From Micromonospora tarapacensis (lineage in GTDB: Bacteria; Actinomycetota; Actinomycetes; Mycobacteriales; Micromonosporaceae): 64,000 bases of DNA. The notes beneath the pieces were generated by a model. It worked only from the letters and a program-made list of their open reading frames with translations, did not search any database and was not told the origin of the DNA. The stretch lies in NCBI RefSeq assembly GCF_019697375.1, contig NZ_JAHCDI010000004.1, positions 1,599,324 through 1,663,323 on the forward strand, given 5' to 3'. This document shows, piece after piece, positions 1 through 64,000 of the stretch. Position 1 is the first letter of the stretch. Every line of letters starts with the position of its first letter. The translations under genes were made by a program, and so were the position numbers.

Positions 1-1
1 G

Positions 2-112
2 CCGCGGCGCTGGCGGTTCGTCGCCGAACTGCCCCGCGACGGCACCGGCAAGCTCCGCCACGACGTGCTGCGTGAGCTGCTGCGTCCGCAGGCCGCCGGG
101 GAACGGTCGTGA
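2..112 (+). CDS. C-terminal end of an acyl-CoA synthetase / AMP-dependent ligase (partial)
   Basis: Only the last 36 codons lie in the window. They contain LPRDGTGKLR, which matches the A10 motif of the ANL adenylating superfamily. The Lys of GTGK is the residue that acts in the adenylation half-reaction. The gene ends in TGA at 110-112, which overlaps the GTG start of the P450 gene by four bases (GTGA), so the two are probably translationally coupled. An activated fatty or aryl acid may therefore be the P450 substrate or its precursor, but that is inference. The substrate cannot be read from this fragment. Confidence 0.72.
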   Translation, partial: PRRWRFVAELPRDGTGKLRHDVLRELLRPQAAGERS

Positions 113-1371
113 GCCGGGTGGTGCCGCGTCCGGACGTGGCGCATCCGGCCACCTACGGCGCGGCGGTGCCGTACGCCGAGTTCGCCCGGATGCGACGGGA
201 GGAGCCGGTGTGCTGGGTGCCGGAGCCGGCGCTCTGGCGGCGCGGCGGCGCCGGCCGGATGCTCAGCCAGGGTTCCGGTTTCTGGGCGGTCACCAGCCAT
301 GAAGGTGTGGTCGCCGCGTCCCGGCAGCCGGAGGTGTTCTCCTCCGGCCGCAGGGGCGCGTTCCTGCCCGACCCGCGCACCGCGGCCGACCTGGAACAGG
401 CCCGGCAGCTGCTGGTCAACATGGACGCGCCGCAGCACTCGCGGATCCGTCGGCTGGTCACCGCCGTGTTCACCCCGCGGGCGATCCGGGCGCTACAGGA
501 CAGCGTCACCGTGCACGCCCGTCACCTGGTGCAACGGGCGGTACACCGGGTGGAGTGCGACGTGGTCGCCGACCTCGCCGCGGAGCTGCCGCTGCTGGTC
601 CTCGCGGACCTGCTCGGCCTGCCCCGCGAGGATCGGCACCTGCTGCACCGCTGGAGCAACAACCTGGTCGGCTTCGACGACCCCGAGTACGGCGGCGGGG
701 ACGTGGAGGCGTACCGGCGCACGTTCTTCGAGGCGTTCCAGTACGCGCTCGCCGTGGCGGCCGAGCGGCGCCGGTCGCCGCGCGACGACCTGATGACGTT
801 GCTGGCGACGAGCGAGGTGGACGGCCGCCGGCTGTCCGACCGCGAGTTCTGCAGTTTCTGGTTGTTGCTGGTGGTGGCCGGCAACGAGACGACCCGACAC
901 CTCATCTCCGGCGGGGTTCTGGCGCTGCTGTCGGACCCGGCCCAGCGGGAGAAGCTCTCGCGCGACTGGACGCTGCTGCCCTCGGCGACGGAGGAGCTGC
1001 TGCGCTGGGTCACTCCGATCATGCAGTTCCGGCGTACCGCCACCCAGGACACCGAACTGTGCGGCCAGCCCATCGCCGAGGGTGCGAAGGTGGTGCTGTG
1101 GTACGTGTCGGCGAATCGGGACGACGCCGCCTTCGCCGACGCGCAGGCGTTACGGTTGGACCGGAATCCGAATCCGCACCTGTCCTTCGGTATGGGGCCG
1201 CACTTCTGTCTCGGTGCCCACCTGGCCCGGCTCGAGGCGCAGACCATGCTGCGGGAGCTGGTGCCGCATCTGGCCCGCTTCGAGGTGACCGGCCCGGTGG
1301 TTCGGCTGGAGAGCAATTTCGTCAATGGCTTGAAATCCCTCCCCGGGCGGTTCGCGCCGTCCCGCTCGTGA
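109..1371 (+). CDS. Cytochrome P450
   Basis: Soluble bacterial-type (class I) P450 of 420 residues, the usual length. The I-helix oxygen-activation motif AGNETT is near residues 257-262. The ExxR pair lies in EELLR near 295-298, and the heme-binding loop FGMGPHFCLGAH places the thiolate ligand at about Cys367. There is no membrane anchor, so it should depend on separate ferredoxin and reductase partners, which are not in view. It starts with GTG inside the stop of the upstream ligase gene, suggesting a shared secondary-metabolism or lipid-modification pathway that extends left of the window. The family is certain; the substrate is unknown. Confidence 0.95.
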   Translation: MSRVVPRPDVAHPATYGAAVPYAEFARMRREEPVCWVPEPALWRRGGAGRMLSQGSGFWAVTSHEGVVAASRQPEVFSSGRRGAFLPDPRTAADLEQARQLLVNMDAPQHSRIRRLVTAVFTPRAIRALQDSVTVHARHLVQRAVHRVECDVVADLAAELPLLVLADLLGLPREDRHLLHRWSNNLVGFDDPEYGGGDVEAYRRTFFEAFQYALAVAAERRRSPRDDLMTLLATSEVDGRRLSDREFCSFWLLLVVAGNETTRHLISGGVLALLSDPAQREKLSRDWTLLPSATEELLRWVTPIMQFRRTATQDTELCGQPIAEGAKVVLWYVSANRDDAAFADAQALRLDRNPNPHLSFGMGPHFCLGAHLARLEAQTMLRELVPHLARFEVTGPVVRLESNFVNGLKSLPGRFAPSRS

Positions 1372-1467
1372 GACAACGCCGGGATGTGATGTGTGTGTTG
1401 GCTACGTTCGGTGACGACGACACGCTTCAGTTCCGGTCTGTAGGGAAACACCTCAATCCGCTAATCT

Positions 1468-1484
1468 GGTTAGGATGTTTAACC
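1468..1484. promoter_or_regulatory. Short inverted repeat in the leader of the HTH gene
   Basis: The arms GGTTA and TAACC are separated by seven bases, in a locally AT-richer stretch 50-70 bp before the start at 1536. A GGGAAA box sits about 25 bp upstream of the right half, loosely resembling an ECF or stress sigma -35. This could be a promoter with an operator. The arms are short, so confidence is low. Confidence 0.3.
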
Positions 1485-1535
1485 ACCACACTGCCGGGGT
1501 GTGTGCTGTGATCTGATGGACAGCGGAGGGTAGCG

Positions 1536-2051
1536 ATGGGTGACTACACAATCACCATCAGAGCCGAGAGTGCCGATACCGAAACCGTGATCTGCGTCGA
1601 CATGGACGATTCGACGCCTCGGGTCGTGGAGCTCGTGATGCGCGCCGGCAGTGGCATGTCGGCACCGGCCCTCCCTTCCTTCGACCTGAATCTCCTGCTG
1701 CGCGCCTTGTTCCCCGATCGCACGGTGCCGGTGGCGCCGACGGCGGCCGAGCACGCCGTCGGATCGTCCGCCGAGGAGCCGTCCGCCGAGCAGCCCCGCG
1801 CCACGGCTGCCGGCAAGCGGTCCGTGCGTTCCGGAGCCAACCGCGCCGCCGCCGGTGCCGCGCGTCGCCGCACCGAGGCGTCCGTGCCGAAGGGTCGGGT
1901 CTACCGGCGCATGCCGGACGACGTCGTCGAGGTCTTCAACCGCACCGGCACCGTCACCGCCGTCGCCGAACACTACGGCGTGCCCCGGCACACCGCGCAG
2001 GGCTGGATCGGCCGGCTGCGCCGCCGTGGCGGTTTTTCCGCCGCCTCCTGA
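1536..2051 (+). CDS. Small helix-turn-helix protein of unknown function
   Basis: 171 residues. The N-terminal 60 residues form a beta-rich, acidic region. An Ala/Pro-rich linker follows, and the C-terminal 45 residues (RVYRRMPDDVVEVFNRTG onward) read as a helix-turn-helix of the Mor/transposase type with the recognition segment YGVPRHTAQGWIGRL. A start with ATG at 1536 fits the GGAGGGTAGCG ribosome site just before it. It stands alone between the P450 and the minus-strand STAS gene. A DNA-binding regulator is inferred from the C-terminus only; the N-terminal domain is not recognised. Confidence 0.7.
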   Translation: MGDYTITIRAESADTETVICVDMDDSTPRVVELVMRAGSGMSAPALPSFDLNLLLRALFPDRTVPVAPTAAEHAVGSSAEEPSAEQPRATAAGKRSVRSGANRAAAGAARRRTEASVPKGRVYRRMPDDVVEVFNRTGTVTAVAEHYGVPRHTAQGWIGRLRRRGGFSAAS

Positions 2052-2129
2052 CAGTCCCTCCCCCGCGGGGAGTGTCCGCCACCGGGTCCGCATCGGCGAC
2101 ACCCGGCGACACCCGGTGCCGGCCGAGGG

Positions 2130-2805
2130 TCAGACCGTGAGGCTGCCGGCGGTCCGCCGGGCGCCGGCCGGATCGCGGAGATCGCGTTGGGTGCCGACGG
2201 GCTGCGCCGCCGGCACCGGCGACAGTGACGGGGTTTCGTCCGGGGCCGGCCGAGTCGCGGCCAGCACCTGCCCGACGGCGTCGTCGAGGCTGTCGAAGAT
2301 GGGAAACAGCCCGTCGAGCTTCATGGTGTGCAGGACCGTACGGATGAACCTCGACGGCGCGGCCAGGCACAGCCTCCCGCCGTGCTCGCGGACCTCCCGG
2401 TGGGCCCGGACGAGCAGGCCCAGCCCGGCCGAGTCGATGACGTCGACGTGGGCCAGGTTCACCACGACCGTCCCCTCCACGTCGACCGCGTCGCGGAGCG
2501 CGGTGCGCAACGCGTCCTCGGTGCGCGCCGCGTCGACGGTGTCGTTCGTGGCGACCACCGGCACCTCGGGGGCCGCCGACGGCTTCGGGGCGGTCGCGCC
2601 GGGGCGGTGCCGCGCCCGTCGGCAGGGCGCTGCACCGCGGGCAGCGGTGCGGGCCGGTGGCGAACGGCGAGCCGCTCCAGCCGTGGTCGGAGACCAGCGT
2701 CCAGACGACCTCGGCGTCGGGCAGCACACAGGCGGCGCCGGTGGTCGTCTCGCCACAGACATCGCAGATCAGGGTCATCAGGTTGTCGTCCGGTACGACG
2801 GTCAT
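2130..2805 (-). CDS. Zinc-ribbon plus STAS anti-sigma factor antagonist, split by an apparent frameshift
   Basis: The ATG at 2805 follows a GAGGAAG ribosome site and opens a frame with CDVC (Cys14, Cys17) and CPRC (Cys55, Cys58), a treble-clef or zinc-ribbon pattern. That frame has no stop nearby. Coding character passes, at about 2595-2640, into the next frame, which encodes a complete STAS domain with the phosphorylatable Ser in DVIDSAGLG. STAS proteins bind anti-sigma kinases and release sigma factors when unphosphorylated. The simplest reading is one protein of about 225 residues carrying a one-base indel in a C-rich run. The alternative is two overlapping genes, with the STAS gene starting near 2762. 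The STAS part is firm; the fusion is inference. Confidence 0.65.
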
Positions 2806-2891
2806 CCTGCTTCCTCTCCGGTGCCGCGGCCGGTGCGGCCGGGATACGGACTCGGGGCGTCGGCGGCGGGCACCGTCGCCGTGCGGGCTGC

Positions 2892-3161
2892 TCAGCGGGG
2901 CTCGGAGCGTTCCCTTCCGGCGGTGGCGACCACGATCACCACCCCGACCGCGGCGAGGCCAGCCTGCACGACCAGCGCCAGCAGGCTGAAGCCCTGCACG
3001 CCGGCGAGCCAGGCGGTGATGGCGCCGAGCAGCGCGGCGACCGCGCCGATGGTCATGGTGAGCCACAGCGGCACGGCCGCCCGGCCGGGGACGACGAGCC
3101 GGCCGAGCGCGCCGACGGCGAGGCCGACGGCGAGGGCCGCGACGATCCCGGCGATGGTCAT
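2892..3161 (-). CDS. GlsB/YeaQ/YmgE-type stress membrane protein
   Basis: 89 residues with three hydrophobic segments (about 3-22, 29-52, 57-80) and glycine-rich turns such as GALGRLVVPG, the classic layout of transglycosylase-associated/GlsB proteins. These are small inner-membrane proteins induced by general stress; their biochemical role is unsettled. The ATG start overlaps the stop of the upstream STAS gene by four bases, tying it to a sigma-factor regulatory protein. It lies between two STAS genes on the same strand, consistent with a stress-response operon. Confidence 0.8.
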   Translation of the reverse strand: MTIAGIVAALAVGLAVGALGRLVVPGRAAVPLWLTMTIGAVAALLGAITAWLAGVQGFSLLALVVQAGLAAVGVVIVVATAGRERSEPR

Positions 3162-3649
3162 GCTGCTCCTCGATCTCGCGGTTCGGTGTGTCGGGCGGTT
3201 ACGTCAGGTACGTACGGTGACGGCCGCGCGGCCGTACACGGCGGCGCGTGGCGCGGCGGCCGGGGACCACCGGCCGGTGCCGTCGCCGGGCCGGCGACGG
3301 ACGACGCGGCGTCGCCAATCGCGGTCGGCGACGCCGGAGCGTCGATGTGCACCGGCAGGATCTGGTCCAGCCGGGCGGTCTGCAGGATGCGGGTGATGCG
3401 CGGGTTGGGGTTGCGCAGCGAGAGCACGCCGCCGGAGCGGACCATCCGGCGGTGCACGTCGAGGAGCAGTCCGATGGCCGCGGCGTCGATGTGCCGGCAG
3501 CCGGCCAGGTCGACCACGACCTGCTGAGGTCGCAGGGCCAGCAACTGGTCGAAGACCGCGCCGGTCTCCGGCAGGCAGGCCAGGTCGAACTCGGTGATGG
3601 AAACCTCGACCAGCGGCACCGAGCACTCGGGGCGTCGTGGCGTGGTCAC
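3158..3649 (-). CDS. STAS-domain protein lacking the usual phosphoserine
   Basis: I choose the GTG at 3649 (protein start MTTPRR) with a purine-rich AGGAGAGGGGG upstream; a longer reading to 3745 is possible but lacks support. The 163-residue product has one STAS domain (about residues 12-110) and a Pro/Ala-rich tail. At the phosphorylation site, where antagonists such as SpoIIAA and RsbV have Asp-Ser, it has Asp55-Ala56 (HIDAAAIG). It therefore cannot be switched off by the standard kinase reaction and may be constitutively active or have a scaffold role. It is coupled to the GlsB-like gene and divergent from the two-component system. Confidence 0.82.
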   Translation of the reverse strand: MTTPRRPECSVPLVEVSITEFDLACLPETGAVFDQLLALRPQQVVVDLAGCRHIDAAAIGLLLDVHRRMVRSGGVLSLRNPNPRITRILQTARLDQILPVHIDAPASPTAIGDAASSVAGPATAPAGGPRPPRHAPPCTAARPSPYVPDVTARHTEPRDRGAA

Positions 3650-3728
3650 GTCGAAGGCCCCCTCTCCTGGTGTCCCGAGGTCGGCTCTCACCCTGCCCAG
3701 CAGGGTTGGCGGCCACCGCGCGGACGTA

Positions 3729-3744
3729 TGACAGTTGCGTGACA
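3729..3744 (+). promoter_or_regulatory. TGACA direct repeat, candidate response-regulator site
   Basis: Two TGACA copies are spaced 11 bp start to start in the divergent region between the STAS gene and the response regulator gene. OmpR/PhoB-family dimers bind head-to-tail repeats with about one helical turn of spacing, so autoregulation by the neighbouring regulator is plausible. Confidence 0.4.
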
Positions 3745-3803
3745 AAACCCCCTGAACTCGACCGCGGTTGTCCGGCCGGTCCGGGCTTGGGGATGATTCC
3801 GGT

Positions 3804-4493
3804 ATGACAGCGGTGCTGGTGATCGAGGACGACGACCGGATCCGGTTGGCGTTGCTGCTCGCCCTGGAGGACGAGGGCTACGAGGCCCGGGGTGCGGCAA
3901 CGGCCGAGGAGGGGCTGCGCTGGCAGCGCCAGGACCCGGCGGACTACGTCCTGGTCGACCTGATGCTGCCCGGAATCGACGGGTTCGAGGGAATCCGCCA
4001 GCTGCGCCGCGACGACGACGTGCCGATCGTGGTGGTCAGCGCCCGCGACGACACCCACGACATCGTCGCCGCGCTGGAGGCCGGTGCCGACGACTACGTG
4101 GTCAAACCGGTGGCGATCAAGGAGCTGAGCGCCCGGCTGCGTGCCCTGCGCCGGCGCGGTCGTGCGGTGACGGCGGCGGAGGCCCGGGAGCCGGTGCCGG
4201 TGCTGTCCTTCGGGGAGTTGGAGGTCAGCCCCGAGGCGGGGGAGGTGCGCCGCGCCGGCCAGCAGGTCGCGGTCACCCGTACCGAGTTCCGGCTGCTGTG
4301 CGAGCTGGCCGAGCACGCCGGCCGGGTGCTCTCGCGCCAGCAGCTGCTCAGCCGGGTCTGGGGATACGACACCGGCGACGAGCGGCTGGTCGACGTGCAC
4401 GTCGGCCGGCTGCGCCAGAAGATCGAGGTCGACCCGGCCAATCCCCGGCATCTGGTGACGTTGCGCGGCCTGGGTTACAAGCTCCAGCGATGA
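3804..4493 (+). CDS. OmpR/PhoB-family response regulator
   Basis: 229 residues when started at the ATG at 3804 (MTAVLVIEDDD), which places the acidic pocket (Asp9-11), phosphoacceptor Asp52 and Lys101 in canonical positions; the longer reading from 3768 adds no domain. The C-terminal half (about 130-227) is a winged-helix DNA-binding domain with the RTEFRLL and RQKIEVDP signatures. Its stop overlaps the ATG of the histidine kinase gene (ATGA). It should be phosphorylated by that kinase and control transcription, possibly of its own promoter through the nearby TGACA repeats. Confidence 0.95.
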   Translation: MTAVLVIEDDDRIRLALLLALEDEGYEARGAATAEEGLRWQRQDPADYVLVDLMLPGIDGFEGIRQLRRDDDVPIVVVSARDDTHDIVAALEAGADDYVVKPVAIKELSARLRALRRRGRAVTAAEAREPVPVLSFGELEVSPEAGEVRRAGQQVAVTRTEFRLLCELAEHAGRVLSRQQLLSRVWGYDTGDERLVDVHVGRLRQKIEVDPANPRHLVTLRGLGYKLQR

Positions 4494-5845
4494 GGCGCCT
4501 CGGACTCTGGGCCCGGGTCACCGCCGCGTTCGCGGTGGGTGCGCTGCTGCTGTCCGCCTCGATGGCCCTGGTGTCGTACGAGCTGACCCGCCGCAGCCTG
4601 CTCAACGAGCGGGAGCGCACCGTGCTGCGGGCGGCGTACTACGACGCGGCGGTGGTGCGGGCGGGGCTGAACACCGAGAACCCGGACGTCGTGGAGGCGC
4701 TGCGAGCGCTGGACACCGGCACCGGCCGGCGGCCCCTGCTGCACCTCAACGGCGACTGGTACGCCCGCAGCGCCGACACCGGGCTCACCACCGCGATTCC
4801 GATCCGGCTGCAGGACCTGGTCTCGGCGGGGCGGCCGGCGGTGCAGCGGGTGCGGGTCAACGACCATCCGGTCATGCTGGTCGGCGTGCCGCTGTCGGAG
4901 TCGGCCGCCTTCTACGAGATCGTCTCGCTGCGGGAGCTGGAGCAGACCTTCCAGATCCTCGCGCTGGCGCTGACCGCGGTTGCGATCATGGTGGCCGGGT
5001 CGGGGGCGGCCCTCGGCTGGTACGCGACCCGGCACGGGCTGCGCCCGCTGACCGCCGTCGCCGACGCCGCCGAGCGGATCGCCGCCGGCGACTTCACCAC
5101 CCGCCTCAGGCCGGACACCGACCCGGACCTGACCCGCCTCTCCACCTCCTTCAACCGGATGGTCGACGAGCTGGCGCAGCGCATCGACCGGGATCGGCGT
5201 TTCGCCGCCGACGTGAGCCACGAGCTGCGTTCGCCGCTGCAGACGCTCGCGGCGGCGGCGAGCGTCCTGGCCCGGCGGCGGGAGAACCAGGACGAGCGGA
5301 CCGCCACCGCGGCCCGGCTGGTGGCCGACGAGATCGACCGTTTCCAGCAACTGGTCAACGACCTGCTGGATCTGGCCCGCAGCGATCAACCGGTGCATCG
5401 GGAGCCGGTCGACCTCGTCGGGCTCGCCCGGCAGGCGTGTCGCGACCGGGGTCTGCCGGAGTCGATGGTGCGGCTGGCACCGGCGACGCCGGCGACGTGG
5501 CAGGTGGACCGGCGCCGGATCGCGCAGGTGTTGACCAACCTGCTCGACAACGCCGAGCGCTACGGCGCCGGCCCGGTGGCCGTGCGGCTCTCCCGGGACG
5601 GCGACACCGGTGTGCTGGAGGTGGACGACGAGGGTCCGGGAGTGCCGATGGAGGACCGGCAGGTGATCTTCGACCGATTCGTACGCGGCCGGGCGGCCAA
5701 CTACCGCGGCGGCGGCGACGGCACCGGTCTCGGGCTCGCGCTGGTGGCCCAGCACGCCGCCGCGCACGGTGGCGAGGTCTCGGTCACCGACCGCCCCGAG
5801 GGCGGCGCCCGGTTCCTGGTCACCCTGCCCAGGAGCGTGTCGTGA
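4490..5845 (+). CDS. Sensor histidine kinase
   Basis: 451 residues. There is one transmembrane segment near 10-30, an extracytoplasmic sensor of about 130 residues, a second segment near 160-182, and then HAMP. HisKA follows with FAADVSHELRSP (phosphorylated His244), then HATPase with NLLDNAERYG (N box) and GTGLGLALV (G box). It is a membrane receptor that autophosphorylates and passes phosphate to the adjacent regulator. It overlaps both neighbours by four bases, so regulator, kinase and lipoprotein form one coupled operon. This resembles the MtrAB-LpqB type of organisation, but the proteins are shorter and I would not name it so. The signal is unknown. Confidence 0.94.
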   Translation: MRRLGLWARVTAAFAVGALLLSASMALVSYELTRRSLLNERERTVLRAAYYDAAVVRAGLNTENPDVVEALRALDTGTGRRPLLHLNGDWYARSADTGLTTAIPIRLQDLVSAGRPAVQRVRVNDHPVMLVGVPLSESAAFYEIVSLRELEQTFQILALALTAVAIMVAGSGAALGWYATRHGLRPLTAVADAAERIAAGDFTTRLRPDTDPDLTRLSTSFNRMVDELAQRIDRDRRFAADVSHELRSPLQTLAAAASVLARRRENQDERTATAARLVADEIDRFQQLVNDLLDLARSDQPVHREPVDLVGLARQACRDRGLPESMVRLAPATPATWQVDRRRIAQVLTNLLDNAERYGAGPVAVRLSRDGDTGVLEVDDEGPGVPMEDRQVIFDRFVRGRAANYRGGGDGTGLGLALVAQHAAAHGGEVSVTDRPEGGARFLVTLPRSVS

Positions 5846-6414
5846 TCCGCGCCGCCCGCGCCGTGGCGGTCACCGCCCTGCTCACCCTGGTCGCGGCGTG
5901 CGGGGTTCCCGCCGAGGACCGGCCCCGCGCGGTCACCCCACCGCCCGGCCCCTTTCCGTACCCGGCGACCGCCGCGCCGACGGCGGCCGAGACCGGCGCG
6001 GTGACCGAGGTGCTCTACTTCTCGCGCGACGACCGCCTGGTGCCGGTGACCCGCCGGATCGACGAGGTGCCCGCCCCGGACGTCCAGCTGCGGGACCTGC
6101 TGGCCGGGCCGACGCCCGGCGAGCGCGACGACGGCCTCACCAGCGCCCTGCCGGGGGCGTTCAGCAGCGCCGTGGTCGAACTCACGGACGGGCTGGCCCG
6201 GGTCAGCGTCACGCTGACCGGGGTGGACACCGGCCGCAGTGACGGGCTGCTGGCGCACGGGCAGATCGTGTGCACGCTCACCGCCCGCACCGACGTCACG
6301 GGGGTGCTGTTCCTGGAGGGTGGTGCGCCGCTGAGCGTTCCCCGGGCGGACGGTTCGCTGTCGTCGGAGCCGCTCACCGCGGCCGACTACGCGGTGCTGA
6401 TCAGCCCTCGCTGA
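5842..6414 (+). CDS. GerMN-domain lipoprotein
   Basis: 190 residues from a GTG that overlaps the kinase stop. A signal peptide ends in the lipobox LVAACG with the acylated residue near Cys20. After a Pro-rich linker, residues 55-185 resemble a GerMN domain (VLYFSRDDRLVPVTR...LRDLLAGPTPGE...LTDGLARV). Such lipoproteins sit on the outer face of the membrane. LpqB-type members modulate a cognate sensor kinase, so this protein may tune the upstream kinase; that is inferred from position and domain. Confidence 0.88.
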   Translation: MIRAARAVAVTALLTLVAACGVPAEDRPRAVTPPPGPFPYPATAAPTAAETGAVTEVLYFSRDDRLVPVTRRIDEVPAPDVQLRDLLAGPTPGERDDGLTSALPGAFSSAVVELTDGLARVSVTLTGVDTGRSDGLLAHGQIVCTLTARTDVTGVLFLEGGAPLSVPRADGSLSSEPLTAADYAVLISPR

Positions 6415-6517
6415 CCGCGTCCGCCGGTTGGGGGCGGACCTCGGGAACACGCGGACCGCGACAACTCGTATCCTTTCCGCGAACCGTCGTGGTGGACAAC
6501 CGAGAAGGGGACATGGT

Positions 6518-8434
6518 GTGAACGACCGGGCCGAGACGTTGGAGTTCCAGGCTGAGGCGCGTCAGCTGCTTCAGCTGGTGGTCCACTCGATCTACTCGAA
6601 CAAGGACGTCTTCCTCCGCGAACTGATCTCGAACGCCTCCGACGCGCTGGACAAGCTTCGCCTGGCGTCGCTTGTCGACAAGGACCTCGACGTCGACACC
6701 GGCGACCTGCACGTCGCGATCGAGGTCGACCGGGACACGCGCACCCTCACGGTGCGGGACAACGGCATCGGCATGACCCGCGACGAGGTCGTCTCCGTCA
6801 TCGGCACCATCGCCAAGTCCGGCACCGCCGAGCTGCTGCGCCAGCTGCGTGAGGCGACGGACGCCGGCGCGTCGCAGCAGATGATCGGCCAGTTCGGCGT
6901 CGGCTTCTACGCCTCGTTCATGGTCGCCGAGCGGGTCGAGCTGGTGACCCGGCGGGCCGGCGAGCGCGTCGGCACCCGGTGGGAGTCGACCGGCGAGGGC
7001 ACGTACACCGTGGCCGCAGTCGACGACGCCCCCCAGGGCACGGCGGTGACCCTGCACCTCAAGCCCGCCGACGCCGAGGACAACCTGCACGACTACACCG
7101 CCGAGTGGACGATCCGGGAGATCGTCAAGCGTTACTCCGACTTCATCGCCCACCCGATCCGGATGACCGTCGAGCGGCCCGGCGCGGACGACGCCCCCGC
7201 CACCACCGAGACGGTCACGCTCAACTCGATGAAGGCGCTGTGGGCCCGTTCCCGCGACGAGGTCGAGCCGGCCGAGTACCACGAGTTCTACAAGCACGTC
7301 AGCCACGACTGGGCGGATCCGCTCGAAACCATCCACATGCGGGGCGAGGGAACCTTCGAGTACGAGGCGCTGCTGTTCATCCCCACCCACGCGCCGCTGG
7401 ACCTGTTCTCCCCGCAGGGGCGCCGGGGGGTCCAGCTCTACGTCAAGCGCGTGTTCATCATGGACGACTGCGACGCGCTCATGCCCAACTACCTGCGGTT
7501 CGTCAAGGGTGTGGTGGACGCCCACGACCTGTCGCTGAACATCTCCCGGGAGATCCTCCAGCAGGACCGGCAGATCCGCGCCGTACGCCGCCGCCTGGTC
7601 AAGAAGATCCTGGCCACGGTCAAGGAACTCAAGACCGACCAGCCGGAGCGGTACCGCACCTTCTGGGCCGAGTTCGGGCCGGTGGTCAAGGAAGGTCTGA
7701 TCGAGGACACCGAGAACCAGGACACCCTGCTGGAGGTCCTGTCGGTGGCCTCCACCCACGACCCGGCCGAGCTGACCGACCTGGCCGGCTACGTCGCCCG
7801 GATGCGCGAGGGCCAGACCGACATCTACTTCGCCACCGGGGAGAACCGCGCCACCATCGAGAACTCGCCGCACATGGAGGCGTTCCGCGCCAAGGGCTAC
7901 GAGGTGCTGCTCCTCACCGACCCGGTCGACGAGGTCTGGGTCGAGCGGGTCGGCAGCTACGGCGGCAAGACGCTGCGTTCGGTCGCCAAGGGACAGGTCG
8001 ACCTGGACACCGAGCAGGAGCGTACCGAGGCCGAGGCGGAGCGGGAGCGGCAGCGCACCGAGTACGCCGACCTGCTCGGTTGGATGGGCGGGGTGCTCGG
8101 CGACAGCGTCAAGGAGGTGCGCCTCTCGTCGCGGTTGACCACCTCCCCGGCCTGTGTGGTCGGCGACGCGCACGACCTCACCCCGACCCTGGAGAAGATG
8201 TACCGGGCGATGGGCCAGGAGGTGCCGAAGGTGAAGCGGATCCTGGAGATCAACCCGAGCCACCCGCTCGTCACCGGCCTGCGCAAGGCGCACGAGCAGG
8301 GCGGTGCCGGCGACGCCCTGGCGGAGACCGCCGAGCTGCTCTACGGCACCGCGCTGCTCGCCGAGGGCGGTGACCTGGCCGACCCGGCGAGGTTCGCCCG
8401 GATCCTCGCCGACCGCCTCGCCCGCACCCTGTAG
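6518..8434 (+). CDS. htpG: Molecular chaperone HtpG (Hsp90)
   Basis: 638 residues from the GTG at 6518 behind AGAAGGGG. The GHKL ATP-binding domain is intact: the helix with LRELISNASDALDKLR, DNGIGMT, and the lid/GxxGxG region IGQFGVGFYASF. The middle domain has the catalytic-loop Arg context (LNISREILQQDRQIR), and a C-terminal dimerisation domain ends in the normal position. It is a cytosolic ATP-dependent chaperone for stress-damaged proteins. It is monocistronic, converging on the next gene. Confidence 0.98.
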   Translation: MNDRAETLEFQAEARQLLQLVVHSIYSNKDVFLRELISNASDALDKLRLASLVDKDLDVDTGDLHVAIEVDRDTRTLTVRDNGIGMTRDEVVSVIGTIAKSGTAELLRQLREATDAGASQQMIGQFGVGFYASFMVAERVELVTRRAGERVGTRWESTGEGTYTVAAVDDAPQGTAVTLHLKPADAEDNLHDYTAEWTIREIVKRYSDFIAHPIRMTVERPGADDAPATTETVTLNSMKALWARSRDEVEPAEYHEFYKHVSHDWADPLETIHMRGEGTFEYEALLFIPTHAPLDLFSPQGRRGVQLYVKRVFIMDDCDALMPNYLRFVKGVVDAHDLSLNISREILQQDRQIRAVRRRLVKKILATVKELKTDQPERYRTFWAEFGPVVKEGLIEDTENQDTLLEVLSVASTHDPAELTDLAGYVARMREGQTDIYFATGENRATIENSPHMEAFRAKGYEVLLLTDPVDEVWVERVGSYGGKTLRSVAKGQVDLDTEQERTEAEAERERQRTEYADLLGWMGGVLGDSVKEVRLSSRLTTSPACVVGDAHDLTPTLEKMYRAMGQEVPKVKRILEINPSHPLVTGLRKAHEQGGAGDALAETAELLYGTALLAEGGDLADPARFARILADRLARTL

Positions 8435-8472
8435 CCCCGCGGGTGCCGGGTCGGGTGGCGGCCGGCGCCGGC

Positions 8473-9006
8473 TCAGCCGTTCACCAGCTGGCGTGCCGCC
8501 GCCGAGACGTGAGCCGGAAAGGGCGGGTCCGCGTCGAGGACGGCGTGCGCGAGAGCTGTCCGCAGCGAGGACACCATGACGGTGTCGGTCCGGTCGGCGA
8601 CGAGCCGCCCGGGATCGGCCTCGGCGAGGGCGAACAGGGCCGTCGAGTAGACCTCCCGGACGACCTGTTCGGGTGGGAGTTGCAGTTGCAATAACAGTTC
8701 GCCGGAGACGATCCGGCCGCGCAGGCGCGCATCCCAGACGAATACGAAGTACGTGATCTCGGCGACCAGGTGCAGGTCGCCGAGTCGCTGTGCCTCGGCG
8801 TTGACTGCTGCCAGCCACTGCCACGGCCGGTCGATGCCGAGATCTCCGGTCTGGCGGATGTTCCGCAGCAGAGTCTCCATGTCGGGCGTTCCGTCGCCGG
8901 CCTGGCAGACCGCCACAGCGGCATGCCGCATGGCACCGTCGTCCCCGAGGGTCATCAGAAAGTCCCGGACCACCCGCCGCGCGACGTCCTGGTCGCCGGG
9001 TTTCAC
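8473..9006 (-). CDS. Unknown cytosolic protein, start uncertain
   Basis: The product is about 177 residues from the GTG at 9006, mostly helical, with no family I recognise (core VARRVVRDFLMTLGDDG, later VVREVYSTALFALAEADPG). Strong third-position GC continues upstream to about 9050. Just beyond, another frame has GTG at 9074 with GGAG eight bases ahead and begins MGIFGRKKR, a typical gene start. A one-base deletion near 9048 would join them into a protein of about 200 residues. The longer same-frame start at 9237 runs into the divergent promoter region and looks unlikely. Confidence 0.6.
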   Translation of the reverse strand: MKPGDQDVARRVVRDFLMTLGDDGAMRHAAVAVCQAGDGTPDMETLLRNIRQTGDLGIDRPWQWLAAVNAEAQRLGDLHLVAEITYFVFVWDARLRGRIVSGELLLQLQLPPEQVVREVYSTALFALAEADPGRLVADRTDTVMVSSLRTALAHAVLDADPPFPAHVSAAARQLVNG

Positions 9007-9287
9007 GGCGGGGGTGGTGGCGGGGTCGGCGGTGGTGTGGGGTGTGACCTCTTCTTCCTGCCGAAGATGCCCACGTGGCGGTCTCCGTTCGTGTCGCGTC
9101 GGATGGTCGGGTCCGGACAACAGCACTCGGGTCGGGGACGCGGTCCTGCGGTCCGTAGCATCCTGCCAGCTCGCACCGCCCCCGGCACCCGCCGATCCGG
9201 TGATCACCGGGCGGTGGCGGCGCTCCGGTTCCGGCACCTGGCCCCCGCCAGGCGTGGAGTTCCGGGCGGCCGGGTATTTCGGCGGCC

Positions 9288-10238
9288 ATGAGCGCGAGTG
9301 TGGTGGTGGATCCGGACAGCCCGCCGGCCCCCGCCGTGACGGTCGGCACCGTCGCGGTGGTGGCCCATCGGAAGAAGAACCTGGGCGGCGGCCTGGACGA
9401 CCTGCGGGCGACTCTGGTCGGCGCGGGCGTGCGGGACATGCTCTGGTACGAGGTGCCCAAGAGCCGCAAGGCGCCGAAGAAGATCCGCAAGGCGCTCGAC
9501 AGGGGCGCCGATCTGGTCTTCGTCTGGGGCGGCGACGGCATGGTGCAGCGCTGCGCCGACACCCTCGCCGGATCGCGGACGCCGATGGCGATCCTGCCCG
9601 CCGGCACCGCCAACCTGTTCGCCGGCAATCTCGGCATCCCGGAGGACCTGCCGGAGGCCGTCCGGATCGGCCTGCACGGCCGGCGGCGCCGTCTCGACCT
9701 CGGCAGGCTCAACGGTGAGCACTTCGCGGTGATGGCCGGTGCCGGGTTCGACGGCGACCTCATCCGGGAGGCCGACCGGGAGCTGAAGGGACGCCTCGGC
9801 CGGCTCGCCTACGTGTGGACCGGGCTGCGCCACGTGCGCGGCGAGTTGACCCGTACCCGGATCACCGTGGACGGCGGGACCTGGTTCGACGGCGAGGCCA
9901 GTTGCGTGCTGGTCGGCAACGTCGGCACCATCACCGGCGGGATTCCCGCCTTCGACGACGCCCGCCCCGACAGCGGCTCGCTGGAGATCGGGGTCTCCAC
10001 GGCCGGCGGCGCCGTCGACTGGGCACGCACCCTCGGCAAGATGGCCACCGGCCGTTCCGAGAACTCCAAGTTCGTCCGGATCACCCGGGGGCGCAGGGCC
10101 AAGGTCCGCTTCGGCGAGCCGAAGACCTACGAGCTCGACGGCGGCGCCCGCGGCACCGCCCGGAAGCTGAAGGTACGCGCGGTGCCCGCCGCGCTCACCG
10201 TCTGCCTTCCGGCGTCGGAGCCGGAAGGCTCCAGGTGA
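9288..10238 (+). CDS. Diacylglycerol-kinase-family lipid kinase (YegS/DagK type)
   Basis: 316 residues. The DAGK catalytic domain shows VWGGDGMVQ near 80-87 (the GGDG phosphate-binding loop), LPAGTANLFAGNLG near 103-116 and AGAGFDGDLI, all family hallmarks. It likely phosphorylates diacylglycerol or a related lipid with ATP at the membrane face. It runs convergent with the minus-strand gene that ends at 10195, overlapping it by 44 bp. No operon partner is evident. Confidence 0.9.
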   Translation: MSASVVVDPDSPPAPAVTVGTVAVVAHRKKNLGGGLDDLRATLVGAGVRDMLWYEVPKSRKAPKKIRKALDRGADLVFVWGGDGMVQRCADTLAGSRTPMAILPAGTANLFAGNLGIPEDLPEAVRIGLHGRRRRLDLGRLNGEHFAVMAGAGFDGDLIREADRELKGRLGRLAYVWTGLRHVRGELTRTRITVDGGTWFDGEASCVLVGNVGTITGGIPAFDDARPDSGSLEIGVSTAGGAVDWARTLGKMATGRSENSKFVRITRGRRAKVRFGEPKTYELDGGARGTARKLKVRAVPAALTVCLPASEPEGSR

Positions 10239-10995
10239 GACTCTGGTCGTCCCAGCCGGCCGGCGGCGGGTAGCGGACGTACTCCTTGACGTCGCGCAGC
10301 GCGCAGCGCAGCGCCTCGGCGACACGTCGCTTGGCCCGGACCCGAGCGTCGTTGACCAGGTACACGCGGCGGCAGGCGGCGACCGGGGCGTGCGGCAGCG
10401 TCGTTTCCAGCTCCTCCTTCGCCGACCAGAGTCGGTCGTTGGTGTGACACAACCGCCGGAAGAGATCGCCGTCGAAGAGGTCCGGCAGCCCGCGGGACAG
10501 CCAGCTGTCCCGCAGGATCAGGTGTCCCACCTGGTTCGTGTCCGGCCGGCGGTGCCGGCGCACCTCGGCGATGGCGATCCGGTCGGCGTACGCGTCGAGG
10601 CACTGGGGCACCTCGACGAGATCCACGCCGGTTCCGGCCGTATCCGCGTCGGCGGCGCGGCGATGCGCCGCGCGGACGGCGTTGAGCCGGTGGATGCGGG
10701 CGGTGACGGCGACGAACCCGGGCCCGAGGTCGCCCTGCCGCTCGGCGGCGCGGACCACGTTCTCCAGGTTCCACAGCATCCGGTGGACGACCGACATGCT
10801 CGCGTACGCGGGCAGTTCCCGCGGTGCCGGCAGTCCCGACCCGGTCCAGGCCCGCAACACCAGGGCGTGCTCGGCGGCGGCGATCCGCCGGTGCGGCGGA
10901 TGCGTCAGCAGGTCCTGTTTGACCCGCAGCAGGGCGAGCCGGTCGAGGACGGCGCCGGCCGGCAGCGGGTACGCCAGCGTCCCGGGTGGCCTCAC
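10195..10995 (-). CDS. DUF4254/DUF6165-like helical protein with an internal duplication
   Basis: 266 residues from the GTG at 10995, which overlaps the amidohydrolase stop (GTGA). It begins with a segment like the opening of DUF6165 proteins (AVLDRLALLRVKQDLL). Two halves then repeat a pattern: VVHRMLWNLE...RIHRLNAVRAAHRR near 68-115 and LCHTNDRLWSAKEELE...VYLVNDARVRAKRR near 185-240. Relatives are often next to glycosyltransferases, but none is here. It is the last gene of the seven-gene minus-strand operon. The family assignment is tentative and the function unknown. Confidence 0.7.
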   Translation of the reverse strand: MRPPGTLAYPLPAGAVLDRLALLRVKQDLLTHPPHRRIAAAEHALVLRAWTGSGLPAPRELPAYASMSVVHRMLWNLENVVRAAERQGDLGPGFVAVTARIHRLNAVRAAHRRAADADTAGTGVDLVEVPQCLDAYADRIAIAEVRRHRRPDTNQVGHLILRDSWLSRGLPDLFDGDLFRRLCHTNDRLWSAKEELETTLPHAPVAACRRVYLVNDARVRAKRRVAEALRCALRDVKEYVRYPPPAGWDDQSLTWSLPAPTPEGRR

Positions 10996-12194
10996 GTCGC
11001 GCCGATCCGATCGGTCAGGCCGTAGAACCGCAGGCAGTTGCCGGCGAGGATGCGGGCCCGCTCGTCCTCCGGGACCCCGGCCAGGGTGATCTCGGCAACC
11101 TCCCGGGAGCGGGGCCAGAAGGTGCCGAAGTGGGGGTAGTCGGTGGACCACATCATGCTGTCCACGCCGATCGCGTGCCGGGTGTGGACGCCGGCCCGGT
11201 CGTCCAGGAACGAGGCGGCCATGTTGGTGTGCCAGTAGGCGGAGGGCGGCTGACGCAGCGGAATCCGGCGCAGGTAGCGGTTGCGCCGCCAGATGTCGTC
11301 GACGGCCTCCAGCGCCCGGGGGAGCCAGCCGATCCAGGTCTCGATGAGTCCGATCCGCAGCCGGGGGTACGTGTCGAACAGCCCGGACAACAGCAGGTCG
11401 CTGAGGACCGCGGCGGCGCGGCCGAGACTCACGCCGAAGTTCGGGGCCCGATGGTGGTATTCGAGCGGCCGGGGCACCTGCCGCGGATCGGCCGGCTGTA
11501 GGCGGATGCTGGTCAGGTCGTCGTCGAGCCGGCGCTCGTGCAACTCGCGCAGCAACAGTCGCTCCTGCCGGGAGCGGAACCCGACGTGCATGCAGATCGG
11601 CAGCCCGATCTCCTGTGCCTGCGCCCAGAAGGGGGCGCTGGCGGCGTCGAGATGGTCGCCGCCGGTGGGCCACGAGGGGAGCACCGCGGCGACGAATCCC
11701 CGGTCGGCGCAGGCCGACAGGGTCCGCCGGCAGTCCTCGACGCCGGTGGTGGGCAGCTGGGCGACCGGGAACAGGCGGGTGGGGGCGGCGGCGCAGAACT
11801 CCTCCACGACGAACCGGTTGTACGCCGCGACGCCGGCCCGGACGAAATCCGGGTCCGGATCGTCGAGGAAGTGTCCCAGCGGGCGGGCACTGGGGAAGAT
11901 GACCTCGGCCGCGACACCGTCGGCGTCCTGGTCGGCGAGCCGGGCGGCGCCGTCGTAGGTGCCGGGGCGGATCTCGTCGTACCGCACACCGCTGGGGCGC
12001 AGCCGGTCGGCGGGCCGGCCCGGCAGCCCGGCCAGTCCGATGGGTTCCGGCTCCCGGGTGCCGGCGTAGCGCCAGGCGTGACCACCGTGGACGTCCTCGA
12101 CGAGCTGCGGGGCCCGATCCCGGTACCGGGCGGGCAGCCACCGCTGCCACAGGTGCGGTGGGTCGAGGAGGTGCGAGTCTGCCGAGATCAACAT
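10992..12194 (-). CDS. Amidohydrolase_2 family metal-dependent hydrolase or decarboxylase
   Basis: 400 residues from the ATG at 12194 with GGAGGAGG eight bases upstream; a further in-frame start at 12218 is less well placed. It is a TIM-barrel enzyme: SADSHLLDP at the first strand, MHVGF in the middle and WSTDYPHFGTFWP near residue 320, the positions of metal-binding His/Asp in this family. Members decarboxylate aromatic acids (ACMSD type) or hydrolyse C-N or C-O bonds. It overlaps both neighbours, so it is part of the RtcB/PEP-synthase operon. The substrate is unknown. Confidence 0.86.
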   Translation of the reverse strand: MLISADSHLLDPPHLWQRWLPARYRDRAPQLVEDVHGGHAWRYAGTREPEPIGLAGLPGRPADRLRPSGVRYDEIRPGTYDGAARLADQDADGVAAEVIFPSARPLGHFLDDPDPDFVRAGVAAYNRFVVEEFCAAAPTRLFPVAQLPTTGVEDCRRTLSACADRGFVAAVLPSWPTGGDHLDAASAPFWAQAQEIGLPICMHVGFRSRQERLLLRELHERRLDDDLTSIRLQPADPRQVPRPLEYHHRAPNFGVSLGRAAAVLSDLLLSGLFDTYPRLRIGLIETWIGWLPRALEAVDDIWRRNRYLRRIPLRQPPSAYWHTNMAASFLDDRAGVHTRHAIGVDSMMWSTDYPHFGTFWPRSREVAEITLAGVPEDERARILAGNCLRFYGLTDRIGAT

Positions 12195-13466
12195 GCGGGT
12201 GCCTCCTCCTGGCCGCACAGGGCCGCCCGGGCGTGGTCGACGGCTGCCGCGATCCGCCGGCCGGCGACGTCGGCGGTCTCGTCGGCGATGGTCAGGGCCG
12301 GCAGCAGCACGATCGTGGTGTCGATGGGCATCGGCACCAGCACCCGGCGGTGGAGCAGGTCCGCGGCGACGAACAGCGCGGTGTCCGGGTCGGCGAAGGT
12401 CAGCGCGAACGCCGCGCCGGCACGGCCGATCCGGGGCGACGGATGGTGGCCGGGTCGAAGGTGGTGGTGCAGCCGCTGCGCCACCGTCTCGGCGGTGTGC
12501 CGGTACCGCTGCCGCTGCACCGGGTCGGTGAGCAGCGCCAGCACGGCCCGCGCCACCGCCATGGCGAGCAGACTGCCGCCGTACGAGGAGCGCAGCGGGG
12601 ACGGCCGCCCCGCAGCGGGCCGTCGTCGCTGCGCAGGCCGCAGGCGGCCACCGGGTACAGCCCGGCGGTCAGCGCCTTTCCGGTCACCAGGACGTCCGGC
12701 GTGACCCCGGCGGACTCGTGTGCCCAGAGCGGTCCGCAGCGGTTCAACCCGCACTTGACCTCGTCGAAGATCAGGACGCTGCCGGTGTCGGCGCAGCGGC
12801 GGCGCAGGGCCCGCAGCCAGTCGGCCGGCAGCGGGTGCACCCGCCGGCTCAGCTGGACGGGCTCGACGATCACCGCGGCCACCTGGTGGTCGACGGCCGC
12901 CAGCGCGGCGGCGGTGGCGGGGATCCGCAGCGGCGGCAGGGCCAGGCGGGGAAGGGGTCGGGCAGGTGGCGCGGGTCGGTCACCGCGGCGGCGAGGCCGA
13001 CCTGGCCGTGGTAGCCGTCGTCGATCGCGACGAGCCGGTCCCGTCCGGTGGCCGCCAGCGCGGTGCGCAGGGCGAACTCGACGGCTTCGCTGCCGCTGCC
13101 GCAGAACTGCCAGCGCCAACGGCCGTGCGGCAGGGTGGCGCTCAGCTCCCCGGCGAGCTGCTCCCGGGCCTCGCCGGGGAGCCGATGGTCGCCCATGTCG
13201 ACGCGGGACAGCGCGTCGCGCAGTGCGGCGACGACGGGCGCCGGGCGGTGGCCGAGGACGGCCGTGTCGCCGCCGCGCAGGTCGAGGTAGGCGGTGCCGT
13301 CGACGTCGTACACCCGGTCCTGGTCGGTCGCGGCGACGCTGACGGGTGCGCCCAGGGCGGCCAGCGCGGTCACGGTGTCGTCGGCGACCCGCGTGGCGTA
13401 CCGGTGCAGGCGCCGTCGCGCGACCGGGTCCGCGCGGGACGGATCCCGTGCCCACCACCGCGTCAC
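12188..13466 (-). pseudogene. Class III PLP aminotransferase, interrupted by two frame changes
   Basis: Three consecutive frames together encode one full-length class III aminotransferase of about 425 residues. The N-terminal part runs from the GTG at 13466 to about 12950 (WQFCGSGSEAVEFALR, DDGYHGQ). The middle part runs to about 12610 and holds IFDEVKCG and the PLP lysine in VTGKALTAG. The C-terminal part runs to 12188 (SSYGGSLLAMAVARAVL). The frame changes fall at about 12935-12955 and 12595-12640, both in C/G runs. Every catalytic block is preserved, which favours recent mutation or sequencing error over old decay. It overlaps both neighbours by four to seven bases, so it belongs to the operon. 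Glutamate-1-semialdehyde-mutase-like or omega-transaminase activity is possible. Confidence 0.8.
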
Positions 13467-14809
13467 AGCGCGGTCTCCCGGTAGTTCGCCAGTTGCCGGA
13501 GCCGCGCGGCCGGCCGGGCCAGGTCGATGGTGGCCAGCTGCCCGATCACCGCCTCGAGATTCGTCACGTCGGTCCAGAAGCGGTGGTCGTCGTAGCGGGT
13601 GTTGCTGTGCATGGTGGTGGCCCAGTGGCGCAGTTGGGCCGGCCCGACGTCCAGGTCGGGACGGTCCCACAGGGCCGGCGGGACGCCGGGTGTCTCCCGT
13701 ACGGCCGCACCGTGGCAGACCAGGTCGTCGGCGAGGGCGCCGGAGCGGCCGGTGTGGCAGAGGTAGGCGTGGGTGTGCTCGCCGCCGGTGACGAAGACGG
13801 GTCGGTCCGGGTGCAACGGTTGCAGGCCACGCCGCGCCCGGATACCGGCGTCGACGCGTTCGAACGCGGTGTGGTCGACGTGCCGCAGCTGCACCGCCGC
13901 GGCGGTGGCGCGCAGCGTGCCGGACAGGGCGGCCAGCACCCGCTCCGCGACGATCTGCCGGTTGGCGTAGCCGAAGTTCCGGGCGGCCATGGCGGTGCCC
14001 AGCAGGGCTTGTCCGGATGCGGTGTCCAGGTCGACGGCGAACAGTCCGGCGGCGGCGTCGGCGGGGGTGGAGATGCCCCGGCGTACCGCCTCCTGGGCGA
14101 GGTCGAGGAAGAGGCCGCGCCGGTTCAGCTGGTCGCGGATCGGTGCCGCACCGACGTGGACCACGACGATGATCCGGCCGGGCGGTGGCGCGCCCGGCAG
14201 CAACGCCCGCTCGACGAGGTAGCAGGCCACGAAGTGCCCGGCGGCGCTGCCGAGGCTGCGCCGGAGCACCGTGTCGACGGCCGCCCCGGCGAGCAGGTCG
14301 AGACGGGCGGGCCAGCTGTTGTTCTCCTCCGCCGGAGCGTCGGCTGTGTGGAAGCCGGCCGGTGCACCGAGCGCGGCCACCCCGGCGGTGAGCACGTCCC
14401 GTACGTCCACCCCGACGTCGGCCCGCGACGGTGAGTCGACAGCGATCAGCCGCACCATCTCCTCGTAGGCGGCGGCCAACGCCGGGTGGTCGGTGTCGGG
14501 GTCGACGGTGATGCCGGAGTCCAGGACCAGGTAGCCACAGCCCATGTCGGGTGCCGAGAGGGGGTACAGCCAGCCGGGTGCGGTGGTCAGGGCGATCCCG
14601 GCGGGGAAGCCGAAGGGTTTGGCGCTGACGTCGGGATGGGCCACGATCTCACCGACGACGTGGGGCAGTCGGGCGACCCGGGCCACCTGGTGTCCCAGGG
14701 GTGACGCCAGCAGCGGACCGAGGTGTTCCGCGGTGAGCAGGAACCGGGCGCCCCGGTCCGGGTCGTCGCCGAAGCGGGCGTGGAAGACGCTCAGCGGCCG
14801 GGTGGTCAT
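13463..14809 (-). CDS. RtcB-like RNA ligase (divergent)
   Basis: 448 residues. Despite weak overall similarity, the RtcB landmarks appear in order: APDMGCG (Asp88, Cys91), GHF (His192), VVVHVG (His218), RNFGYANRQ near 278-285, HVDHTAFE (His313), and CHGAA (His366), which corresponds to the histidine that RtcB enzymes guanylylate. RtcB joins 2',3'-cyclic-phosphate or 3'-phosphate RNA ends to 5'-OH ends with GTP and Mn. No archease or RNA-repair regulator is nearby. Instead it is coupled to a PEP-synthase-like gene (one-base overlap) and an aminotransferase. It may be a repurposed ligase in a metabolic or modification pathway. Family confidence is good; the RNA substrate is unproven. Confidence 0.8.
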   Translation of the reverse strand: MTTRPLSVFHARFGDDPDRGARFLLTAEHLGPLLASPLGHQVARVARLPHVVGEIVAHPDVSAKPFGFPAGIALTTAPGWLYPLSAPDMGCGYLVLDSGITVDPDTDHPALAAAYEEMVRLIAVDSPSRADVGVDVRDVLTAGVAALGAPAGFHTADAPAEENNSWPARLDLLAGAAVDTVLRRSLGSAAGHFVACYLVERALLPGAPPPGRIIVVVHVGAAPIRDQLNRRGLFLDLAQEAVRRGISTPADAAAGLFAVDLDTASGQALLGTAMAARNFGYANRQIVAERVLAALSGTLRATAAAVQLRHVDHTAFERVDAGIRARRGLQPLHPDRPVFVTGGEHTHAYLCHTGRSGALADDLVCHGAAVRETPGVPPALWDRPDLDVGPAQLRHWATTMHSNTRYDDHRFWTDVTNLEAVIGQLATIDLARPAARLRQLANYRETAL

Positions 14810-16434
14810 CAGGCGTCCCCCGCCTCGGGCAGGGCCCGCAGCACCGCCCTGATCAGGTGTTCACCGAGCGTGGGGCGGGCCAGCACCGACCAACGGCCGA
14901 CCCGGTGCCGGATCCGCCAGCCGGCCCGCTCCGCGGCCACGCCGGCCGTGGTGCAGAGCACCAGGTGCCCCGGCGCGTCGGTCAGCATGGCCGGGGTGAC
15001 CGGGCCGTGTGTGGTGAGCACCAGCACGACGACCTCGGCGTCGGCGAGCAGCGGGTCGGCCGGATCGATCGGCCGGTCGGGTGGGAGGAAACCGACGGTC
15101 ACGTCGCCCGAAGGCGGGCCGGGCCCGCCGTCCACCGCGGCGGCGGCGGCGCTGGACGCGGTCGTGGGGCCCTCGCCGGTGAGGCTGACCGTTCCGGCGG
15201 TGCCGTCCACGGTCACCGTGGCGCCCTCGGTCAGCAGGCGTTCGGCGTCGGGGACACCGACCACGCAGGGTTTGCCGAGTTCCCGGGCGAGGATGGCGAC
15301 GTGGCAGAGCACGCCACCGTCGGAGCTGACGATCGCCGCCGCGCGGGCGATGGCCGGCAGCAGTTCCGGGCGCGCGGCGCCGCAGACCAGCACCCGCCCG
15401 TCGGCCGGCGGGTACCCGCTGATGGCGTCGGCGTGGGACACCGGCCCGCGCCACCTGCCCGGGGCGCCCGGCTCGCCACGCAGCGTCCGTCCGTCGGCCG
15501 GCCCGACCGGCTCTCGGGCGGGCGGTGGCGGGACGGCGGTCATCGGGCGCAACTGCACCAGCCACAGGGTGCCGTGCTGATCCTCGACCCACTCGACGTC
15601 CAGACCGGTGCGGTAGCCCGGTGGCGGCTCGGCCAGCACGGCGGCGAGCCCGGCGAGCAGCCGCGGGTGCAGGCAGCCGCGGCTCGCGTGGCCGGGTGCG
15701 AGCCGGACGTAGGCCAGGCCGGCCGGTCCGTCGACGTAGACCACCTTGCCGTCGGGCGGTACGCCGGGGTCGACGGCGACGAGGTCGCCGGGACGGTGCC
15801 GGTCGTCCAGGATCGGGTAGATGGCCAGGGGTTTGGGCCCTATCCGGTCGGCGGGCACCGCGTCGCTGCGATGGGAGTCCCCGGTGCCGATGCCACCGAG
15901 CAGCTGGGTGGCCAGCCCCCAGGTGCCGTCGACGCGCAGTTGGCGACCGCCGGAACCCGGCCAGCCGAACGCGACGCCGCTGCTGCGGGCGGGCACGGTC
16001 GCCTGCACCAGGATCGCCAGCCGTCCCGCCCGGCCGGCCAGCCCGGCGGCGGTCTCGTAGGCATGGCGGACCGGGCCGGTGGCCCCGGCGAGCACGGTGC
16101 TCAGCGCGGCGGCCACGTCCTCGGGCCGGGCCCGGCTGAACGCCGACCGGAAGACGCCGGCGTAGCTGTGCCGGCCCCGGTCCTCCACGTCGGCCGAGGA
16201 ACGCACCACCAGGTGTGCCACCTCCCGCTCCCGGGCCCACGCGAGCACCTGGGTGGTCGCCGTTCGGATCCACCCGGAGCCGGCGTCGGCGGGCACCACA
16301 TCGGTGGCGAGCACCGCGGCCGGCGGCACGCGGTGCCCGAGGGCACGGGCGGCGCACAGGCCGGCAGCCTTGCCGCCGACGCGGGCCGGCGCCGGGTCGG
16401 CGAACTCGGCGAGGTCGATCAGCAGCTCAGCCAT
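14809..16434 (-). CDS. PEP-synthase-like phosphotransferase (ATP-binding plus phosphohistidine domains)
   Basis: 541 residues from the ATG at 16434. The N-terminal two-thirds is a PEP synthase/PPDK-type ATP-binding domain (GGKAAGL near residue 20, VVRSSADVEDRGRHSYAGVF near 95-114, GLDVEWVED...LVQLRPM near 330). It is followed by the mobile phosphohistidine domain with GGVLCHVAILARELG near 370-385 (His at about 377). Rifampicin phosphotransferase and PEP synthase have a long helical or catalytic domain that is absent here. The adjacent upstream gene encodes a helical protein that could supply it. The enzyme should move the beta-phosphate of ATP through His to an unknown acceptor. Confidence 0.87.
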   Translation of the reverse strand: MAELLIDLAEFADPAPARVGGKAAGLCAARALGHRVPPAAVLATDVVPADAGSGWIRTATTQVLAWAREREVAHLVVRSSADVEDRGRHSYAGVFRSAFSRARPEDVAAALSTVLAGATGPVRHAYETAAGLAGRAGRLAILVQATVPARSSGVAFGWPGSGGRQLRVDGTWGLATQLLGGIGTGDSHRSDAVPADRIGPKPLAIYPILDDRHRPGDLVAVDPGVPPDGKVVYVDGPAGLAYVRLAPGHASRGCLHPRLLAGLAAVLAEPPPGYRTGLDVEWVEDQHGTLWLVQLRPMTAVPPPPAREPVGPADGRTLRGEPGAPGRWRGPVSHADAISGYPPADGRVLVCGAARPELLPAIARAAAIVSSDGGVLCHVAILARELGKPCVVGVPDAERLLTEGATVTVDGTAGTVSLTGEGPTTASSAAAAAVDGGPGPPSGDVTVGFLPPDRPIDPADPLLADAEVVVLVLTTHGPVTPAMLTDAPGHLVLCTTAGVAAERAGWRIRHRVGRWSVLARPTLGEHLIRAVLRALPEAGDA

Positions 16435-17432
16435 GCCCAGCCCGCCGCGGTGGGGTCGACGATGGGACGCGGTGCCTCCGGTGGCGTCGGAGGCAGGTGG
16501 CAGGCGCGGGGCAGCAGCCGGTCCGGGGCCACGCGTTGGTGCGCGGCGGCCGTGCCGATCGCGCGGAGGCTGCGCCCCTGCCACCGCCGGCGCTGCTCCT
16601 CCTCCTCGGCGGCGAGCCGGCAGACCGTGGTCAGCGCCCAGGTGCGGGCCACCGCGGCGGCGTCCCCGGCGGTGAGCAGGAGGAGTGCGGTGTCCCGGGC
16701 GAGCCGCCGGCGCGCGTCGTCGCGGGCGGATCGCATCGCGTCGAGGTACGCCGCGTCGTCGGGGCCGAGGGAGCGCAGGTACGTCTCCAGGACGGCCGGG
16801 TCGTCGAACGGGCGGGCGAGACCGGGGGACTGCAGGTGGCCGACGTCGGTGGCCAGCTGGGCGGCGCGCCGCGGCGACCAGTCGCCGGCGCGCAGGTCGT
16901 GGTGTGCGCTCGCGGCGAGCGCCGCGAAGTCGGCCAGGTGCGCCGGGTTGGTGGGGACCAGGAGGCGCATCAGCAGCCCGCGCGCCGCGTGCGGTGAACC
17001 GGTCAGCCGGGCCAACCACCGCCGGATGTCATCCAGCGGCAGTGCCCAGTTGAGCACGTGGAAGGCCATCAGCTCGGCCAGTGCCTCGACGGCCTTGACG
17101 ATCCGGCCGCGCCGGGGCGGCGCGGGCGGCTCCAGCCGGCGGGTGGCCCGGGCCAGCCGGTCGAGGCAGGCGTGCAGCCGCGCGCCGAGGCGCCGCACGA
17201 AGCTCGGGTCGGCGCACCGCGCGCCGAAGTCGTCCAGCAGCCGGTCGTACCGCACAGCCGGGATCTCCAGCACGCCCGGGCGGCGGTGCCGCCCCCACGG
17301 GGCCGGCTCACCCAGCAGGACCCGGGGGAACAACGCCGCGCCGGCGCTGTAGAGCGCGAGCTCCAGCCGGGACGCGGCGGGGAAGTCGACCTCGTAGTCG
17401 AGGATCACCAGGTCCCGCCACCGGCTCTCCAA
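16419..17432 (-). CDS. Helical protein, possible substrate subunit of the PEP-synthase-like enzyme
   Basis: 337 residues, almost entirely helical and Ala/Arg/Leu-rich. The likely start is TTG at 17432 (LESRWRDLVILDYEV) with AGCAGG just upstream; GTG a few codons later is an alternative. Near the C-terminus, AEEEEQRRRWQGRSLRAIG resembles the helical linker that precedes the phosphohistidine domain in PEP synthases and rifampicin phosphotransferases. It overlaps the next gene by 16 bp. I infer a split enzyme, with this protein acting as the acceptor-binding part. No catalytic motif is visible and no family is recognised with certainty. Confidence 0.72.
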   Translation of the reverse strand: MESRWRDLVILDYEVDFPAASRLELALYSAGAALFPRVLLGEPAPWGRHRRPGVLEIPAVRYDRLLDDFGARCADPSFVRRLGARLHACLDRLARATRRLEPPAPPRRGRIVKAVEALAELMAFHVLNWALPLDDIRRWLARLTGSPHAARGLLMRLLVPTNPAHLADFAALAASAHHDLRAGDWSPRRAAQLATDVGHLQSPGLARPFDDPAVLETYLRSLGPDDAAYLDAMRSARDDARRRLARDTALLLLTAGDAAAVARTWALTTVCRLAAEEEEQRRRWQGRSLRAIGTAAAHQRVAPDRLLPRACHLPPTPPEAPRPIVDPTAAGWAWLSC

Positions 17433-17439
17433 GACCTGC

Positions 17440-17604
17440 TCAGGCCCGATCCGGCGGGTCGGGTGCGGGCGGCGGCGGATCGGCGTCCGGCTGGTCGTCC
17501 GGCGGTCGCCCGGTGGCGTCCTCGATGGCGCTGCGTCGGGTGCTGCCGCCGAGCTTCTGGATCAGTCGAGCGATCGCCAGGTCGCTCGCCACGCTCTCGG
17601 CCAC
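17440..17604 (-). CDS. 54-residue peptide at the head of the operon
   Basis: A GTG at 17604 sits seven bases after a strong GGGAGG ribosome site. The peptide starts MAESVASDLAIARLIQKLGG, an amphipathic helix, and ends in an acidic Pro-rich tail (DDQPDADPPPPAPDPPDRA). It stops seven bases before the helical protein gene. It has no Cys and few Ser/Thr in the tail, so it does not look like a lanthipeptide. A role as a regulatory or carrier-like peptide, or an unusual RiPP precursor, cannot be excluded. The ribosome site and coding bias support translation; the function is unknown. Confidence 0.6.
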   Translation of the reverse strand: MAESVASDLAIARLIQKLGGSTRRSAIEDATGRPPDDQPDADPPPPAPDPPDRA

Positions 17605-17801
17605 CTCGCCCCCTCCCTGCGGATGGGGTGCACCCGCGTCCAGGTCGCGAACCGTAGTGAAGGATGTCACCGTCCGTGGTGCAGACGATAGAGTCTCGCG
17701 TCCGGCCGGCACAAGGGGCCACCGGGTCGGACCGTCCTTCCCGACCGGGTCGGCACCGGCGGTGCCTGGCGGCCGGCAGCGGCGGCGCCGATAATCGGTG
17801 G

Positions 17802-18359
17802 ATGCTGACGGGCGCGGCGCGGCGGTACCTGGGGCGTGGACAGCTCGACGTCGACGACGTGCGGGCGGCACTGTGGACGGCCGGCGTGGACGCCGACACG
17901 TACGCGGGCCCGGGCGACCGGTACCAGGCGGCCGTGCTGGAGCAGTACAAGCTCTACGTGGAGATGGCCGACCGGGTCAGCGCCCGGCGGGCCACCGCCA
18001 ACACGTTCTTCCTCGCCGCGAACACGGCGGTGTTCACCGCCGTGAACGTCGGCTGGGCGCATCTCCAGGCCCCCCGGTGGACGTTCGTGCTGCCGCTGGT
18101 CATGCTGGTCGTGCAATGCCTGGCCTGGTATTGGATCCTGCGCTCGTACCGGCAGCTGTCGTCGGCCAAGTTCCGGGTGGTGGGCCTGCTGGAGGAGCGG
18201 TTGCCGGCGTCGCCGTACTGGCGGGCGGAGTGGAAGGGGCTCGGCTCCGGCCGGGACCGGTCGCTGTACTGGCCGCTGGCGCATCTGGAGCAGGCGGTGC
18301 CCGGCGTCTTCGCCCTCGCCTATCTGCTGCTGCTCGGTACGCTGCTGGCCACGGCCTGA
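17802..18359 (+). CDS. RipA-type two-helix membrane protein
   Basis: 185 residues from the ATG at 17802. The soluble N-terminus leads into EQYKLYVEMADRVSARRATANTFF, a segment typical of a bacterial family annotated as RipA-like octameric membrane proteins. Two transmembrane helices follow (about 67-85 and 90-112), then a conserved RSYRQLSSAKFRVVG and a terminal hydrophobic stretch. The EQYK and NTFFL pattern is distinctive, but the family name is from memory. It faces away from the RtcB operon and converges on the HAD gene. Related small membrane proteins often occur in stress or defense neighbourhoods. Confidence 0.72.
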   Translation: MLTGAARRYLGRGQLDVDDVRAALWTAGVDADTYAGPGDRYQAAVLEQYKLYVEMADRVSARRATANTFFLAANTAVFTAVNVGWAHLQAPRWTFVLPLVMLVVQCLAWYWILRSYRQLSSAKFRVVGLLEERLPASPYWRAEWKGLGSGRDRSLYWPLAHLEQAVPGVFALAYLLLLGTLLATA

Positions 18360-18381
18360 CGGCGGGCGCCACCCTCGGGTG

Positions 18382-19023
18382 TTACGTCCCCGCCAGCTGC
18401 CGGCGCATCTCGTCGAATCCGGCGTAGAAGTGGGCGCGCCAGCCGGCCTCCCCGGCCACCGCGACGTTGGCCTGGTCGTCGTCGAAGAACCACATCCGCC
18501 GGGGGTCGTCGCAGCCGACCGTGGCCTGCGCGGCGAGGTAGAAGTCGAGGTTGCTCTTGGTCAGACCCAGCTCGCCGGACCAGACGACGTGGTCGAACAG
18601 CTCACCGAGCCCGACCTGCTCGGTGAGGTAGGCGATCCGGTACTTCTCCTGGTTCGTCACCGCGATGCACGGCCCGTTCGTCCGCTCCCGCCAGGCGCGG
18701 ATCTCGGCGGCGACCGCCGCGTCGAGTCGGGCGTCGTTGGTGAACCAGTACCCCAGGAACTCGTCCACCGTCACGTCGGGGTTGAGTTCGGGCAGGACGA
18801 GGTCCAGGGTCTCCCGCAGGTCGCGCTTGCCGACGATGATCTCCGGCCAGTACGGCTTGAAGAGGTGCTGGCCCAACGCCCGCGGGTCGATGCCCAGGTC
18901 CCGTTGGATGTCGGTGTCCCACGGCCCGCCGCGGAAGCGTTCGTGCGGATGGACCACCACGCCGTCCACGTCGAGGGCCAGCACGGGCAGGTCGCGGTCG
19001 GTCCCGATGCTCATCGCAGTCAT
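18382..19023 (-). CDS. HAD-family hydrolase
   Basis: 213 residues. Motif I is LALDVDGVV near 14-22 (nucleophile Asp and acid/base Asp, DxD). Motif II is IAVTNQEK near 118, the Lys region is GLTKSN, and motif IV is WFFDDDQANV near 172-181. A helical cap lies between motifs I and II, so this is a subclass I phosphatase of the REG-2/phosphoglycolate-phosphatase kind. A second in-frame ATG at 19014 is possible. It lies 69 bp downstream of the HD-TIR gene on the same strand and may be co-transcribed. The substrate is unknown. Confidence 0.87.
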   Translation of the reverse strand: MTAMSIGTDRDLPVLALDVDGVVVHPHERFRGGPWDTDIQRDLGIDPRALGQHLFKPYWPEIIVGKRDLRETLDLVLPELNPDVTVDEFLGYWFTNDARLDAAVAAEIRAWRERTNGPCIAVTNQEKYRIAYLTEQVGLGELFDHVVWSGELGLTKSNLDFYLAAQATVGCDDPRRMWFFDDDQANVAVAGEAGWRAHFYAGFDEMRRQLAGT

Positions 19024-19092
19024 GCACCTTCGTGATAGGAACGTTGGGTGGTTGCGTGCAGCGTAGGTGATGGCGTCGCGACCGGTGTCGAC

Positions 19093-21075
19093 TCACCGAC
19101 GTGTCGTGTCGGCACGTCGCTCCCAGGCTTCGTCCAGCACCCGTAGGGCGGTGTCCAGGGCGCGGGCGATCTGACTGGTCGTCGCGTTGCGGATGGGCGC
19201 ACCCAGGAACGGCGCCTCCTCGTAGCCGAGCAGCGCCCAGGGAAAGCGGTCCAGCTTGTCGCGGTAGTCGGCCTTGGCGTCCAGAGACACCGGGACGATC
19301 CGCTGTGCCGGAAGTTGGCGGCCGAGCGCGATCAACTCCGGGTAGATGTTGCCCTTCGGATCCGCGGCCCGTTCGGTGTAGGCCGGTGACAGCAGGATGA
19401 GTGCGGCATCGGCCTGTGCCGCGTACCGGGAGCCGTTCTGCCGGGTGTTCCCGCCGAGGCCGTGGTAGTCCTCGACGAAGGCGTAGTAGCGGCGCCGCCG
19501 TTCGTAGAGCAGTCGCAGCACCGCGCGCATCGAGTCGATGTCCTCCCAGCAGAACGAGACGAAGATGGCCGGGCCGGTGTGGGTGCTCTCGTCGCGGGTG
19601 TCGTCCACCACCGACAGCCGCACCTCGGCGTCGCGGGTGATCGCCGCCTGGTACAGACCCCGCCGTTCGGCCGGGCCGCGGGCCAGCGTGGCGCGGAACC
19701 AGTCGATGCGGTGCGGGGGCACGAAGAACAGCACGTTGTTCTGCACCGGTGGGGCGTCCCACATCATCTGGAGGAACTCGCTGACGTGCCCCGCGGTGCG
19801 TTCCAGTGCGACGGTCTCGGTCGGCGCGGCGTGGGGCGCGCCGCACACCCGTACCGAACCGGGCCGGTACAGCCGATGGGTCTCGTAGTCCCAGTACCCG
19901 TCGACGAAGATGTCCGGCCGCAGGGTCACCGGTGCCGGGGACTCCGCGGTCGCCGGGCGGTCGAGCCAGTGATACTCGTACGGCGTCTCGCCGCTGAGCA
20001 GGACGTCCGCCGCGCGTGTCACGTGCAGGTCCAGGACCTCCGCCTCCCGGTCGGCCCGCAACCGGCGCAGGTTCGCGAACAGCGAGGTGTCGTCCAGCCG
20101 GTGGAACGCGTCACCGCTGAGCGCGCCGTAGCGCGCGTCGAAGTACGTGGCCATCCAGTCGGGATGCCGCCGGAGCAACTCCGACATGACGACGGCCAGC
20201 AGCGTGACCCGGAACCGCACCGCCGGCGCGGAGTAGACCTGCGACCTCAGCACCGCACGCAACATGAGGAAGTTCGCCACCGGCCCGGTGGAGTCGAAGA
20301 TCGGCCCGTGCTCGTCGTAGGTGATCAGCGTGTCCACCACGTGCGAGGCGCTGGACATCCCGCTGGCGATGGAGTGGTGCGAGTCGCGGTGGACGTAGTC
20401 GAGCCGGTCGGCGTCGACCACCCCGTCGACGATCTGCCGGACCGCGCTCAACGCCGGGTTGACCTGGATTTCGGGGGCGGCCTTGCCGGCGATCAGGTAG
20501 GCCAGCACGCCGATGTCGAGCCCGGCGCGCAGCGGTTCGTGCGCCTGGAACAGCTCGATGACCCCGTGCAGGGTGAACAGCTCCTTGTCGGACATGCCGT
20601 GCGTCGAGACGTCCAGGTCGGCCGCGACCCGCGCGGCCAGGGTGGCGTGCGGGTAGAGGAACAGGCCCAGCGCGGGTTTGTGTGGCAGTTCGCCGACGTC
20701 CTGGAGCAGGCCGGCGAGGACGACGTGCTCGCCGACGCTGCGGACGAAGGCGGCGTCGTCGTCGACGGCCAGGCGCGGTAGCGCCTCGCGCAGCGCGGTG
20801 AGGGTGGTCGGGTCGAAGAAGTCGTTGCGCCGCAGCCGTTGCAGCAGCCGCAGTGCGATGTGCGCGGTGCCGACCGCGTGGCCGAACCGGTTGTGGGTGG
20901 AGGAAAGGAAGGCGTGCTCGCCGAAGGGCAGTTGGTGCAGCCGGCGAAGGCGCTGCAACTGCGGCGACTCGAGGAGCAGTTGGAGCAGGTCCCGGCGGCC
21001 GAACAGCGCGGGGTCGTGGAAGTCCATGACCCCGTGGACCGCGTCGTGGATGGGCCAGTCCTGGCCGTGCGTCAC
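19093..21075 (-). CDS. HD-domain (dNTPase-like) and TIR-domain fusion protein
   Basis: 660 residues from GTG at 21075. Residues 40-240 resemble SAMHD1/dGTPase-type HD phosphohydrolases: LRRLHQLPFGEHAF, STHNRFGHAVG (His61, Arg63, His66), LLQDVGELPH and DADRLDYVHRDSHH. The His of the HD pair is Gln125 here, so metal binding may be impaired. Residues 501-640 form a TIR-like domain: GPAIFVSFCWED, ADAALILLSPAY, and GNIYPELIAL, where Glu580 is a candidate NADase catalytic residue. TIR domains in bacterial defense cleave NAD or signal. An HD sensor or nucleotide enzyme fused to a TIR effector suggests an abortive-infection protein. The domain calls are firm; the immune role is inferred. Confidence 0.86.
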   Translation of the reverse strand: MTHGQDWPIHDAVHGVMDFHDPALFGRRDLLQLLLESPQLQRLRRLHQLPFGEHAFLSSTHNRFGHAVGTAHIALRLLQRLRRNDFFDPTTLTALREALPRLAVDDDAAFVRSVGEHVVLAGLLQDVGELPHKPALGLFLYPHATLAARVAADLDVSTHGMSDKELFTLHGVIELFQAHEPLRAGLDIGVLAYLIAGKAAPEIQVNPALSAVRQIVDGVVDADRLDYVHRDSHHSIASGMSSASHVVDTLITYDEHGPIFDSTGPVANFLMLRAVLRSQVYSAPAVRFRVTLLAVVMSELLRRHPDWMATYFDARYGALSGDAFHRLDDTSLFANLRRLRADREAEVLDLHVTRAADVLLSGETPYEYHWLDRPATAESPAPVTLRPDIFVDGYWDYETHRLYRPGSVRVCGAPHAAPTETVALERTAGHVSEFLQMMWDAPPVQNNVLFFVPPHRIDWFRATLARGPAERRGLYQAAITRDAEVRLSVVDDTRDESTHTGPAIFVSFCWEDIDSMRAVLRLLYERRRRYYAFVEDYHGLGGNTRQNGSRYAAQADAALILLSPAYTERAADPKGNIYPELIALGRQLPAQRIVPVSLDAKADYRDKLDRFPWALLGYEEAPFLGAPIRNATTSQIARALDTALRVLDEAWERRADTTRR

Positions 21076-21142
21076 TGGTGCCGCCCCCCTCCGGCAGATC
21101 TCCGGCGCCCTTGGCGGCCCGGCCCGACCTCCATAGAAGCAC

Positions 21143-22339
21143 CTACCGTGTCCTTGCCGGCTCGTTGTCGGATATCTGATATGCCGCTGCCGGGTCGCGG
21201 GCGACCCGGTACGTCAGCGCGCAGGCGGTGAGGCAGACGGCGGCAGCGAGCACGAGCGGTGGCCGGGCGCCGAGCAGCACGGCGGCGGAGCCGAGCGGCG
21301 TCGTCACCGCGATCGGCCCGAACATGACCGTGTTGGCGGTGGCGGCGACCCGGCCGAGCAGCGCGTCGGGGCTGTGCGTCTGGACGGCGGTGACCGCCGC
21401 GACGAGCGCCCACGGTAGCCCGAGGCCGGCCAGCACCGACGCGGCGACCACCCCCGGCCACCAGGGCAGGCACCGGACCAGGCAGCTGACCGCGAAGAGT
21501 CCGCCCCCGGCCAGGGCCACCGCTGTCGGGTCGAACCGGGCGATGACCCGGCCGACCACCAGTCCACCGGCGACCGAGCCGGCGCCCTGGGCGCTGAGCA
21601 GGACGCCCAGGAACGTCGCCGGCAGGCCGAGCGTGTCGGTGACGACGGCGTAGCCGGCGGCGGTGGCGAAACCGGACATGCCGATGGCGACCGCGGCGAG
21701 CACCACCGGTCGCCGGATCGACACCGAGCCGAACAGGACGGACAGTCCGACTCGGACTCCCCGGCCCTGGGGCGCGACCGGCGGCGGCGTGCGGGTCAGG
21801 CGCAGCGCCGCGTAGCCGGCTGCGGCGAGGGCCGGCAGCGCGGCGGCGAGCAGGGCGACGAGATGGCCACCCTGCCAGGTATAGAGGCCGGCGCCGGCCA
21901 GCGGGGCGACGAGCTTGACGCCTTCCTGGGCGCTGGAACGCCACCCGTTGACCCGTCCGAGGTGGACCGCTGACAGGGCCGCCGGCAGCAGGGTGCTCTC
22001 GCCGGCGTCGACGAGGACGTAGGCGACGCCGTAGACCGTGGCCACGCAGAACAGCAACCACACCTGACCGGGGCCACGGACCGCCAGCAGGCTGGGCAGG
22101 ACGGCGGCGACGGTCAGGTTGGCCGCGATGACCAGCGGGCGGCGGGGCAGCCGGTCGACCACGGCGCCGAGCCACGGGCCGGCGAGAGTGGGGGCGTAGC
22201 CGCAGAAGCCGGCGAGCGCGGCCAGGCCGGGCGAACCGGTGAGGTCGAGGATCCAGATCCCGGCGACCAGGGCCATCGCGCTGCCGCCGAGACCGGACAG
22301 CAGGGACACCACCACGAACAGGATCGCGTTGCGTCGCAC
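21143..22339 (-). CDS. MFS-family transporter
   Basis: 398 residues, twelve hydrophobic segments, GTG start at 22339 behind CCGGAGG. The loop GAVVDRLPRRPLV between helices 2 and 3 matches the MFS signature, and the RVNG..SSAQEG region is seen in DHA3-type (MefA/SC-like) exporters. It probably exports a small molecule with proton antiport. The small regulator gene lies directly upstream on the same strand, and an operator palindrome lies between the two. Confidence 0.9.
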   Translation of the reverse strand: MRRNAILFVVVSLLSGLGGSAMALVAGIWILDLTGSPGLAALAGFCGYAPTLAGPWLGAVVDRLPRRPLVIAANLTVAAVLPSLLAVRGPGQVWLLFCVATVYGVAYVLVDAGESTLLPAALSAVHLGRVNGWRSSAQEGVKLVAPLAGAGLYTWQGGHLVALLAAALPALAAAGYAALRLTRTPPPVAPQGRGVRVGLSVLFGSVSIRRPVVLAAVAIGMSGFATAAGYAVVTDTLGLPATFLGVLLSAQGAGSVAGGLVVGRVIARFDPTAVALAGGGLFAVSCLVRCLPWWPGVVAASVLAGLGLPWALVAAVTAVQTHSPDALLGRVAATANTVMFGPIAVTTPLGSAAVLLGARPPLVLAAAVCLTACALTYRVARDPAAAYQISDNEPARTR

Positions 22340-22412
22340 GAGCCCTCCGGAGTTGAGTCAGAGTGGCTCACAGCGTCGCGTCTTGAGTCGCGTAGAGGCA
22401 ACATGTACAAGT

Positions 22413-22435
22413 CCTGTCAACGTCTGGTTGACAGG
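22413..22435. promoter_or_regulatory. Palindromic operator before the MFS gene
   Basis: A perfect 9-bp inverted repeat (CCTGTCAAC and its complement) around five bases. It contains GTCAA-N7-TTGAC and supplies a TTGACA -35-like box pointing toward the transporter. The left arm overlaps the stop codon of the regulator gene. The same core is found at the regulator's own start. Confidence 0.7.
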
Positions 22436-22896
22436 GCGATGGTGAGGTCGCGGGCGACGTCGCGTACGGGGCCCGGCAGGCCGGGGTCGGTGACCGGTAG
22501 GTCGGCCCGGATCCGGACAGCCAGGTCGAACAGGGCGCCCGGCTCGGCCTCCAGGGCGAGGGCGATGGTACGACGGGTCAGCGCGGCCCGGGGAAAGCGA
22601 GTGTCCCAGCGGCGGTCGGCGTCGGTCCAGCGGCGCAGCTCGGTGAGCAGGCCGCGCAGCGCCCCGACCTCGGCCGGCCAGCGTCGGTCGGAGTCGGCCC
22701 GGCGAGCCGTACGCGCGACGGCCAGGCGCTGGCGGCGCTGTTCGGCGGCCTGCCGACTGCCCAGCCCGAGGGCGGCGGCGACCCGGTTCCAGGTCGCACC
22801 GGCCTGCCGGGCCCGGTCGATGAGATCGAGTTCGGTGTCGTCGAGCCGGTCCCGGGTGGCCGGGATGTCGGCGAGTTGATCGAGCGGGTCAGGCAC
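22417..22896 (-). CDS. Small transcriptional regulator (HSP18-regulator-like)
   Basis: 159 residues from GTG at 22896. The N-terminal part, IDRARQAGATWNRVAAALGLGSRQAAEQRRQRL (about 27-58), is a helix-turn-helix with a recognition helix at SRQAAEQRR. The C-terminal two-thirds is helical. Similar Micromonospora proteins are, from memory, called HSP18 transcriptional regulator. Matching GTCAA-N7-TTGAC palindromes lie at its start and in front of the MFS gene, so it probably represses itself and the exporter. The inducer would be a ligand of the C-terminal domain. Confidence 0.75.
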   Translation of the reverse strand: MPDPLDQLADIPATRDRLDDTELDLIDRARQAGATWNRVAAALGLGSRQAAEQRRQRLAVARTARRADSDRRWPAEVGALRGLLTELRRWTDADRRWDTRFPRAALTRRTIALALEAEPGALFDLAVRIRADLPVTDPGLPGPVRDVARDLTIALSTRR

Positions 22897-22898
22897 CC

Positions 22899-22915
22899 GT
22901 CAACGCTACATTGAC
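22899..22915. promoter_or_regulatory. Autoregulatory operator of the small regulator
   Basis: GTCAA-N7-TTGAC, the same architecture as the site before the MFS gene. It lies two bases upstream of the GTG start and covers the ribosome-binding region, as expected for direct autorepression or a leaderless promoter. Confidence 0.62.
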
Positions 22916-22938
22916 AACCCTCGGTCGGGTCGGGTCGC

Positions 22939-23265
22939 TCAGGCGGCGGCGGACTCGCGACGGGAGCGCTCCGTCGGCCAGGTGGGCCGGGCCGTCGGGG
23001 CAGCCCAGGCGCCTTCCTGCGGGGAGGCGGGTGCCGACGCCTCGTCGGCCGCGCCGCCCTGGGCGAGGTTCAACGCCCGCTGGGCCTGCTGCCACGGCTC
23101 ACACGGCCAGTTCTGACCGGCGCACAGCAGGTGGGTGCAGCCACCGTCCTCGCCCGGTGCGTGCGCGTCGGCGACGTCCAGGGCGAGCCGCCACAGCAGC
23201 GGGTCGGTGACCCCGGCCGGACGGTCGGCGGTGTGGTGGTGCCGGTCGGTGGCGTTCTCGGACAC
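22939..23265 (-). CDS. Small unknown actinobacterial protein
   Basis: 108 residues from GTG at 23265 after a GGGGG ribosome site. A central block, GGCTHLLCAGQNWPCEPWQQAQRALNLAQ, has three cysteines and a pattern common in small actinobacterial proteins of unknown role. The ends are Ala/Pro/Arg-rich and disordered. The Cys/His block may bind metal. It is separate from the regulator gene and from the peptidase gene. Confidence 0.65.
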   Translation of the reverse strand: MSENATDRHHHTADRPAGVTDPLLWRLALDVADAHAPGEDGGCTHLLCAGQNWPCEPWQQAQRALNLAQGGAADEASAPASPQEGAWAAPTARPTWPTERSRRESAAA

Positions 23266-23387
23266 GCGTGATCCCCCTCGTAGTCGAGCCTCACGCTCTT
23301 GATCTCCAGTCTGCACGCAGGTCAAACACGAGATCCGGGACGGTCGGGCGAGGTGGGCGCGGTCACCGTTGGCGGGGCTGACGATGA

Positions 23388-23417
23388 TTGACAGATCCTT
23401 ATCTGCAGGCGAAGGAT
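23388..23417 (+). promoter_or_regulatory. Candidate promoter of the carboxypeptidase gene
   Basis: TTGACA (23388-23393) is followed after 18 bases by AAGGAT. An ATCCTT/AAGGAT inverted repeat overlaps it. The 23266-23593 stretch has no convincing gene, and this is the only signal I see in it. Confidence 0.4.
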
Positions 23418-23593
23418 GTCGGCATCTCGATCACTCCTACGACCCGGATGCGCGACGCTGCGTAATCGGCGATGCGGGCAGCGTCGACCGCCGAGTGCGC
23501 CGCCGTGGCCGTCCCGCAGGCTGGGTCGCCCGGCGGATCCGCGCTGAACCCGCTGCCTCCGTGCCGCGCGCCGAGAAGAGGGGCGACCGCCTC

Positions 23594-26041
23594 ATGTCCA
23601 AGGTACGTACGGGCTTCCGCTGGCGACCCCAGCTGCCCGCCGCCACCGTCCTGGCCGCTTTCGCGGCCGTGTTGTTGCTTGTCAATCCCGCTGCGGCGAT
23701 CGTGCCGCGGGCCGCCGCGCCGATAGCCGCCCCCGCCGACCTCGGCCGGCTCGCCGACGAGCGGGCCAGCGTGGTCGAGGTCGTGCTGGCCGACAGCGCC
23801 GAGCTGGACGCCCTGGTCGCCACCGGCGTAGACCTCGATCACCACGTCACCCAAGGCGAGGCCGGCATCGTCGTGCACGCCGTGGTGACCGGCAACGAGG
23901 TAGCCACGCTGACCCGGGCCGGCTTCACCTTCGGCAAGGTCCTGCACACCGCGGCCGACGCGGCGGACCGGGTGGCCGAGCGGGAGGCCACCATCGCCGC
24001 CCACCTGGCCGAGAACCGGGAGTTCGCCGCGGCGGCGACGCTCTCGGCCCGCACCGCCGTCTCCGACGTCAGGATCATCCGAGCGGACTACTACACGTCG
24101 GGCGAGAGTCAGGTGCTGTCGGTCGAGGCCAAGTGGGCACAGGGCCAGACGGTCAGCACCCCGTTGACCGTCGAGCGGGACAGCGGGCCGGGCACCGAGA
24201 TCGGTTCCGGCGGCACGCAGACCATCTCCCGCTTCGTCGACGCCGGCGTCTACCTCTACCACCGGGGCGCGGCGCAGGTGACCACCCGGCCGAACTACGT
24301 GCGGATCACCAGCCCGACCGGTGACGTGGCGGTGGCCAAGGTCAACCAGTGGCTGCCCATCCCCCCGAAGGATCCCGAGGGGCCGGGCTACATGAAGGAC
24401 TTCGTGGCCAGCTACCTCACCCCCACCGAGCTGTACGACCGGATCGAGGCCCTGGCCGCGCAGTACCCGAAGCTCGCCGAGATCGTCGAGCTGCCGTACC
24501 GGACCAACGGCTACCGGCGGCAGGCCCAGGCCGTGCTGGGCACCGTCAACGCCAGCCGGGTCGCTGTCGACTCGTTGGCCTGGGGCCACCAGGGCGGCAA
24601 CGACATCTCCGTCGAACTCGCCGACCCCGGCGTCGCCGACGCGCCCCTGGCGGTGACCGTCGCCGGCACCCAGGTCCGCGTCGACCTCGCCACCGACGCC
24701 GGTGGCGGCGTCACCAGCACCGCCGAGCAGGTGGTCGCGGCGCTCAACGCGCAGGCGGGGACGCTGTTGCGGGCGTACACCTACCGGGGCAGTCCCGGCG
24801 CCGGTGTGGTCGCGCCGGCCGCGCGGACCGCGCTGTCCGACGGCCTCTCGGCGCCGGCGTCGGTCTCCCGCGACCCGCATCCGGTGTACGCCATCCGCAT
24901 CGGCAAGCACCGCGACGGCTCCCGGCTCGGCGTGTTGGCGTATGCGCAGGAGCATGCGCGGGAGTGGGTGCCGCCGCTGGTCACCATCGAGACGGCCGAG
25001 CGGCTGCTGCGCAACTACGCGCACGACCGCAAGACCCGCGAGCTGGTGGACAACCTCGACATCTGGATCGCTCCGTCGATCAACCCGGACGGCGGGCACT
25101 ACTCGTTCTACGACTTCAACTACCAGCGCAAGAACATGACCAACCACTGCGCCCCGGCAGCGCCAGCAGATTTCCTCGGCCGCAACTCGTGGGGCGTGGA
25201 CAACAACCGCAACTACACCGAGTACAGCCTCTTCGACGGCTACGCGGGTGCGTCCACCAGTTGCACCAGCGGCACGTACGCCGGTCCGAGCGAGTTGTCG
25301 GAGCCGGAGAACCGCAACGTCGACTGGCTGGCCGCCCGGCCGAACGTCAAGTTCTCGATGAACCTGCACTCGTCGGGCAACTACTTCATGTGGTCGCCCG
25401 GCTCGTACGCCATGCCCGGCCGGGTCTCCGCACCGCGGCCGACGCTGGCCGAGGAGTCGCTGTTCTGGGGTGCCTCGTCGCGGATCCTGACCGCCATCAA
25501 GCGGCACCGCAACCTGGCGGTCACCCCGGCCCGGACCGGCCCGATCGCCGACGTGCTCTACTCGGCGGCCGGCAACTCCGGTGACATGCTCTGGTACAAG
25601 TACGGCATCTACGCCTGGAACTTCGAGGTCGGCACGTCGTTCCAGCCCGCCTGGGACGAGGCGCACGCCGAGACGATGGAGTTCGCCAACGGCCTGACCG
25701 AGATGCTGCGGGTGGCCCGGGACTTCGACACGGACCGGAAGCGGCCGAGAAGCTCACTGTCGGTGAGTGCGAGCGCCACCCCGGGCATGGTGGACGTGAC
25801 CTTCTCCACAAGCGAGCCGGCGGCGGTCTTCTACACCCTCGACAAGTCCCGGCCGACCTACGAGTCAACCCTCTACGGGTCGGCCGGCGTCCGCGAGGGC
25901 GGGGAGACGCTGACCGTTCCGGCCGGCACCACCGTCCACTGGTTCTCGGTGGACGCGGCGGGCAACGTGGAGAAGAACTACAAGCCCGACGGCAGGGGCA
26001 ACAACCACAACAAGAAGAAGGTCAAGGCACCGAAGCGCTGA
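23594..26041 (+). CDS. Secreted zinc carboxypeptidase (M14 family) with C-terminal beta domain
   Basis: 815 residues from ATG at 23594; earlier in-frame starts lie before the signal peptide and lack coding bias. A signal peptide (about 1-38) is followed by a prodomain. The M14 catalytic domain has the HxxE zinc motif in QEHAREW (near 454-457), the substrate Arg in NNRNY (near 540), the third zinc His in MNLHSSGN (near 591) and the general-base Glu in NFEVGTS (near 677). The last 90 residues (SASATPGMVDVTFSTS...VDAAGNVE) look like the chitobiase/hexosaminidase C-terminal fold. The enzyme probably digests peptides outside the cell. It is monocistronic, with a hairpin after the stop. Confidence 0.93.
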   Translation: MSKVRTGFRWRPQLPAATVLAAFAAVLLLVNPAAAIVPRAAAPIAAPADLGRLADERASVVEVVLADSAELDALVATGVDLDHHVTQGEAGIVVHAVVTGNEVATLTRAGFTFGKVLHTAADAADRVAEREATIAAHLAENREFAAAATLSARTAVSDVRIIRADYYTSGESQVLSVEAKWAQGQTVSTPLTVERDSGPGTEIGSGGTQTISRFVDAGVYLYHRGAAQVTTRPNYVRITSPTGDVAVAKVNQWLPIPPKDPEGPGYMKDFVASYLTPTELYDRIEALAAQYPKLAEIVELPYRTNGYRRQAQAVLGTVNASRVAVDSLAWGHQGGNDISVELADPGVADAPLAVTVAGTQVRVDLATDAGGGVTSTAEQVVAALNAQAGTLLRAYTYRGSPGAGVVAPAARTALSDGLSAPASVSRDPHPVYAIRIGKHRDGSRLGVLAYAQEHAREWVPPLVTIETAERLLRNYAHDRKTRELVDNLDIWIAPSINPDGGHYSFYDFNYQRKNMTNHCAPAAPADFLGRNSWGVDNNRNYTEYSLFDGYAGASTSCTSGTYAGPSELSEPENRNVDWLAARPNVKFSMNLHSSGNYFMWSPGSYAMPGRVSAPRPTLAEESLFWGASSRILTAIKRHRNLAVTPARTGPIADVLYSAAGNSGDMLWYKYGIYAWNFEVGTSFQPAWDEAHAETMEFANGLTEMLRVARDFDTDRKRPRSSLSVSASATPGMVDVTFSTSEPAAVFYTLDKSRPTYESTLYGSAGVREGGETLTVPAGTTVHWFSVDAAGNVEKNYKPDGRGNNHNKKKVKAPKR

Positions 26042-26055
26042 TCGGGTCCGGAGGG

Positions 26056-26081
26056 CCGCGACCGCCGTCGAGCGGTCGCGG
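26056..26081 (+). terminator. Stem-loop terminator after the carboxypeptidase gene
   Basis: A perfect 10-bp GC stem (CCGCGACCGC and its complement) around a six-base loop starts 15 bases after the stop codon. There is no T-tract, as is usual for actinomycete terminators. Confidence 0.7.
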
Positions 26082-26246
26082 TCCCCGGCTCGCGAACGCC
26101 TTGGTCAAGCGCACGTGTGCCGGCCTCCGGGTCCGGCCCTCGGCAAGACCTGCTCGGGACGCTGTCGAGCTGAGCCGTCGATGCCGTCAGACGGCCGCCA
26201 CCCGGCCCGGCCACCACCTTCTCCCCATGTTGGCGGCGAGGACGGC

Positions 26247-26277
26247 TTGACCTTGACAGAGTGACAAGGTCTTCACT
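26247..26277 (+). promoter_or_regulatory. MerR-type promoter and operator
   Basis: The -35 box TTGACC and the -10 box TTCACT are separated by 19 bases, the abnormally long spacer typical of MerR-controlled promoters. Between them lies the dyad GACCTTG-N9-CAAGGTC (26249-26271). The MerR regulator is the second gene of the operon that follows, so autoregulation through DNA distortion is likely. Confidence 0.75.
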
Positions 26278-26298
26278 GTGCCGAGGGAGGTGGTTGGC

Positions 26299-26967
26299 AT
26301 GAGCAAGCCACAGGAGGCCGCGGACGCGGTGCGGATTCTGCGGGGGCTGGAGAGCGGCAACCCGTCGGTGCGGCTGCGGACGGCGCTGGCCGTCGGCACG
26401 ACCCCCGACCCGGCGTTGATCGACACGATCGTCGCGCGGTGCGCCGTCGAGCCCGAGTTCTCCGTGCGCGAGATGCTCACCTGGGCTCTCACCCGCCACC
26501 CGGCCGCACTGACCGTCCCCAGACTCGTTGACGAACTGCGCTCCGCGTCGGCCCAAGCCCGAAGCCAGGCACTGCACACCCTGTCCAAGATCGGGGACCG
26601 GCGGGCGTGGCCGGCGATCAGCCGGGCGTTGCTCACCGACGCCGACGACGAAGTGGCCCGCAGCGCCTGGCGGGCGGCGGTCGTCCTCGTACCCGACGGT
26701 GACGAGTCGGCCCTCGCCGACGTGCTGGCGACCCAGCTCGGGCGCGGCGGGCGGGAGACGCAGTTGAGCCTCAGCCGGGCGCTGATCGCGCTCGGTGAGG
26801 TGATCACGCCGATCCTGCGGGCCGGGGCCCGGGACGGCGACCCCGGGGTGCGTCAGCACGCGATTGCCACGGAGCGGCTGCTGCGCGACCCGGACGCCGG
26901 CTTCGAGCTGGCGATCGAGGAGGCGACGCGCGTGGTGGCCCTCGGCGGCAACGATCGGAGGCGGTGA
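26299..26967 (+). CDS. HEAT-repeat protein
   Basis: 222 residues from ATG at 26299, eight bases after GGGAGG. The sequence is a chain of two-helix HEAT repeats (GNPSVRLRTALAVG, EPEFSVREMLTWALTRHP, SAQARSQALHTLSKIGD, DDEVARSAWRAAVVL, DGDPGVRQHAIATERLL). HEAT solenoids are protein-binding scaffolds. The next gene, seven bases downstream, fuses MerR to the same repeats, so the two proteins may interact or share a partner. The effector of the pair is unknown. Confidence 0.85.
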   Translation: MSKPQEAADAVRILRGLESGNPSVRLRTALAVGTTPDPALIDTIVARCAVEPEFSVREMLTWALTRHPAALTVPRLVDELRSASAQARSQALHTLSKIGDRRAWPAISRALLTDADDEVARSAWRAAVVLVPDGDESALADVLATQLGRGGRETQLSLSRALIALGEVITPILRAGARDGDPGVRQHAIATERLLRDPDAGFELAIEEATRVVALGGNDRRR

Positions 26968-26973
26968 CCGGCG

Positions 26974-27978
26974 GTGTTGATCGGTGAGGTGGCCCGACGC
27001 TCCGGCGTCAGTGCCCGCATGCTCCGGCACTACGAGTCGCTCGGCCTGGTGGAGCCGACGGGACGCAGCGGCGTCGGGTACCGGGAGTACTCCAGCGACG
27101 ACATCCAGCGGATCTTCCACATCGAGAGCCTGCGGTCGTTGGGGCTGTCGTTGCGGGAGGTCCGGCGGGCGCTCGACGATCCCGGCTTCGCCCCCGTGCA
27201 GCTCGTGGCGGACCTGATCCAGCAGACCCGGGAGCGGATCGCGGCGCAGACGGAGTTGCTCACCCGCCTGCGTCGGATCGGTGCCGCGCAACCCGCCGAC
27301 TGGGCGGACGTGCTCCAGACCGTCGCCCTGCTCCACGCCCTCGGTTCGGAGCACGCCGGGAGACGCCAACGCGCCGCCCTGTCATCGGCCGGCGAGGCAG
27401 CGGTACCGGTGGAGGCCCTGGTCGAGGCGGTACTGAGCGAGTCGGACCCGAATGTCGCCGGCGCCCTTCGCTGGGCGCTGGCGCAATCGGCCGACGGCGC
27501 AGCCGCGCTGCTGGCACCGGGCCTCGACGCACCCGACGCCGAGGTACGCAGACGCGCCGTGCAGTCCCTCGCCGAGATCCCGGACGGTGCCGCGACCGCG
27601 CTGCTGCGGGACGCCCTCGCCCACCCCGACCTCGTCGTCCGCAGGTACGCGGCGCTCGCGCTCGGGGCACGTGGCGTGGCCGAGGCGATCCCGACCCTGA
27701 TCGAGATGGTCGTCGAGGAGACGAGCGAGGCCGACGCGGCCGACGCACTGACCGCGCTGGCCGGTGAGCCCGCGCTGGCGGAACAGATCGCCGGCCGGCT
27801 GGTCGCGCGCCTCGGCACCGACGGCGTCGCCTCACCCGTACGCAGTCGGCTGACCCAGGCGCTCGCCGACATCCCCGGTGCCACGGCCGCGCGTGCCCTC
27901 GCCGAGCTGTCCCAGGACGCGGACCGCACGGTCGCGCTCACCGCCGCGTACGTGCTCACGCTGCGCGACGGGAGGTAG
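26974..27978 (+). CDS. MerR-family regulator with C-terminal HEAT repeats
   Basis: 334 residues from GTG at 26974. Residues 1-70 are a MerR winged helix (LIGEVARRSGVSARMLRHYESLGLV). A coiled coil runs to about 110, where classical MerR proteins place ligand Cys residues; none is seen. Residues 140-334 are HEAT repeats (DAEVRRRAVQSLAEIPDG, HPDLVVRRYAALALG). Sensing by protein contact rather than a small ligand is suggested. It is co-transcribed with the HEAT gene, and the dyad with the 19-bp spacer upstream is its probable target. Confidence 0.9.
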   Translation: MLIGEVARRSGVSARMLRHYESLGLVEPTGRSGVGYREYSSDDIQRIFHIESLRSLGLSLREVRRALDDPGFAPVQLVADLIQQTRERIAAQTELLTRLRRIGAAQPADWADVLQTVALLHALGSEHAGRRQRAALSSAGEAAVPVEALVEAVLSESDPNVAGALRWALAQSADGAAALLAPGLDAPDAEVRRRAVQSLAEIPDGAATALLRDALAHPDLVVRRYAALALGARGVAEAIPTLIEMVVEETSEADAADALTALAGEPALAEQIAGRLVARLGTDGVASPVRSRLTQALADIPGATAARALAELSQDADRTVALTAAYVLTLRDGR

Positions 27979-28114
27979 CGGCGGGAGTGGCGCCCGGCGC
28001 GATCCATCCGTGCGGTCAGCTCGACAAGGCCGACACCACACACACGCCCCCACCGGCCGGCCAAGCAGCCGAGGCGCCTCGGCCCGGCGAACGGCAGAAG
28101 CCGACCACGGCGGG

Positions 28115-28963
28115 TCAGATGCCGGCGTCGACCCGAGCGGCGGGGACGGTGGCGGGTTCGACGGTGGCGTGCTGGAGCGCGCTGGGCACGGCGTCGAGCA
28201 GGGCCCAGTCCCGGCTGATGTCGGCGGCGGTGCAGAGCAGGCGCGGCAGGTGCTCCTCGGTGAGGGTGCGTACCGACGTCTCGGCCGCGTGAACGGTGAC
28301 GTTGATGGCGGCCACCACCCGACCCCGGCCGTCGCGGACACCGGTGGCCACCGACCGGACGCCCGGGGCGAGATCCTCGTCCGCTAGGGCCCAGCCCCGG
28401 GCCCGCACCTCACGCAGCGACGCGTCGAGAGCGGCCCGGTCGGGCTGCCAGCGGGGGACGATTCCGGACCGGCCGGGCACGGTGAGGACCCGGTCGAGTT
28501 CCTCGTCGTTCAGGGCGGCGAGCAGCACCTTGCCCATCGAGGTGGCGGGGGCGGGAAAGCGGGTGCCGATGGTCACCGAGAGTGTGATGATCTTCGGGAC
28601 GGCCACCCGGGTGACGTAGACGATGTCGCTGCCGTCGAGCTGGGCCATCGACGTGGACTCGTTGGTCTGCGCGACGAGCCGCTGCATGTGCGGCCGGGCG
28701 ACGTCCCACATGCTCAGCGAGTTGATGTACGCCATGCCGAGTTCGAGCACCCGGGGGGTGAGGGCGAAGCCGCGTTCGGCGGAGCGTACGTAGCCGAGGT
28801 CGTCGAGGGTGAGCAGGATCCGGCGGACGGTCGGCCGGGCCAGCCCGGTCGCACCGGCGATCTCGCTGAGCGTCATCACCGGTCGACCGGGCTGGAAGCA
28901 GCGCAGGACGTCGAGGCCGCGGGCCAGGGCTTCGATGAAGTCGGGTCGGGCGTCGCGTGCCAT
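28115..28963 (-). CDS. IclR-family regulator (PcaR/PobR-like)
   Basis: 282 residues from ATG at 28963. The N-terminal winged helix (VMTLSEIAGATGLARPTVRRILLTLDDLGYV, about 37-67) and the C-terminal GAF-like ligand domain (ATSMGKVLLA, GWALADEDLAPGVRSVATGVRD) are typical of IclR proteins that respond to protocatechuate or beta-ketoadipate. It is next to, and on the same strand as, the amidohydrolase. It probably controls the divergent catabolic operon through the CGGACA-N2-TGTCCG sites at about 30500 and 30614. Confidence 0.92.
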   Translation of the reverse strand: MARDARPDFIEALARGLDVLRCFQPGRPVMTLSEIAGATGLARPTVRRILLTLDDLGYVRSAERGFALTPRVLELGMAYINSLSMWDVARPHMQRLVAQTNESTSMAQLDGSDIVYVTRVAVPKIITLSVTIGTRFPAPATSMGKVLLAALNDEELDRVLTVPGRSGIVPRWQPDRAALDASLREVRARGWALADEDLAPGVRSVATGVRDGRGRVVAAINVTVHAAETSVRTLTEEHLPRLLCTAADISRDWALLDAVPSALQHATVEPATVPAARVDAGI

Positions 28964-28994
28964 TGCTGCCTGCCTTCCGAGGGTCACGTGCCGG

Positions 28995-30452
28995 TCAATG
29001 CTTCCACTGCGCCGAACCGGCGTCCCACGCGGTGTAGGTGTAGGGATTGTCCTGGATCTTCGTTTCGGGGACGTCCGGGTTCATGCCCTTGGCCCAGGCG
29101 TCGGCGCCCATCGCGTCGACCAGGTGGTCGACGGTCTGCTCGACGTGGCGGCGGGCCTTGGCCAGGTCCACCCCGACGAGTTGGTGCTCGTGCTTGACCA
29201 GCCGGCCGTTGACCACGACGCTGTGCACGTCGCCGCGCTGGGCCTGGAACGCGACGTGGCCGTACGGGTTGAGGATCGGGAACATCACCGGCGACCGGTC
29301 GTTCTTGATCAGCACCAGGTCGGCCTTCTTGCCCGTCTCCAGGCTCCCCACGACGTCGTCGAGGCCGAGCGCCCGGCTGCCGCCCCGGGTGGCCCAGTCG
29401 ACGACCTGTTCGGCGCGCAGCCGGCAGTGGGTGACGGTGTCCTGACGGTGGTGCGCCTCCAGGTGCTCGCGCGACCGGTCGGCGCCGAGCGTGGTCCGCA
29501 TCGCCGAGAACAGGTCGCCGCTCCACCAGACGCTGGTGTCCATCGACAGCGACACCGGGATGTCGTGGTGGCACAGCGCCCAGGTGGGCGGGTAGCCCTG
29601 GCCGGCGCTCTGCTCGCTCTCGGTGGACACCGAGACCGAGCCGCCGGTGGCGGCGATGCGGTGGTACGAGTCGTTGGTGAGGGTGGCGGCGTGCACGTAC
29701 ACGCTCGACGGGGTCATGAAGCCGTTCTCGTGCATCAGCCGGATGCCGTCGTCGTTGGTGGCGCCCCACACCCCGGCGTGGGTGGTGACCGGGAGGTCGA
29801 ACTCCCGGGCCACCTCGAACGCGGCCCGCTCGGGGAAGGCCGGGTCGCCGGTGACGTCGAAGGCCAGTTGCAGGCCGAGCATGTCGTCGCGGCTGTGGAA
29901 GCGGCGGGCGACGAAGTCGCGGAACTGCGGGCTGGTGGACCACTCCCACGGCCCCTGCTGGATGTTGCCGTAGGCGAGGACGAACCGGCCGGGCACCTCC
30001 CGCAGGGCGTCCACGGCGGCGTCGGCGTGCTCGGTGCTCTGTAGCCCGTGCGACCAGTCGACGGTGGTGGTGACACCGGCGTCGATGGCCTCGATGGCGG
30101 CGAGCAGGTTGCCGGCATAGATGTCCTCGGGACGGAACAGTTTGCCGGATTCCAGGTAGTACCAGACGAAATACTGGGTCAGGGTCCAGTCGGCACCGTA
30201 GCCGCGCATCGCGGTCTGCCACATGTGCCGGTGGGTGTCGATCATGCCGGGCATCAGGACGCCGCCGGACGCGTCGATCTCGATCGCGCCGTCGGGGGCG
30301 GCCAGACCGACGCCGATCTCGGCGATGCGCTCGCCGGCGACCAGCACGTCGGCGCCGGGCAGGACGCGGTGGTTGTCGTCCATGGTGAGGACGAGGCCGT
30401 TGCGGAACAGGAGGGGACGGTCGGGACTCGGGCCTGATACGGGTGCGCTCAT
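28995..30452 (-). CDS. Amidohydrolase of the cytosine/atrazine/hydroxydechloroatrazine deaminase group
   Basis: 485 residues from ATG at 30452 behind GGGAG. The composite beta domain plus TIM barrel shows GMIDTHRH (metal ligands near His74 and His76), TTHAGVWG near 225 and the terminal beta segment PILNPYGHVAFQAQRGDVHSVVVNGR. This matches TrzN/AtzA and guanine-deaminase relatives that remove amino or chloro groups from heterocycles. It is a cytosolic metalloenzyme. It lies divergent from the CoA-transferase/dioxygenase operon and probably performs an early step of the same pathway. The substrate is unknown. Confidence 0.9.
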   Translation of the reverse strand: MSAPVSGPSPDRPLLFRNGLVLTMDDNHRVLPGADVLVAGERIAEIGVGLAAPDGAIEIDASGGVLMPGMIDTHRHMWQTAMRGYGADWTLTQYFVWYYLESGKLFRPEDIYAGNLLAAIEAIDAGVTTTVDWSHGLQSTEHADAAVDALREVPGRFVLAYGNIQQGPWEWSTSPQFRDFVARRFHSRDDMLGLQLAFDVTGDPAFPERAAFEVAREFDLPVTTHAGVWGATNDDGIRLMHENGFMTPSSVYVHAATLTNDSYHRIAATGGSVSVSTESEQSAGQGYPPTWALCHHDIPVSLSMDTSVWWSGDLFSAMRTTLGADRSREHLEAHHRQDTVTHCRLRAEQVVDWATRGGSRALGLDDVVGSLETGKKADLVLIKNDRSPVMFPILNPYGHVAFQAQRGDVHSVVVNGRLVKHEHQLVGVDLAKARRHVEQTVDHLVDAMGADAWAKGMNPDVPETKIQDNPYTYTAWDAGSAQWKH

Positions 30453-30494
30453 GGCGGTCAACTCCCAGTGGTGGTCGGGGCCGGGCCCACTTGG

Positions 30495-30508
30495 CGGACA
30501 GATGTCCG
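30495..30508. promoter_or_regulatory. Operator copy 1 (CGGACA-N2-TGTCCG)
   Basis: A 14-bp perfect dyad in front of the minus-strand amidohydrolase gene. It is the same sequence, apart from the two-base centre, as the site at 30608-30621. IclR proteins bind similar short palindromes. Confidence 0.65.
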
Positions 30509-30560
30509 TTCTGCGGGCGGGCCTGCGATGGGCGCAAGTGTGGGCGTCGTTTCGGCGAGG

Positions 30561-30598
30561 TGTCAACGGTTGACAGCCCGCATTTCCGCTCCGATACT
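30561..30598. promoter_or_regulatory. Back-to-back promoters of the catabolic locus
   Basis: TGTCAACGGTTGACA (30561-30575) is a perfect palindrome, so it gives a TTGACA -35 box on both strands. On the plus strand GATACT lies 17 bases further (30593-30598) as the -10. On the minus strand CACACT lies about 18 bases away. The two CGGACA operators flank this core, as expected for coordinated repression of both directions. Confidence 0.6.
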
Positions 30599-30607
30599 CG
30601 GCTGTCA

Positions 30608-30621
30608 CGGACACATGTCCG
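30608..30621. promoter_or_regulatory. Operator copy 2 (CGGACA-N2-TGTCCG)
   Basis: The same dyad as at 30495-30508. It lies about 10 bases past the plus-strand -10 box and 20 bases before the CoA-transferase start, where a bound repressor would block initiation. Confidence 0.65.
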
Positions 30622-30640
30622 CCTAGCGGTCGGGAGTGGA

Positions 30641-31837
30641 ATGGCGATGGCACCGGAGCACGGACGCGAGCAGGACCCGACGCCGGCCGGTGGCCCCCTG
30701 CGGGGCCTGCTGGTCGCGGACTTCTCCCGGATCCTGGCCGGGCCGTACGCCACCATGCTGCTGGCCGACATGGGCGCCGAGGTGGTGAAGGTGGAGAGCC
30801 CCGGTGGCGACGACACCCGCACCTGGATGCCCCCGGTGCGGGACGGCATCTCCACCTACTACCTGGGCATCAACCGCAACAAGCGCTCCATCGCCCTGGA
30901 CCTGCGTGACCCCGACGACCTGGCGGTGGCCCGCGCCCTCGCCGGCCGCGCCGACGTGCTGATCGAGAACTTCAAGCCCGGCGGACTGCGCAGGTTCGGG
31001 CTCGACTACGGCACCGTCGCGGGCGTCAACCCAAAGATCATCTACGCCTCGATCAGCGGCTTCGGCGCCGGCCCCGGTGCCGCCCTGCCCGGCTACGATC
31101 TGATGGTGCAGGCCATCTCCGGCCTGATGAGCCTCACCGGCGACCCGGACGGCTCGCCGTACCGGGCCGGGATCTCCGTCTTCGACGTGATGACCGGCAT
31201 GCACGCCACCATCGGCATCCTCGCCGCGCTGCACCACCGGGTCGGCTCCGGCAGCGGCCAGCACGTCGAGGTCAACCTGCTCTCCTCGGCGCTGTCCGGC
31301 CTGGTGAACCACTCCAGCGCCTACGTGGCCGGGGGCACCGTGCCGTACCGGATGGGCAACGCCCACCCGAGCCTGTTCCCGTACGAGCCGCTGCCCACCG
31401 CCGACGGTGAGCTGGTCGTCATCGCCGGCAACGACGGCCAGTTCGCGAAGCTCTGCGAGGTGCTCGGCGTACCGGAGTTGGTGGACGACCCCCGCTTCGG
31501 GCGCAACCAGGACCGCACCGCCAACCGCGAACAGCTGCGACCCCTGCTGCTGGAGCGGCTACGCACCCGGGGCAAGGACGAATGGTTCCGCGACCTGATC
31601 GCCGCGGGCGTGCCGTGCGCACCGATCAACACCATCGACGGCGGTGTGGCCCTCGCCGACGAACTCGGCCTCGACCCGGTCGTCGAGATCGGCGCCGGCG
31701 ACCAGGCGGTGCCCGGCGTCCGCCACCCGATCGGCTTCTCGGCCACTCCGGCCCGCTACGACCTGCCACCGCCCGGCCTCGACGAGCACGGCACCGAGAT
31801 CCGCAAGTGGCTCACCGAAAGGCAGGACAAGCCGTGA
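30641..31837 (+). CDS. CaiB/BaiF family (class III) CoA-transferase
   Basis: 398 residues; ATG at 30641 (or 30647). It shows the family blocks DFSRILAGPYATMLLADMGAEVVKVE, YYLGINRNKRSIALDL and SVFDVMTGMHA, where the Asp (about residue 184) is the catalytic carboxylate that forms the aspartyl-CoA mixed anhydride. It moves CoA from an acyl-CoA to a free acid. The stop overlaps the GTG of the citryl-CoA-lyase-like gene. Together they could activate and then cleave a hydroxy-dicarboxylate produced by ring fission. Confidence 0.93.
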   Translation: MAMAPEHGREQDPTPAGGPLRGLLVADFSRILAGPYATMLLADMGAEVVKVESPGGDDTRTWMPPVRDGISTYYLGINRNKRSIALDLRDPDDLAVARALAGRADVLIENFKPGGLRRFGLDYGTVAGVNPKIIYASISGFGAGPGAALPGYDLMVQAISGLMSLTGDPDGSPYRAGISVFDVMTGMHATIGILAALHHRVGSGSGQHVEVNLLSSALSGLVNHSSAYVAGGTVPYRMGNAHPSLFPYEPLPTADGELVVIAGNDGQFAKLCEVLGVPELVDDPRFGRNQDRTANREQLRPLLLERLRTRGKDEWFRDLIAAGVPCAPINTIDGGVALADELGLDPVVEIGAGDQAVPGVRHPIGFSATPARYDLPPPGLDEHGTEIRKWLTERQDKP

Positions 31838-32622
31838 CCAGCTTCCCGACGTCGATCGGCACCTCCGACGCCAGCAGCATCCGGCTGCTCGGCCAGGACC
31901 TCGCCGCCGACCTGATGGGCCGGGTCGGCTTCGGTGAGTTGGCCTTCTGGCTGGTCGCGCAACGTCGCCCCACCCCGTCCGAGGTGCGCGTCTTCGAGAC
32001 TGTCCTGGTCGCGCTGGCCGATCACGGCTTCACCCCGACGGCCATCGCCGCCCGGCTGACCTACCTCAGCGCCCCGGAGTCGCTGCAGGGCGCCCTCGCC
32101 GCCGGGCTGCTCGGCGGCGGCTCCCGCTTCCTCGGCGTCACCGAGGACTGCGGCCGGTTCCTCGCCGACACGCTCGCCGCCGTCGACGGGCCGCCACCGG
32201 ACGACGACGCCGGCTTCGACGACCTCGCCCGCGACGCGGTCACCGCCGCCCGGGCCGCCCGCCGGCTGGTGCCCGGACTCGGTCATCCGGTGCACAAGAC
32301 CGAGGACCCGCGGACGCCGGTGCTCATCCGCATCGCCGAGGAGGAACAGCTGCGCGGGCCGCACCTGCGGCTGTTCGAGGCGATCGGCCGGGTCCACCCG
32401 GAGGTGCTCGGCCGCAGCCTGCCGCTCAACGGCGCCGGTGTCTGCGGCGCCGCCCTGGCCGACCTCGGGCTGCCGGTCGACCTGCTGCGCGGCTTCGCGC
32501 TGCTGGCCCGCGCCGCCGGACTGCTCGGCCACCTCGCCGAGGAACGCCGCACCCCCGTCGGCATGGACGTCTACCTGACCGTCGACCGCAACGCCACCTA
32601 CACCACCCCCGACCCGTCCTGA
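31834..32622 (+). CDS. Citrate-synthase-fold citryl-CoA lyase
   Basis: 262 residues, shorter than citrate synthase (about 370-430), as in stand-alone citryl-CoA lyases. The C-terminal citrate synthase elements are present: PGLGHPVHKTEDPRTPVLI (active-site His region and following helix) and GLLGHLAEERRTPVGM. It should cleave a citryl- or citramalyl-type CoA to acetyl- or pyruvate-type products. GTG start at 31834, overlapping the transferase stop by four bases. The pairing with a class III transferase strongly suggests a two-step activation and cleavage. Confidence 0.85.
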   Translation: MTSFPTSIGTSDASSIRLLGQDLAADLMGRVGFGELAFWLVAQRRPTPSEVRVFETVLVALADHGFTPTAIAARLTYLSAPESLQGALAAGLLGGGSRFLGVTEDCGRFLADTLAAVDGPPPDDDAGFDDLARDAVTAARAARRLVPGLGHPVHKTEDPRTPVLIRIAEEEQLRGPHLRLFEAIGRVHPEVLGRSLPLNGAGVCGAALADLGLPVDLLRGFALLARAAGLLGHLAEERRTPVGMDVYLTVDRNATYTTPDPS

Positions 32623-32634
32623 GAGGAGCCGTCC

Positions 32635-33498
32635 ATGGCCAAACTGGTCGCGGTCATCGCCTCCACCCACCACCCCTTCTACTACCGGGCCAGCACCGCT
32701 CTGGGCGAGGACCGGCCGCCGTTCGCCGACGAGTGGGTACGCAAGATAACCGCGTTCCGGCAGACGCTGACCCGGGCCAGGCCGGACGTGCTGGTGATGG
32801 TCGGTTCCGACCACTTCCACCAGTTGTGGCTGGACAACATGCCGCAGTTCCTGATCGGCAAGGCGCCGTTCTACGACGCCAACTGGTACAACGAGGAGCG
32901 CGAGTTCGGCCTGCCGAGGATGCTGCTGCGGGGCCAGGAGGACCTGTCGGCGTACCTGCTGCGGGAGGGCCTCGACGCCGGGTTCGACCTCGCGTACAGC
33001 AACGAACTGCGCATCGACCACAGCATCACCTGCCCGATCATCACCCTGCGGCCCGAGGCCGACCTGCCGATCGTGCCGGTCTACACCAACATCTTCGCCC
33101 CGCCACTGCCACAGCCGAAACGCTTCGTGCAGCTGGGGAGGACCATCCGCGAACTGGTCGAGTCCTGGCCAGGCGACCAGCGGGTCGCCGTCATCGGCAC
33201 CGGACACCTGTCACTGGAGCTGGGCGGGCCGCGGCAGTTCGGCGAGCACGGCCCCGACCCGGAGTTCGACCGCCGGGCGGTGGGCTGGATCGCCGACGGT
33301 GACCTGGAGGGCTGCCTGTCCGAGGTGACGCTGGACAGCCTGCACGCCCCCGGCAACGCCACCCACGGCTTCATGGACTTCATGCTGATGATGGGCGTCG
33401 CGGGGGAGGGCGTTAAGGCCGATTACGTCGACACGCTCGACCTTTTCCATACCATGGAGGCGTACTTCACCTGGTACCCGAACGGAGCGCCGGCGTGA
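32635..33498 (+). CDS. Extradiol ring-cleavage dioxygenase, LigB-type catalytic subunit
   Basis: 287 residues. Class III (LigB) extradiol dioxygenases use an Fe(II) site; the likely ligands and base here are His12/His13 in STHHPF, His60/His62 in GSDHFHQ, and the later GTGHLSLELGG. It would open a catechol-type ring, as LigAB does for protocatechuate at the 4,5 bond. Its stop overlaps the LigA-type gene that follows. The catalytic subunit comes first, opposite to the ligA-ligB order of Sphingobium. Confidence 0.92.
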   Translation: MAKLVAVIASTHHPFYYRASTALGEDRPPFADEWVRKITAFRQTLTRARPDVLVMVGSDHFHQLWLDNMPQFLIGKAPFYDANWYNEEREFGLPRMLLRGQEDLSAYLLREGLDAGFDLAYSNELRIDHSITCPIITLRPEADLPIVPVYTNIFAPPLPQPKRFVQLGRTIRELVESWPGDQRVAVIGTGHLSLELGGPRQFGEHGPDPEFDRRAVGWIADGDLEGCLSEVTLDSLHAPGNATHGFMDFMLMMGVAGEGVKADYVDTLDLFHTMEAYFTWYPNGAPA

Positions 33499-33854
33499 GC
33501 AGATACCTGTTGAACAAGTTCCTCTACACCGTCGACCGTGATCCCGCGCTGGTGCAGCGTTACCGCGACGACCCGCGCGGCACGGTGACCTGGTGGGAGG
33601 CCGAACGGGCCAACCAGATCCTCAACTGCCACCTCCCCGAGGCCAGCACCTGGCTGCGGTTCGCCGACGCCGAGCGGGAGGCCCTGGCCGACCACGACTA
33701 CGTCCGACTGTTCGAGTTGGGCGCCCACCCGTTCCTCACCCTGACGCTGTTCATCGCCATGTTCGAACGCGACCACGAACCGCTGGGCTTCCAGAAGGAG
33801 TACGCCCGCCGGCTGGCGCACTTCTCGCTGCCCTATCCGGACATCGCGACGTGA
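33495..33854 (+). CDS. LigA-type small subunit of the extradiol dioxygenase
   Basis: 119 residues, all helical, with NKFLYTVDRDPALVQRYRDDP and DYVRLFELGAHPFLTLTLF, typical of LigA-domain alpha subunits that close over the LigB active site. The GTG overlaps the LigB stop and the TGA overlaps the next ATG (TGATG). It is required for a stable, specific dioxygenase. It fits a protocatechuate- or gallate-like substrate, but the ring acid cannot be deduced. Confidence 0.9.
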   Translation: MSRYLLNKFLYTVDRDPALVQRYRDDPRGTVTWWEAERANQILNCHLPEASTWLRFADAEREALADHDYVRLFELGAHPFLTLTLFIAMFERDHEPLGFQKEYARRLAHFSLPYPDIAT

Positions 33855-34819
33855 TGGACGCCGCCCTCATCGCCGCCTGCGGCGAACCGCCCGTCGTCGC
33901 CCGCCGCGAACTGCCACGGGCCGGCGACGGGCAGGTCCGGGTCCGGGTGGCCGCCACCCCGATCACCCCGCTGGACGTGCTCTGCGCGACCGGCACGTCG
34001 TACTTCGGCACGCCCGCCACCCCCTATGTGCCGGGCGTGCAGGGCGTCGGCCACCTCGACGACGGCACGCCGGTGTGGTTCGCCACGGGGGCCGGGATGC
34101 GCCCCGGCGACGGCAGCATGGCCGAGCACTGCGTCGTGCCGTACGCCGATGTGGTCGCCCTGCCCGACGGCGTCGACACCCTCGTGGCGGCCCTCGGGCT
34201 CTCCGCGGTGGCCGCCCTGATGGCGCTGACCTGGCGCGGCGAGCTGAGCCCGGGGGAGCAGGTGGTGGTCCTCGGTGCCGGCGGCGTCGTCGGTCAGGCC
34301 GCCGTGCAGCTGGCCCGGCTGCGCGGTGCCCGGCGGGTCGTCGCCGCCGCCCGGTCGACCGCCGCCCAGGAACGGGCCCGCGTGCTGGGTGCCGACGCGG
34401 TGGTCGCGCTCGCCGACACCGACACCGTCGACGACCTCGCCGCCCGGCTCACGGCCGCCTGCGACGGGCCGGCCGACCTCGTGCTCGACCCGCTGTTCGG
34501 GGTGCCGGCCGCCGCGGCGCTGCGCACCCTCGCCCCGTACGGCCGGTTGGTCAATCTCGGCAGCTCGGCCGGCGAACAGGCGCCGTTCGACTCCGCGACG
34601 CTGCGCAGCCGCTCGCTGCGCATCCTCGGCTACACCAACAACGAACTGGACCCGGTGCAACGCGCGCGGGCGATTCGGGAGATCGCCGACCACGTCGCCG
34701 CCGGTCGGCTCGCCGCGACCCACGAGACCGTGCCACTGGCCGACGTCGCTGACGCGTGGACCCGACAGGCAACCGGTCGGGCGGCCGGCCGGATCGTGCT
34801 GACCATGCCGAGGCACTGA
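33854..34819 (+). CDS. Zinc-independent quinone-oxidoreductase/MDR-family dehydrogenase
   Basis: 321 residues from ATG at 33854. It has a GroES-like N-terminal domain without the structural-zinc cysteines, and a Rossmann fold with VVVLGAGGVVGQAAVQLARLRGARRVVAA (NADPH-binding GxGxVG). The end (LADVADAWTRQATGRAAGRIVL) is typical of quinone oxidoreductases. It would reduce an enone or quinone formed in the ring-degradation pathway. It is the last gene of the operon; an inverted-repeat element follows after about 80 bp. Confidence 0.9.
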   Translation: MDAALIAACGEPPVVARRELPRAGDGQVRVRVAATPITPLDVLCATGTSYFGTPATPYVPGVQGVGHLDDGTPVWFATGAGMRPGDGSMAEHCVVPYADVVALPDGVDTLVAALGLSAVAALMALTWRGELSPGEQVVVLGAGGVVGQAAVQLARLRGARRVVAAARSTAAQERARVLGADAVVALADTDTVDDLAARLTAACDGPADLVLDPLFGVPAAAALRTLAPYGRLVNLGSSAGEQAPFDSATLRSRSLRILGYTNNELDPVQRARAIREIADHVAAGRLAATHETVPLADVADAWTRQATGRAAGRIVLTMPRH

Positions 34820-34899
34820 GCCGCTGCCCCCGTTGCCGCTCTCGACTGGCCGTGACGCTTCGTATCGGCTGGCCCGCCCGCCACCCTCGCCTGTGCGCC

Positions 34900-35023
34900 C
34901 TTTGCTCTGCTTCACCATACGCAACAGTCACTTCGTGTGACTGCCGTGTCGCGGTAACCCTCCCGCTTCCGGTTGCGTCGTCGCTGCTCGCGAGGGGGTT
35001 GCGTGGGTTGAAGCAGAGCAAAG
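34900..35023. repeat. 124-bp element bounded by 26-bp imperfect inverted repeats
   Basis: The ends share CTTTGCTCTGCTTCA exactly (34900-34914 and, inverted, 35009-35023). After a three-to-four-base mismatch the arms go on with ACGCAAC/GTTGCGT. Inside is a hairpin, CAGTCAC around TTCGT (34925-34943). There is no gene and no clear target-site duplication. It could be a miniature inverted-repeat element or a folded RNA at the 3' end of the catabolic operon. Confidence 0.6.
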
Positions 35024-35390
35024 CGTGGACCGTATGTGTCCGACGGGGGCGCGGCTTGAATACGGTGCGTGACGGTTACCCGTGGTCGGAAACGCGCGGA
35101 GCCGGACGTGGTGGGTGGCGGATGGTGGCGGCGCGGCTTGGCCGGGACCTTGCCGCTGACCTGTCGGCGTGCCACCGAGATCGGACGGGTTGAGCAGTGT
35201 CGCATCGGGCACGACTGGCTGTCAGAAGTCGCTAGACTTCGTCAGCTCCCCCCGCCGGAGCAGGTAAGTCCCGCAACACGGCTCGGCTCGGCGCCCACCC
35301 GACCCGGCAAGCCGTCAAGATTGCTCTTCTCAGCGCCCTGTCCCGGCCCTGGTTCCGCCACGATAGCCCGGCAGCGGTTGGCCCGGGTCG
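35024..35390. other. Non-coding stretch, no gene seen
   Basis: No frame shows a credible ribosome site or protein. The only structure is a small hairpin GAAGTC-GCTA-GACTTC at 35225-35240. AAGTCCCGCAAC at about 35266 is shared with 16S rRNA but is too short to mean anything. Confidence 0.5.
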
Positions 35391-35430
35391 TCGGGGCACC
35401 ACGCCGACCGTGCTCGGCGTGGTGCCCCGA
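35391..35430 (-). terminator. Very strong stem-loop terminator
   Basis: A perfect 17-bp stem (TCGGGGCACCACGCCGA and its complement) around the six-base loop CCGTGC lies 26 bp past the stop of the minus-strand isomerase-like gene. It is symmetric, so it may also block read-through from the left. Confidence 0.85.
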
Positions 35431-35455
35431 CTGGCCAGACTCCGCAGCGGGATCG

Positions 35456-36445
35456 TCAGTACCGTAGGTTGCGCAGGTAGTGGTAGCCGACCGCGGCGGT
35501 CTGCTGGGGCGTCACGTCGGGGGTGTCGTTCTCCACGATGTATTCCAGCACCGGGTGCTTCCGGAAGATCCGCGCGAAATCGATCATCCCGGTGCCCAGG
35601 TCGGCCATGTCGCCGTCGGCGGCGTGCCGGTCCTTGACGTGGTACTGCAGCACCCGTTGCGGCGCGGAGCGGATGACGTCCAGGGTGAAGCCCTCGGGGT
35701 CGGCCACCCCGTCACCGGAGTTGATGCCGCCGGTGACCGCCCAGTAGATGTCGATCTCCAGATGGACGAGCCGGGGATCCAGTTCCTCGGTCAGCACGTC
35801 CCACGGGGTACGGCCACCGCCCAGGTCGATGGTGAACTCGTGGGCGTGGTTGTGGTAGCCGTACCGCAGGCCGGCCCGGGCCGCCGCGGCGGCCTCGACG
35901 TTCATCTGCTCCGCCCAGCGTTTCCAGTCGTCGGCGTTCTGGGAGTTGAGGTATGGCACCACCATGAACTTCTGGCCCAGGGTGACCGCGTTGTGGATCT
36001 TCTCCTGCAGGGCGGCGGGATCGGCGCTGATCCCGTCGTGGCTGGAGCTGGCCTTGACGCGGATGCTGTCCAGGAAGCGACGCAACTGGGCGGCGTTGCG
36101 CCCGAAGTAGCCGAGCGCCAGTTCCACCTTCGGGTAGCCGATCCGGGCGAGGTGCCGCAGGGTGGCGTCGTACCCCGGCTCGCCGTTCAACGCGTCCCGG
36201 ACCGTCCACAGCTGGATGCTGATCAGGCCCGGCGGCACCCGCCGCCTGGCATGACCCGGGCCGTGGCCGTGCCCTGGACCGTGGCCGTGGCCGTGGCCGT
36301 GCCCCGGGCCGGCGGCAGCCGCAGTGGCGCCGACTCCCGTCGCGAGGCCGACACCGGCCACCGCGGCCATCGAGCCGCGCAGCAGACCCCGCCGGTCGAT
36401 GACGGAGCGCCGCAGCGCGGCCATTCCGTCGTAGCCGTAACACAT
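35456..36445 (-). CDS. Tat-exported xylose-isomerase-like TIM-barrel protein
   Basis: 329 residues from ATG at 36445 after AAAGGAG. A twin-arginine signal (RRGLLRGSMAAVAGVGLATG, about 19-38) is followed by a His/Gly-rich segment (GPGHGHGHGHG...) that could bind metal, then a sugar-phosphate isomerase/epimerase barrel (ISIQLWTVRDAL, YPKVELALGYFG, YHNHAHEF, HLEIDIYW, YHVKDRH, EYIVENDTPD). Export in folded form fits a metalloenzyme. It sits directly downstream of a decayed sugar-dehydrogenase gene, and such pairs are common in actinomycete carbohydrate loci. The substrate is probably a sugar or keto-sugar. Confidence 0.9.
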   Translation of the reverse strand: MCYGYDGMAALRRSVIDRRGLLRGSMAAVAGVGLATGVGATAAAAGPGHGHGHGHGPGHGHGPGHARRRVPPGLISIQLWTVRDALNGEPGYDATLRHLARIGYPKVELALGYFGRNAAQLRRFLDSIRVKASSSHDGISADPAALQEKIHNAVTLGQKFMVVPYLNSQNADDWKRWAEQMNVEAAAAARAGLRYGYHNHAHEFTIDLGGGRTPWDVLTEELDPRLVHLEIDIYWAVTGGINSGDGVADPEGFTLDVIRSAPQRVLQYHVKDRHAADGDMADLGTGMIDFARIFRKHPVLEYIVENDTPDVTPQQTAAVGYHYLRNLRY

Positions 36446-36464
36446 GATGACTCCTTTCGTGGAT

Positions 36465-37585
36465 CTACACGCCGGGAACCAGCACGACCTGGTCGGTGCC
36501 GGTGAGTGCGGGCAGGCCGTCACCACCGGCGTCGGTGCAGGACGCGACGAACACGGCGGACAGGTTGTCGGTCTCCGGGTCGTGGCCGGAGGGCACGGTC
36601 GTCAGGATCGAGCCGGTGCAGCCGTTGGCGGTGGTCTGAGGGTGGCCGTGGTCGTCGTGGCCCAGCACGTAGGTCACGCCGACCCGGGCGCAGTCCACCG
36701 CCTGGTCGTCGGTGACCTGCACCTCGAACTGCACCGTGTCGCCGAAGGCGAAGGGCTGGCCCTCGACCGGCGCGACCAGTTCCACCACCGGCACGGCGTT
36801 GCCGACCACGATCGGAGCCGGTCGCCGTCCGGGTCGCTGGTGCCGTCGCTGGAGAACTCGACGGTCAGCGGCGCGAGGCCGGCGGTCGGCGCGGCCGAGA
36901 CCTGGGGCACCGGGCTGTGGTTGCCGTCCCAGCCGATGTGGTCGATCCGGGCGACCTGCGCCTCCGGGTTCTCGCTGAAGAAGCCGTCGCCGTACTCCAG
37001 CACGTAGAGCGCGCCGTTCGGGCCGAACTCCAGGCAGGTCCAGGTTGCCCTTGGCGTCGAAGACGATGTCCCCGCCGACGTGGCAGCAGATGCCCCGGTC
37101 GACGGGCACGTCGAGGATCCGCTGCTCGGTGGAGAGCACCAGCCTGTCCCTGACCAGGCGGAACCGGGACAGCCGGATGACACCCTCGAAGGGCGCCAGT
37201 TCCTCCTCGGTGCCCCAGGCCGGCGCGTCACCCTCGTTGACGTCGGGGGTGGACGGGTCGTCGACCGGGGTGTCCATCGGCGGCGAGTAGTACAGATAGA
37301 CGTCGAGGGTGGCGGCGATCGTGTTGCGGCCGGTGTCGGGGTCGTGCAGCCAGACCTCGCCGGCCCGGGTCACGTGCAGCACCCGGCCGTCGGGCAGCAC
37401 GGCGAGGTCCATCGGCTCGCCGGGCCGGTCGTTGAGGGTGACCTTCTGGAAGGCCGTCTCCGGTGGAGGGCTGGTCGTGCCGGGCCTGGCCGTCGGGTTG
37501 GCCGGCGCGGCCATCGAGGTGGCGGGTGGGGCGACAGCGCGATGGTCGTCAGGCCCGCCACGGCGAGCGCGAGTCGTCTCTTCAA
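36465..37585 (-). pseudogene. Decayed PQQ-type sugar dehydrogenase / PKD-domain secreted protein
   Basis: The remains of a large secreted protein. A TTG start at 37585 after AAGGAGAGG begins a signal peptide (KRRLALAVAGLTTIAL); the frame shifts near 37535. A GSDH-type beta-propeller N-terminus follows (PMDLAVLPDGRVLHVTRAGEVWL, HVGGDIVFDAKGN). At about 37035 the text jumps, with a frame change, to the propeller end (LEFGPNGALYVLEYGDGFF). At about 36815, inside the PKD domain (TVEFSSDGTSDPDGD), it jumps again to IVVGNAVPVVELVAPV. Several hundred residues expected between these blocks are absent. Complete homologues run to roughly 800-1000 residues. This copy cannot make a working enzyme. Confidence 0.82.
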
Positions 37586-37823
37586 CTGCCTCTCCTTGGT
37601 GAGGACGGGTCGGGGCAGGTCGGGGACGTAGCGGTGAATCCTCCTGGGGATGGTGTCGGGCAGCACCGAGCAGCCCGTCGTCGCCGATGTTCGGCGACGC
37701 GGGCGAAGGATCGGGTAGGTGAGGGCGGCTGTCGGTAGGGTCACGGTCGAGGCGCTGGTCCCCGTGTCGGTTCACCTCGACGCAACATCCCGGCTGAAGT
37801 TAACAAAAGTGTTGTCGATGTGT

Positions 37824-38305
37824 CTATGGGTTCCGCCGGCCCTGGCGCGAACTTTTCGTCAGGACAGCGAAAGACTCATTCGTGCCGGTAAAACCATCCC
37901 CGGTCACGCCGAGCCGGGTGAGTAGGATGCTCACCTCGCCGTGCAGGCGGCGCAGCTCGGTGGCGGTGGGAGCGAGCTCATAGCAGTGGTGGTGGGTGGC
38001 GGTCGAGAGGGTTGCCCAGGCGAGCGCGACACGGCGGGCGACCTCGCCGCCGGGCCCGAGCCGGCCACGCAGCATCAGCTGCTTCGCCCGGCCCTGCCGG
38101 CAGGCGGCCACCGACGGCTTCACCCGCCGCCAGTACGCGTCGATGCCGCCCTCAAGGGCGAGGCGGACGAGGCAGGCACAGGCCCGCGGCCACCAGCCCG
38201 CGGTGACCGCCGCCGTGCCGAGCGGGCCGGCTCCGCGCAGCAACTGGTCGGCCGCCGCGAGGCAGCGGTGGGGGTCGGCGGGGTCGCCCCGACACGGGCG
38301 GTCAC
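37824..38305 (-). CDS. Small partner protein of the SMC-like ATPase, start disturbed
   Basis: About 150 helical residues (CLAAADQLLRGAGPLGTAAVTAGWWPRACACLVRLALEGG, ATHHHCYELAPTATELRRLHGEVSILL), ending at 37824. A GTG at 38305 overlaps the ATPase stop (GTGA) and looks like the true start, but it lies in another frame; a one-base change in a C-rich run near 38270-38290 would connect them. Without it, translation must start inside, for example at a TTG near 38240. The HHHCYELAPTATEL segment also occurs in small proteins encoded next to AAA ATPases. Probably one functional unit with the upstream gene. Confidence 0.62.
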
Positions 38306-40785
38306 GACAGGGCCTGCGCGAGGTGGCGGGCGTCGGAAACCAGGCCGGGCAGATCCCCCGGGTACGTCCCGTGTACACCCTCCTTGCACGCCTTGTACGC
38401 GTCCACCGCCCGCTTCCCATGTCGACGGACCAGGTGACCGAGCACGTCACCGCCCCGATCGGCGTCGTCGAACAGCGCCAGCGCGACGAGGGTGGCCAGG
38501 CGCCGGGAGGCGTCCATGATGGCCGCCTCGACGCGGTCGTGCGGTGTTCCGCGCGCCACCTGCTGCCGCCATACGGCCCGATGGCAGGCCGCCTCGATCG
38601 CCGACCGGCACAGCTCCGCCACGACCGGCCCACGCACCTCGGTGGCGATGTCGTCGTTGCGCGCCAGCGCGTACGCGTCGTCGAGATGGCGGCTGACCGG
38701 GTCGGAGCCGGGCCGCAACGTCACCACCGACCGCTCCGCACGGTGCACCTCGACGATCCGTGCGTCGCCGAGTCCGAGCCGGGCGACCGCGTCGGGCAGC
38801 CGCGTGTCGTGCGTGAAGACCACCACCTGCCGCTGCTCGGCAAGCTCGGCGAGGACCCGGGCCAGCCCGTCGACCTTGGCCGGGTCCATGCTCTGCACCG
38901 GGTCGTCGACGACGACGAACCGGAACGGACTCTCCGGAGCGCAGCCGCGCGGCAGGAACGTGGCCAGCCCCAGGGCGTGCATCTCGCCCTGGCTCATCAC
39001 CCCGAGAGCGGTGCCGTTGTCGGCGCCGTCCACGCTCACCGGGAAGACCACCCGCCGCCGGGTGTTCGTGCCGTCCAGGGTCATCGCGCCCAGCTCGACA
39101 TTGCTCTCCTGCCGCAGCTGCGCCCAGATCCGCTGGGAGTGGGCCGCGAACGGGGCGACCCGTTCGTTGCGCAGGTCCGCCGCGGTGGTCTTCAGCCAAC
39201 CCCGGGCCGCCTTCAACCGGGCCAGTGTCGTTTCCCGCTGCGGCAGCCGGGCCGCCGCCTCGATCCAGTCCCGCAGCCTGCCGGCCGCGCGCCGCCAGCC
39301 GCTGCCCCGTTGCCGCAGGAAACCCTCGGCGTGGGCGCGGGCTTCCTGGGCCGCCGCCACCACCGCCGGGTACCGCTCGCCCAGGTGCTTGGCGAGCTGG
39401 TCCGGGTCGCCCGGCGCGGCCCGCAGCGCCGCCACCGCCGCGCGCAGCCCGTCCAGCGGCACCTCGGGTGCGTCACCCTCGGGCACGACGAGACCGTCGA
39501 GCAGGTGGTGGACCTGCCGCAGCAGCGTGCTCAGCCGGGCGGACGCCGTCTGGGCGGCGAGACTCCGGTCGCGCAACCGGGCCAGCGAGGCCGCCGCGTC
39601 GGTACGCCAACGCTCGTCGAGGGCGCCGGCCGCGCAGACCGGGCAGGGGCCGTCGCCCAGCTCCTCGTGCTGCTCGATGGCGAGCCGGAGCAGCTCGGCG
39701 CTGCGCAGTGCCGCCCGGGACCGGCCGTCGTCGCGTCGCTGCGCCTCCGCAGCCGCGTCAGGCAGCTGCGCGACCAGCCGCCGCACCTCGTCCGGTGCCG
39801 GCAGGCTCATCGTGACCAGACTGCGGCAGAGCAGCAGCGGGCCGTCGACGGTCACCTCGTCCGGCTCGTCGAGGATCGCGGTCAGCGCCGCGAGGTCCAC
39901 GGTGCCACGGCCGCCGAGCAGGTCGGCGGCTCGCCGTGCCCGGTCGTCGGCGATGTCGGCCAGGTCGGTGGCGAGGGTGGCGCGCTGCGCGCGTACCTCC
40001 TTGAGGGTCGTCTCGACGGGCCGGGCGGCGGCCATCAGTCGCCGGTCGGCCTCGGTGACCGCCTCCAGGCCGAGGATCGCGGCGATGGCGTCGAAGAGCT
40101 GGCTCTGCGTGCCGGCGGTGAGTCGCCCCAACTCGGCGGCGGTGAGGAACGGACGGTACAGCTCCAGCGGGCGGAGCAGCCCCAGCCCGGTGAGGTCGCC
40201 GTGCCGGCCCTGGTCGCTGGTTACCGTGACCTCCGCATCGGCCAGGGCCGCGCCGTTCGGCCACGAACGGGTCACCGTCACCGGCTTCGCCACGCCGTCG
40301 ACCCGCAGCCGCACCTCGATCCAGCACGGGTCGGGGTGGTGCAGGTTGCGCCATCCGGTCCGCCAGACGCTGTTGCGGTCCGCCCACCGGGCGCTGTCGC
40401 CGGTCAACGCCAGTTCGACGGCCTCGGCGAAACTCGACTTGCCCGAGCCGTTGCGGCCGACCACCAGTGTGATGCCCGGCCCGGGGCTGATCCGCAGCGT
40501 GCGTTCCGGGCCGACGCCCCGGAACCCGGCGACGGTCACCGAGTCGAGCCAGACCCGCGCCGGCGGCCCGCCTCCGGTGGAGGTGCCCGGCATGAGACTG
40601 GTCTTCCCGCCGTCCAGTGCGGCAGCCAGGTCGTCGGCCCCGCCCAGCGCGGCGAGGATCAACTCGGCGGTGTCGTCGGGTACGTGGTCGGCGGCGAGCC
40701 GGTCGAAGATCAGCTCGACGAGGGGTTCGCTGCGCCGCTCGCCGGAGGGCTGCGGCACGGCTGTGGGCTGACGGGGGATCGGCAT
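38302..40785 (-). CDS. SMC/Rad50-like AAA ATPase
   Basis: 827 residues. Walker A is VVGRNGSGKSS (about 109-118), the ABC signature region is MSQGEMHALGLA (near 595), and Walker B is FVVVDDPVQSMD (near 626), followed by a His-switch-like FTHDTRLPDA. Between them lie coiled-coil stretches with CPVC near residue 381, resembling a Rad50 zinc hook but with short arms. A C-terminal domain of about 130 residues follows. Such stand-alone SMC-like ATPases act in DNA repair and in antiphage systems (Lamassu, retron and OLD-like contexts). Here it has a small coupled partner and no obvious nuclease. The defense role is inferred. Confidence 0.85.
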   Translation of the reverse strand: MPIPRQPTAVPQPSGERRSEPLVELIFDRLAADHVPDDTAELILAALGGADDLAAALDGGKTSLMPGTSTGGGPPARVWLDSVTVAGFRGVGPERTLRISPGPGITLVVGRNGSGKSSFAEAVELALTGDSARWADRNSVWRTGWRNLHHPDPCWIEVRLRVDGVAKPVTVTRSWPNGAALADAEVTVTSDQGRHGDLTGLGLLRPLELYRPFLTAAELGRLTAGTQSQLFDAIAAILGLEAVTEADRRLMAAARPVETTLKEVRAQRATLATDLADIADDRARRAADLLGGRGTVDLAALTAILDEPDEVTVDGPLLLCRSLVTMSLPAPDEVRRLVAQLPDAAAEAQRRDDGRSRAALRSAELLRLAIEQHEELGDGPCPVCAAGALDERWRTDAAASLARLRDRSLAAQTASARLSTLLRQVHHLLDGLVVPEGDAPEVPLDGLRAAVAALRAAPGDPDQLAKHLGERYPAVVAAAQEARAHAEGFLRQRGSGWRRAAGRLRDWIEAAARLPQRETTLARLKAARGWLKTTAADLRNERVAPFAAHSQRIWAQLRQESNVELGAMTLDGTNTRRRVVFPVSVDGADNGTALGVMSQGEMHALGLATFLPRGCAPESPFRFVVVDDPVQSMDPAKVDGLARVLAELAEQRQVVVFTHDTRLPDAVARLGLGDARIVEVHRAERSVVTLRPGSDPVSRHLDDAYALARNDDIATEVRGPVVAELCRSAIEAACHRAVWRQQVARGTPHDRVEAAIMDASRRLATLVALALFDDADRGGDVLGHLVRRHGKRAVDAYKACKEGVHGTYPGDLPGLVSDARHLAQALS

Positions 40786-40948
40786 GGTCGTCTCCAGGCG
40801 CGTGGTCTGCGCGGGCCGGCGGGGTGCCGGCCCGGCGGCGGGCAGAGGGAACGGGTGCGGGGAACCTGTCGAGCTGATGGCGTGGCCGGATCAGGCCGGC
40901 GCGGTGCGCAAGGTTCAGGCCCTCCGGCGTCGGGTCCGCGGCCAGTTT

Positions 40949-41596
40949 TCAGAGGATCTTGATGGAGTCGATGCTGAGCAACGGCACGGTCGTCTCGCCA
41001 CCGATCTGGGTGTCGTAGCTGAACGAGCCGAGCACCGTGACGTCGGCCCGGAAGATGTCGTCCTCGACCACGTCTTCGAGTTCGTCGGCGTCGCCGGAGA
41101 GCAACGTGTTCGTCTCGTAGTCGTACTCCGAGGCCATCCGTCGGTGAGCGACATCGGCGCGGAACGTGTCGACGCCGGTGGCGGCGTCGAACTGCGTCAC
41201 CTTGCCGAAGACCACGTAGGTCTTGCCGATGTGCGCATCTGGGTTCTTGGCGACCAGCTTCCACTGCCGCTCGCTCAACGTCCTGTAGGACGGTGCCTTT
41301 GGTCTCGGCGCAGGCGTGGTCCTCGTCGGGGACGGGACGGTGGTGGCGGGGGCTGCGGTCGTGGGGTCGGCGGTGCTTGGCGTGGTGGCCGGGCTGGCCG
41401 GCCTGGCCGGGGTGGGGCTGGCGACTGCGGTGGGATCACCGCCATCGCCACCGATCAGGGCGGCGATGCCGACTCCACCACAGCAGAGGGCGATGACGAG
41501 GACGACGCCACCGACGATCCAGGCCTTGACGTTGGAGCGTGCGGTCGGCGGGGCGGTGGCCACGGGAGGCGGGGCGGGGGAGGTCGGCTCGGTCAT
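40949..41596 (-). CDS. Membrane-anchored protein with extracytoplasmic domain
   Basis: 215 residues from ATG at 41596 after GGAG. A Pro-rich cytoplasmic start is followed by a transmembrane helix (KAWIVGGVVLVIALCCGGVG, about 24-43), a Pro/Thr-rich spacer and a C-terminal domain (about 105-215) with HIGKTYVVFGKVTQFD and FRADVTVLGSFSY, an OB-like or beta-barrel pattern. This type is frequent next to DUF4352 lipoproteins, as here. It is probably an envelope protein; no function is known to me. Confidence 0.78.
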   Translation of the reverse strand: MTEPTSPAPPPVATAPPTARSNVKAWIVGGVVLVIALCCGGVGIAALIGGDGGDPTAVASPTPARPASPATTPSTADPTTAAPATTVPSPTRTTPAPRPKAPSYRTLSERQWKLVAKNPDAHIGKTYVVFGKVTQFDAATGVDTFRADVAHRRMASEYDYETNTLLSGDADELEDVVEDDIFRADVTVLGSFSYDTQIGGETTVPLLSIDSIKIL

Positions 41597-41667
41597 CACG
41601 TACTCCTGCCATGGGAGGGAGCTGTGAACGGCCGGGGCGGGCGGGGTTTCGCCCGCCCCGGGTGGGG

Positions 41668-42198
41668 TCAGCGCAGGGCGACGTCGACGCCGCCGGAGAA
41701 GGCGGAGTCGTGCAGTTCGAGCTTGGTGAGCTTGACGCCCTTCGGGATGTCGAAGACGAACACGCCGGTGACCTGGTTGCCGGGGTTGATCTCCTCGAAG
41801 AAGGTGTTGCCGTCCTCGTTGGCGTAAAGACCCGCCTCGGTGTCGGACGAGTACTCGGTGCCGTCGGCCGCGTACGCCTTCTGGCTGCTGCCGTCGAGCA
41901 GCTGAGCCTCCTTGCCGATGTTCTTCACGTTCATCGTGATCAGGCAGAACTGGCCCTGGGCCTTGGCCCCCAGCAGGTCGCTGCCGACCTTCTTCACGCC
42001 GCACTTGGACGACTTGACGGTGAACTCGAACTTGCCGTCCCGGACGGACTCGCCGATCTTGGCGGTCTTCGCCGTGTCCTCGCCCTTGGCGCTGTCATCC
42101 CCGCTGGCGCTGCTGGCGGCGTCGTCGGTCGAGCCGGCTCCGCAGCCCAGCGCGACGAGAGCGGTGGCGAGCAGGGCGAAGGTCGCGATCTTGCGCAT
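41668..42198 (-). CDS. DUF4352 lipoprotein
   Basis: 176 residues. The signal peptide ends in LVALGC (lipidated Cys19), followed by a Ser/Asp/Lys-rich linker and a DUF4352 domain of the immunoglobulin-like, telokin/MPT63 kind (GKFEFTVKSSKCGVKKVG...QGQFCLITMNVKNIGKEAQLL...NPGNQVTGVFVFDIPKG). Two Cys could form a disulfide. It sits on the outer membrane face. It precedes the membrane protein gene by 71 bp and is likely in the same transcript. Confidence 0.9.
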   Translation of the reverse strand: MRKIATFALLATALVALGCGAGSTDDAASSASGDDSAKGEDTAKTAKIGESVRDGKFEFTVKSSKCGVKKVGSDLLGAKAQGQFCLITMNVKNIGKEAQLLDGSSQKAYAADGTEYSSDTEAGLYANEDGNTFFEEINPGNQVTGVFVFDIPKGVKLTKLELHDSAFSGGVDVALR

Positions 42199-42254
42199 GA
42201 TTGTCCTCCTGATATGAGCGTGGCGGCGTCAATGAGAGCACTGCTTGTGAACGA

Positions 42255-42278
42255 TGTCAACGCACATGATGGTTGACA
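42255..42278. promoter_or_regulatory. TGTCAAC/GTTGACA inverted repeat in divergent promoter
   Basis: Perfect 7-bp arms around ten bases lie between the lipoprotein and methylase genes, giving TTGACA boxes facing both ways. It resembles the palindromes at 22413 and 30561 in its half-sites but has a different spacing, so the shared part may be just the -35 hexamer. Confidence 0.45.
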
Positions 42279-42303
42279 GATGTGACACACTCTGGAGGTG
42301 CAG

Positions 42304-44199
42304 GTGAACCCGACCATCACGGCGGCGGAGATCGCCCGGCTCGCCGGGGTCGGCCGCGCCGCCGTCAGCAACTGGCGCAAGCGTCACCCCGCCTTCCCGA
42401 CGCCGGTCGGAGGCACGGCCGCCAGCCCCGAGTTCGACCTCATCGCCGTCGAACAGTGGCTCCGCGCGCAGGGCAAGCTGCCCGAGGTGTCCCAGGCCGA
42501 CCGGCTCTGGCGGCACCTCGCCGCCGTCACCGAGAACCCCGCCGCCGCCCTGGCCGACATCGGGGCCCGGCTACTCGCCCGCCAGCGCGGTGGCCGGCCG
42601 CCACGGCAGCAGGCCGAGCCGCCCCTCAAGGCGCTGCTGCCGGAGGTCGACGCCCTCGCCGAGGCCCTCGGCCCACCGGCCGCCTTCGACGAGCTGTGGC
42701 AACGCTTCTCCACCTCCGGTGCCGGCCGCCCGGCGTCCACCCCCGACCAGCTGGCCGACCTGATGACCGCGCTCGCGGCGGCCGGCGACGGCACCGTCTT
42801 CGACCCCGCGGCCGGCACCGGTGCCGCCCTGCGCGCCGCCGTCCGTGCCGGCTGCACCACGGCGTACGGGCAGGAGATCGACCCCGATCTCGCGCGACTG
42901 GCCGGCCTCTGGCTCGCCCTGCACGACGTGCCCGGAGACGTCCGCCCCGGCGACTCGCTGCGCGCCGACGCGCACCCCGGACAGACCGTCGACGCCGTCG
43001 TCTGCCACCCACCGTTCGGTCTCACCAACTGGGGCAGCGAGGAGCTCAGCTACGACCCCCGCTGGGAGTACGGCGGCGTCCCACCCCGCACCGAACCGGA
43101 ACTGGCCTGGGTGCAGCACTGCCTGGCCCACCTGCGCCCCGGCGGGTACGCCGTACTGCTGATGCCGCCCACCGTGGCGGGTCGCCGGGCCGGCCGCCGC
43201 TTCCGCGCCGAACTGCTGCGCCGCGGTGCGCTGCGTGCCGTCATCGCGCTGCCCAGCGGGGTGGCCGCGCCGCACGGCGTACCACTGCACCTGTGGGTCC
43301 TGCGACGGCCCGCGCCCGACGCGCCGGCACCGGCGCGGGCGCTGCTCGTCGACGCCACCGAAGACGACCTGCCCGACCGGATCCTCAGCGCCTGGCAGAA
43401 GTTCACCGCCGGGGAGGAGGTCGAGGAGGCGGGCTTCGCCCGCGCCGTACCCGTGATCGAGCTGCTCGACGAGGACGTCGACCTGACCCCCGCGCGCCGC
43501 CAGCCGACCACCGCCGACGGGCGCACCGACGAGCACCTGCTGCACACCCGCGACCGCCTCGCCGCCGTCGTGGCCGCCCTGCCGGCGCTGATCCCGCACG
43601 CCGAGCCCACGCCCGACGGGGCGAACCCACCGCTGATGACGGTCAACGAGCTGGCCCGAAGCGGCGCGCTGCACCTGCTCGGTCCGGTCCGCACCGCCAC
43701 CGACCCGGCCGACGACGACGATGCCGGCGCACCCGTGCTGACCGTCTCCGACGTGCTCGTCGGCGGCGACGCCTCCGGGGCCGCCGACGACCGGCTCGGC
43801 CAGCGAATCGTGCTGGCCGTCGGGGACGTGGTGGTGCCCATGGTCGCCCGCGCGCTCACCGCCCGGGTGGTCACCACCGCCGGGGCCCTGCTCGGGCGCA
43901 ACCTCTACCTGCTGCGCCCCAACCCGGCCGCCCTGGATCCGTGGTTCCTGGCCGGGCAGCTGCGCACCTCGGCCAACGAGAGGCAGACCTCCAGCCTCTC
44001 CGGCACGCTGCGCTTCGACGTGCGGCGGGCACTGGTGCGCCGGCTGCCGCTGGAGGAGCAACGGGCGTACGGCGAGGCGTTCCGGCGACTGGCTGCCTTC
44101 GAGTCGGCACTGGGCCAGGCCGCCGCTCTCGGTGCCGAGTTGGCCCAGCTCACCGCCGACGGGTTGGCCCGTGGCTCGCTGCGCGCCACAACCGACTGA
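42304..44199 (+). CDS. N6-adenine DNA methylase-like protein with N-terminal HTH
   Basis: About 631 residues from GTG at 42304, five bases after GGAGG (GTG at 42298 is also possible). N-terminal helix-turn-helix: TAAEIARLAGVGRAAVSNWRKRH. HsdM-like methylase core: motif I FDPAAGTGAALR near 166-177 and motif IV VVCHPPFG near 232-239. The first residue of the catalytic (D/N)PP(Y/F) tetrad is His235, which is unusual and may abolish methylation. The C-terminus has type I specificity-like segments (LTVSDVLVGG, RLGQRIVLAVGDVVVPM). Similar solitary proteins are common in actinomycetes; no restriction subunit is adjacent. Confidence 0.87.
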   Translation: MNPTITAAEIARLAGVGRAAVSNWRKRHPAFPTPVGGTAASPEFDLIAVEQWLRAQGKLPEVSQADRLWRHLAAVTENPAAALADIGARLLARQRGGRPPRQQAEPPLKALLPEVDALAEALGPPAAFDELWQRFSTSGAGRPASTPDQLADLMTALAAAGDGTVFDPAAGTGAALRAAVRAGCTTAYGQEIDPDLARLAGLWLALHDVPGDVRPGDSLRADAHPGQTVDAVVCHPPFGLTNWGSEELSYDPRWEYGGVPPRTEPELAWVQHCLAHLRPGGYAVLLMPPTVAGRRAGRRFRAELLRRGALRAVIALPSGVAAPHGVPLHLWVLRRPAPDAPAPARALLVDATEDDLPDRILSAWQKFTAGEEVEEAGFARAVPVIELLDEDVDLTPARRQPTTADGRTDEHLLHTRDRLAAVVAALPALIPHAEPTPDGANPPLMTVNELARSGALHLLGPVRTATDPADDDDAGAPVLTVSDVLVGGDASGAADDRLGQRIVLAVGDVVVPMVARALTARVVTTAGALLGRNLYLLRPNPAALDPWFLAGQLRTSANERQTSSLSGTLRFDVRRALVRRLPLEEQRAYGEAFRRLAAFESALGQAAALGAELAQLTADGLARGSLRATTD

Positions 44200-44281
44200 T
44201 GACTTCCATTGCCCATGTCCGACGGCCGCCGGGCCGCGGCAGGCGCGTGGGTCGATGTTTCGGGAACGGCTGAGAGCCAGG

Positions 44282-44528
44282 TCAGACCTCGATGATGGGC
44301 CAATCGTCGCCGAGGATCTTCCGGACCTGATCGGGCCGGGAAGCAGGCACACGAGCGGGTCGTACGGGAACTCGCCATGTCCGGCGGCCCGCAGCGCGGC
44401 GCGCACGTCGTCGGAGTTTCGACGTCGGCGCAGCGCCTCGTGACGTACGCGGACACCTGCCGGGCGGGCAGCGCGTCGAGTTGCTCGGCCACGTCATCGG
44501 GAACGGAGATCGTCACACGCCGACTCAT
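44282..44528 (-). pseudogene. Broken ribbon-helix-helix antitoxin
   Basis: MSRRVTISVPDDVAEQLDAL with VSAYVT is the start of a CopG/RHH-type antitoxin, beginning at 44528. After about residue 31 (near 44451) the homologous continuation EALRRRRNSDDVRAALRAAGHGEFPYDP is in the next frame. Near 44330 it shifts once more to DQVRKILGDDWPIIEV. Two single-base changes therefore split an antitoxin of about 82 residues. No toxin gene is next to it, so it appears to be an orphan remnant. Confidence 0.75.
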
Positions 44529-44657
44529 ACCCGAGCCCTACCGGAGTATGAATCAGCTTGTCGCGGGTAGCGGAAGACGTGTCGAGTGCCCGTGCCGGGC
44601 GCGCCTCGATACTTGTCGCCGTCGACCAGGGGCATCGGGCAGCTCGAATTTTGCCGG

Positions 44658-45146
44658 TCAGCTGTCGATGACCCGGAGGATCACTGTTCCGGTGCTGGTG
44701 TCGAGATAGACGAGGCCGTTGTAGTGCGTGGTCCGCACGTCCTCGGCGTACTGGTCGTTGGCGTGCCAGGTGCCGCCGTCGGGCAGGAAGGGTCGTAGCC
44801 CGGTGCTCAACAGTTCGGCCCACCCCGCGGGCGCAGGGCTCCATTCGTAACGCTTCAGGGCCGCCGCCAGGGTGTCGGGCCGTAGTACGACGACGGCCTC
44901 GATGCGGGTGTCGGTCGGTCCGGGCACCCCGGGGTCGTCCGTGCCGGCCGTCGACGCCTGCCAGTGAACCTCGACGAAGTCGCCGAGATTCGGGAACCGA
45001 CTGGCGATCGGTTCCCGATCGGTCCGTACCGGTGGAGGGCTCACGCTGGTGGTCCTTTCTGTCGGCTGCCCGTCGCGGTCGACGCAGCCGGAGAGGGCCA
45101 CGGCAATGGCCGCCACCAGGAGAAGCCCCGCAGGGCGGTCAGCCAT
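44658..45146 (-). CDS. Small lipoprotein linked to type VII-like genes
   Basis: 162 residues from ATG at 45146, which overlaps the upstream gene by eight bases. The signal peptide has lipobox ALSGC (Cys21). The mature part (EAVVVLRPDTLAAALKRYEWSPAP, YEDVRTTHYNGLVYLDTSTGTVILRV) is not a family I can name. Position suggests that it works with the two genes upstream, possibly at the membrane during secretion of the 456-residue protein. Confidence 0.75.
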   Translation of the reverse strand: MADRPAGLLLVAAIAVALSGCVDRDGQPTERTTSVSPPPVRTDREPIASRFPNLGDFVEVHWQASTAGTDDPGVPGPTDTRIEAVVVLRPDTLAAALKRYEWSPAPAGWAELLSTGLRPFLPDGGTWHANDQYAEDVRTTHYNGLVYLDTSTGTVILRVIDS

Positions 45147-46509
45147 CGGAACGTCCGTCCGCACGGTCCTCACCTGGGGCGCTGCGTTCGGGACCGGTGC
45201 CACCGCCGAGGTCGGGCGGCTCGCCGATGGTCCACGTCACGGTGCGCTCCATCTCTCCGTAGGTACGGAACTCCTTGGCCCACCCTAAGGTCGAGAAGCG
45301 GCCGTTGTCGTTGTCGGGCTCACCCGTGGCGATGTCGGCGGCGTTGAGGTTGAAGTTGTACACGTCCTCGGCATGGACTCTGATCTTCATCGTGATCTGG
45401 TCTCCGTCGACCACCACGTCGGACGTACCGTAGATCGCGAAGTCACCGAGGGCCTTCTGCCAATTCTCCGTGGTCGGGTAAAGGCCCATGCTGTCGACCA
45501 TCGCCGGGTCTCCGGTCATCTGGAAGCCGGTCTGCCCGGTCTCCCGGTAGAGCCGCTCCGCTTCCCGCTGCGCGAGCGCGATCTCGTTGTCCACCGCCTG
45601 GCGAATGTTGGGGTCTTCCCGGTAGCCCTCCTCGAAGTCGACACGCATGTCGGTGCCCAACCCGGTGCGGTAGTGGGCATACAGGGCGAGGGCGTCGTCG
45701 AGATCGGGGCGGGCTGCCTGAGCACCCCGCAGGATGGCCTGCCACTTGTTCCAGCCGGCGTAGTCCGCGGGGGTCGGGGTGGCGTTCGGGTCGTACGGGA
45801 AGTCGTTGTCCCACCTCAGTTCGGGAGCGGTCGGTGGGCCGACGTGGTATTTCCCGCTGGCATCGCGGAGGCCGGGCGTCTGGCTGACGATCTTCGCGCT
45901 GAGTTCGGAGTTCGCCAGGAAGTCGGGTAGTAGCCGGTAGGCGGCGGTGAGCTGGGCGACCGCTTCGGTGCGAGCGTCGGTCTCGATCCGGATCGCGTCG
46001 TCGTAGGCGCCGGTTGCGGTCTGCCACAGCCGATCGGCGTCGGCGCGTACCTCCTCGATCTCATCCTGGGCACCGAACTCGATGAGCCAGTCGGTGAAGC
46101 CGGTGGTGGCGCGCAGGTCGTGCCACGCGCGCAGTGCGTCGGACATCCGCACCACCGGAGACTGGGTGGCCACGATCGGCGCGATCAGCACGCGCAGCTG
46201 GCCCTCCGCGGTGATCCCGTCGGCCACCAATTCCTGGGCGCGCGTCTGTGCCCGCACGTAGTCGGCAATGGCCCTGCCGGCCTTCTCGAACCCGTCATGC
46301 AGGCCCTCGACCAGGTCGATGGTCTCCCGGAGACGCTGCTCGTAGAGGCCGGCCGCGTCCGAGACCCACTCCGTCCGACCCCGCAGCCCGTCGAGGTCCG
46401 GCAGGGCCTCCCGGATGATTCCTCTGGTGTTCAGGCATTCCTGTGCCACGACGTTGACGTGCCCAGGCTTCATTTCCTCGATGTACTTCACCGCATCCCG
46501 GTACGCCAT
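45139..46509 (-). CDS. Large type VII-secretion-like substrate
   Basis: 456 residues without a signal peptide. The N-terminal 200 residues are helical with WXG/ESX-like features (LRGRTEWVSDAAGLYEQRLRETIDLVEGLHDGFEKAGRAIADY). The C-terminal part, including YNFNLNAADIATGEPDNDNGRF and LGWAKEFRTYGEMERTVTWTIG, is a module that recurs in actinobacterial secreted proteins of this class. It starts four bases after the small EspC/DUF2580-like gene and overlaps the lipoprotein gene. I see no toxin motif, so whether it is a toxin or a structural secreted protein is open. Confidence 0.75.
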   Translation of the reverse strand: MAYRDAVKYIEEMKPGHVNVVAQECLNTRGIIREALPDLDGLRGRTEWVSDAAGLYEQRLRETIDLVEGLHDGFEKAGRAIADYVRAQTRAQELVADGITAEGQLRVLIAPIVATQSPVVRMSDALRAWHDLRATTGFTDWLIEFGAQDEIEEVRADADRLWQTATGAYDDAIRIETDARTEAVAQLTAAYRLLPDFLANSELSAKIVSQTPGLRDASGKYHVGPPTAPELRWDNDFPYDPNATPTPADYAGWNKWQAILRGAQAARPDLDDALALYAHYRTGLGTDMRVDFEEGYREDPNIRQAVDNEIALAQREAERLYRETGQTGFQMTGDPAMVDSMGLYPTTENWQKALGDFAIYGTSDVVVDGDQITMKIRVHAEDVYNFNLNAADIATGEPDNDNGRFSTLGWAKEFRTYGEMERTVTWTIGEPPDLGGGTGPERSAPGEDRADGRSDG

Positions 46510-46513
46510 GGCG

Positions 46514-46852
46514 TCAATTTGGGCGCTGGTCGGCGGGCTGGAAGGTCGACTCGGTGAGGAACCTGGTCATCTCCGCAGCGATCGCTGCATCGGTGTGCTG
46601 GTAGCCGTCGGATGAGGATTCGACCCGGGTCGACAACGCCGCCAGCAGGGCGATCACATCCTGGTACTGGTCGTGAGCGAATTCGGCGAACGAGCGCATG
46701 GCCCGCGCCATGTCGGGATGGCTGGCCGGGGCGGCGGCCCAGTCGAGCAGGAACAGGTCGACCTGACCCGCCTGAAGTTGCTGAGCCAGGTCGTGCAGGA
46801 TCGCCGCCGTCCCGGTCAGGGACGTCGGGTTGGCCTGGAACCCGTCCAACAC
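46514..46852 (-). CDS. DUF2580/EspC-like small type VII substrate
   Basis: About 112 residues, with a start at GTG 46852 (or TTG 46849): LDGFQANPTSLTGTAAILHDLAQQLQ resembles the opening of ESX-associated DUF2580 proteins (GFxVDPxxL...A..L). The rest is one long helical hairpin ending in a disordered tail. It lies four bases upstream of the large substrate gene, the usual arrangement of a small partner with its larger cargo. No ribosome site stands out, so the exact start is uncertain. Confidence 0.68.
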   Translation of the reverse strand: MLDGFQANPTSLTGTAAILHDLAQQLQAGQVDLFLLDWAAAPASHPDMARAMRSFAEFAHDQYQDVIALLAALSTRVESSSDGYQHTDAAIAAEMTRFLTESTFQPADQRPN

Positions 46853-47067
46853 GTCGTCGCCCCCGTCTTCACTGACGTACCCCGATTCTGCCAACCGGCC
46901 ACCACGAGCGTGAAGGAGCAGCGGCCGAACGGTTGACCGTCGGATATCCGACTGCGGCACGTTGTGGCACGAGGATGACCGCGAGTCTGGCGTGCCGGAG
47001 CGGGTCCAACCGGGCGGACAGGTCGTGCGCATCGGCTCTCGCCCTGCCGGGTCAGTGGCCGGGCACG

Positions 47068-47106
47068 GTAACCGGCCAGGAGAACCAGCGTAACTGGCCA
47101 GGAGAA
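47068..47106 (+). promoter_or_regulatory. 17-bp direct repeat upstream of the kinase-helicase-methylase operon
   Basis: GTAAC(C/T)GGCCAGGAGAA occurs twice with a 22-bp period, close to two helical turns, about 120 bp before the kinase start. The surrounding 46853-47225 stretch has no gene. The repeat could be an operator for the operon. Confidence 0.5.
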
Positions 47107-47225
47107 ACGGGCGGGTCGGCTGTTGGCCCGAGGATCGCTGTTCGTTGTACGGTCATGCGTCCCGCGCGGTGGGTGGCCGGAGCCGGCGGGCGGCGATGGA
47201 TCGTGGGGCATCGTGAGGAGGATGG

Positions 47226-48287
47226 GTGACGCTGGGCAGCGTTGGCGGTTACCAACTGGTCAAGCCGCTCGGCGCGGGCGGCATGGGTGACGTGTGGTTC
47301 GCGGTGTCGCCGACGGCGGAGCGGGTCGCCGTCAAGGTGATCAAGAAGCATCTGTTGGCGGCGCCGACCATGCAGGAGCGGTTCGCCGCTGAGGTGGAGA
47401 GCCTCAAGCTCGTCTACGGCTCCCGGGTGGCGCGGCTGGAGAACGCCGACCCCTTCGGCGATCCGGCCTGGCTGGCGGTCGAGTACGTGCCCGGCGCCAC
47501 CCTCCGTCAGCACCTCGACGCCCGGGGGGCGCTGTCGACGCCGCACGCCGCCATGGTCGGCGCGATGCTGGCCGAGGGCCTGACCAACGTGCACCAGGTG
47601 GGTCTGCTGCACCGCGACCTCAAGCCGCAGAACATCATTCTGGGCCCGGACGGCCCCAAACTCATCGACTTCGGCCTCGCCGTTCTCGTCGACCGTCACG
47701 ACTATCTGACCGAGCCGGGCGCGCTGGTGGGTACGCCGGCCTACATGTCGCCGGAGCAGGTACGCGGCGAGCGGGACCTCACCGTCGCCGTGGACGTCTA
47801 CGGTCTCGCCGCGACGTTGGTCTTCGCCCTCACCGGGCACGGCCTCTACCCGCAGAGCAACTCCTGGAATCTGCTGCTGCGCATCACCGAGCCGGGTGAC
47901 CTGCCCGACCTCAGCGGCGTACCCGAGGAGTTGGCGCCGCTGCTGGGCGCGATGCTCGCCCACGACCCGACGGCCCGACCCGGGCTCGACACCGTGCGCC
48001 GACGGCTGCTGACCGTGGCCACCACGGCCGGCGGCGCGAGCGTGGTGGAGCTGCGCCGACAGGTCGCCGCCCTCACCTACGTGGGCGACGCCGAGCTGCT
48101 GGTGCCCCCGGATCTGGACGACCCCCGGCAGGACCCGGAGCAGGTGGCGGCGGTCGAGCCGACGGCCCTGGACGCCGGACCGGCCACCACGAACGTCGAT
48201 CCCGAGGCACCCGCCGCCAGCGGGGTCGACGTGCGGTGGCTGGTCGACAAGCTGCGCCGTCAGTACGCCCGCCGCGCCACCCTGTAG
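47226..48287 (+). CDS. Soluble Hanks-type Ser/Thr protein kinase
   Basis: 353 residues from GTG at 47226 after AGGAGG. All kinase motifs are intact: the glycine loop GAGGMGDV (16-23), Lys37 in VAVKV, HRDLKPQN with catalytic Asp131, DFG at 148-150 and GTPAYMSPEQ. There is no transmembrane segment or PASTA domain. The C-terminal 90 residues are disordered and end in DVRWLVDKLRRQYARRATL, possibly a docking helix. It is followed after 12 bp by the helicase gene. Kinases are part of Pgl/BREX type 2 (PglW) and other antiphage systems, so it may be a switch for the helicase and methylase; that is inference. Confidence 0.94.
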   Translation: MTLGSVGGYQLVKPLGAGGMGDVWFAVSPTAERVAVKVIKKHLLAAPTMQERFAAEVESLKLVYGSRVARLENADPFGDPAWLAVEYVPGATLRQHLDARGALSTPHAAMVGAMLAEGLTNVHQVGLLHRDLKPQNIILGPDGPKLIDFGLAVLVDRHDYLTEPGALVGTPAYMSPEQVRGERDLTVAVDVYGLAATLVFALTGHGLYPQSNSWNLLLRITEPGDLPDLSGVPEELAPLLGAMLAHDPTARPGLDTVRRRLLTVATTAGGASVVELRRQVAALTYVGDAELLVPPDLDDPRQDPEQVAAVEPTALDAGPATTNVDPEAPAASGVDVRWLVDKLRRQYARRATL

Positions 48288-48299
48288 GAGGGCCCACCG

Positions 48300-51107
48300 A
48301 TGAGCACCCCCCAGGACGCGACCTTCGCCCCGGGTTCCCGCATCGTCGTGCGGGACGAGGAGTGGCTGATCCGCAGCGTCAAGACCGGCACCGCCGACGG
48401 CACCATGATCAAAGCGGTCGGAGTGTCCGAGTTCGTGCAGGACGTCGCGGCGACCTTCTTCACCGCGCTGGAGGACATCACGCCGCTGGTGCCCGAGGAG
48501 ACGGAGCTGGTCCAGGACACGTCGTCGCGGTTCCGGCAGAGCCGGCTGTTCCTGGAGGCCGTGCTGCGGCGCACCCCGCTGCCGCGCACCGAGCGGGGCC
48601 TGGCCCTGGCCGACCGGTTCCTGCTGGACCCGCTGACCTACCAGCAGCGCCCCGTCGAGCTGGCGTTGTCCGGCCTCCGGCCGCGGATCCTGCTCGCCGA
48701 CGTGGTGGGCCTGGGCAAGACCCTGGAGGTCGGGCTGATCCTGGCCGAGCTGATCCGCCGGGGGCGGGGTGAGCGCATCCTGGTGGTCTCCCCGCAGCAG
48801 GTGCTGGAGCAGTTCCAGCGGGAGCTGTGGACCCGCTTCGCGATCCCGCTGGTGCGGCTGGACTCGACCGGCATCCAGCGCATCCAGCAGGAGATCCCCG
48901 CCGGGCGGAACCCGTTCACCTACTTCAAGCGGGCCATCATCTCCGTCGACACGCTCAAGGACGCCGGGCAGTTCGGTCACCACCTCGACGCCACCACCTG
49001 GGACGCGGTCGTCATCGACGAGTCACACAACCTGATCAACAAGGGCACCCAGCGCAACGAGCTGGCCCGCCGGCTGGCCGCCAAGACCGACGCGCTGCTG
49101 CTGGCCAGCGCCACCCCGCACAACGGCGACAAGGAGTCCTTCGCGCAGCTGATCTCGCTGCTCGACCCGGCGGCGATCGCCAACGAGAAGGACTACCAGG
49201 CCAGCGACATCGCCCACCTCTACCTGCGCCGCACGAAGATCAGCCCGGAGGTACGCGACCAGATCGGCGACCGCTGGGCCGACCGTGGCCCGTCGGAGGC
49301 GGTGCGCTGCACGGCGACCCCGGTCGAGGAGCAGATCTTCGACGAGCTGACCGATGTGTGGCTGGCCGGCAAGTGGTCCGACGAGGCGATCACCGGGCAG
49401 CACCGACTCTTCCCGTACACCCTGTTGAAGTCGTTTCTGTCCTCGCACCGGGCGCTGCACGAGACGGTGACCAACCGGCGCAGGAAGGCCACCGGCACCG
49501 AGCGGACGGCGCTGGACCGGCTCGCGGAGCTGACCTCCGCGATGACCGACCGGGATTCCAGCAAGCTGCACGGGCTGGTCGAGGAGCTGAAGAGGATCGG
49601 TGTCGGGCGGGGCAGCGACATCCGGGCCGTGGTCTTCTCCGAGCGGGTACCGACGATCAAGTGGCTCGCCGAGGTGGTTCCCGGCATGCTGGGTCTGAAG
49701 CCGACCGCGATCCGGGTGCTGCACGGCGGGGTGGCCGACGCCGACGAGCAGACGATCCTCCAGGAGTTCGAGCTGGCCGGCAGCGACGTCCGGTTGCTGT
49801 TCACCGGCGATGTCGTCTCCGAGGGCGTCAACCTGCACCAGCAGTGCCACCACCTGTTCCACTACGACATCCCGTGGAGCCTGATCCGGATCGAGCAGCG
49901 CAACGGCCGCGTCGACCGCTACGGGCAGCGCCACCGGCCGCAGTTCCGCGCGCTGATCCTCACCTCCGGCCGTGAGGACGCCAAGGACGACCGGGCGGTC
50001 TCCGAGAAGCTGCTCGACCGGGAGGAGACCGCGCACCGCAGCCTCGGCAGCGTCGAGGCCGTGACGGGTCGCTACGACGCGAAGGCCGAGGAGGACCGGT
50101 TGGTCCGCGACCTGCTGGCCGGCAGGACGGTGGAGGAGTCCTACGCGGGCGCCCACGCCGAGATCGACGTGATGGCCGATCTCTTCGGAGAGGTGGGCAG
50201 CGCACCCGTCACGGCGGACGTGCCGCGCGCCCGGGTGCCGAAGCTCTTCGACTCGACGCGGGATTTCGTCGACGCCGCCCTGAACGAGGTGTACCAGGAC
50301 CGGCCGGAGGACCACATCGACCTGCGTCGTGAGGACGAGCTGCTGACCTTCCTCGCCCCCGACGACCTGGTGCACCGGCTCACCGACCTGCCCCGCTCCT
50401 ACCTGCGTGCCCACCGCGAGGGCGAGGACCTGCGCCTGAAGGTCACCTTCGATCGGGCGCTCGCGCAGCGCAAGCTCGACCAGGCCCGGCAGAGCCGTAC
50501 CCCGAGGTGGCCGGAGATCGCGTTCCTCAGCGACGTGCACCCGATGGTCGACTGGCTTGTCGACAAGGTGCTGATCCGGCTGGGTCGCCAGCAGGCCCCG
50601 GTGCTGACCGCCGAGGTGTCCGCGCCGACGTTCCTGATCCAGGGCGTCTACGCCAACCGCCTCGGGCAGCCCACGGTCGTGCAGTGGATGGCCGTCGCCG
50701 GGCTGCCCGGGTCGCCGACGATCCGGCCGATGGACGAGGTGCTGAGGGAGGCCAACGTCGGCCCCACGATGGTCAACCGGGCCGAGCCCATCGCGGTCGG
50801 TCCACTGCGGGCGCTGCTGCCGGCGGCCGTCGAGGTGGCCCGCCAGCACCTCGGTGACAAGGGTGCCGAGTGGGCCGAGACCAACGCCGGGCCGCTGCGC
50901 CGCTACCGGGAGCGGCTGGCCGCCTTCCAGCAGGCCAGCCTCGTCGACGAGCTGACCGGCGCGCACCGGGAGAGGCGACGCCAACGGGTCGACGCCACCG
51001 TCCGGGAGCAGCACGACCTGCTCGACCGCCTGGAGACCGCCGGTGATCCGCTGCTGCGGGTGCTCGCCGTCCTCGTACCGTCGCAGCGAAGCGGAGTGCC
51101 GGCATGA
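48300..51107 (+). CDS. SNF2-family DEAD/DEAH helicase (DISARM DrmD-like)
   Basis: 935 residues. The superfamily 2 motifs are complete: ADVVGLGKTLE (Walker A, Lys140), VIDESHN (Asp240-Glu241), SATPHNG, SEGVNLHQQ and RIEQRNGRVDRYGQ near 530-545. A long C-terminal region of about 350 residues follows. Length and motif wording (LADxVGLGKTxE, DESH, SATPHxG) recall the SNF2 helicase of class 1 DISARM, which accompanies a large adenine methylase as here. DrmA, DrmB and DrmC are not seen in the window. It probably translocates on DNA to discriminate unmodified phage DNA. It is coupled to the methylase by an 80-bp tandem repeat. Confidence 0.92.
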   Translation: MSTPQDATFAPGSRIVVRDEEWLIRSVKTGTADGTMIKAVGVSEFVQDVAATFFTALEDITPLVPEETELVQDTSSRFRQSRLFLEAVLRRTPLPRTERGLALADRFLLDPLTYQQRPVELALSGLRPRILLADVVGLGKTLEVGLILAELIRRGRGERILVVSPQQVLEQFQRELWTRFAIPLVRLDSTGIQRIQQEIPAGRNPFTYFKRAIISVDTLKDAGQFGHHLDATTWDAVVIDESHNLINKGTQRNELARRLAAKTDALLLASATPHNGDKESFAQLISLLDPAAIANEKDYQASDIAHLYLRRTKISPEVRDQIGDRWADRGPSEAVRCTATPVEEQIFDELTDVWLAGKWSDEAITGQHRLFPYTLLKSFLSSHRALHETVTNRRRKATGTERTALDRLAELTSAMTDRDSSKLHGLVEELKRIGVGRGSDIRAVVFSERVPTIKWLAEVVPGMLGLKPTAIRVLHGGVADADEQTILQEFELAGSDVRLLFTGDVVSEGVNLHQQCHHLFHYDIPWSLIRIEQRNGRVDRYGQRHRPQFRALILTSGREDAKDDRAVSEKLLDREETAHRSLGSVEAVTGRYDAKAEEDRLVRDLLAGRTVEESYAGAHAEIDVMADLFGEVGSAPVTADVPRARVPKLFDSTRDFVDAALNEVYQDRPEDHIDLRREDELLTFLAPDDLVHRLTDLPRSYLRAHREGEDLRLKVTFDRALAQRKLDQARQSRTPRWPEIAFLSDVHPMVDWLVDKVLIRLGRQQAPVLTAEVSAPTFLIQGVYANRLGQPTVVQWMAVAGLPGSPTIRPMDEVLREANVGPTMVNRAEPIAVGPLRALLPAAVEVARQHLGDKGAEWAETNAGPLRRYRERLAAFQQASLVDELTGAHRERRRQRVDATVREQHDLLDRLETAGDPLLRVLAVLVPSQRSGVPA

Positions 51108-51187
51108 GTGAGCGTAGCGAGCGAATCATCAGGCTCAGTGTGGTGGTGCCTCATGACGGCACGCAGCGAAGCGGAGTGCCGGCATGA
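51104..51187 (+). CDS. 27-residue coupled micro-ORF, copy 1
   Basis: ATG at 51104 overlaps the helicase TGA; the product begins MSERSERIIRLSVVV and ends QRSGVPA. The AAGCGGAG upstream is a fair ribosome site. It may only pass ribosomes from the helicase to the methylase; no homologous protein is known to me. Confidence 0.4.
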   Translation: MSERSERIIRLSVVVPHDGTQRSGVPA

Positions 51188-51267
51188 GTGAGCGTAGCGA
51201 GCGAATCATCAGGCTCAGTGTGGTGGTGCCTCATGACGGCACGCAGCGAAGCGGAGTGCCGGCATGA
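51184..51267 (+). CDS. 27-residue coupled micro-ORF, copy 2
   Basis: Identical to copy 1. It starts on the stop of copy 1 and its own stop overlaps the methylase ATG (ATGA). The chain of four-base overlaps is continuous from helicase to methylase. Confidence 0.4.
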   Translation: MSERSERIIRLSVVVPHDGTQRSGVPA

Positions 51268-54200
51268 GTTTCGAGTCGCTGACCAACCGTGGCGAGTACC
51301 TTTCCGCGCACTATCTCGCCGAGATCCTGCCCGCCACCCTCAAGGGCGGCCTGGTCAAGCAGTGGGCCGAGCGGGAGAAGGCGGGGGAGGGCACCCCGCG
51401 CACCGGGTTGCGTGGCATGCGCCGGCAGTACTTCGACGCCAGGACGGAGCTGACCGACGTCGAGTTCTTCGACCCGGAGCGGCTGCGCAAGCAGCATCAG
51501 GACGTGCTGCGGGCGCTCGGGTTCGCACCGCAGCCGCAGACCGTCACGGTGGAGCGCGCCGGCCACGAGTACGAGATCCGGGTGGCCCACGCCGAGTTGG
51601 GCACCGGGCACGGCATCGTCGCGCTGGACTGTGGTTGGGCGGTCGACGCCGAGGCGGCGCAGGATCCGGACGACGCCGGCCGCCTGCTCGACCCGCTCAC
51701 CCTGTCGAGCACCGAGACCATCGCCACGGGCGCCAAGCTCGCCTCGCTGCTGTTCGCCGCCGACAGCCCGAAGCTGCGCTATGTGCTGATCCTCAGCGGT
51801 GGTGTGGTCACGCTCGCCGACCGCAGCGTCTGGGGTGAGGGCCGCTACCTGGCGGTCAGCCTGGACACCGCGTACGCCCGCAACGACGACCGGGAGTTGG
51901 ACGTCGTCGCCGCCCTCTTCGGCGCGGATTCGCTGCGTCCACCCGCCGAGGGCGGCACCGAACCCCTCGCCGAGCTGGTCGCCGGCTCCCGCCAGCACGC
52001 GGTCGGCGTGTCCAGCGAACTCCGCGAGGGCCTGAAGGTCTCTGTCGAACTCATCGCCAACGAGGTCCTCGACCAGATCCGGCGGGCCGGCTTCCAGCCG
52101 CAGCAGGTGATGGCCCTCGACGAGCTGGCCAGGGAACTCGCTCGGGAGGCCCTGCGTTACCTGTACCGGATCCTGTTCCTGCTCTACGCCGAGGCGCGTC
52201 CCGAGCTGGGTGTGCTGCCGGTCAACGACCCGCAGTACGTCGAGGGCTACAGCCTGGCCCGCATCGGTGAGCTGGTCTCCCGCCGGCTCGCCCCGTCCGC
52301 CGAGGGCGGCACCCACCTGCACGAGTCACTCGACCTGCTGTTCCGCATGGTCAACGAGGGCCACCGGCCACGCGGCGGCGCGGGGGCCGGCGAGCGGGCC
52401 AGCGAGGGCGAGGGCCTGCGCTTCGAGCCGATGCGCTCGGATCTGTTCCTGCCGGAGAAGACCAGGCTGATCGGCCGGCTGATCGCCGAACCGGGCAGCG
52501 ACCCCGACGACCCGGACGGCCCGAAGATCGACACCCGGCTGCGCAACAAGGTGCTCTACGAGGTGCTGCGCCGGCTGATGCTCACCAGGGGCGGCAAGCG
52601 CCGCCGGGGCGGGTTCATCTCGTACGCGCAGCTCGGCATCAACCAGCTCGGCGCGGTCTACGAGGGCCTGATGTCGTACACCGGGTTCGTCGCCACCGAG
52701 CAGCTCTACGAGGTCGCCAAGAACGGCGACCCGAAGGACGGCTCCTGGATGATCCCTGCCTCCAAGGCCGACGAGTACGACGACGCCGTCTTCGTCACCA
52801 GGGAGGACCCGTACACGGGGGTGCGCAGCCGGGTCAGCTACCAACCCGGCCAGTTCGTCTACCGGCTCGCTGGCCGGGACCGGCAGACCAGCGCCTCCTA
52901 CTACACCCCGCAGTCGTTGACCGAGGTCACCGTCCAGCTCGCCCTGAAATACCGCCTCGACCAGGACGACACTGTCACCCCGGCCCGTGAGCTGTTGGAC
53001 TGGACGATCTGCGAGCCGGCGCTCGGCTCCGGCGCGTTCCTCAACGAGGCGATCAACCAGGTCGCCGCCGAATACCTGCGCCGCCGGCAGACCGAACTGG
53101 AAATCACCCTCGACCCGGAGCAGTACCACCTGGAACTCCAGCGGGTGAAGGCGTACATCGCCCTGCACAACAGCTACGGCGTCGACCTCAACCGCACCGC
53201 CGTCGAGCTGGCCGAGGTGTCGCTCTGGCTCAACGTCATGCACGCCGGCCTCCAAGCCCCCTGGTTCGGCCTGCACCTGCAACGCGGCAACTCGCTCATC
53301 GGCTGCGGACGCAAGACCTACGAGCCCAGGCAGCTCGCCGACAAGTCGTGGCTGACCACCGCCCCGGCCGAGAGGCCGTTCCGGGACGGCCCGACCGACG
53401 AGGGCACCATCCACCACTTCCTGCTCCCCGCCGACGGCTGGGGTGCGGTAGCGGGGGAGCGCGAGGCCCGCGAGCTGGCGCCGGCCGAAACCGCAAAACT
53501 CAAGGCCTGGCGTACGGCGATGAAGCGCACCCCCTCCGCCAAGGGCAAAAACTCGCAGGTCAAACGCTTGCAGGCGCTGGCCGGTCGGGTCGAGTTCCTG
53601 TGGGGGCTGGTGCAGCAGCGCCTCGCCATCTCCGAGCAGGAGATCCGCCGCCACATCCCGGTCTGGGGCGCCGACGACCTGCCGCCGGTCACCGAGGCAG
53701 TGCCCCGCGAGGACATCCTCGCCGACCTGACCGCACCCGGCACCCCGTACTGGCGGCTCAAGACCCTGATGGACGTCTGGTGCGCGCTGTGGTTCTGGCC
53801 GCTGGACAAGGTCGGCCTCCTCGACGGCTCCGACCCCGCCTACCCGGCCGCGCCCGTCCAGGTCGCCCACGTCAAGAACGAGCCAGCGTACGACGCACCG
53901 GTGGTCTACGAGGTCGCAGACCTCCTCGGCAACGTGCAGCCGCAGCAGGTAAAGCTGCCCACCAAGGCGACCGGCACCCGCCGGACCACCGTGGCCGAAC
54001 AACTCCGTAAACAGGTCCCACTGACCAACCTGGACGACTGGCTGACCTTCGCCGAGGCGCTGATCGGCCGACGTGACCTGGACGAGAACACCGAGCGGTT
54101 CTACGGTCAAACGTTCACCAGCCTGAGCGAGATGAGCGACTTCGAGCAAAAACTCGACGGTGTCATCGGCGTGGACTCGCCTTGGACACTTTCGGACCGG

Positions 54201-56180
54201 TTCCCCTGGCTGCTTTCCGCCGACCAACTCGCGGATCAGCACGGCTTCTTTCAATGGGAACTGACATTTGCCCAAGCCTTCGCTAAGGGTGGATTCGATC
54301 TCCAAGTCGGCAATCCGCCGTGGGTTCGCCCGCGATGGCAGGAAGATGTCGTGCTCGCCGAACGTGATCCCTGGTTCGTGCTGACCGAGAGCCCTTCGCC
54401 GGACGCCTGGCATCGCCGGAGGCTGCTGACAGCGACAATCGACACCTTTTTTGCCCAGGAATTCACTGCCAACACCGGATACGTCGCCTTCTACTCTGCT
54501 CCGGCAACCTACGCCTTACTCGCAGGCACCCAGCCGGATTTGTATCGAGCATTCGCGTGCCGTGTGTGGTCCAATCTGTCAGGCGAGGGCGTAGCTGGGC
54601 TCATCCACCCAGACAGTCACTTCAACGGTGCGCGAGAGGGCCGGCTACGCGCGGCGGCCTATGGCCACTTGAGGCTTCACGCGCACTTTCAAAACATGCG
54701 GCTACTCTTCGGGGAGATCAACTGGCGGCAGGAGTTCGGCATACATGTATACGGGCCAATGCGGGGTCATGTCGATTTTGCCCATATTAGCTGGCTGTAC
54801 GCGCCCGAAACGCTGGTCGGATCTCTAGCGCACGATGGACGTGGCCCACTGCCCGGCATGAAGGCCGAAGGCACATGGGACCTACGGCCACATCGAGGCC
54901 GACTTATCACCGTTGACGAGGAGGTACTCGCTGAGTGGCGACTAGTAGTCGGCGAATTCGACGTTCCTGTGCGCCAAACGAGGCTGCTACAGCCAATCAC
55001 CGTGGGCGAGCAGGGTGCGATCGCCGCCATGGCGCATGTGCGCAACCGCCTTGCTGATCGGAAGAACATGATCTCTAGAGGCTTCGATGAGAAGGGTGCC
55101 AAGGATGATGGAACTATCACCTGGCAGGGCTTGGCCTCGCAAGACTGGTCCGAGGTGATCTTGCAGGGGCCACACTTCAGCGTTGCCACCCCGCTAGCCA
55201 AACAGCCCAATATTCCGTGCCGGAGTAACAAGGACTACGAGCCCTGGGATCTGACAGTTGTTGGCGAAGACGCGGTCCCTCGGACGAACTATCGCAGGAG
55301 TGGGGACCGCCGAGGATATCTACGAGCGCAGGATGTGTGGGATGGGCGCCCGTATTCTGATTACTACCGCCTGGTGTGGCGCGAGATGGTGCCGTTGACG
55401 ACGGAGCGGAGCCTGTTTGCAGCCATCATCCCGCCAGGGCCAGCCCATATCCACGCGGTCCGCTCGATGGTGGTAGGTGCCGAGCGTGAGACCGCTCTGC
55501 ACGCAGCATTCTGGGCCTCTTTGCCGTTGGATTACCTACTTCGGATCACCGGTCGTGGACACCTAGATGTGCATAATGCGGGTGTGATGCCCGCGCCTGA
55601 TCCCGATCATCCGCTTGCGTCTGCGGCGTTGCTGCGCGCGCTGCGGCTGAACTGTCTAACCCGCGCATACGGTCCACTGTGGCAGAGGACCTCCGACGAT
55701 CGGTGGAGAGATGAGGAGGGCTGGGCGGTTTGTTGGCCCGCGCTGCCCGAGGCGCAGGCCCTCGGCGATGTCGGACGCACGTGGACTTACCGAGTCCCGC
55801 TCCGGACAGAGCGGGTCCGCCGGTCCGCTTTGGTAGAGCTTGATGCACTCGTCGCCGTCTGGCTCGGAATTGATGACGAAGAGCTGCTGTCGATTTATCG
55901 GGCTCGCTTCCCAGTGCTGAATGAGTATGAGTCCGCGATGTGGTTTGACAGCAATGGACGCAGGATTACGCGGGACTATTATGCGCGTGGAATCAAGCAG
56001 TCTGGCGAAGCGTACGGGCAGCTGATGGCATTTCTTGAAGATCCCGAGGGAAAGCCGGTCCCGGACGGGTACGCGGCACCGTTCTACCGGGCGGATCGGG
56101 AGAATGAGTATCAGCAGGCGCATGCTACGTTCAGTAGGCGGCTTCGGGATGCGATTGACGCGGGTTGGCGGCCGTCGTAG
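51264..56180 (+). CDS. Large Eco57I-like N6-adenine methylase / restriction-modification protein
   Basis: 1638 residues. The helical N-terminal half (1-540) has no clear nuclease motif. Methylase motif I, ICEPALGSGAF, is near 582-592, GVDLNRTAVELAEVSLW near 640-656 and motif IV, VGNPPWVRPRW, near 1014-1024. A target-recognition region of about 500 residues follows. Up to about 54180 the codons have extreme third-position GC; from there to the end they are clearly less GC-biased (runs such as TTTTTTGCCC, GATTACTACC), suggesting a swapped module. The protein resembles type IIG/BREX PglX and DISARM DrmMI methylases. It probably marks host DNA, with the helicase and kinase acting on unmarked DNA. 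Confidence 0.92.
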   Translation: MSFESLTNRGEYLSAHYLAEILPATLKGGLVKQWAEREKAGEGTPRTGLRGMRRQYFDARTELTDVEFFDPERLRKQHQDVLRALGFAPQPQTVTVERAGHEYEIRVAHAELGTGHGIVALDCGWAVDAEAAQDPDDAGRLLDPLTLSSTETIATGAKLASLLFAADSPKLRYVLILSGGVVTLADRSVWGEGRYLAVSLDTAYARNDDRELDVVAALFGADSLRPPAEGGTEPLAELVAGSRQHAVGVSSELREGLKVSVELIANEVLDQIRRAGFQPQQVMALDELARELAREALRYLYRILFLLYAEARPELGVLPVNDPQYVEGYSLARIGELVSRRLAPSAEGGTHLHESLDLLFRMVNEGHRPRGGAGAGERASEGEGLRFEPMRSDLFLPEKTRLIGRLIAEPGSDPDDPDGPKIDTRLRNKVLYEVLRRLMLTRGGKRRRGGFISYAQLGINQLGAVYEGLMSYTGFVATEQLYEVAKNGDPKDGSWMIPASKADEYDDAVFVTREDPYTGVRSRVSYQPGQFVYRLAGRDRQTSASYYTPQSLTEVTVQLALKYRLDQDDTVTPARELLDWTICEPALGSGAFLNEAINQVAAEYLRRRQTELEITLDPEQYHLELQRVKAYIALHNSYGVDLNRTAVELAEVSLWLNVMHAGLQAPWFGLHLQRGNSLIGCGRKTYEPRQLADKSWLTTAPAERPFRDGPTDEGTIHHFLLPADGWGAVAGEREARELAPAETAKLKAWRTAMKRTPSAKGKNSQVKRLQALAGRVEFLWGLVQQRLAISEQEIRRHIPVWGADDLPPVTEAVPREDILADLTAPGTPYWRLKTLMDVWCALWFWPLDKVGLLDGSDPAYPAAPVQVAHVKNEPAYDAPVVYEVADLLGNVQPQQVKLPTKATGTRRTTVAEQLRKQVPLTNLDDWLTFAEALIGRRDLDENTERFYGQTFTSLSEMSDFEQKLDGVIGVDSPWTLSDRFPWLLSADQLADQHGFFQWELTFAQAFAKGGFDLQVGNPPWVRPRWQEDVVLAERDPWFVLTESPSPDAWHRRRLLTATIDTFFAQEFTANTGYVAFYSAPATYALLAGTQPDLYRAFACRVWSNLSGEGVAGLIHPDSHFNGAREGRLRAAAYGHLRLHAHFQNMRLLFGEINWRQEFGIHVYGPMRGHVDFAHISWLYAPETLVGSLAHDGRGPLPGMKAEGTWDLRPHRGRLITVDEEVLAEWRLVVGEFDVPVRQTRLLQPITVGEQGAIAAMAHVRNRLADRKNMISRGFDEKGAKDDGTITWQGLASQDWSEVILQGPHFSVATPLAKQPNIPCRSNKDYEPWDLTVVGEDAVPRTNYRRSGDRRGYLRAQDVWDGRPYSDYYRLVWREMVPLTTERSLFAAIIPPGPAHIHAVRSMVVGAERETALHAAFWASLPLDYLLRITGRGHLDVHNAGVMPAPDPDHPLASAALLRALRLNCLTRAYGPLWQRTSDDRWRDEEGWAVCWPALPEAQALGDVGRTWTYRVPLRTERVRRSALVELDALVAVWLGIDDEELLSIYRARFPVLNEYESAMWFDSNGRRITRDYYARGIKQSGEAYGQLMAFLEDPEGKPVPDGYAAPFYRADRENEYQQAHATFSRRLRDAIDAGWRPS

Positions 56181-56213
56181 CCCGCGCCACCCCCTACCTT
56201 CGAAGGAGACAAG

Positions 56214-56657
56214 GTGACTCCGAGTAACCATCAGAAGCACCAGGCTGGGCGGCATCTTGTGGTGGCCGAGGCGTTGTTGCAGGGATATTCGGCGAGTCTG
56301 GATGGTGCGCGGACCTTCGTGAAGATCAACGGTAGGACGGCTGCCGTGCAGGTGGCGGCGCAGGGTGGGTGGATGATCGCGGACATCGACAAGATGACGG
56401 CGATGTCGGTCGACATCTACGTCCTCGTGGATGTGACCGATGTGCGTCGGGACTTCTACGTCGTGCCCGGCGGTGAGCTGCGGGCCGGGGTGCGGGCGCG
56501 GCACGAGGGATTCATGGCAAGTGTTGGCGGTGTCCGGCCGCGTAACCCGGACAGCCGGCACACGGCGATCTACCCGTCGAACGTGGAGACGTGGCGTAAC
56601 CGGTGGTCGCTGTTCGACCACGAGACGCAGCCCGCCGGTGGAGACGCGACCGCCTGA
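56214..56657 (+). CDS. Small protein with nuclease-like fold (tentative)
   Basis: 147 residues from GTG at 56214 after AAGGAGACAAG, 33 bp downstream of the methylase and probably in its operon. The order of elements (GRHLVVAEALLQGYSASL, GRTAAVQVAAQGGWMIADIDK, DIYVLVDVTDVRRDFYVVPG) resembles small PD-(D/E)XK-like proteins with a DUF4365-type arrangement. However, the expected D...ExK set is not clean: VQV stands where ExK is usual. It could be an inactive or atypical nuclease, or an accessory factor of the modification system. Confidence 0.62.
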   Translation: MTPSNHQKHQAGRHLVVAEALLQGYSASLDGARTFVKINGRTAAVQVAAQGGWMIADIDKMTAMSVDIYVLVDVTDVRRDFYVVPGGELRAGVRARHEGFMASVGGVRPRNPDSRHTAIYPSNVETWRNRWSLFDHETQPAGGDATA

Positions 56658-56711
56658 TCGGTCGTGCAGCGGGAGCGCATCAGCTGGCTGCGCTCTCGCC
56701 TGGTGTACGGC

Positions 56712-56906
56712 TCAGTGCGGGGTCTTGCTGGACCGGACGAAGCGGGTCCACGCGGCGGGGGAGAAGGTGAGGGCAGGCCCGGCCGGGTTCTTGCTGTCGC
56801 GCACCGCGATGAAGCCGGGCAGGTTGTCGGCGACCTCGACGCAGTTGCCGCCGTTGTCGCCGCTGCGGGTGCTCTTGCGCCAGTTGGCGCCGGTCAGCTC
56901 AGCCAT
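56712..56906 (-). CDS. DUF397 protein
   Basis: 64 residues with the DUF397 signature (WRKSTRSGDNGGNCVEVAD, IAVRDSKNPAGPALTFSPAAWTRFV). These proteins are normally encoded just downstream of Scr1/WhiJ-type regulators, as here (eight-base overlap), and are thought to act as their partner or antagonist in development and secondary metabolism. Confidence 0.93.
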   Translation of the reverse strand: MAELTGANWRKSTRSGDNGGNCVEVADNLPGFIAVRDSKNPAGPALTFSPAAWTRFVRSSKTPH

Positions 56907-57780
56907 GATGGACCTCTCCGACGATCTTGTTGATCAGTTGCTTCGATTGTTGCTCATCGAGGGCCAAAGACGTGAGGCTCGTCCACACTTCCTCGTAGAT
57001 GGCGAGTTCTTCCTTGCGGTCGAGGTAGAGCGCCCCGGTCAGCGACTCGCTGTAGATGACCGATGGATCGGGCTCGACCCGGTTGCGGAGCGGGAAGTCC
57101 AGCATGACGAAGGGACCAGCGACCGCGCCGAAGTGCAGCCCTGCGGCGAGAGGAGTGACCCGGATCGAGACGTGCGGGAGACCGCCCATGTTGAGCAGGT
57201 GTCGTAGCTGCTCGACCATCGTGGCGGGACTGCCGACAACCCGCAGGAGAACTGCCTCGGCGAGAACGACCTCGAACTGGGGTGCGGCGGGAAGGCGACG
57301 TTCCAGGAGCGTCTGACGTTGAAGTCGCACTTCAACCAGCCGCTCCCGCTCGTCCTCCGAGATGCGTGATCGGTGCTGGTATACGCCATGGGCGTAACCC
57401 CTGGTCTGGAGTAGCCCGGGTATCAGGGTGTCGTCGTACTCGCGGAGGCGGGAGGCGGCGGCTTCGAGGCCGACGTACATCTCGAACCAGTCTGGGATGG
57501 CGTCGCCGTAGGAGTGCCACCAGCCCTTGGCCTTGGTTTCGGAGGCCAGAGCGGTGAGGGCGGCGGTCAGCTCGGGGGTGGCGGCGTACAGCTCGCAGAG
57601 GGCCTTGACGTCGACGGCGCGGGTCGGGCCGAGGCCGGTCTCGATGCGCCACATCTTTTGCCGGCTGCACTGCATGGCCTCGGCTGCGCCGTCGAGGGTC
57701 ATGCGTGCTTCGGTGCGCAGGTCGCGCAGCGCCCGCCCGAGCTGTCGCCTGGGGACTGTCGATCCCATGTCGTCGGCCAT
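56899..57780 (-). CDS. Scr1/WhiJ-type helix-turn-helix regulator (DUF5753)
   Basis: 293 residues from ATG at 57780. The XRE-type helix-turn-helix (GRALRDLRTEARMTLDGAAEAMQCSRQKMWRIETG, about 15-49) is followed by the DUF5753 domain (IPDWFEMYVGLEAAASRLREYDDTLIPGLLQT...FVMLDFP). The gene overlaps the DUF397 gene, and the two make a standard actinobacterial pair. Its 5' end and promoter (57751-57842) reappear at 58969-59056 as a remnant of a second copy. Confidence 0.93.
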   Translation of the reverse strand: MADDMGSTVPRRQLGRALRDLRTEARMTLDGAAEAMQCSRQKMWRIETGLGPTRAVDVKALCELYAATPELTAALTALASETKAKGWWHSYGDAIPDWFEMYVGLEAAASRLREYDDTLIPGLLQTRGYAHGVYQHRSRISEDERERLVEVRLQRQTLLERRLPAAPQFEVVLAEAVLLRVVGSPATMVEQLRHLLNMGGLPHVSIRVTPLAAGLHFGAVAGPFVMLDFPLRNRVEPDPSVIYSESLTGALYLDRKEELAIYEEVWTSLTSLALDEQQSKQLINKIVGEVHHG

Positions 57781-58069
57781 CAGCCACCCCTCTCGTGTAG
57801 CGTTTTGTTACATCCGGACGCCATTGGCGAAACGTGGAACGGTTGCTCGATAATTGATTGCCCCGAGCGCCGTTCGCGCAAGAGCGAATACCGTCTGACG
57901 ATACAAGACACCCCCGACAGCAGCCACCACCACGCAATTCCCATAAGCGCAAGTGGCGGACCTCGGGCTTGCGGCGCACGCACCCGCGCGGCTCTTACTG
58001 CTCCGAAGTGGACGAACAGGTGAGGTGGCGAATGCGATCTCATCGATAGATTGACCGGTCTGCCTATGG

Positions 58070-58348
58070 GTGGGCGAGGCAGATGCGTTGGTGGAGGTGA
58101 GGCATGAGGTCGAGGTGGATCCCGGCCTGCTGCCCGCCACGCTCGCGCGCGACGGCGTCGTCCTGATCCAGCAGGGGTCCGTCGCTGCGGTCAGGGCGCT
58201 ACTTGAGAGCTGGACGGTGCCGGTCAGCCATCCTCACCAGGTGGCCGACGGACTGACAGCCATTGCGCCCCGCGTTGTCGAAGATGCCGCCGCCGTCCGA
58301 CGCGGCCTTTCCACAGACGATCCGAGCCGTCATCGAGGCGTACCCTGA
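58070..58348 (+). CDS. Unknown small protein, probably frameshifted near its end
   Basis: 92 residues from GTG at 58070 in the present frame (VRHEVEVDPGLLPATLARDGVVLIQQGSVAAVRALLESWTV). Coding bias and a helical continuation (IRAVIEAYPEPEPLLRAILDDHRMQSAAYRQVIAALL) go on in another frame from about 58290 to 58445, so the intact protein would be about 125 residues. The likely indel is in GCCGCCGCCGTCC at about 58290. It ends 25 bp before the NUDIX gene, so the two may be one operon. No family recognised. Confidence 0.55.
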   Translation: MGEADALVEVRHEVEVDPGLLPATLARDGVVLIQQGSVAAVRALLESWTVPVSHPHQVADGLTAIAPRVVEDAAAVRRGLSTDDPSRHRGVP

Positions 58349-58470
58349 ACCCGAGCCGCTGCTGCGTGCCATCCTCGACGACCATCGAATGCAGTCTGCT
58401 GCGTATCGACAGGTTATTGCCGCTCTTCTGGTGACTCCGAGCTGACGCCGCACCCTGGAAGGAATGTCCT

Positions 58471-58929
58471 ATGACCGAGCGACCGCCGTACCTGGTCGAG
58501 AGAAGCCCGGGGTACTTCGAATATCAGCTGCCGATCTCGGTCAAGCTGGTGATCGACCACCATGGCCGGGTGCCGCTGTTGCGCAACGAGCGTGACGAGT
58601 GGGAGCTGCCCGGTGGGAAGCTCGAAGTAGGCGAGACACCCGAGGACGGCGTCTGCCGGGAGGTTGCCGAAGAACTCGGGCTGACCATCGAAGCAGTCGA
58701 CATCATCGACTCCTGGGTCTATGAGATCACGCCGGTCCGGCACGTGTTCATCGTGAGCTTCGGCGCCACCTACGTCGGCGACGAGGACCTCGTCCATTCG
58801 GCTGAGCACAAGGAACTCGGCGTGTTCACCTACGACCAGGTGTCAAGCCTGCACATGCCTGAGCCCTACAAGCGCACTGTTCGTCGCTGGCACGAGCGCC
58901 GACTGACCGGGCGATCGGTCCCCACCTGA
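58471..58929 (+). CDS. NUDIX hydrolase (small)
   Basis: 152 residues. The NUDIX box is complete: GGKLEVGETPEDGVCREVAEELGL (about 48-71) with the REVAEE metal ligands. Core strands are ISVKLVIDHHGRVPLLRNERDEWELPGG. It hydrolyses a nucleoside diphosphate linked to some moiety; the substrate is not deducible. It follows the small unknown gene and is 90 bases upstream of the deletion scar. A second, unrelated NUDIX gene lies 3.4 kb away. Confidence 0.92.
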   Translation: MTERPPYLVERSPGYFEYQLPISVKLVIDHHGRVPLLRNERDEWELPGGKLEVGETPEDGVCREVAEELGLTIEAVDIIDSWVYEITPVRHVFIVSFGATYVGDEDLVHSAEHKELGVFTYDQVSSLHMPEPYKRTVRRWHERRLTGRSVPT

Positions 58930-59056
58930 TCTGCGGGCCCGGCGCATCCGCCGGCTGCGCTCCCGGCTGGAGACTGTCGATCCCATGTCGCCGGCCATCG
59001 GCCACCCTCTGTTGCGTCTTGTCACATCCGGACGCCATCGGTGAAACGTGGAATGG
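58925..59056. repeat. Deletion scar of a second DUF397/Scr1 gene pair
   Basis: 58927-58970 resembles the sequence beyond the DUF397 stop (56655-56702; for example GGCTGCGCTC). 58969-59056 is close to 90 percent identical by eye to the first codons and promoter of the Scr1 gene (57751-57842). Everything in between, about 1 kb, is missing. The remainder to 59406 shows no gene. Confidence 0.7.
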
Positions 59057-59406
59057 CGGCAGTCATCGTCCGTGCAACTCTTCTTGGGTGGGCATTGGCG
59101 TACCGTCGAGGTCTTCGGGTTTCGGTCCGAATCGGGTTGGCTGGCCATCGTGGAACATTCCGTGATCCGTCTGTGCAACATCCGGTGATTGCGTAGAAGA
59201 AAATCAGCTGAGTCGCAAGGAATTGCCTTGCGATACGTTGCCTTTCCGCCGCACGCCGGCACAGGATGACCGCAGCGCGGCGGCCGGCTCTTCCCCGAAC
59301 CGGCCGCCGCGCCGCCCGGCAGGATCGTGCCGCGCCGCCCGGCGGCGAAGACGGCCACGGGACATCGGGCAAGGACTTCGAGCGGGCAGGGAAGGCGGGT
59401 GGGGAC
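59057..59406. other. Non-coding stretch before the next operon
   Basis: Lower GC at first (59060-59225), then GC-rich. I see no supported gene, repeat or clear promoter; frames crossing it lack ribosome sites. Confidence 0.45.
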
Positions 59407-59913
59407 ATGGGCGGACGATGGAAGTGGTTCCTGCGGCCCGGCAAGGTCGCGCTGGACCTGACCGGGCAGGCGGTACCGGACGGGGACGTGCCGGGACGGT
59501 TCCGGCGGCAGGTGATCGAGCACCTCGTACCGCAGGCGCGGGTGACGTCGCGGTGCGACGGCGCGCTCGTCTACGAACGGCCCGAGGAGCGGCCGGCATC
59601 GCCGGGCCGGAACCAGCGGGCGGGCCGCTACGACGCGGACCGGTTTGGCGAGCGGAACCAGGGGAGGTTCGAGACGCAGGCCGCCTCGGCGCCGTCCGGT
59701 GGTGAGCCGGTCGAGGCCATGCCGCCGGCCGAACTCCTCGCCACCGCCGCCCAGCTCGAACGGGCCAACCGCCTGGCGGATTCGCACTGGCGCAGCCCCA
59801 CAGAGGACCCGCGTAGCCGCAGATGCCCGGCCTGCCGCGCGGACGGCACCTGCCCCCGGGCGGCCTGGGCCGACGCGATCCTCATGCGCTGCCTGCGGTC
59901 GTACCTGCGATGA
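59407..59913 (+). CDS. Unknown protein with C-terminal Cys motif
   Basis: 168 residues from ATG at 59407 (MGGRWKWFLRPGKVALDL). It is Pro/Arg-rich in the middle. The end, RRCPACRADGTCPRAAWAD, has three Cys and might bind zinc or be a degenerate zinc finger. Its stop overlaps the ATG of the next gene. Pairs like this are frequent near plasmid- or phage-derived actinobacterial loci, but I cannot name the family. Confidence 0.7.
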   Translation: MGGRWKWFLRPGKVALDLTGQAVPDGDVPGRFRRQVIEHLVPQARVTSRCDGALVYERPEERPASPGRNQRAGRYDADRFGERNQGRFETQAASAPSGGEPVEAMPPAELLATAAQLERANRLADSHWRSPTEDPRSRRCPACRADGTCPRAAWADAILMRCLRSYLR

Positions 59914-60299
59914 ACGCCTTCGACCTGTCGCCCGCGCAGATCCGCAACCGGCTGATCCTGCGGGCCCGGAAGGCGGCACTGGCCGGCCGCCCACGGCCGC
60001 CGTCGCCGGGATGCCCGCGCGGTCCCGTCGAGGCGACACCGACGACGGTCCCCGGGCCGGTCGTGCCGTGTGTGGCCGTCGCCGTGGGGGACGTGGTCCG
60101 GCTCGCCGAATCCGACCACCGGCACGCGACCGGTCCGCTCCGGCTCCGGATCGCCCGCCTCCGGCCGGACATCAGCGAATGGTACGAGGGCGAGTGGGTG
60201 TGGCTCGAAGGCGTCGAGATCGGGCCGGACGACCAGGACGGCGCGTACCGGCCGGTGCTGGTCAAGATAGCTGCGCTCCGGCCGCTGCCGGAACGGTGA
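59910..60299 (+). CDS. Unknown protein, partner of the preceding gene
   Basis: 129 residues from ATG at 59910, overlapping the preceding stop (ATGA). An N-terminal helix and basic linker lead to a beta-rich domain (VGDVVRLAESDHRHATGPLRLRIARL, YEGEWVWLEGVEIG), reminiscent of SH3-like or KOW-type barrels. It is translationally coupled to its neighbour, so the two probably form one unit. Function unknown. Confidence 0.7.
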   Translation: MNAFDLSPAQIRNRLILRARKAALAGRPRPPSPGCPRGPVEATPTTVPGPVVPCVAVAVGDVVRLAESDHRHATGPLRLRIARLRPDISEWYEGEWVWLEGVEIGPDDQDGAYRPVLVKIAALRPLPER

Positions 60300-60320
60300 T
60301 GACGTGCCTGCGTCAGCCCG

Positions 60321-60884
60321 CTACCCGATGTTGAAGACCCGGCGTGGCCCGTCGATCGCCTCGAAGTAGGAGTGGCATGGCGGCGGGATGAACGTCGTCC
60401 AGTCCGCACCTGCGGCCACCCTGGCTCGAATCGCGGTGGTGGTGAGGACCTCGGCGGGGCCCAGATCGTCGAAGATGTGCACGCGCTCGCCGCGGGACCG
60501 CCACACCGATTCCTTCGCCGCCTCGAATCCATCCTTTGTGGTCAGACAGATCACTCGTCGGGGTGGGTAGAACTGCGCCACGGTCGGCCAGTCGAGGTCG
60601 TGCCGTGGGGCAACGAGCAACGCCACCCGTTCGGTGCCGGCCTCACCTGTCAGGGCCAGGCGCATCAGGGTGAACCGTTCCCAGATCGTCAACGGGTTTC
60701 GGGACGGGTGGTAGGCATCGTTGGCCAGATCTCCGTAGCGGCCCGGCGACCGCCAGCCGAAGTGGGTGGTCAGGACCGCGACATGGGGGAGTGGCAGAGC
60801 CGTCAGGCTGTGCCGCAGTACGGCGAGATGCCCGATGTGTGGAGGCTGGAACCTGCCCGTCCACACCGCATGCAGTCGTTCCAT
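60321..60884 (-). CDS. NMNAT-like nucleotidyltransferase
   Basis: 187 residues. The nucleotidyltransferase fold opens with TGRFQPPHIGHLAVL (HxGH: His16, His19), preceded by a strand. Downstream are LTIWERFTLMRLAL and a later ISSxR-like TTTAIRARVAAG. NMN or pantetheine-phosphate adenylyltransferases have this layout, but the C-terminus (FIPPPCHSYFEAIDG) is of the distinct family found in actinobacterial accessory clusters. It belongs to a four-gene minus-strand cluster of phosphate chemistry. Confidence 0.88.
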   Translation of the reverse strand: MERLHAVWTGRFQPPHIGHLAVLRHSLTALPLPHVAVLTTHFGWRSPGRYGDLANDAYHPSRNPLTIWERFTLMRLALTGEAGTERVALLVAPRHDLDWPTVAQFYPPRRVICLTTKDGFEAAKESVWRSRGERVHIFDDLGPAEVLTTTAIRARVAAGADWTTFIPPPCHSYFEAIDGPRRVFNIG

Positions 60885-60890
60885 CGCTGC

Positions 60891-62267
60891 TCACTGGTCC
60901 GTGCTGGGCATCGGCCCGGTGAGAGCGGTGAGGGCCGCTCCGGTTGACGCCAGTAGCCGAGCGGGGCTGTCGTTGGTCGAGAAGTTGTGGTCGGCGCCCT
61001 CGATGACACGTACCCGGGCGGTCGGGATCGCGGTCAGGTCCATTCCTGCGGTGTACTGGTCCGCGCCGCCGAGCCACACCCCGTCGACGTCCTTGCAGTG
61101 CGCGTCCCAGGCGGCGCCCGACTCGTCGATCATGTCCCGGCGCAGTTCCAGACCGTGCCGGTACGTCCGCCCGGTGCGGTGCAGTTCGTCGAGCTGCCTG
61201 CCGCGCAGGAACACCCGGCTCAGATCGACCAGCCGGCACAGCGGCGCGAGGCACCAGACGAGCCAGTTTTCTGCCCCTGCCTGGTCGCGGGCCCGCAGGG
61301 CAGTCGCACCGCCCATGGAGTGACCCACCAGCAGCAGAGACGAACCATGTCTGCTCGCCCACTCGCTGACGATCTCGATGGACCGCACCTCGGAGGTGAA
61401 GTCTCTGAAGACGGGTGTCGAGTCTCCGGATCCGAGCGGGTCGACGGTCAACGTCTCGAAACCCTGCCACGACCAGGCACGCGCCAACCGGTTGTAGAGC
61501 CCGTACGGACCGTGCCGCGAGCTGCCGAAGTAACCCGGGATCAGGATGACGGTCCGCCGGCTGGCAGCCCAACTCGGTACGTGTCTGGTCACCGCGACAG
61601 CGCCGTCGGGCGACGAGATCCGTAACTGCTCGACGTCGGGCCACGACTGCTGCGGAAACGCGGGCACGGCCCGCCAACCGTCGGCCTCCTCCCGCCACAT
61701 GCGAGCAGTGCCGTTCGGGGTGGCCAGGTAGCGGTACCGGGAATCGGTGGGCAGAACTCCGTTCAACAGGTGGCTGATCATCAACACCGTCGAATTGCTG
61801 CCCACCACCAGGCGGTCGCGGCACCGTTTCCGGCCCTCTGTCCGCCACCAGCCGACCAGCCGCTTCTCAAGATCCTTGGCGGCCTCGCTGGCGGGGATCT
61901 CCAGCTCGGCGGCGCTGATCACTCTGGCCCGGAAGAGGTCGATCGAGCGGTGCGCCTGTGGATGTGCGCTGCGCAATTCGGCTGTCGACAGGCCAGCGGC
62001 CACGCCGAGGTGGACGGCGGGCAGCCCCAATTCGCCCTCGTATGGAAGCTGTAGCTCTCCGGCGATCAGGCGGGCCGAGGAGACCGCCTGCGGGGTGGGG
62101 GTGGCAACGACGGCCGTCAGGGTGACGGCGCGGGATCGGAGCGTGCGGGCGAGATGGGCTACCTGGTCCTGGCCTCTGAGGGTGACGGATGCCAACCCGG
62201 AGGCGCCGTGGATGTCTCGAAGGTTCTTCTCGGTCTCGACGTGGCGAGCAAGGACGATGGTTGCCAA
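60891..62267 (-). CDS. Histidine phosphatase and alpha/beta hydrolase fusion
   Basis: 458 residues. Residues 1-195 are a phosphoglycerate-mutase-type histidine phosphatase (VLARHVETEKN, phosphorylated His9; later VGSNSTVLMISHLLNG with the second His). Residues 215-445 form an alpha/beta hydrolase (ILIPGYFGSSRHG, LVGHSMGG with nucleophile Ser near 319, and EGADHNFS with the terminal His). Both active sites look intact. I know of no common protein with this pair. It ends six bases before the NMNAT-like gene. Confidence 0.88.
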   Translation of the reverse strand: MATIVLARHVETEKNLRDIHGASGLASVTLRGQDQVAHLARTLRSRAVTLTAVVATPTPQAVSSARLIAGELQLPYEGELGLPAVHLGVAAGLSTAELRSAHPQAHRSIDLFRARVISAAELEIPASEAAKDLEKRLVGWWRTEGRKRCRDRLVVGSNSTVLMISHLLNGVLPTDSRYRYLATPNGTARMWREEADGWRAVPAFPQQSWPDVEQLRISSPDGAVAVTRHVPSWAASRRTVILIPGYFGSSRHGPYGLYNRLARAWSWQGFETLTVDPLGSGDSTPVFRDFTSEVRSIEIVSEWASRHGSSLLLVGHSMGGATALRARDQAGAENWLVWCLAPLCRLVDLSRVFLRGRQLDELHRTGRTYRHGLELRRDMIDESGAAWDAHCKDVDGVWLGGADQYTAGMDLTAIPTARVRVIEGADHNFSTNDSPARLLASTGAALTALTGPMPSTDQ

Positions 62268-62282
62268 CCGTCAGCCGTCCTG

Positions 62283-62933
62283 TTACGAGATCGCCAGCGG
62301 GCCGGCGTTGGACAGGAGCCGTTCAGCCATGATCAGCGTGGTGAGGTAATAGCGCTGGATTCTTGGCAGGAAGGATTCTCGGGTGACCGAAAGGGTGAAC
62401 TCCTCCCAGCGTGCACCGGCCGACTTCTCGAAGGTGCGGCCGTGCAGGGTGAGAGCATCGATCTCTCCGGTGAAGAGGTCCATGCCCGCCGCGACCGGCA
62501 GCCAGACCAGCGCGGCGACCTCGTCGGCCGCCGGGCGGTAGTCAGCCAGGGGTAGGTCACAGCGGTAGAGGTAGACCGACTGGTACTCCCGGTTGCGTTG
62601 GCCGTTGGACTGGTCGGCGACCTCGACGCGCTCGCCAAGGTGGTGCAGGCTGTCCGGCGCGACGGTCAAGCCGAGTTCCTCGGTGACCTCACGCAGCCCG
62701 GCCATCAGCGGTTCGCCGGCCTCAAGGTGTCCTGCGGCGCTGATATCGAGCAGACCGGGAAAGTTGCGCATGGTGTCCGCGCGTTTCTGCAACAGAAGTG
62801 CGCCACCGTCGTTACCCGAGACGATCCAGCAGTGGAACGTGCGGTGCCACTTTCCCTGTAGGTGCGCCTCGATGCGGTCCATGTTGCCGGCGGGCTCCAA
62901 GTTCGCGTTGTAGATGTCGATCTGCTCTGCCAC
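62283..62933 (-). CDS. NUDIX hydrolase (isopentenyl-diphosphate isomerase-like)
   Basis: 216 residues from GTG at 62933. The NUDIX box is AAGHLEAGEPLMAGLREVTEELGL (about 66-89). FHCWIVSGNDGGALLLQKRADTMRNFPG precedes it, as in the IPP-isomerase/YfcD subgroup. The C-terminal extension (SVTRESFLPRIQRYYL) is family-like. It lies between the phosphatase fusion (15 bp) and the membrane protein (four bases), so it is part of the same operon. Confidence 0.9.
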   Translation of the reverse strand: MAEQIDIYNANLEPAGNMDRIEAHLQGKWHRTFHCWIVSGNDGGALLLQKRADTMRNFPGLLDISAAGHLEAGEPLMAGLREVTEELGLTVAPDSLHHLGERVEVADQSNGQRNREYQSVYLYRCDLPLADYRPAADEVAALVWLPVAAGMDLFTGEIDALTLHGRTFEKSAGARWEEFTLSVTRESFLPRIQRYYLTTLIMAERLLSNAGPLAIS

Positions 62934-62937
62934 GGAC

Positions 62938-63972
62938 TCACCTTCCTGTGATGAATGCGGCGCCGGCCGGTCGCGCCCAGACCGAGGCCGCCACCGCCCG
63001 ATCACGCAACGGTGCCAGCTGATCCGCCTCTACATCCTCACGCAGTGCTTCCAGGATCCGGACTTCCAGCACAAGGGACTTTGCGTAGCGTCCCTGATCT
63101 GACTCGGCGTGGAACGCCGCCTTCGCCTGGCGCACGAGGTCGAGCGCCTCACGCAGCGAGGCGGTGCCCAGGAAGTCGCCGGGTTGGACAAAGCCGCCGG
63201 TGTTCACACCCACCATCGTGACGATCGCCAGCGCTCGCGCGTACCCGACGTGTGCGAGGTCGACGCGTACCTCGCGCGGAACCAGCTCGGCCACACCGGC
63301 CAGCAGTTCGGCGGCTCGATCGAAGTTCCACTCGGAGGGCCGGCCATCGCGGACCGTCCGGATGACGCCCAGATGGCGGTGAGCCTTCGCCAGCAGGAGA
63401 CTCCGCCGGGGCTCGCCGAAGCCCGTCGGCAGTTGGTCGCCGTACCGGATCGCTCGCTCGATGTTGACCACGGCGATGTTGCGATTCAGGAGGTAGTTGG
63501 CCCAGCCGAGGTCATCGATGAGGATGGAGATGATCGCCAGCTTGTCGTCGACGAACTGAGCCGATTCCAGCGCCCATTCGCCGAGTTGCACGCGTTGCTC
63601 GTGGAAGCCGAGGACATGCAGCGTCAGCGAGGCGTTCTCCCGCAGTCGCAACAGGGCCGGATCGCGCTGCTGTTCATGCAGGATCCCGCCGTAGGCGGTG
63701 ATTCCGTCGGCGTACTGATGGTAGGCGTCAACCACGTCGTGTTCGGCCGCTTGTCGTCTTGTCAGCAGGTAGACACCCTCGACGATGGCAGCCACGGCGA
63801 TCACTACCACCGCCACGGCAGAGGGCAGTAGCCATCGATACACGCGTTCGTGCCCGCCTTCGTCCACCCACTCCTGTGTCGTCTGGAAGGCGAAGGTGGC
63901 GAGGGCGATCGCCGTACCGACGAGGAGACTGGTGACGGTGCCTGAACCGGTGAGCGCACGTCGCAGGCGCAC
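62938..63972 (-). CDS. Two-helix membrane protein with TPR-like cytoplasmic domain
   Basis: 344 residues from GTG at 63972 after GGGGAGG. Two transmembrane helices (about 10-30 and 46-70) are followed by about 270 residues of helical pairs (YGDQLPTGFGEPRRSLLLAKAHRHLGVIRTV, VGYARALAIVTM), resembling TPR units. As the first gene of the nucleotide-chemistry operon it may anchor the complex or sense a signal at the membrane. Such TM-TPR proteins recur in front of NUDIX/NMNAT clusters, but I cannot cite a function. Confidence 0.78.
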   Translation of the reverse strand: MRLRRALTGSGTVTSLLVGTAIALATFAFQTTQEWVDEGGHERVYRWLLPSAVAVVVIAVAAIVEGVYLLTRRQAAEHDVVDAYHQYADGITAYGGILHEQQRDPALLRLRENASLTLHVLGFHEQRVQLGEWALESAQFVDDKLAIISILIDDLGWANYLLNRNIAVVNIERAIRYGDQLPTGFGEPRRSLLLAKAHRHLGVIRTVRDGRPSEWNFDRAAELLAGVAELVPREVRVDLAHVGYARALAIVTMVGVNTGGFVQPGDFLGTASLREALDLVRQAKAAFHAESDQGRYAKSLVLEVRILEALREDVEADQLAPLRDRAVAASVWARPAGAAFITGR

Positions 63973-64000
63973 CGCACCTCCCCGGCGGATGGTCGCGAAC

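Follow-up and report, generated by a model that had tools for sequence, protein, structure and literature searches.

A kinase ahead of ArmA: the front half of an ARMADA Type II system in Micromonospora and the exchange locus beside it

ARMADA Type II is a four-gene anti-phage defence system described in E. coli, in which ArmA, ArmB, ArmC and ArmD are encoded in this order (Bell et al. 2025, PMC12458937). In that article, ArmA is described as BrxHII/RapA-like, ArmB as PglX-like with an NPPW motif, ArmC as YprA/DruE-like with a C-terminal Vsr-type nuclease, and ArmD as GajB-like with a RelE-like start. Protection in E. coli is reported there as direct and as requiring all four Arm proteins. The word "kinase" is absent from the main text of the article, and a full-text literature search found no paper joining "ARMADA Type II" with "kinase". 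The terms BREX, kinase, DISARM and ARMADA are matched together in the full text of PMC12904381.

The window analysed here, a stretch of 64,000 nucleotides (contig positions 1599324-1663323) from a Micromonospora genome of 6.9 Mb, contains an operon in which kinase, ArmA and ArmB form the front half of an ARMADA Type II system with an added kinase. New relative to the published ARMADA Type II is the kinase in front of ArmA. An earlier note on the same DNA had described a minimal DISARM/Pgl-like system composed of a kinase, an SNF2 helicase, an Eco57I-like methylase and a small protein. The four reading frames proved real, and the view of a defence operon in which a soluble kinase is added to two components in common with DISARM class 1, namely a helicase like DrmD and a methylase like DrmMI/PglX, was borne out. 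The proposed type gives way to ARMADA Type II, which the gene set and order correspond to, and the set is not minimal, as genes for an ArmC/DruE-like and a UvrD-type helicase continue it past the window end in the same orientation.

The window operon and its downstream genes

The four open reading frames follow one another in the same direction (+ strand) at 47226-56657, and their coordinates and Pfam families (protein kinase, SNF2-type helicase and Eco57I-type methylase) were confirmed. The features of the locus are as follows:

42298..44199, + strand: HsdM-like gene P0005 (633 aa; Pfam N6_Mtase, 115 bits), either a partner in the locus or its anchor
47226..48287, + strand: kinase 1, 353 aa, Hanks-type Ser/Thr kinase whose linker varies and whose C-terminal tail bears a motif (Pfam Pkinase, 129.7 bits)
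48300..51107, + strand: ArmA, SNF2/RapA-like helicase, 935 aa, with GLGKT at 137 and DESH at 240
51082..51269, + strand: tandem repeat at the ArmA-ArmB junction, 2.3 copies of an 80-bp unit
51264..56180, + strand: ArmB, large N6-adenine methylase, 1638 aa, with the SAM motif EPALGSGAF at 584 and NPPW at 1017
54324..56180, + strand: residues 1021-1638 of ArmB, the variable C-terminal half, in which target recognition is presumed to reside
56214..56657, + strand: small ORF P0004 of 147 aa, sporadic and non-core, which opens the cargo between ArmB and ArmC

The nearest named relatives of the window helicase, ArmA, are from Micromonospora. A search of 151 genomes of the genus, the window's own included, in which a match was an E-value of up to 1e-30, found the helicase in 37 genomes. 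Of these matches, 23 reach 84-100% identity; 7 places lie at 53-56% and 8 at 44-48%, and another 2 are weak (32%). The 23 genomes with a helicase at least 84% identical, own genome included, are called close here, and the 7 places form the middle group. Regions around helicase matches were compared in 39 cases, with genes in fetched relatives called by a home-made codon-based caller. The methylase directly follows the helicase in 38 of the 39, the exception (L064) having a more distant methylase-like gene instead. The order kinase-ArmA-ArmB is found in 23/23 close and 7/7 middle-group genomes of the genus, and the kinase also directly precedes the helicase in one distant region (L058). Because this order is kept in all 23 close genomes, the window ORFs are taken to be genes and not chance frames. 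Rfam gave no match within the window at gathering thresholds.

The recurrence of the four-gene order in other genomes, a check proposed in the earlier note, holds for the first three genes and fails for the small ORF, which had been counted as a member of the system. Among 38 relatives, P0004 has a near full-length match in only four (L032, L033, L043 and, at 38% identity, L036) and pieces alone in three (L035, L037, L038), with no match over 40 bits in 31. It matches no PADLOC or Pfam family, and its structure model failed (mean pLDDT 42), which leaves the nuclease fold of the earlier note conjectural.

With PADLOC models, ArmA scores 175 bits for BrxHII and 275 bits for DrmD, and its best solved relative is RapA (96 bits). 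ArmB is matched best by REase_MTase_IIG (936 bits) and also by DrmMI (149 bits), with Eco57I as its Pfam family. Among 22 ArmB sequences, mean column variability is 0.20-0.45 in the C-terminal half vs 0.02-0.16 before it, and the G+C content is 0.608 at 54001-56000. A Foldseek search with the ArmB N-terminus returned nothing at E under 0.001, and a search of solved structures with ArmB gave no match. Each 80-bp repeat unit between ArmA and ArmB is a 27-codon mini-ORF, and the two mini-ORFs overlap their neighbours by ATGA; therefore, a chain of stops and starts runs from ArmA to ArmB. The unit was also considered as a common genome repeat, which was rejected, as its 25-base core occurs at these 2 places only (at most 1 mismatch).

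In the own genome, ArmC starts 180 bp past the window end on the same strand and is followed by a UvrD-type ArmD of 718 aa. In relatives, intact ArmC proteins are some 2100-2250 residues long and contain domains of the DEAD, Helicase_C and MrfA-type zinc families, and the best PADLOC models for ArmC are those of Druantia DruE (311 bits). Wherever the stretch reaches, ArmC is followed in relatives by a UvrD-type helicase, ArmD, with UvrD domains. Of the 23 close genomes, 22 have an ArmC of no less than 80% identity; the contig of the exception (G150) breaks off within ArmB. The ArmC gene lies directly after ArmB in three close loci (L039, L041, L042), in all seven middle-group loci and in most distant loci. 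Among 19 close genomes measured, own included, 16 have an approximate gap of 4.7-35.6 kb between ArmB and ArmC and 3 have none, so that the strict operon as published is not contiguous in those 16. The order A-B-C-D is kept in all loci with ArmB and ArmC on one contig at known places. Searches of solved structures gave no relative for the C-terminal part of ArmC (281 aa) at E up to 5, and none for the ArmD N-terminus, where a RelE-like start was sought.

The cargo between ArmB and ArmC in the own genome amounts to about 8 kb (56214-63323 and beyond, L114). It comprises P0004, a DUF397-like gene, an HTH_31/DUF5753 regulator, two NUDIX-like genes, a nucleotidyltransferase-like gene and a histidine phosphatase/hydrolase, some of them named from sequence alone. 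ArmC itself is interrupted: about 1.7 kb holding a DDE transposase (L114:9157-10770) lies between a first piece with residues 4-210 and a second with residues 209-2145, and the break separates Walker A in the first piece from the DEFH box in the second. Because an insertion sequence splits ArmC, restriction is probably off in this strain, whose ARMADA Type II would then be a system without restriction.

The kinase of one ArmA clade

The HRDLKPxN and DFG motifs and a VAVK-type catalytic lysine are present in 45/45 kinase-1 sequences. The C-terminal tail [LMIV]R..Y[AG] is found in 44/45 loci (43 distinct sequences, 42 with the tail), and this wide pattern occurs in 0/30 kinases of other systems. 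The pattern is post hoc, as its first form, LR..YA, matched 21/45 and was widened after the tails had been viewed. The kinase precedes ArmA in 42 of 57 ArmA loci. On the 57-row ArmA tree the kinase label changes 2 times vs a shuffled mean of 13.6, with 0/500 shuffles as low; this is a quick tree with a long-branch warning, in which at least two rows come from the same genome (L065, L097), and one of the 2 changes is L107, with about 360 bases of contig upstream before the contig end. The 15 loci without the kinase are more distant and have DrmA-DrmB before ArmA in 8 cases, an unrelated pair in 2 and neither in 5, one of which sits at a contig end. The kinase is a trait of one ArmA clade. Over the 23 close loci, kinase and ArmA distances correlate (rho 0.67; reached in 0/500 shuffles), an agreement that may stem from species history alone.

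The eight ArmA loci preceded by DrmA-DrmB come from the genus (five) and from Mycobacteriaceae (three). With DrmA and DrmB directly before ArmA-ArmB (L059-L063, L104, L105 and L113, Mycolicibacterium included), they form a DISARM/ARMADA composite. At the other end of the system, a second kinase lies right after ArmD in 8 of 10 ArmC-ArmD regions of close relatives (L124-L133); in the window genome, the next ORF after ArmD reads like a serpin, judging from its sequence.

The exchange locus behind P0005

The HsdM-like gene P0005 was left out of the operon in the earlier note; in many relatives P0005 lies directly before the kinase. Orthologues are found in 57 genomes of the genus (in pieces in G010, G014 and G081), a count that excludes two weaker matches, G032 and G105. 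P0005 is shared by loci of four defence systems. Close copies of these were defined by identity cut-offs of at least 84% for ArmA of ARMADA Type II (23), 88% for HsdM of type I R-M (13), 85% for SNF2 of ARMADA I (13) and 84% for DrmD of DISARM class 1 (9). P0005 is upstream on the same strand and within 16 kb of 52 of these 58 close copies: 19/23 for ARMADA Type II, 13/13 for type I R-M, 12/13 for ARMADA I and 8/9 for DISARM class 1, the ninth DISARM copy lying 2.5 kb from a contig start. At the cut-offs used, the 58 copies are spread over as many genomes, where random draws, which ignore kinship, would give 7.1 genomes with more than one system and had none in 22/200000 draws. Below the cut-offs, relatives of the systems do co-occur (e.g. 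in G025, G045 and G137).

In the window, P0005 and the kinase are separated by minus-strand ORFs of 456, 172 and 162 aa (44658-47032), the first two of which match no PADLOC, Pfam or NCBIfam family. On its other side, a divergent block on the minus strand (38302-42198) encodes an SMC/AAA ATPase of 827 aa and a DUF4352 protein. Across system types, 12 left flanks were compared; the ATPase is present in 11 and the DUF4352 gene in 12, and further left the flanks differ. Insertion directed by a tRNA was rejected as an explanation, for a tRNA-Thr lies at 36549 in the window but none in 11 corresponding left flanks. Other content behind P0005 includes an nSTAND-WD40 protein (L121:1711-6141, minus strand) and a helicase with an MTES_1575 nuclease domain (L147:4055-9511, minus strand). 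In many genomes, type I R-M relatives of lower identity (66-71%) adjoin a P0005 paralogue (about 45-51%), an uncounted observation with G085, G027, G072 and G089 as examples. Ten P0005 loci from other genera of the family include ARMADA Type II that is contiguous and has a second kinase after ArmD (L175, L178, L184), DISARM (L176, L179), type I R-M (L177, L180) and loci with a kinase directly after P0005 (L181-L183).

The alternative systems at this locus also carry kinases. A kinase is present in 12 of 13 stretches with type I R-M loci, L167 being too short to tell. The label MADS was considered for these HsdM/HsdS/HsdR-kinase loci and dropped, since the Pfam families HsdM_N, HSDR_N and Methylase_S identify them as type I R-M. 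In DISARM loci, a second HsdM and/or a kinase follows DrmC in 6/8, with L117 and L173 too short. One of these loci opens its DISARM class 1 set with an OGG-like protein (PF21790; L134:2134-3021, + strand) and has the second HsdM and kinase after the set. For ARMADA I one copy was scanned (L118), whose YprA-like helicase carries the kinase as a fusion and to which the other nine are 79-86% identical; in this minus-strand gene (L118:11284-17568) the N-terminal kinase fusion (Pkinase 29-291) precedes the DEAD domain (444-628). The idea that the second kinase is a common right-hand bracket of the exchange slot was rejected, as its tree keeps the copies of ARMADA Type II apart from those of type I R-M.

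Two readings of P0005 were weighed against each other. The one we lean towards, without great assurance, is that P0005 is only a recombination anchor, unused by the systems that replace one another behind it at a hotspot. In six locus pairs with different systems, DNA identity of 91-96% runs through P0005 and breaks off no more than about 60 bp from its stop codon (weaker identity patches recur further on in two pairs), and small cassettes are common to loci with different systems. System type is almost random on the P0005 tree, with 25 changes vs a shuffled mean of 28.5 (as low in 9/200 shuffles); this tree holds the 51 of 57 orthologues with context (ARMADA Type II 17, type I R-M 13, ARMADA I 10, DISARM 8, other 3). 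An anchor also agrees with the absence of P0005 from 4/23 close ARMADA Type II copies and from the middle and distant groups, and with its motif IV, which is CHPPFG instead of NPPF in 50/51 orthologues, so that P0005 may be no active methylase. In DISARM loci, 5/5 of the second HsdM proteins have CNPPF, and in the ten loci from other genera motif IV of P0005 is CHPPF in 2, SPPF in 1, NPPF in 2 and unrecognisable in 5. What speaks against a mere anchor is the presence of P0005 in 54/58 genomes with one of the four systems vs 3/93 others, together with the clustering of DISARM on the P0005 tree (5 changes; 4/500 shuffles as low). Furthermore, because the left flanks are unshared beyond the divergent block, the locus is not a fixed chromosomal site.

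The other reading, which we regard as doubtful, would make P0005 a catalytically altered DNA reader common to four interchangeable, mutually exclusive and kinase-bearing modules (ARMADA Type II, kinase-fused ARMADA I, DISARM class 1 and type I R-M), with the effector swapped behind a constant reader and the kinases coupling both. Independent movement of P0005 within ARMADA Type II is unsupported, as its distances follow those of ArmA (rho 0.62, 17 loci; 0.67 over 23 loci for the kinase). The exchange locus is more surprising than the operon itself, although it is not claimed as undescribed. It behaves like a set of alternative alleles and offers a natural experiment on why systems exclude each other and on whether they have a component in common.

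Mechanism, rival readings and comparison with known systems

In the proposed mechanism, ArmB would mark host DNA at a strain-specific site, with methylation as the self mark, and ArmA, ArmB, ArmC and ArmD would act jointly on unmarked incoming DNA and directly stop its replication, ArmC being the putative cutter. The kinase may dock on a partner via its C-terminal tail and gate the system by phosphorylation. In this strain, the split of ArmC suggests that the operon probably still modifies DNA and no longer restricts. Taken as a whole, the explanation of the operon as the leading portion of an ARMADA Type II system that bears a kinase and works by this mechanism, with restriction probably lost in this strain through the ArmC break, is the best available and in our judgement likely to be right. 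With a kinase that has its own tail motif in one actinobacterial clade, control of a restriction-like system by phosphorylation becomes open to test.

The reading of kinase, helicase, methylase and small protein as a minimal system that suffices by itself is quite unlikely. It would suit the 16/19 close genomes measured in which ArmC is not the next gene, and the broken ArmC of the own genome, which implies that the three genes may work alone. It is opposed by the conservation of ArmC in 22/23 close genomes, the remaining one being cut by a contig end, by the direct succession of ArmB and ArmC in three close and seven middle-group loci, and by the sporadic occurrence of P0004. Very unlikely, too, is a type IIG restriction enzyme beside two unrelated neighbours, with kinase and helicase as passengers.

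Least probable of all is a DISARM class 1 or BREX type 2/Pgl member that has lost parts. The DrmD and DrmMI models do match ArmA and ArmB (275 and 149 bits), and DrmA-DrmB stand upstream in some distant relatives. However, the profile HMM check proposed in the earlier note led to neither system: NCBIfam DISARM DrmD reaches 296.8 bits on the window operon against a curated cut-off of 610, and BREX PglW 50.9 bits against 990, while the true DISARM class 1 loci of the genus reach 1427 bits for DrmD and 1701 bits for DrmMI. ArmB is fitted best by the type IIG model (936 bits), and ArmC is DruE-like. The absence of DrmA and PglZ asserted in the earlier note was upheld in searches of the window genome, where DrmA (PDLC02575) gave one partial match of 19.6 bits and PglZ (PF08665) no match.

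Comparison with the described systems places the locus as follows. DISARM class 1 is resembled in the pairing of a DrmD-like helicase with a DrmMI-like methylase; it differs in that no DrmA was found in the window genome, a DruE-like ArmC is present instead and the scores stay under the cut-off. BREX type 2/Pgl likewise combines a kinase with a large adenine methylase (PMC12839542), whereas the window genome is without PglZ and its kinase is a single-domain protein of 353 aa, far under the PglW cut-off. The likeness to Druantia lies in ArmC, which fits the DruE models best, but the partners of ArmC here are ArmA, ArmB and ArmD. With the type IIG/IIL enzymes DrdV, MmeI and BpuSI, ArmB shares the likely order of nuclease-like fold, helical part, methylase and recognition region; unlike them, it seems to have lost the nuclease lysine and belongs to a multi-gene set. 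ARMADA Type II is matched in a BrxHII/RapA-like ArmA, an NPPW-bearing ArmB, a DruE-like ArmC and a UvrD-type ArmD in the same order across the window and the genes downstream of it. The window clade differs from it by the kinase before ArmA, by the second kinase that follows ArmD in most of the regions compared (8/10) and by the ArmB-ArmC cargo, and the window strain by its broken ArmC.
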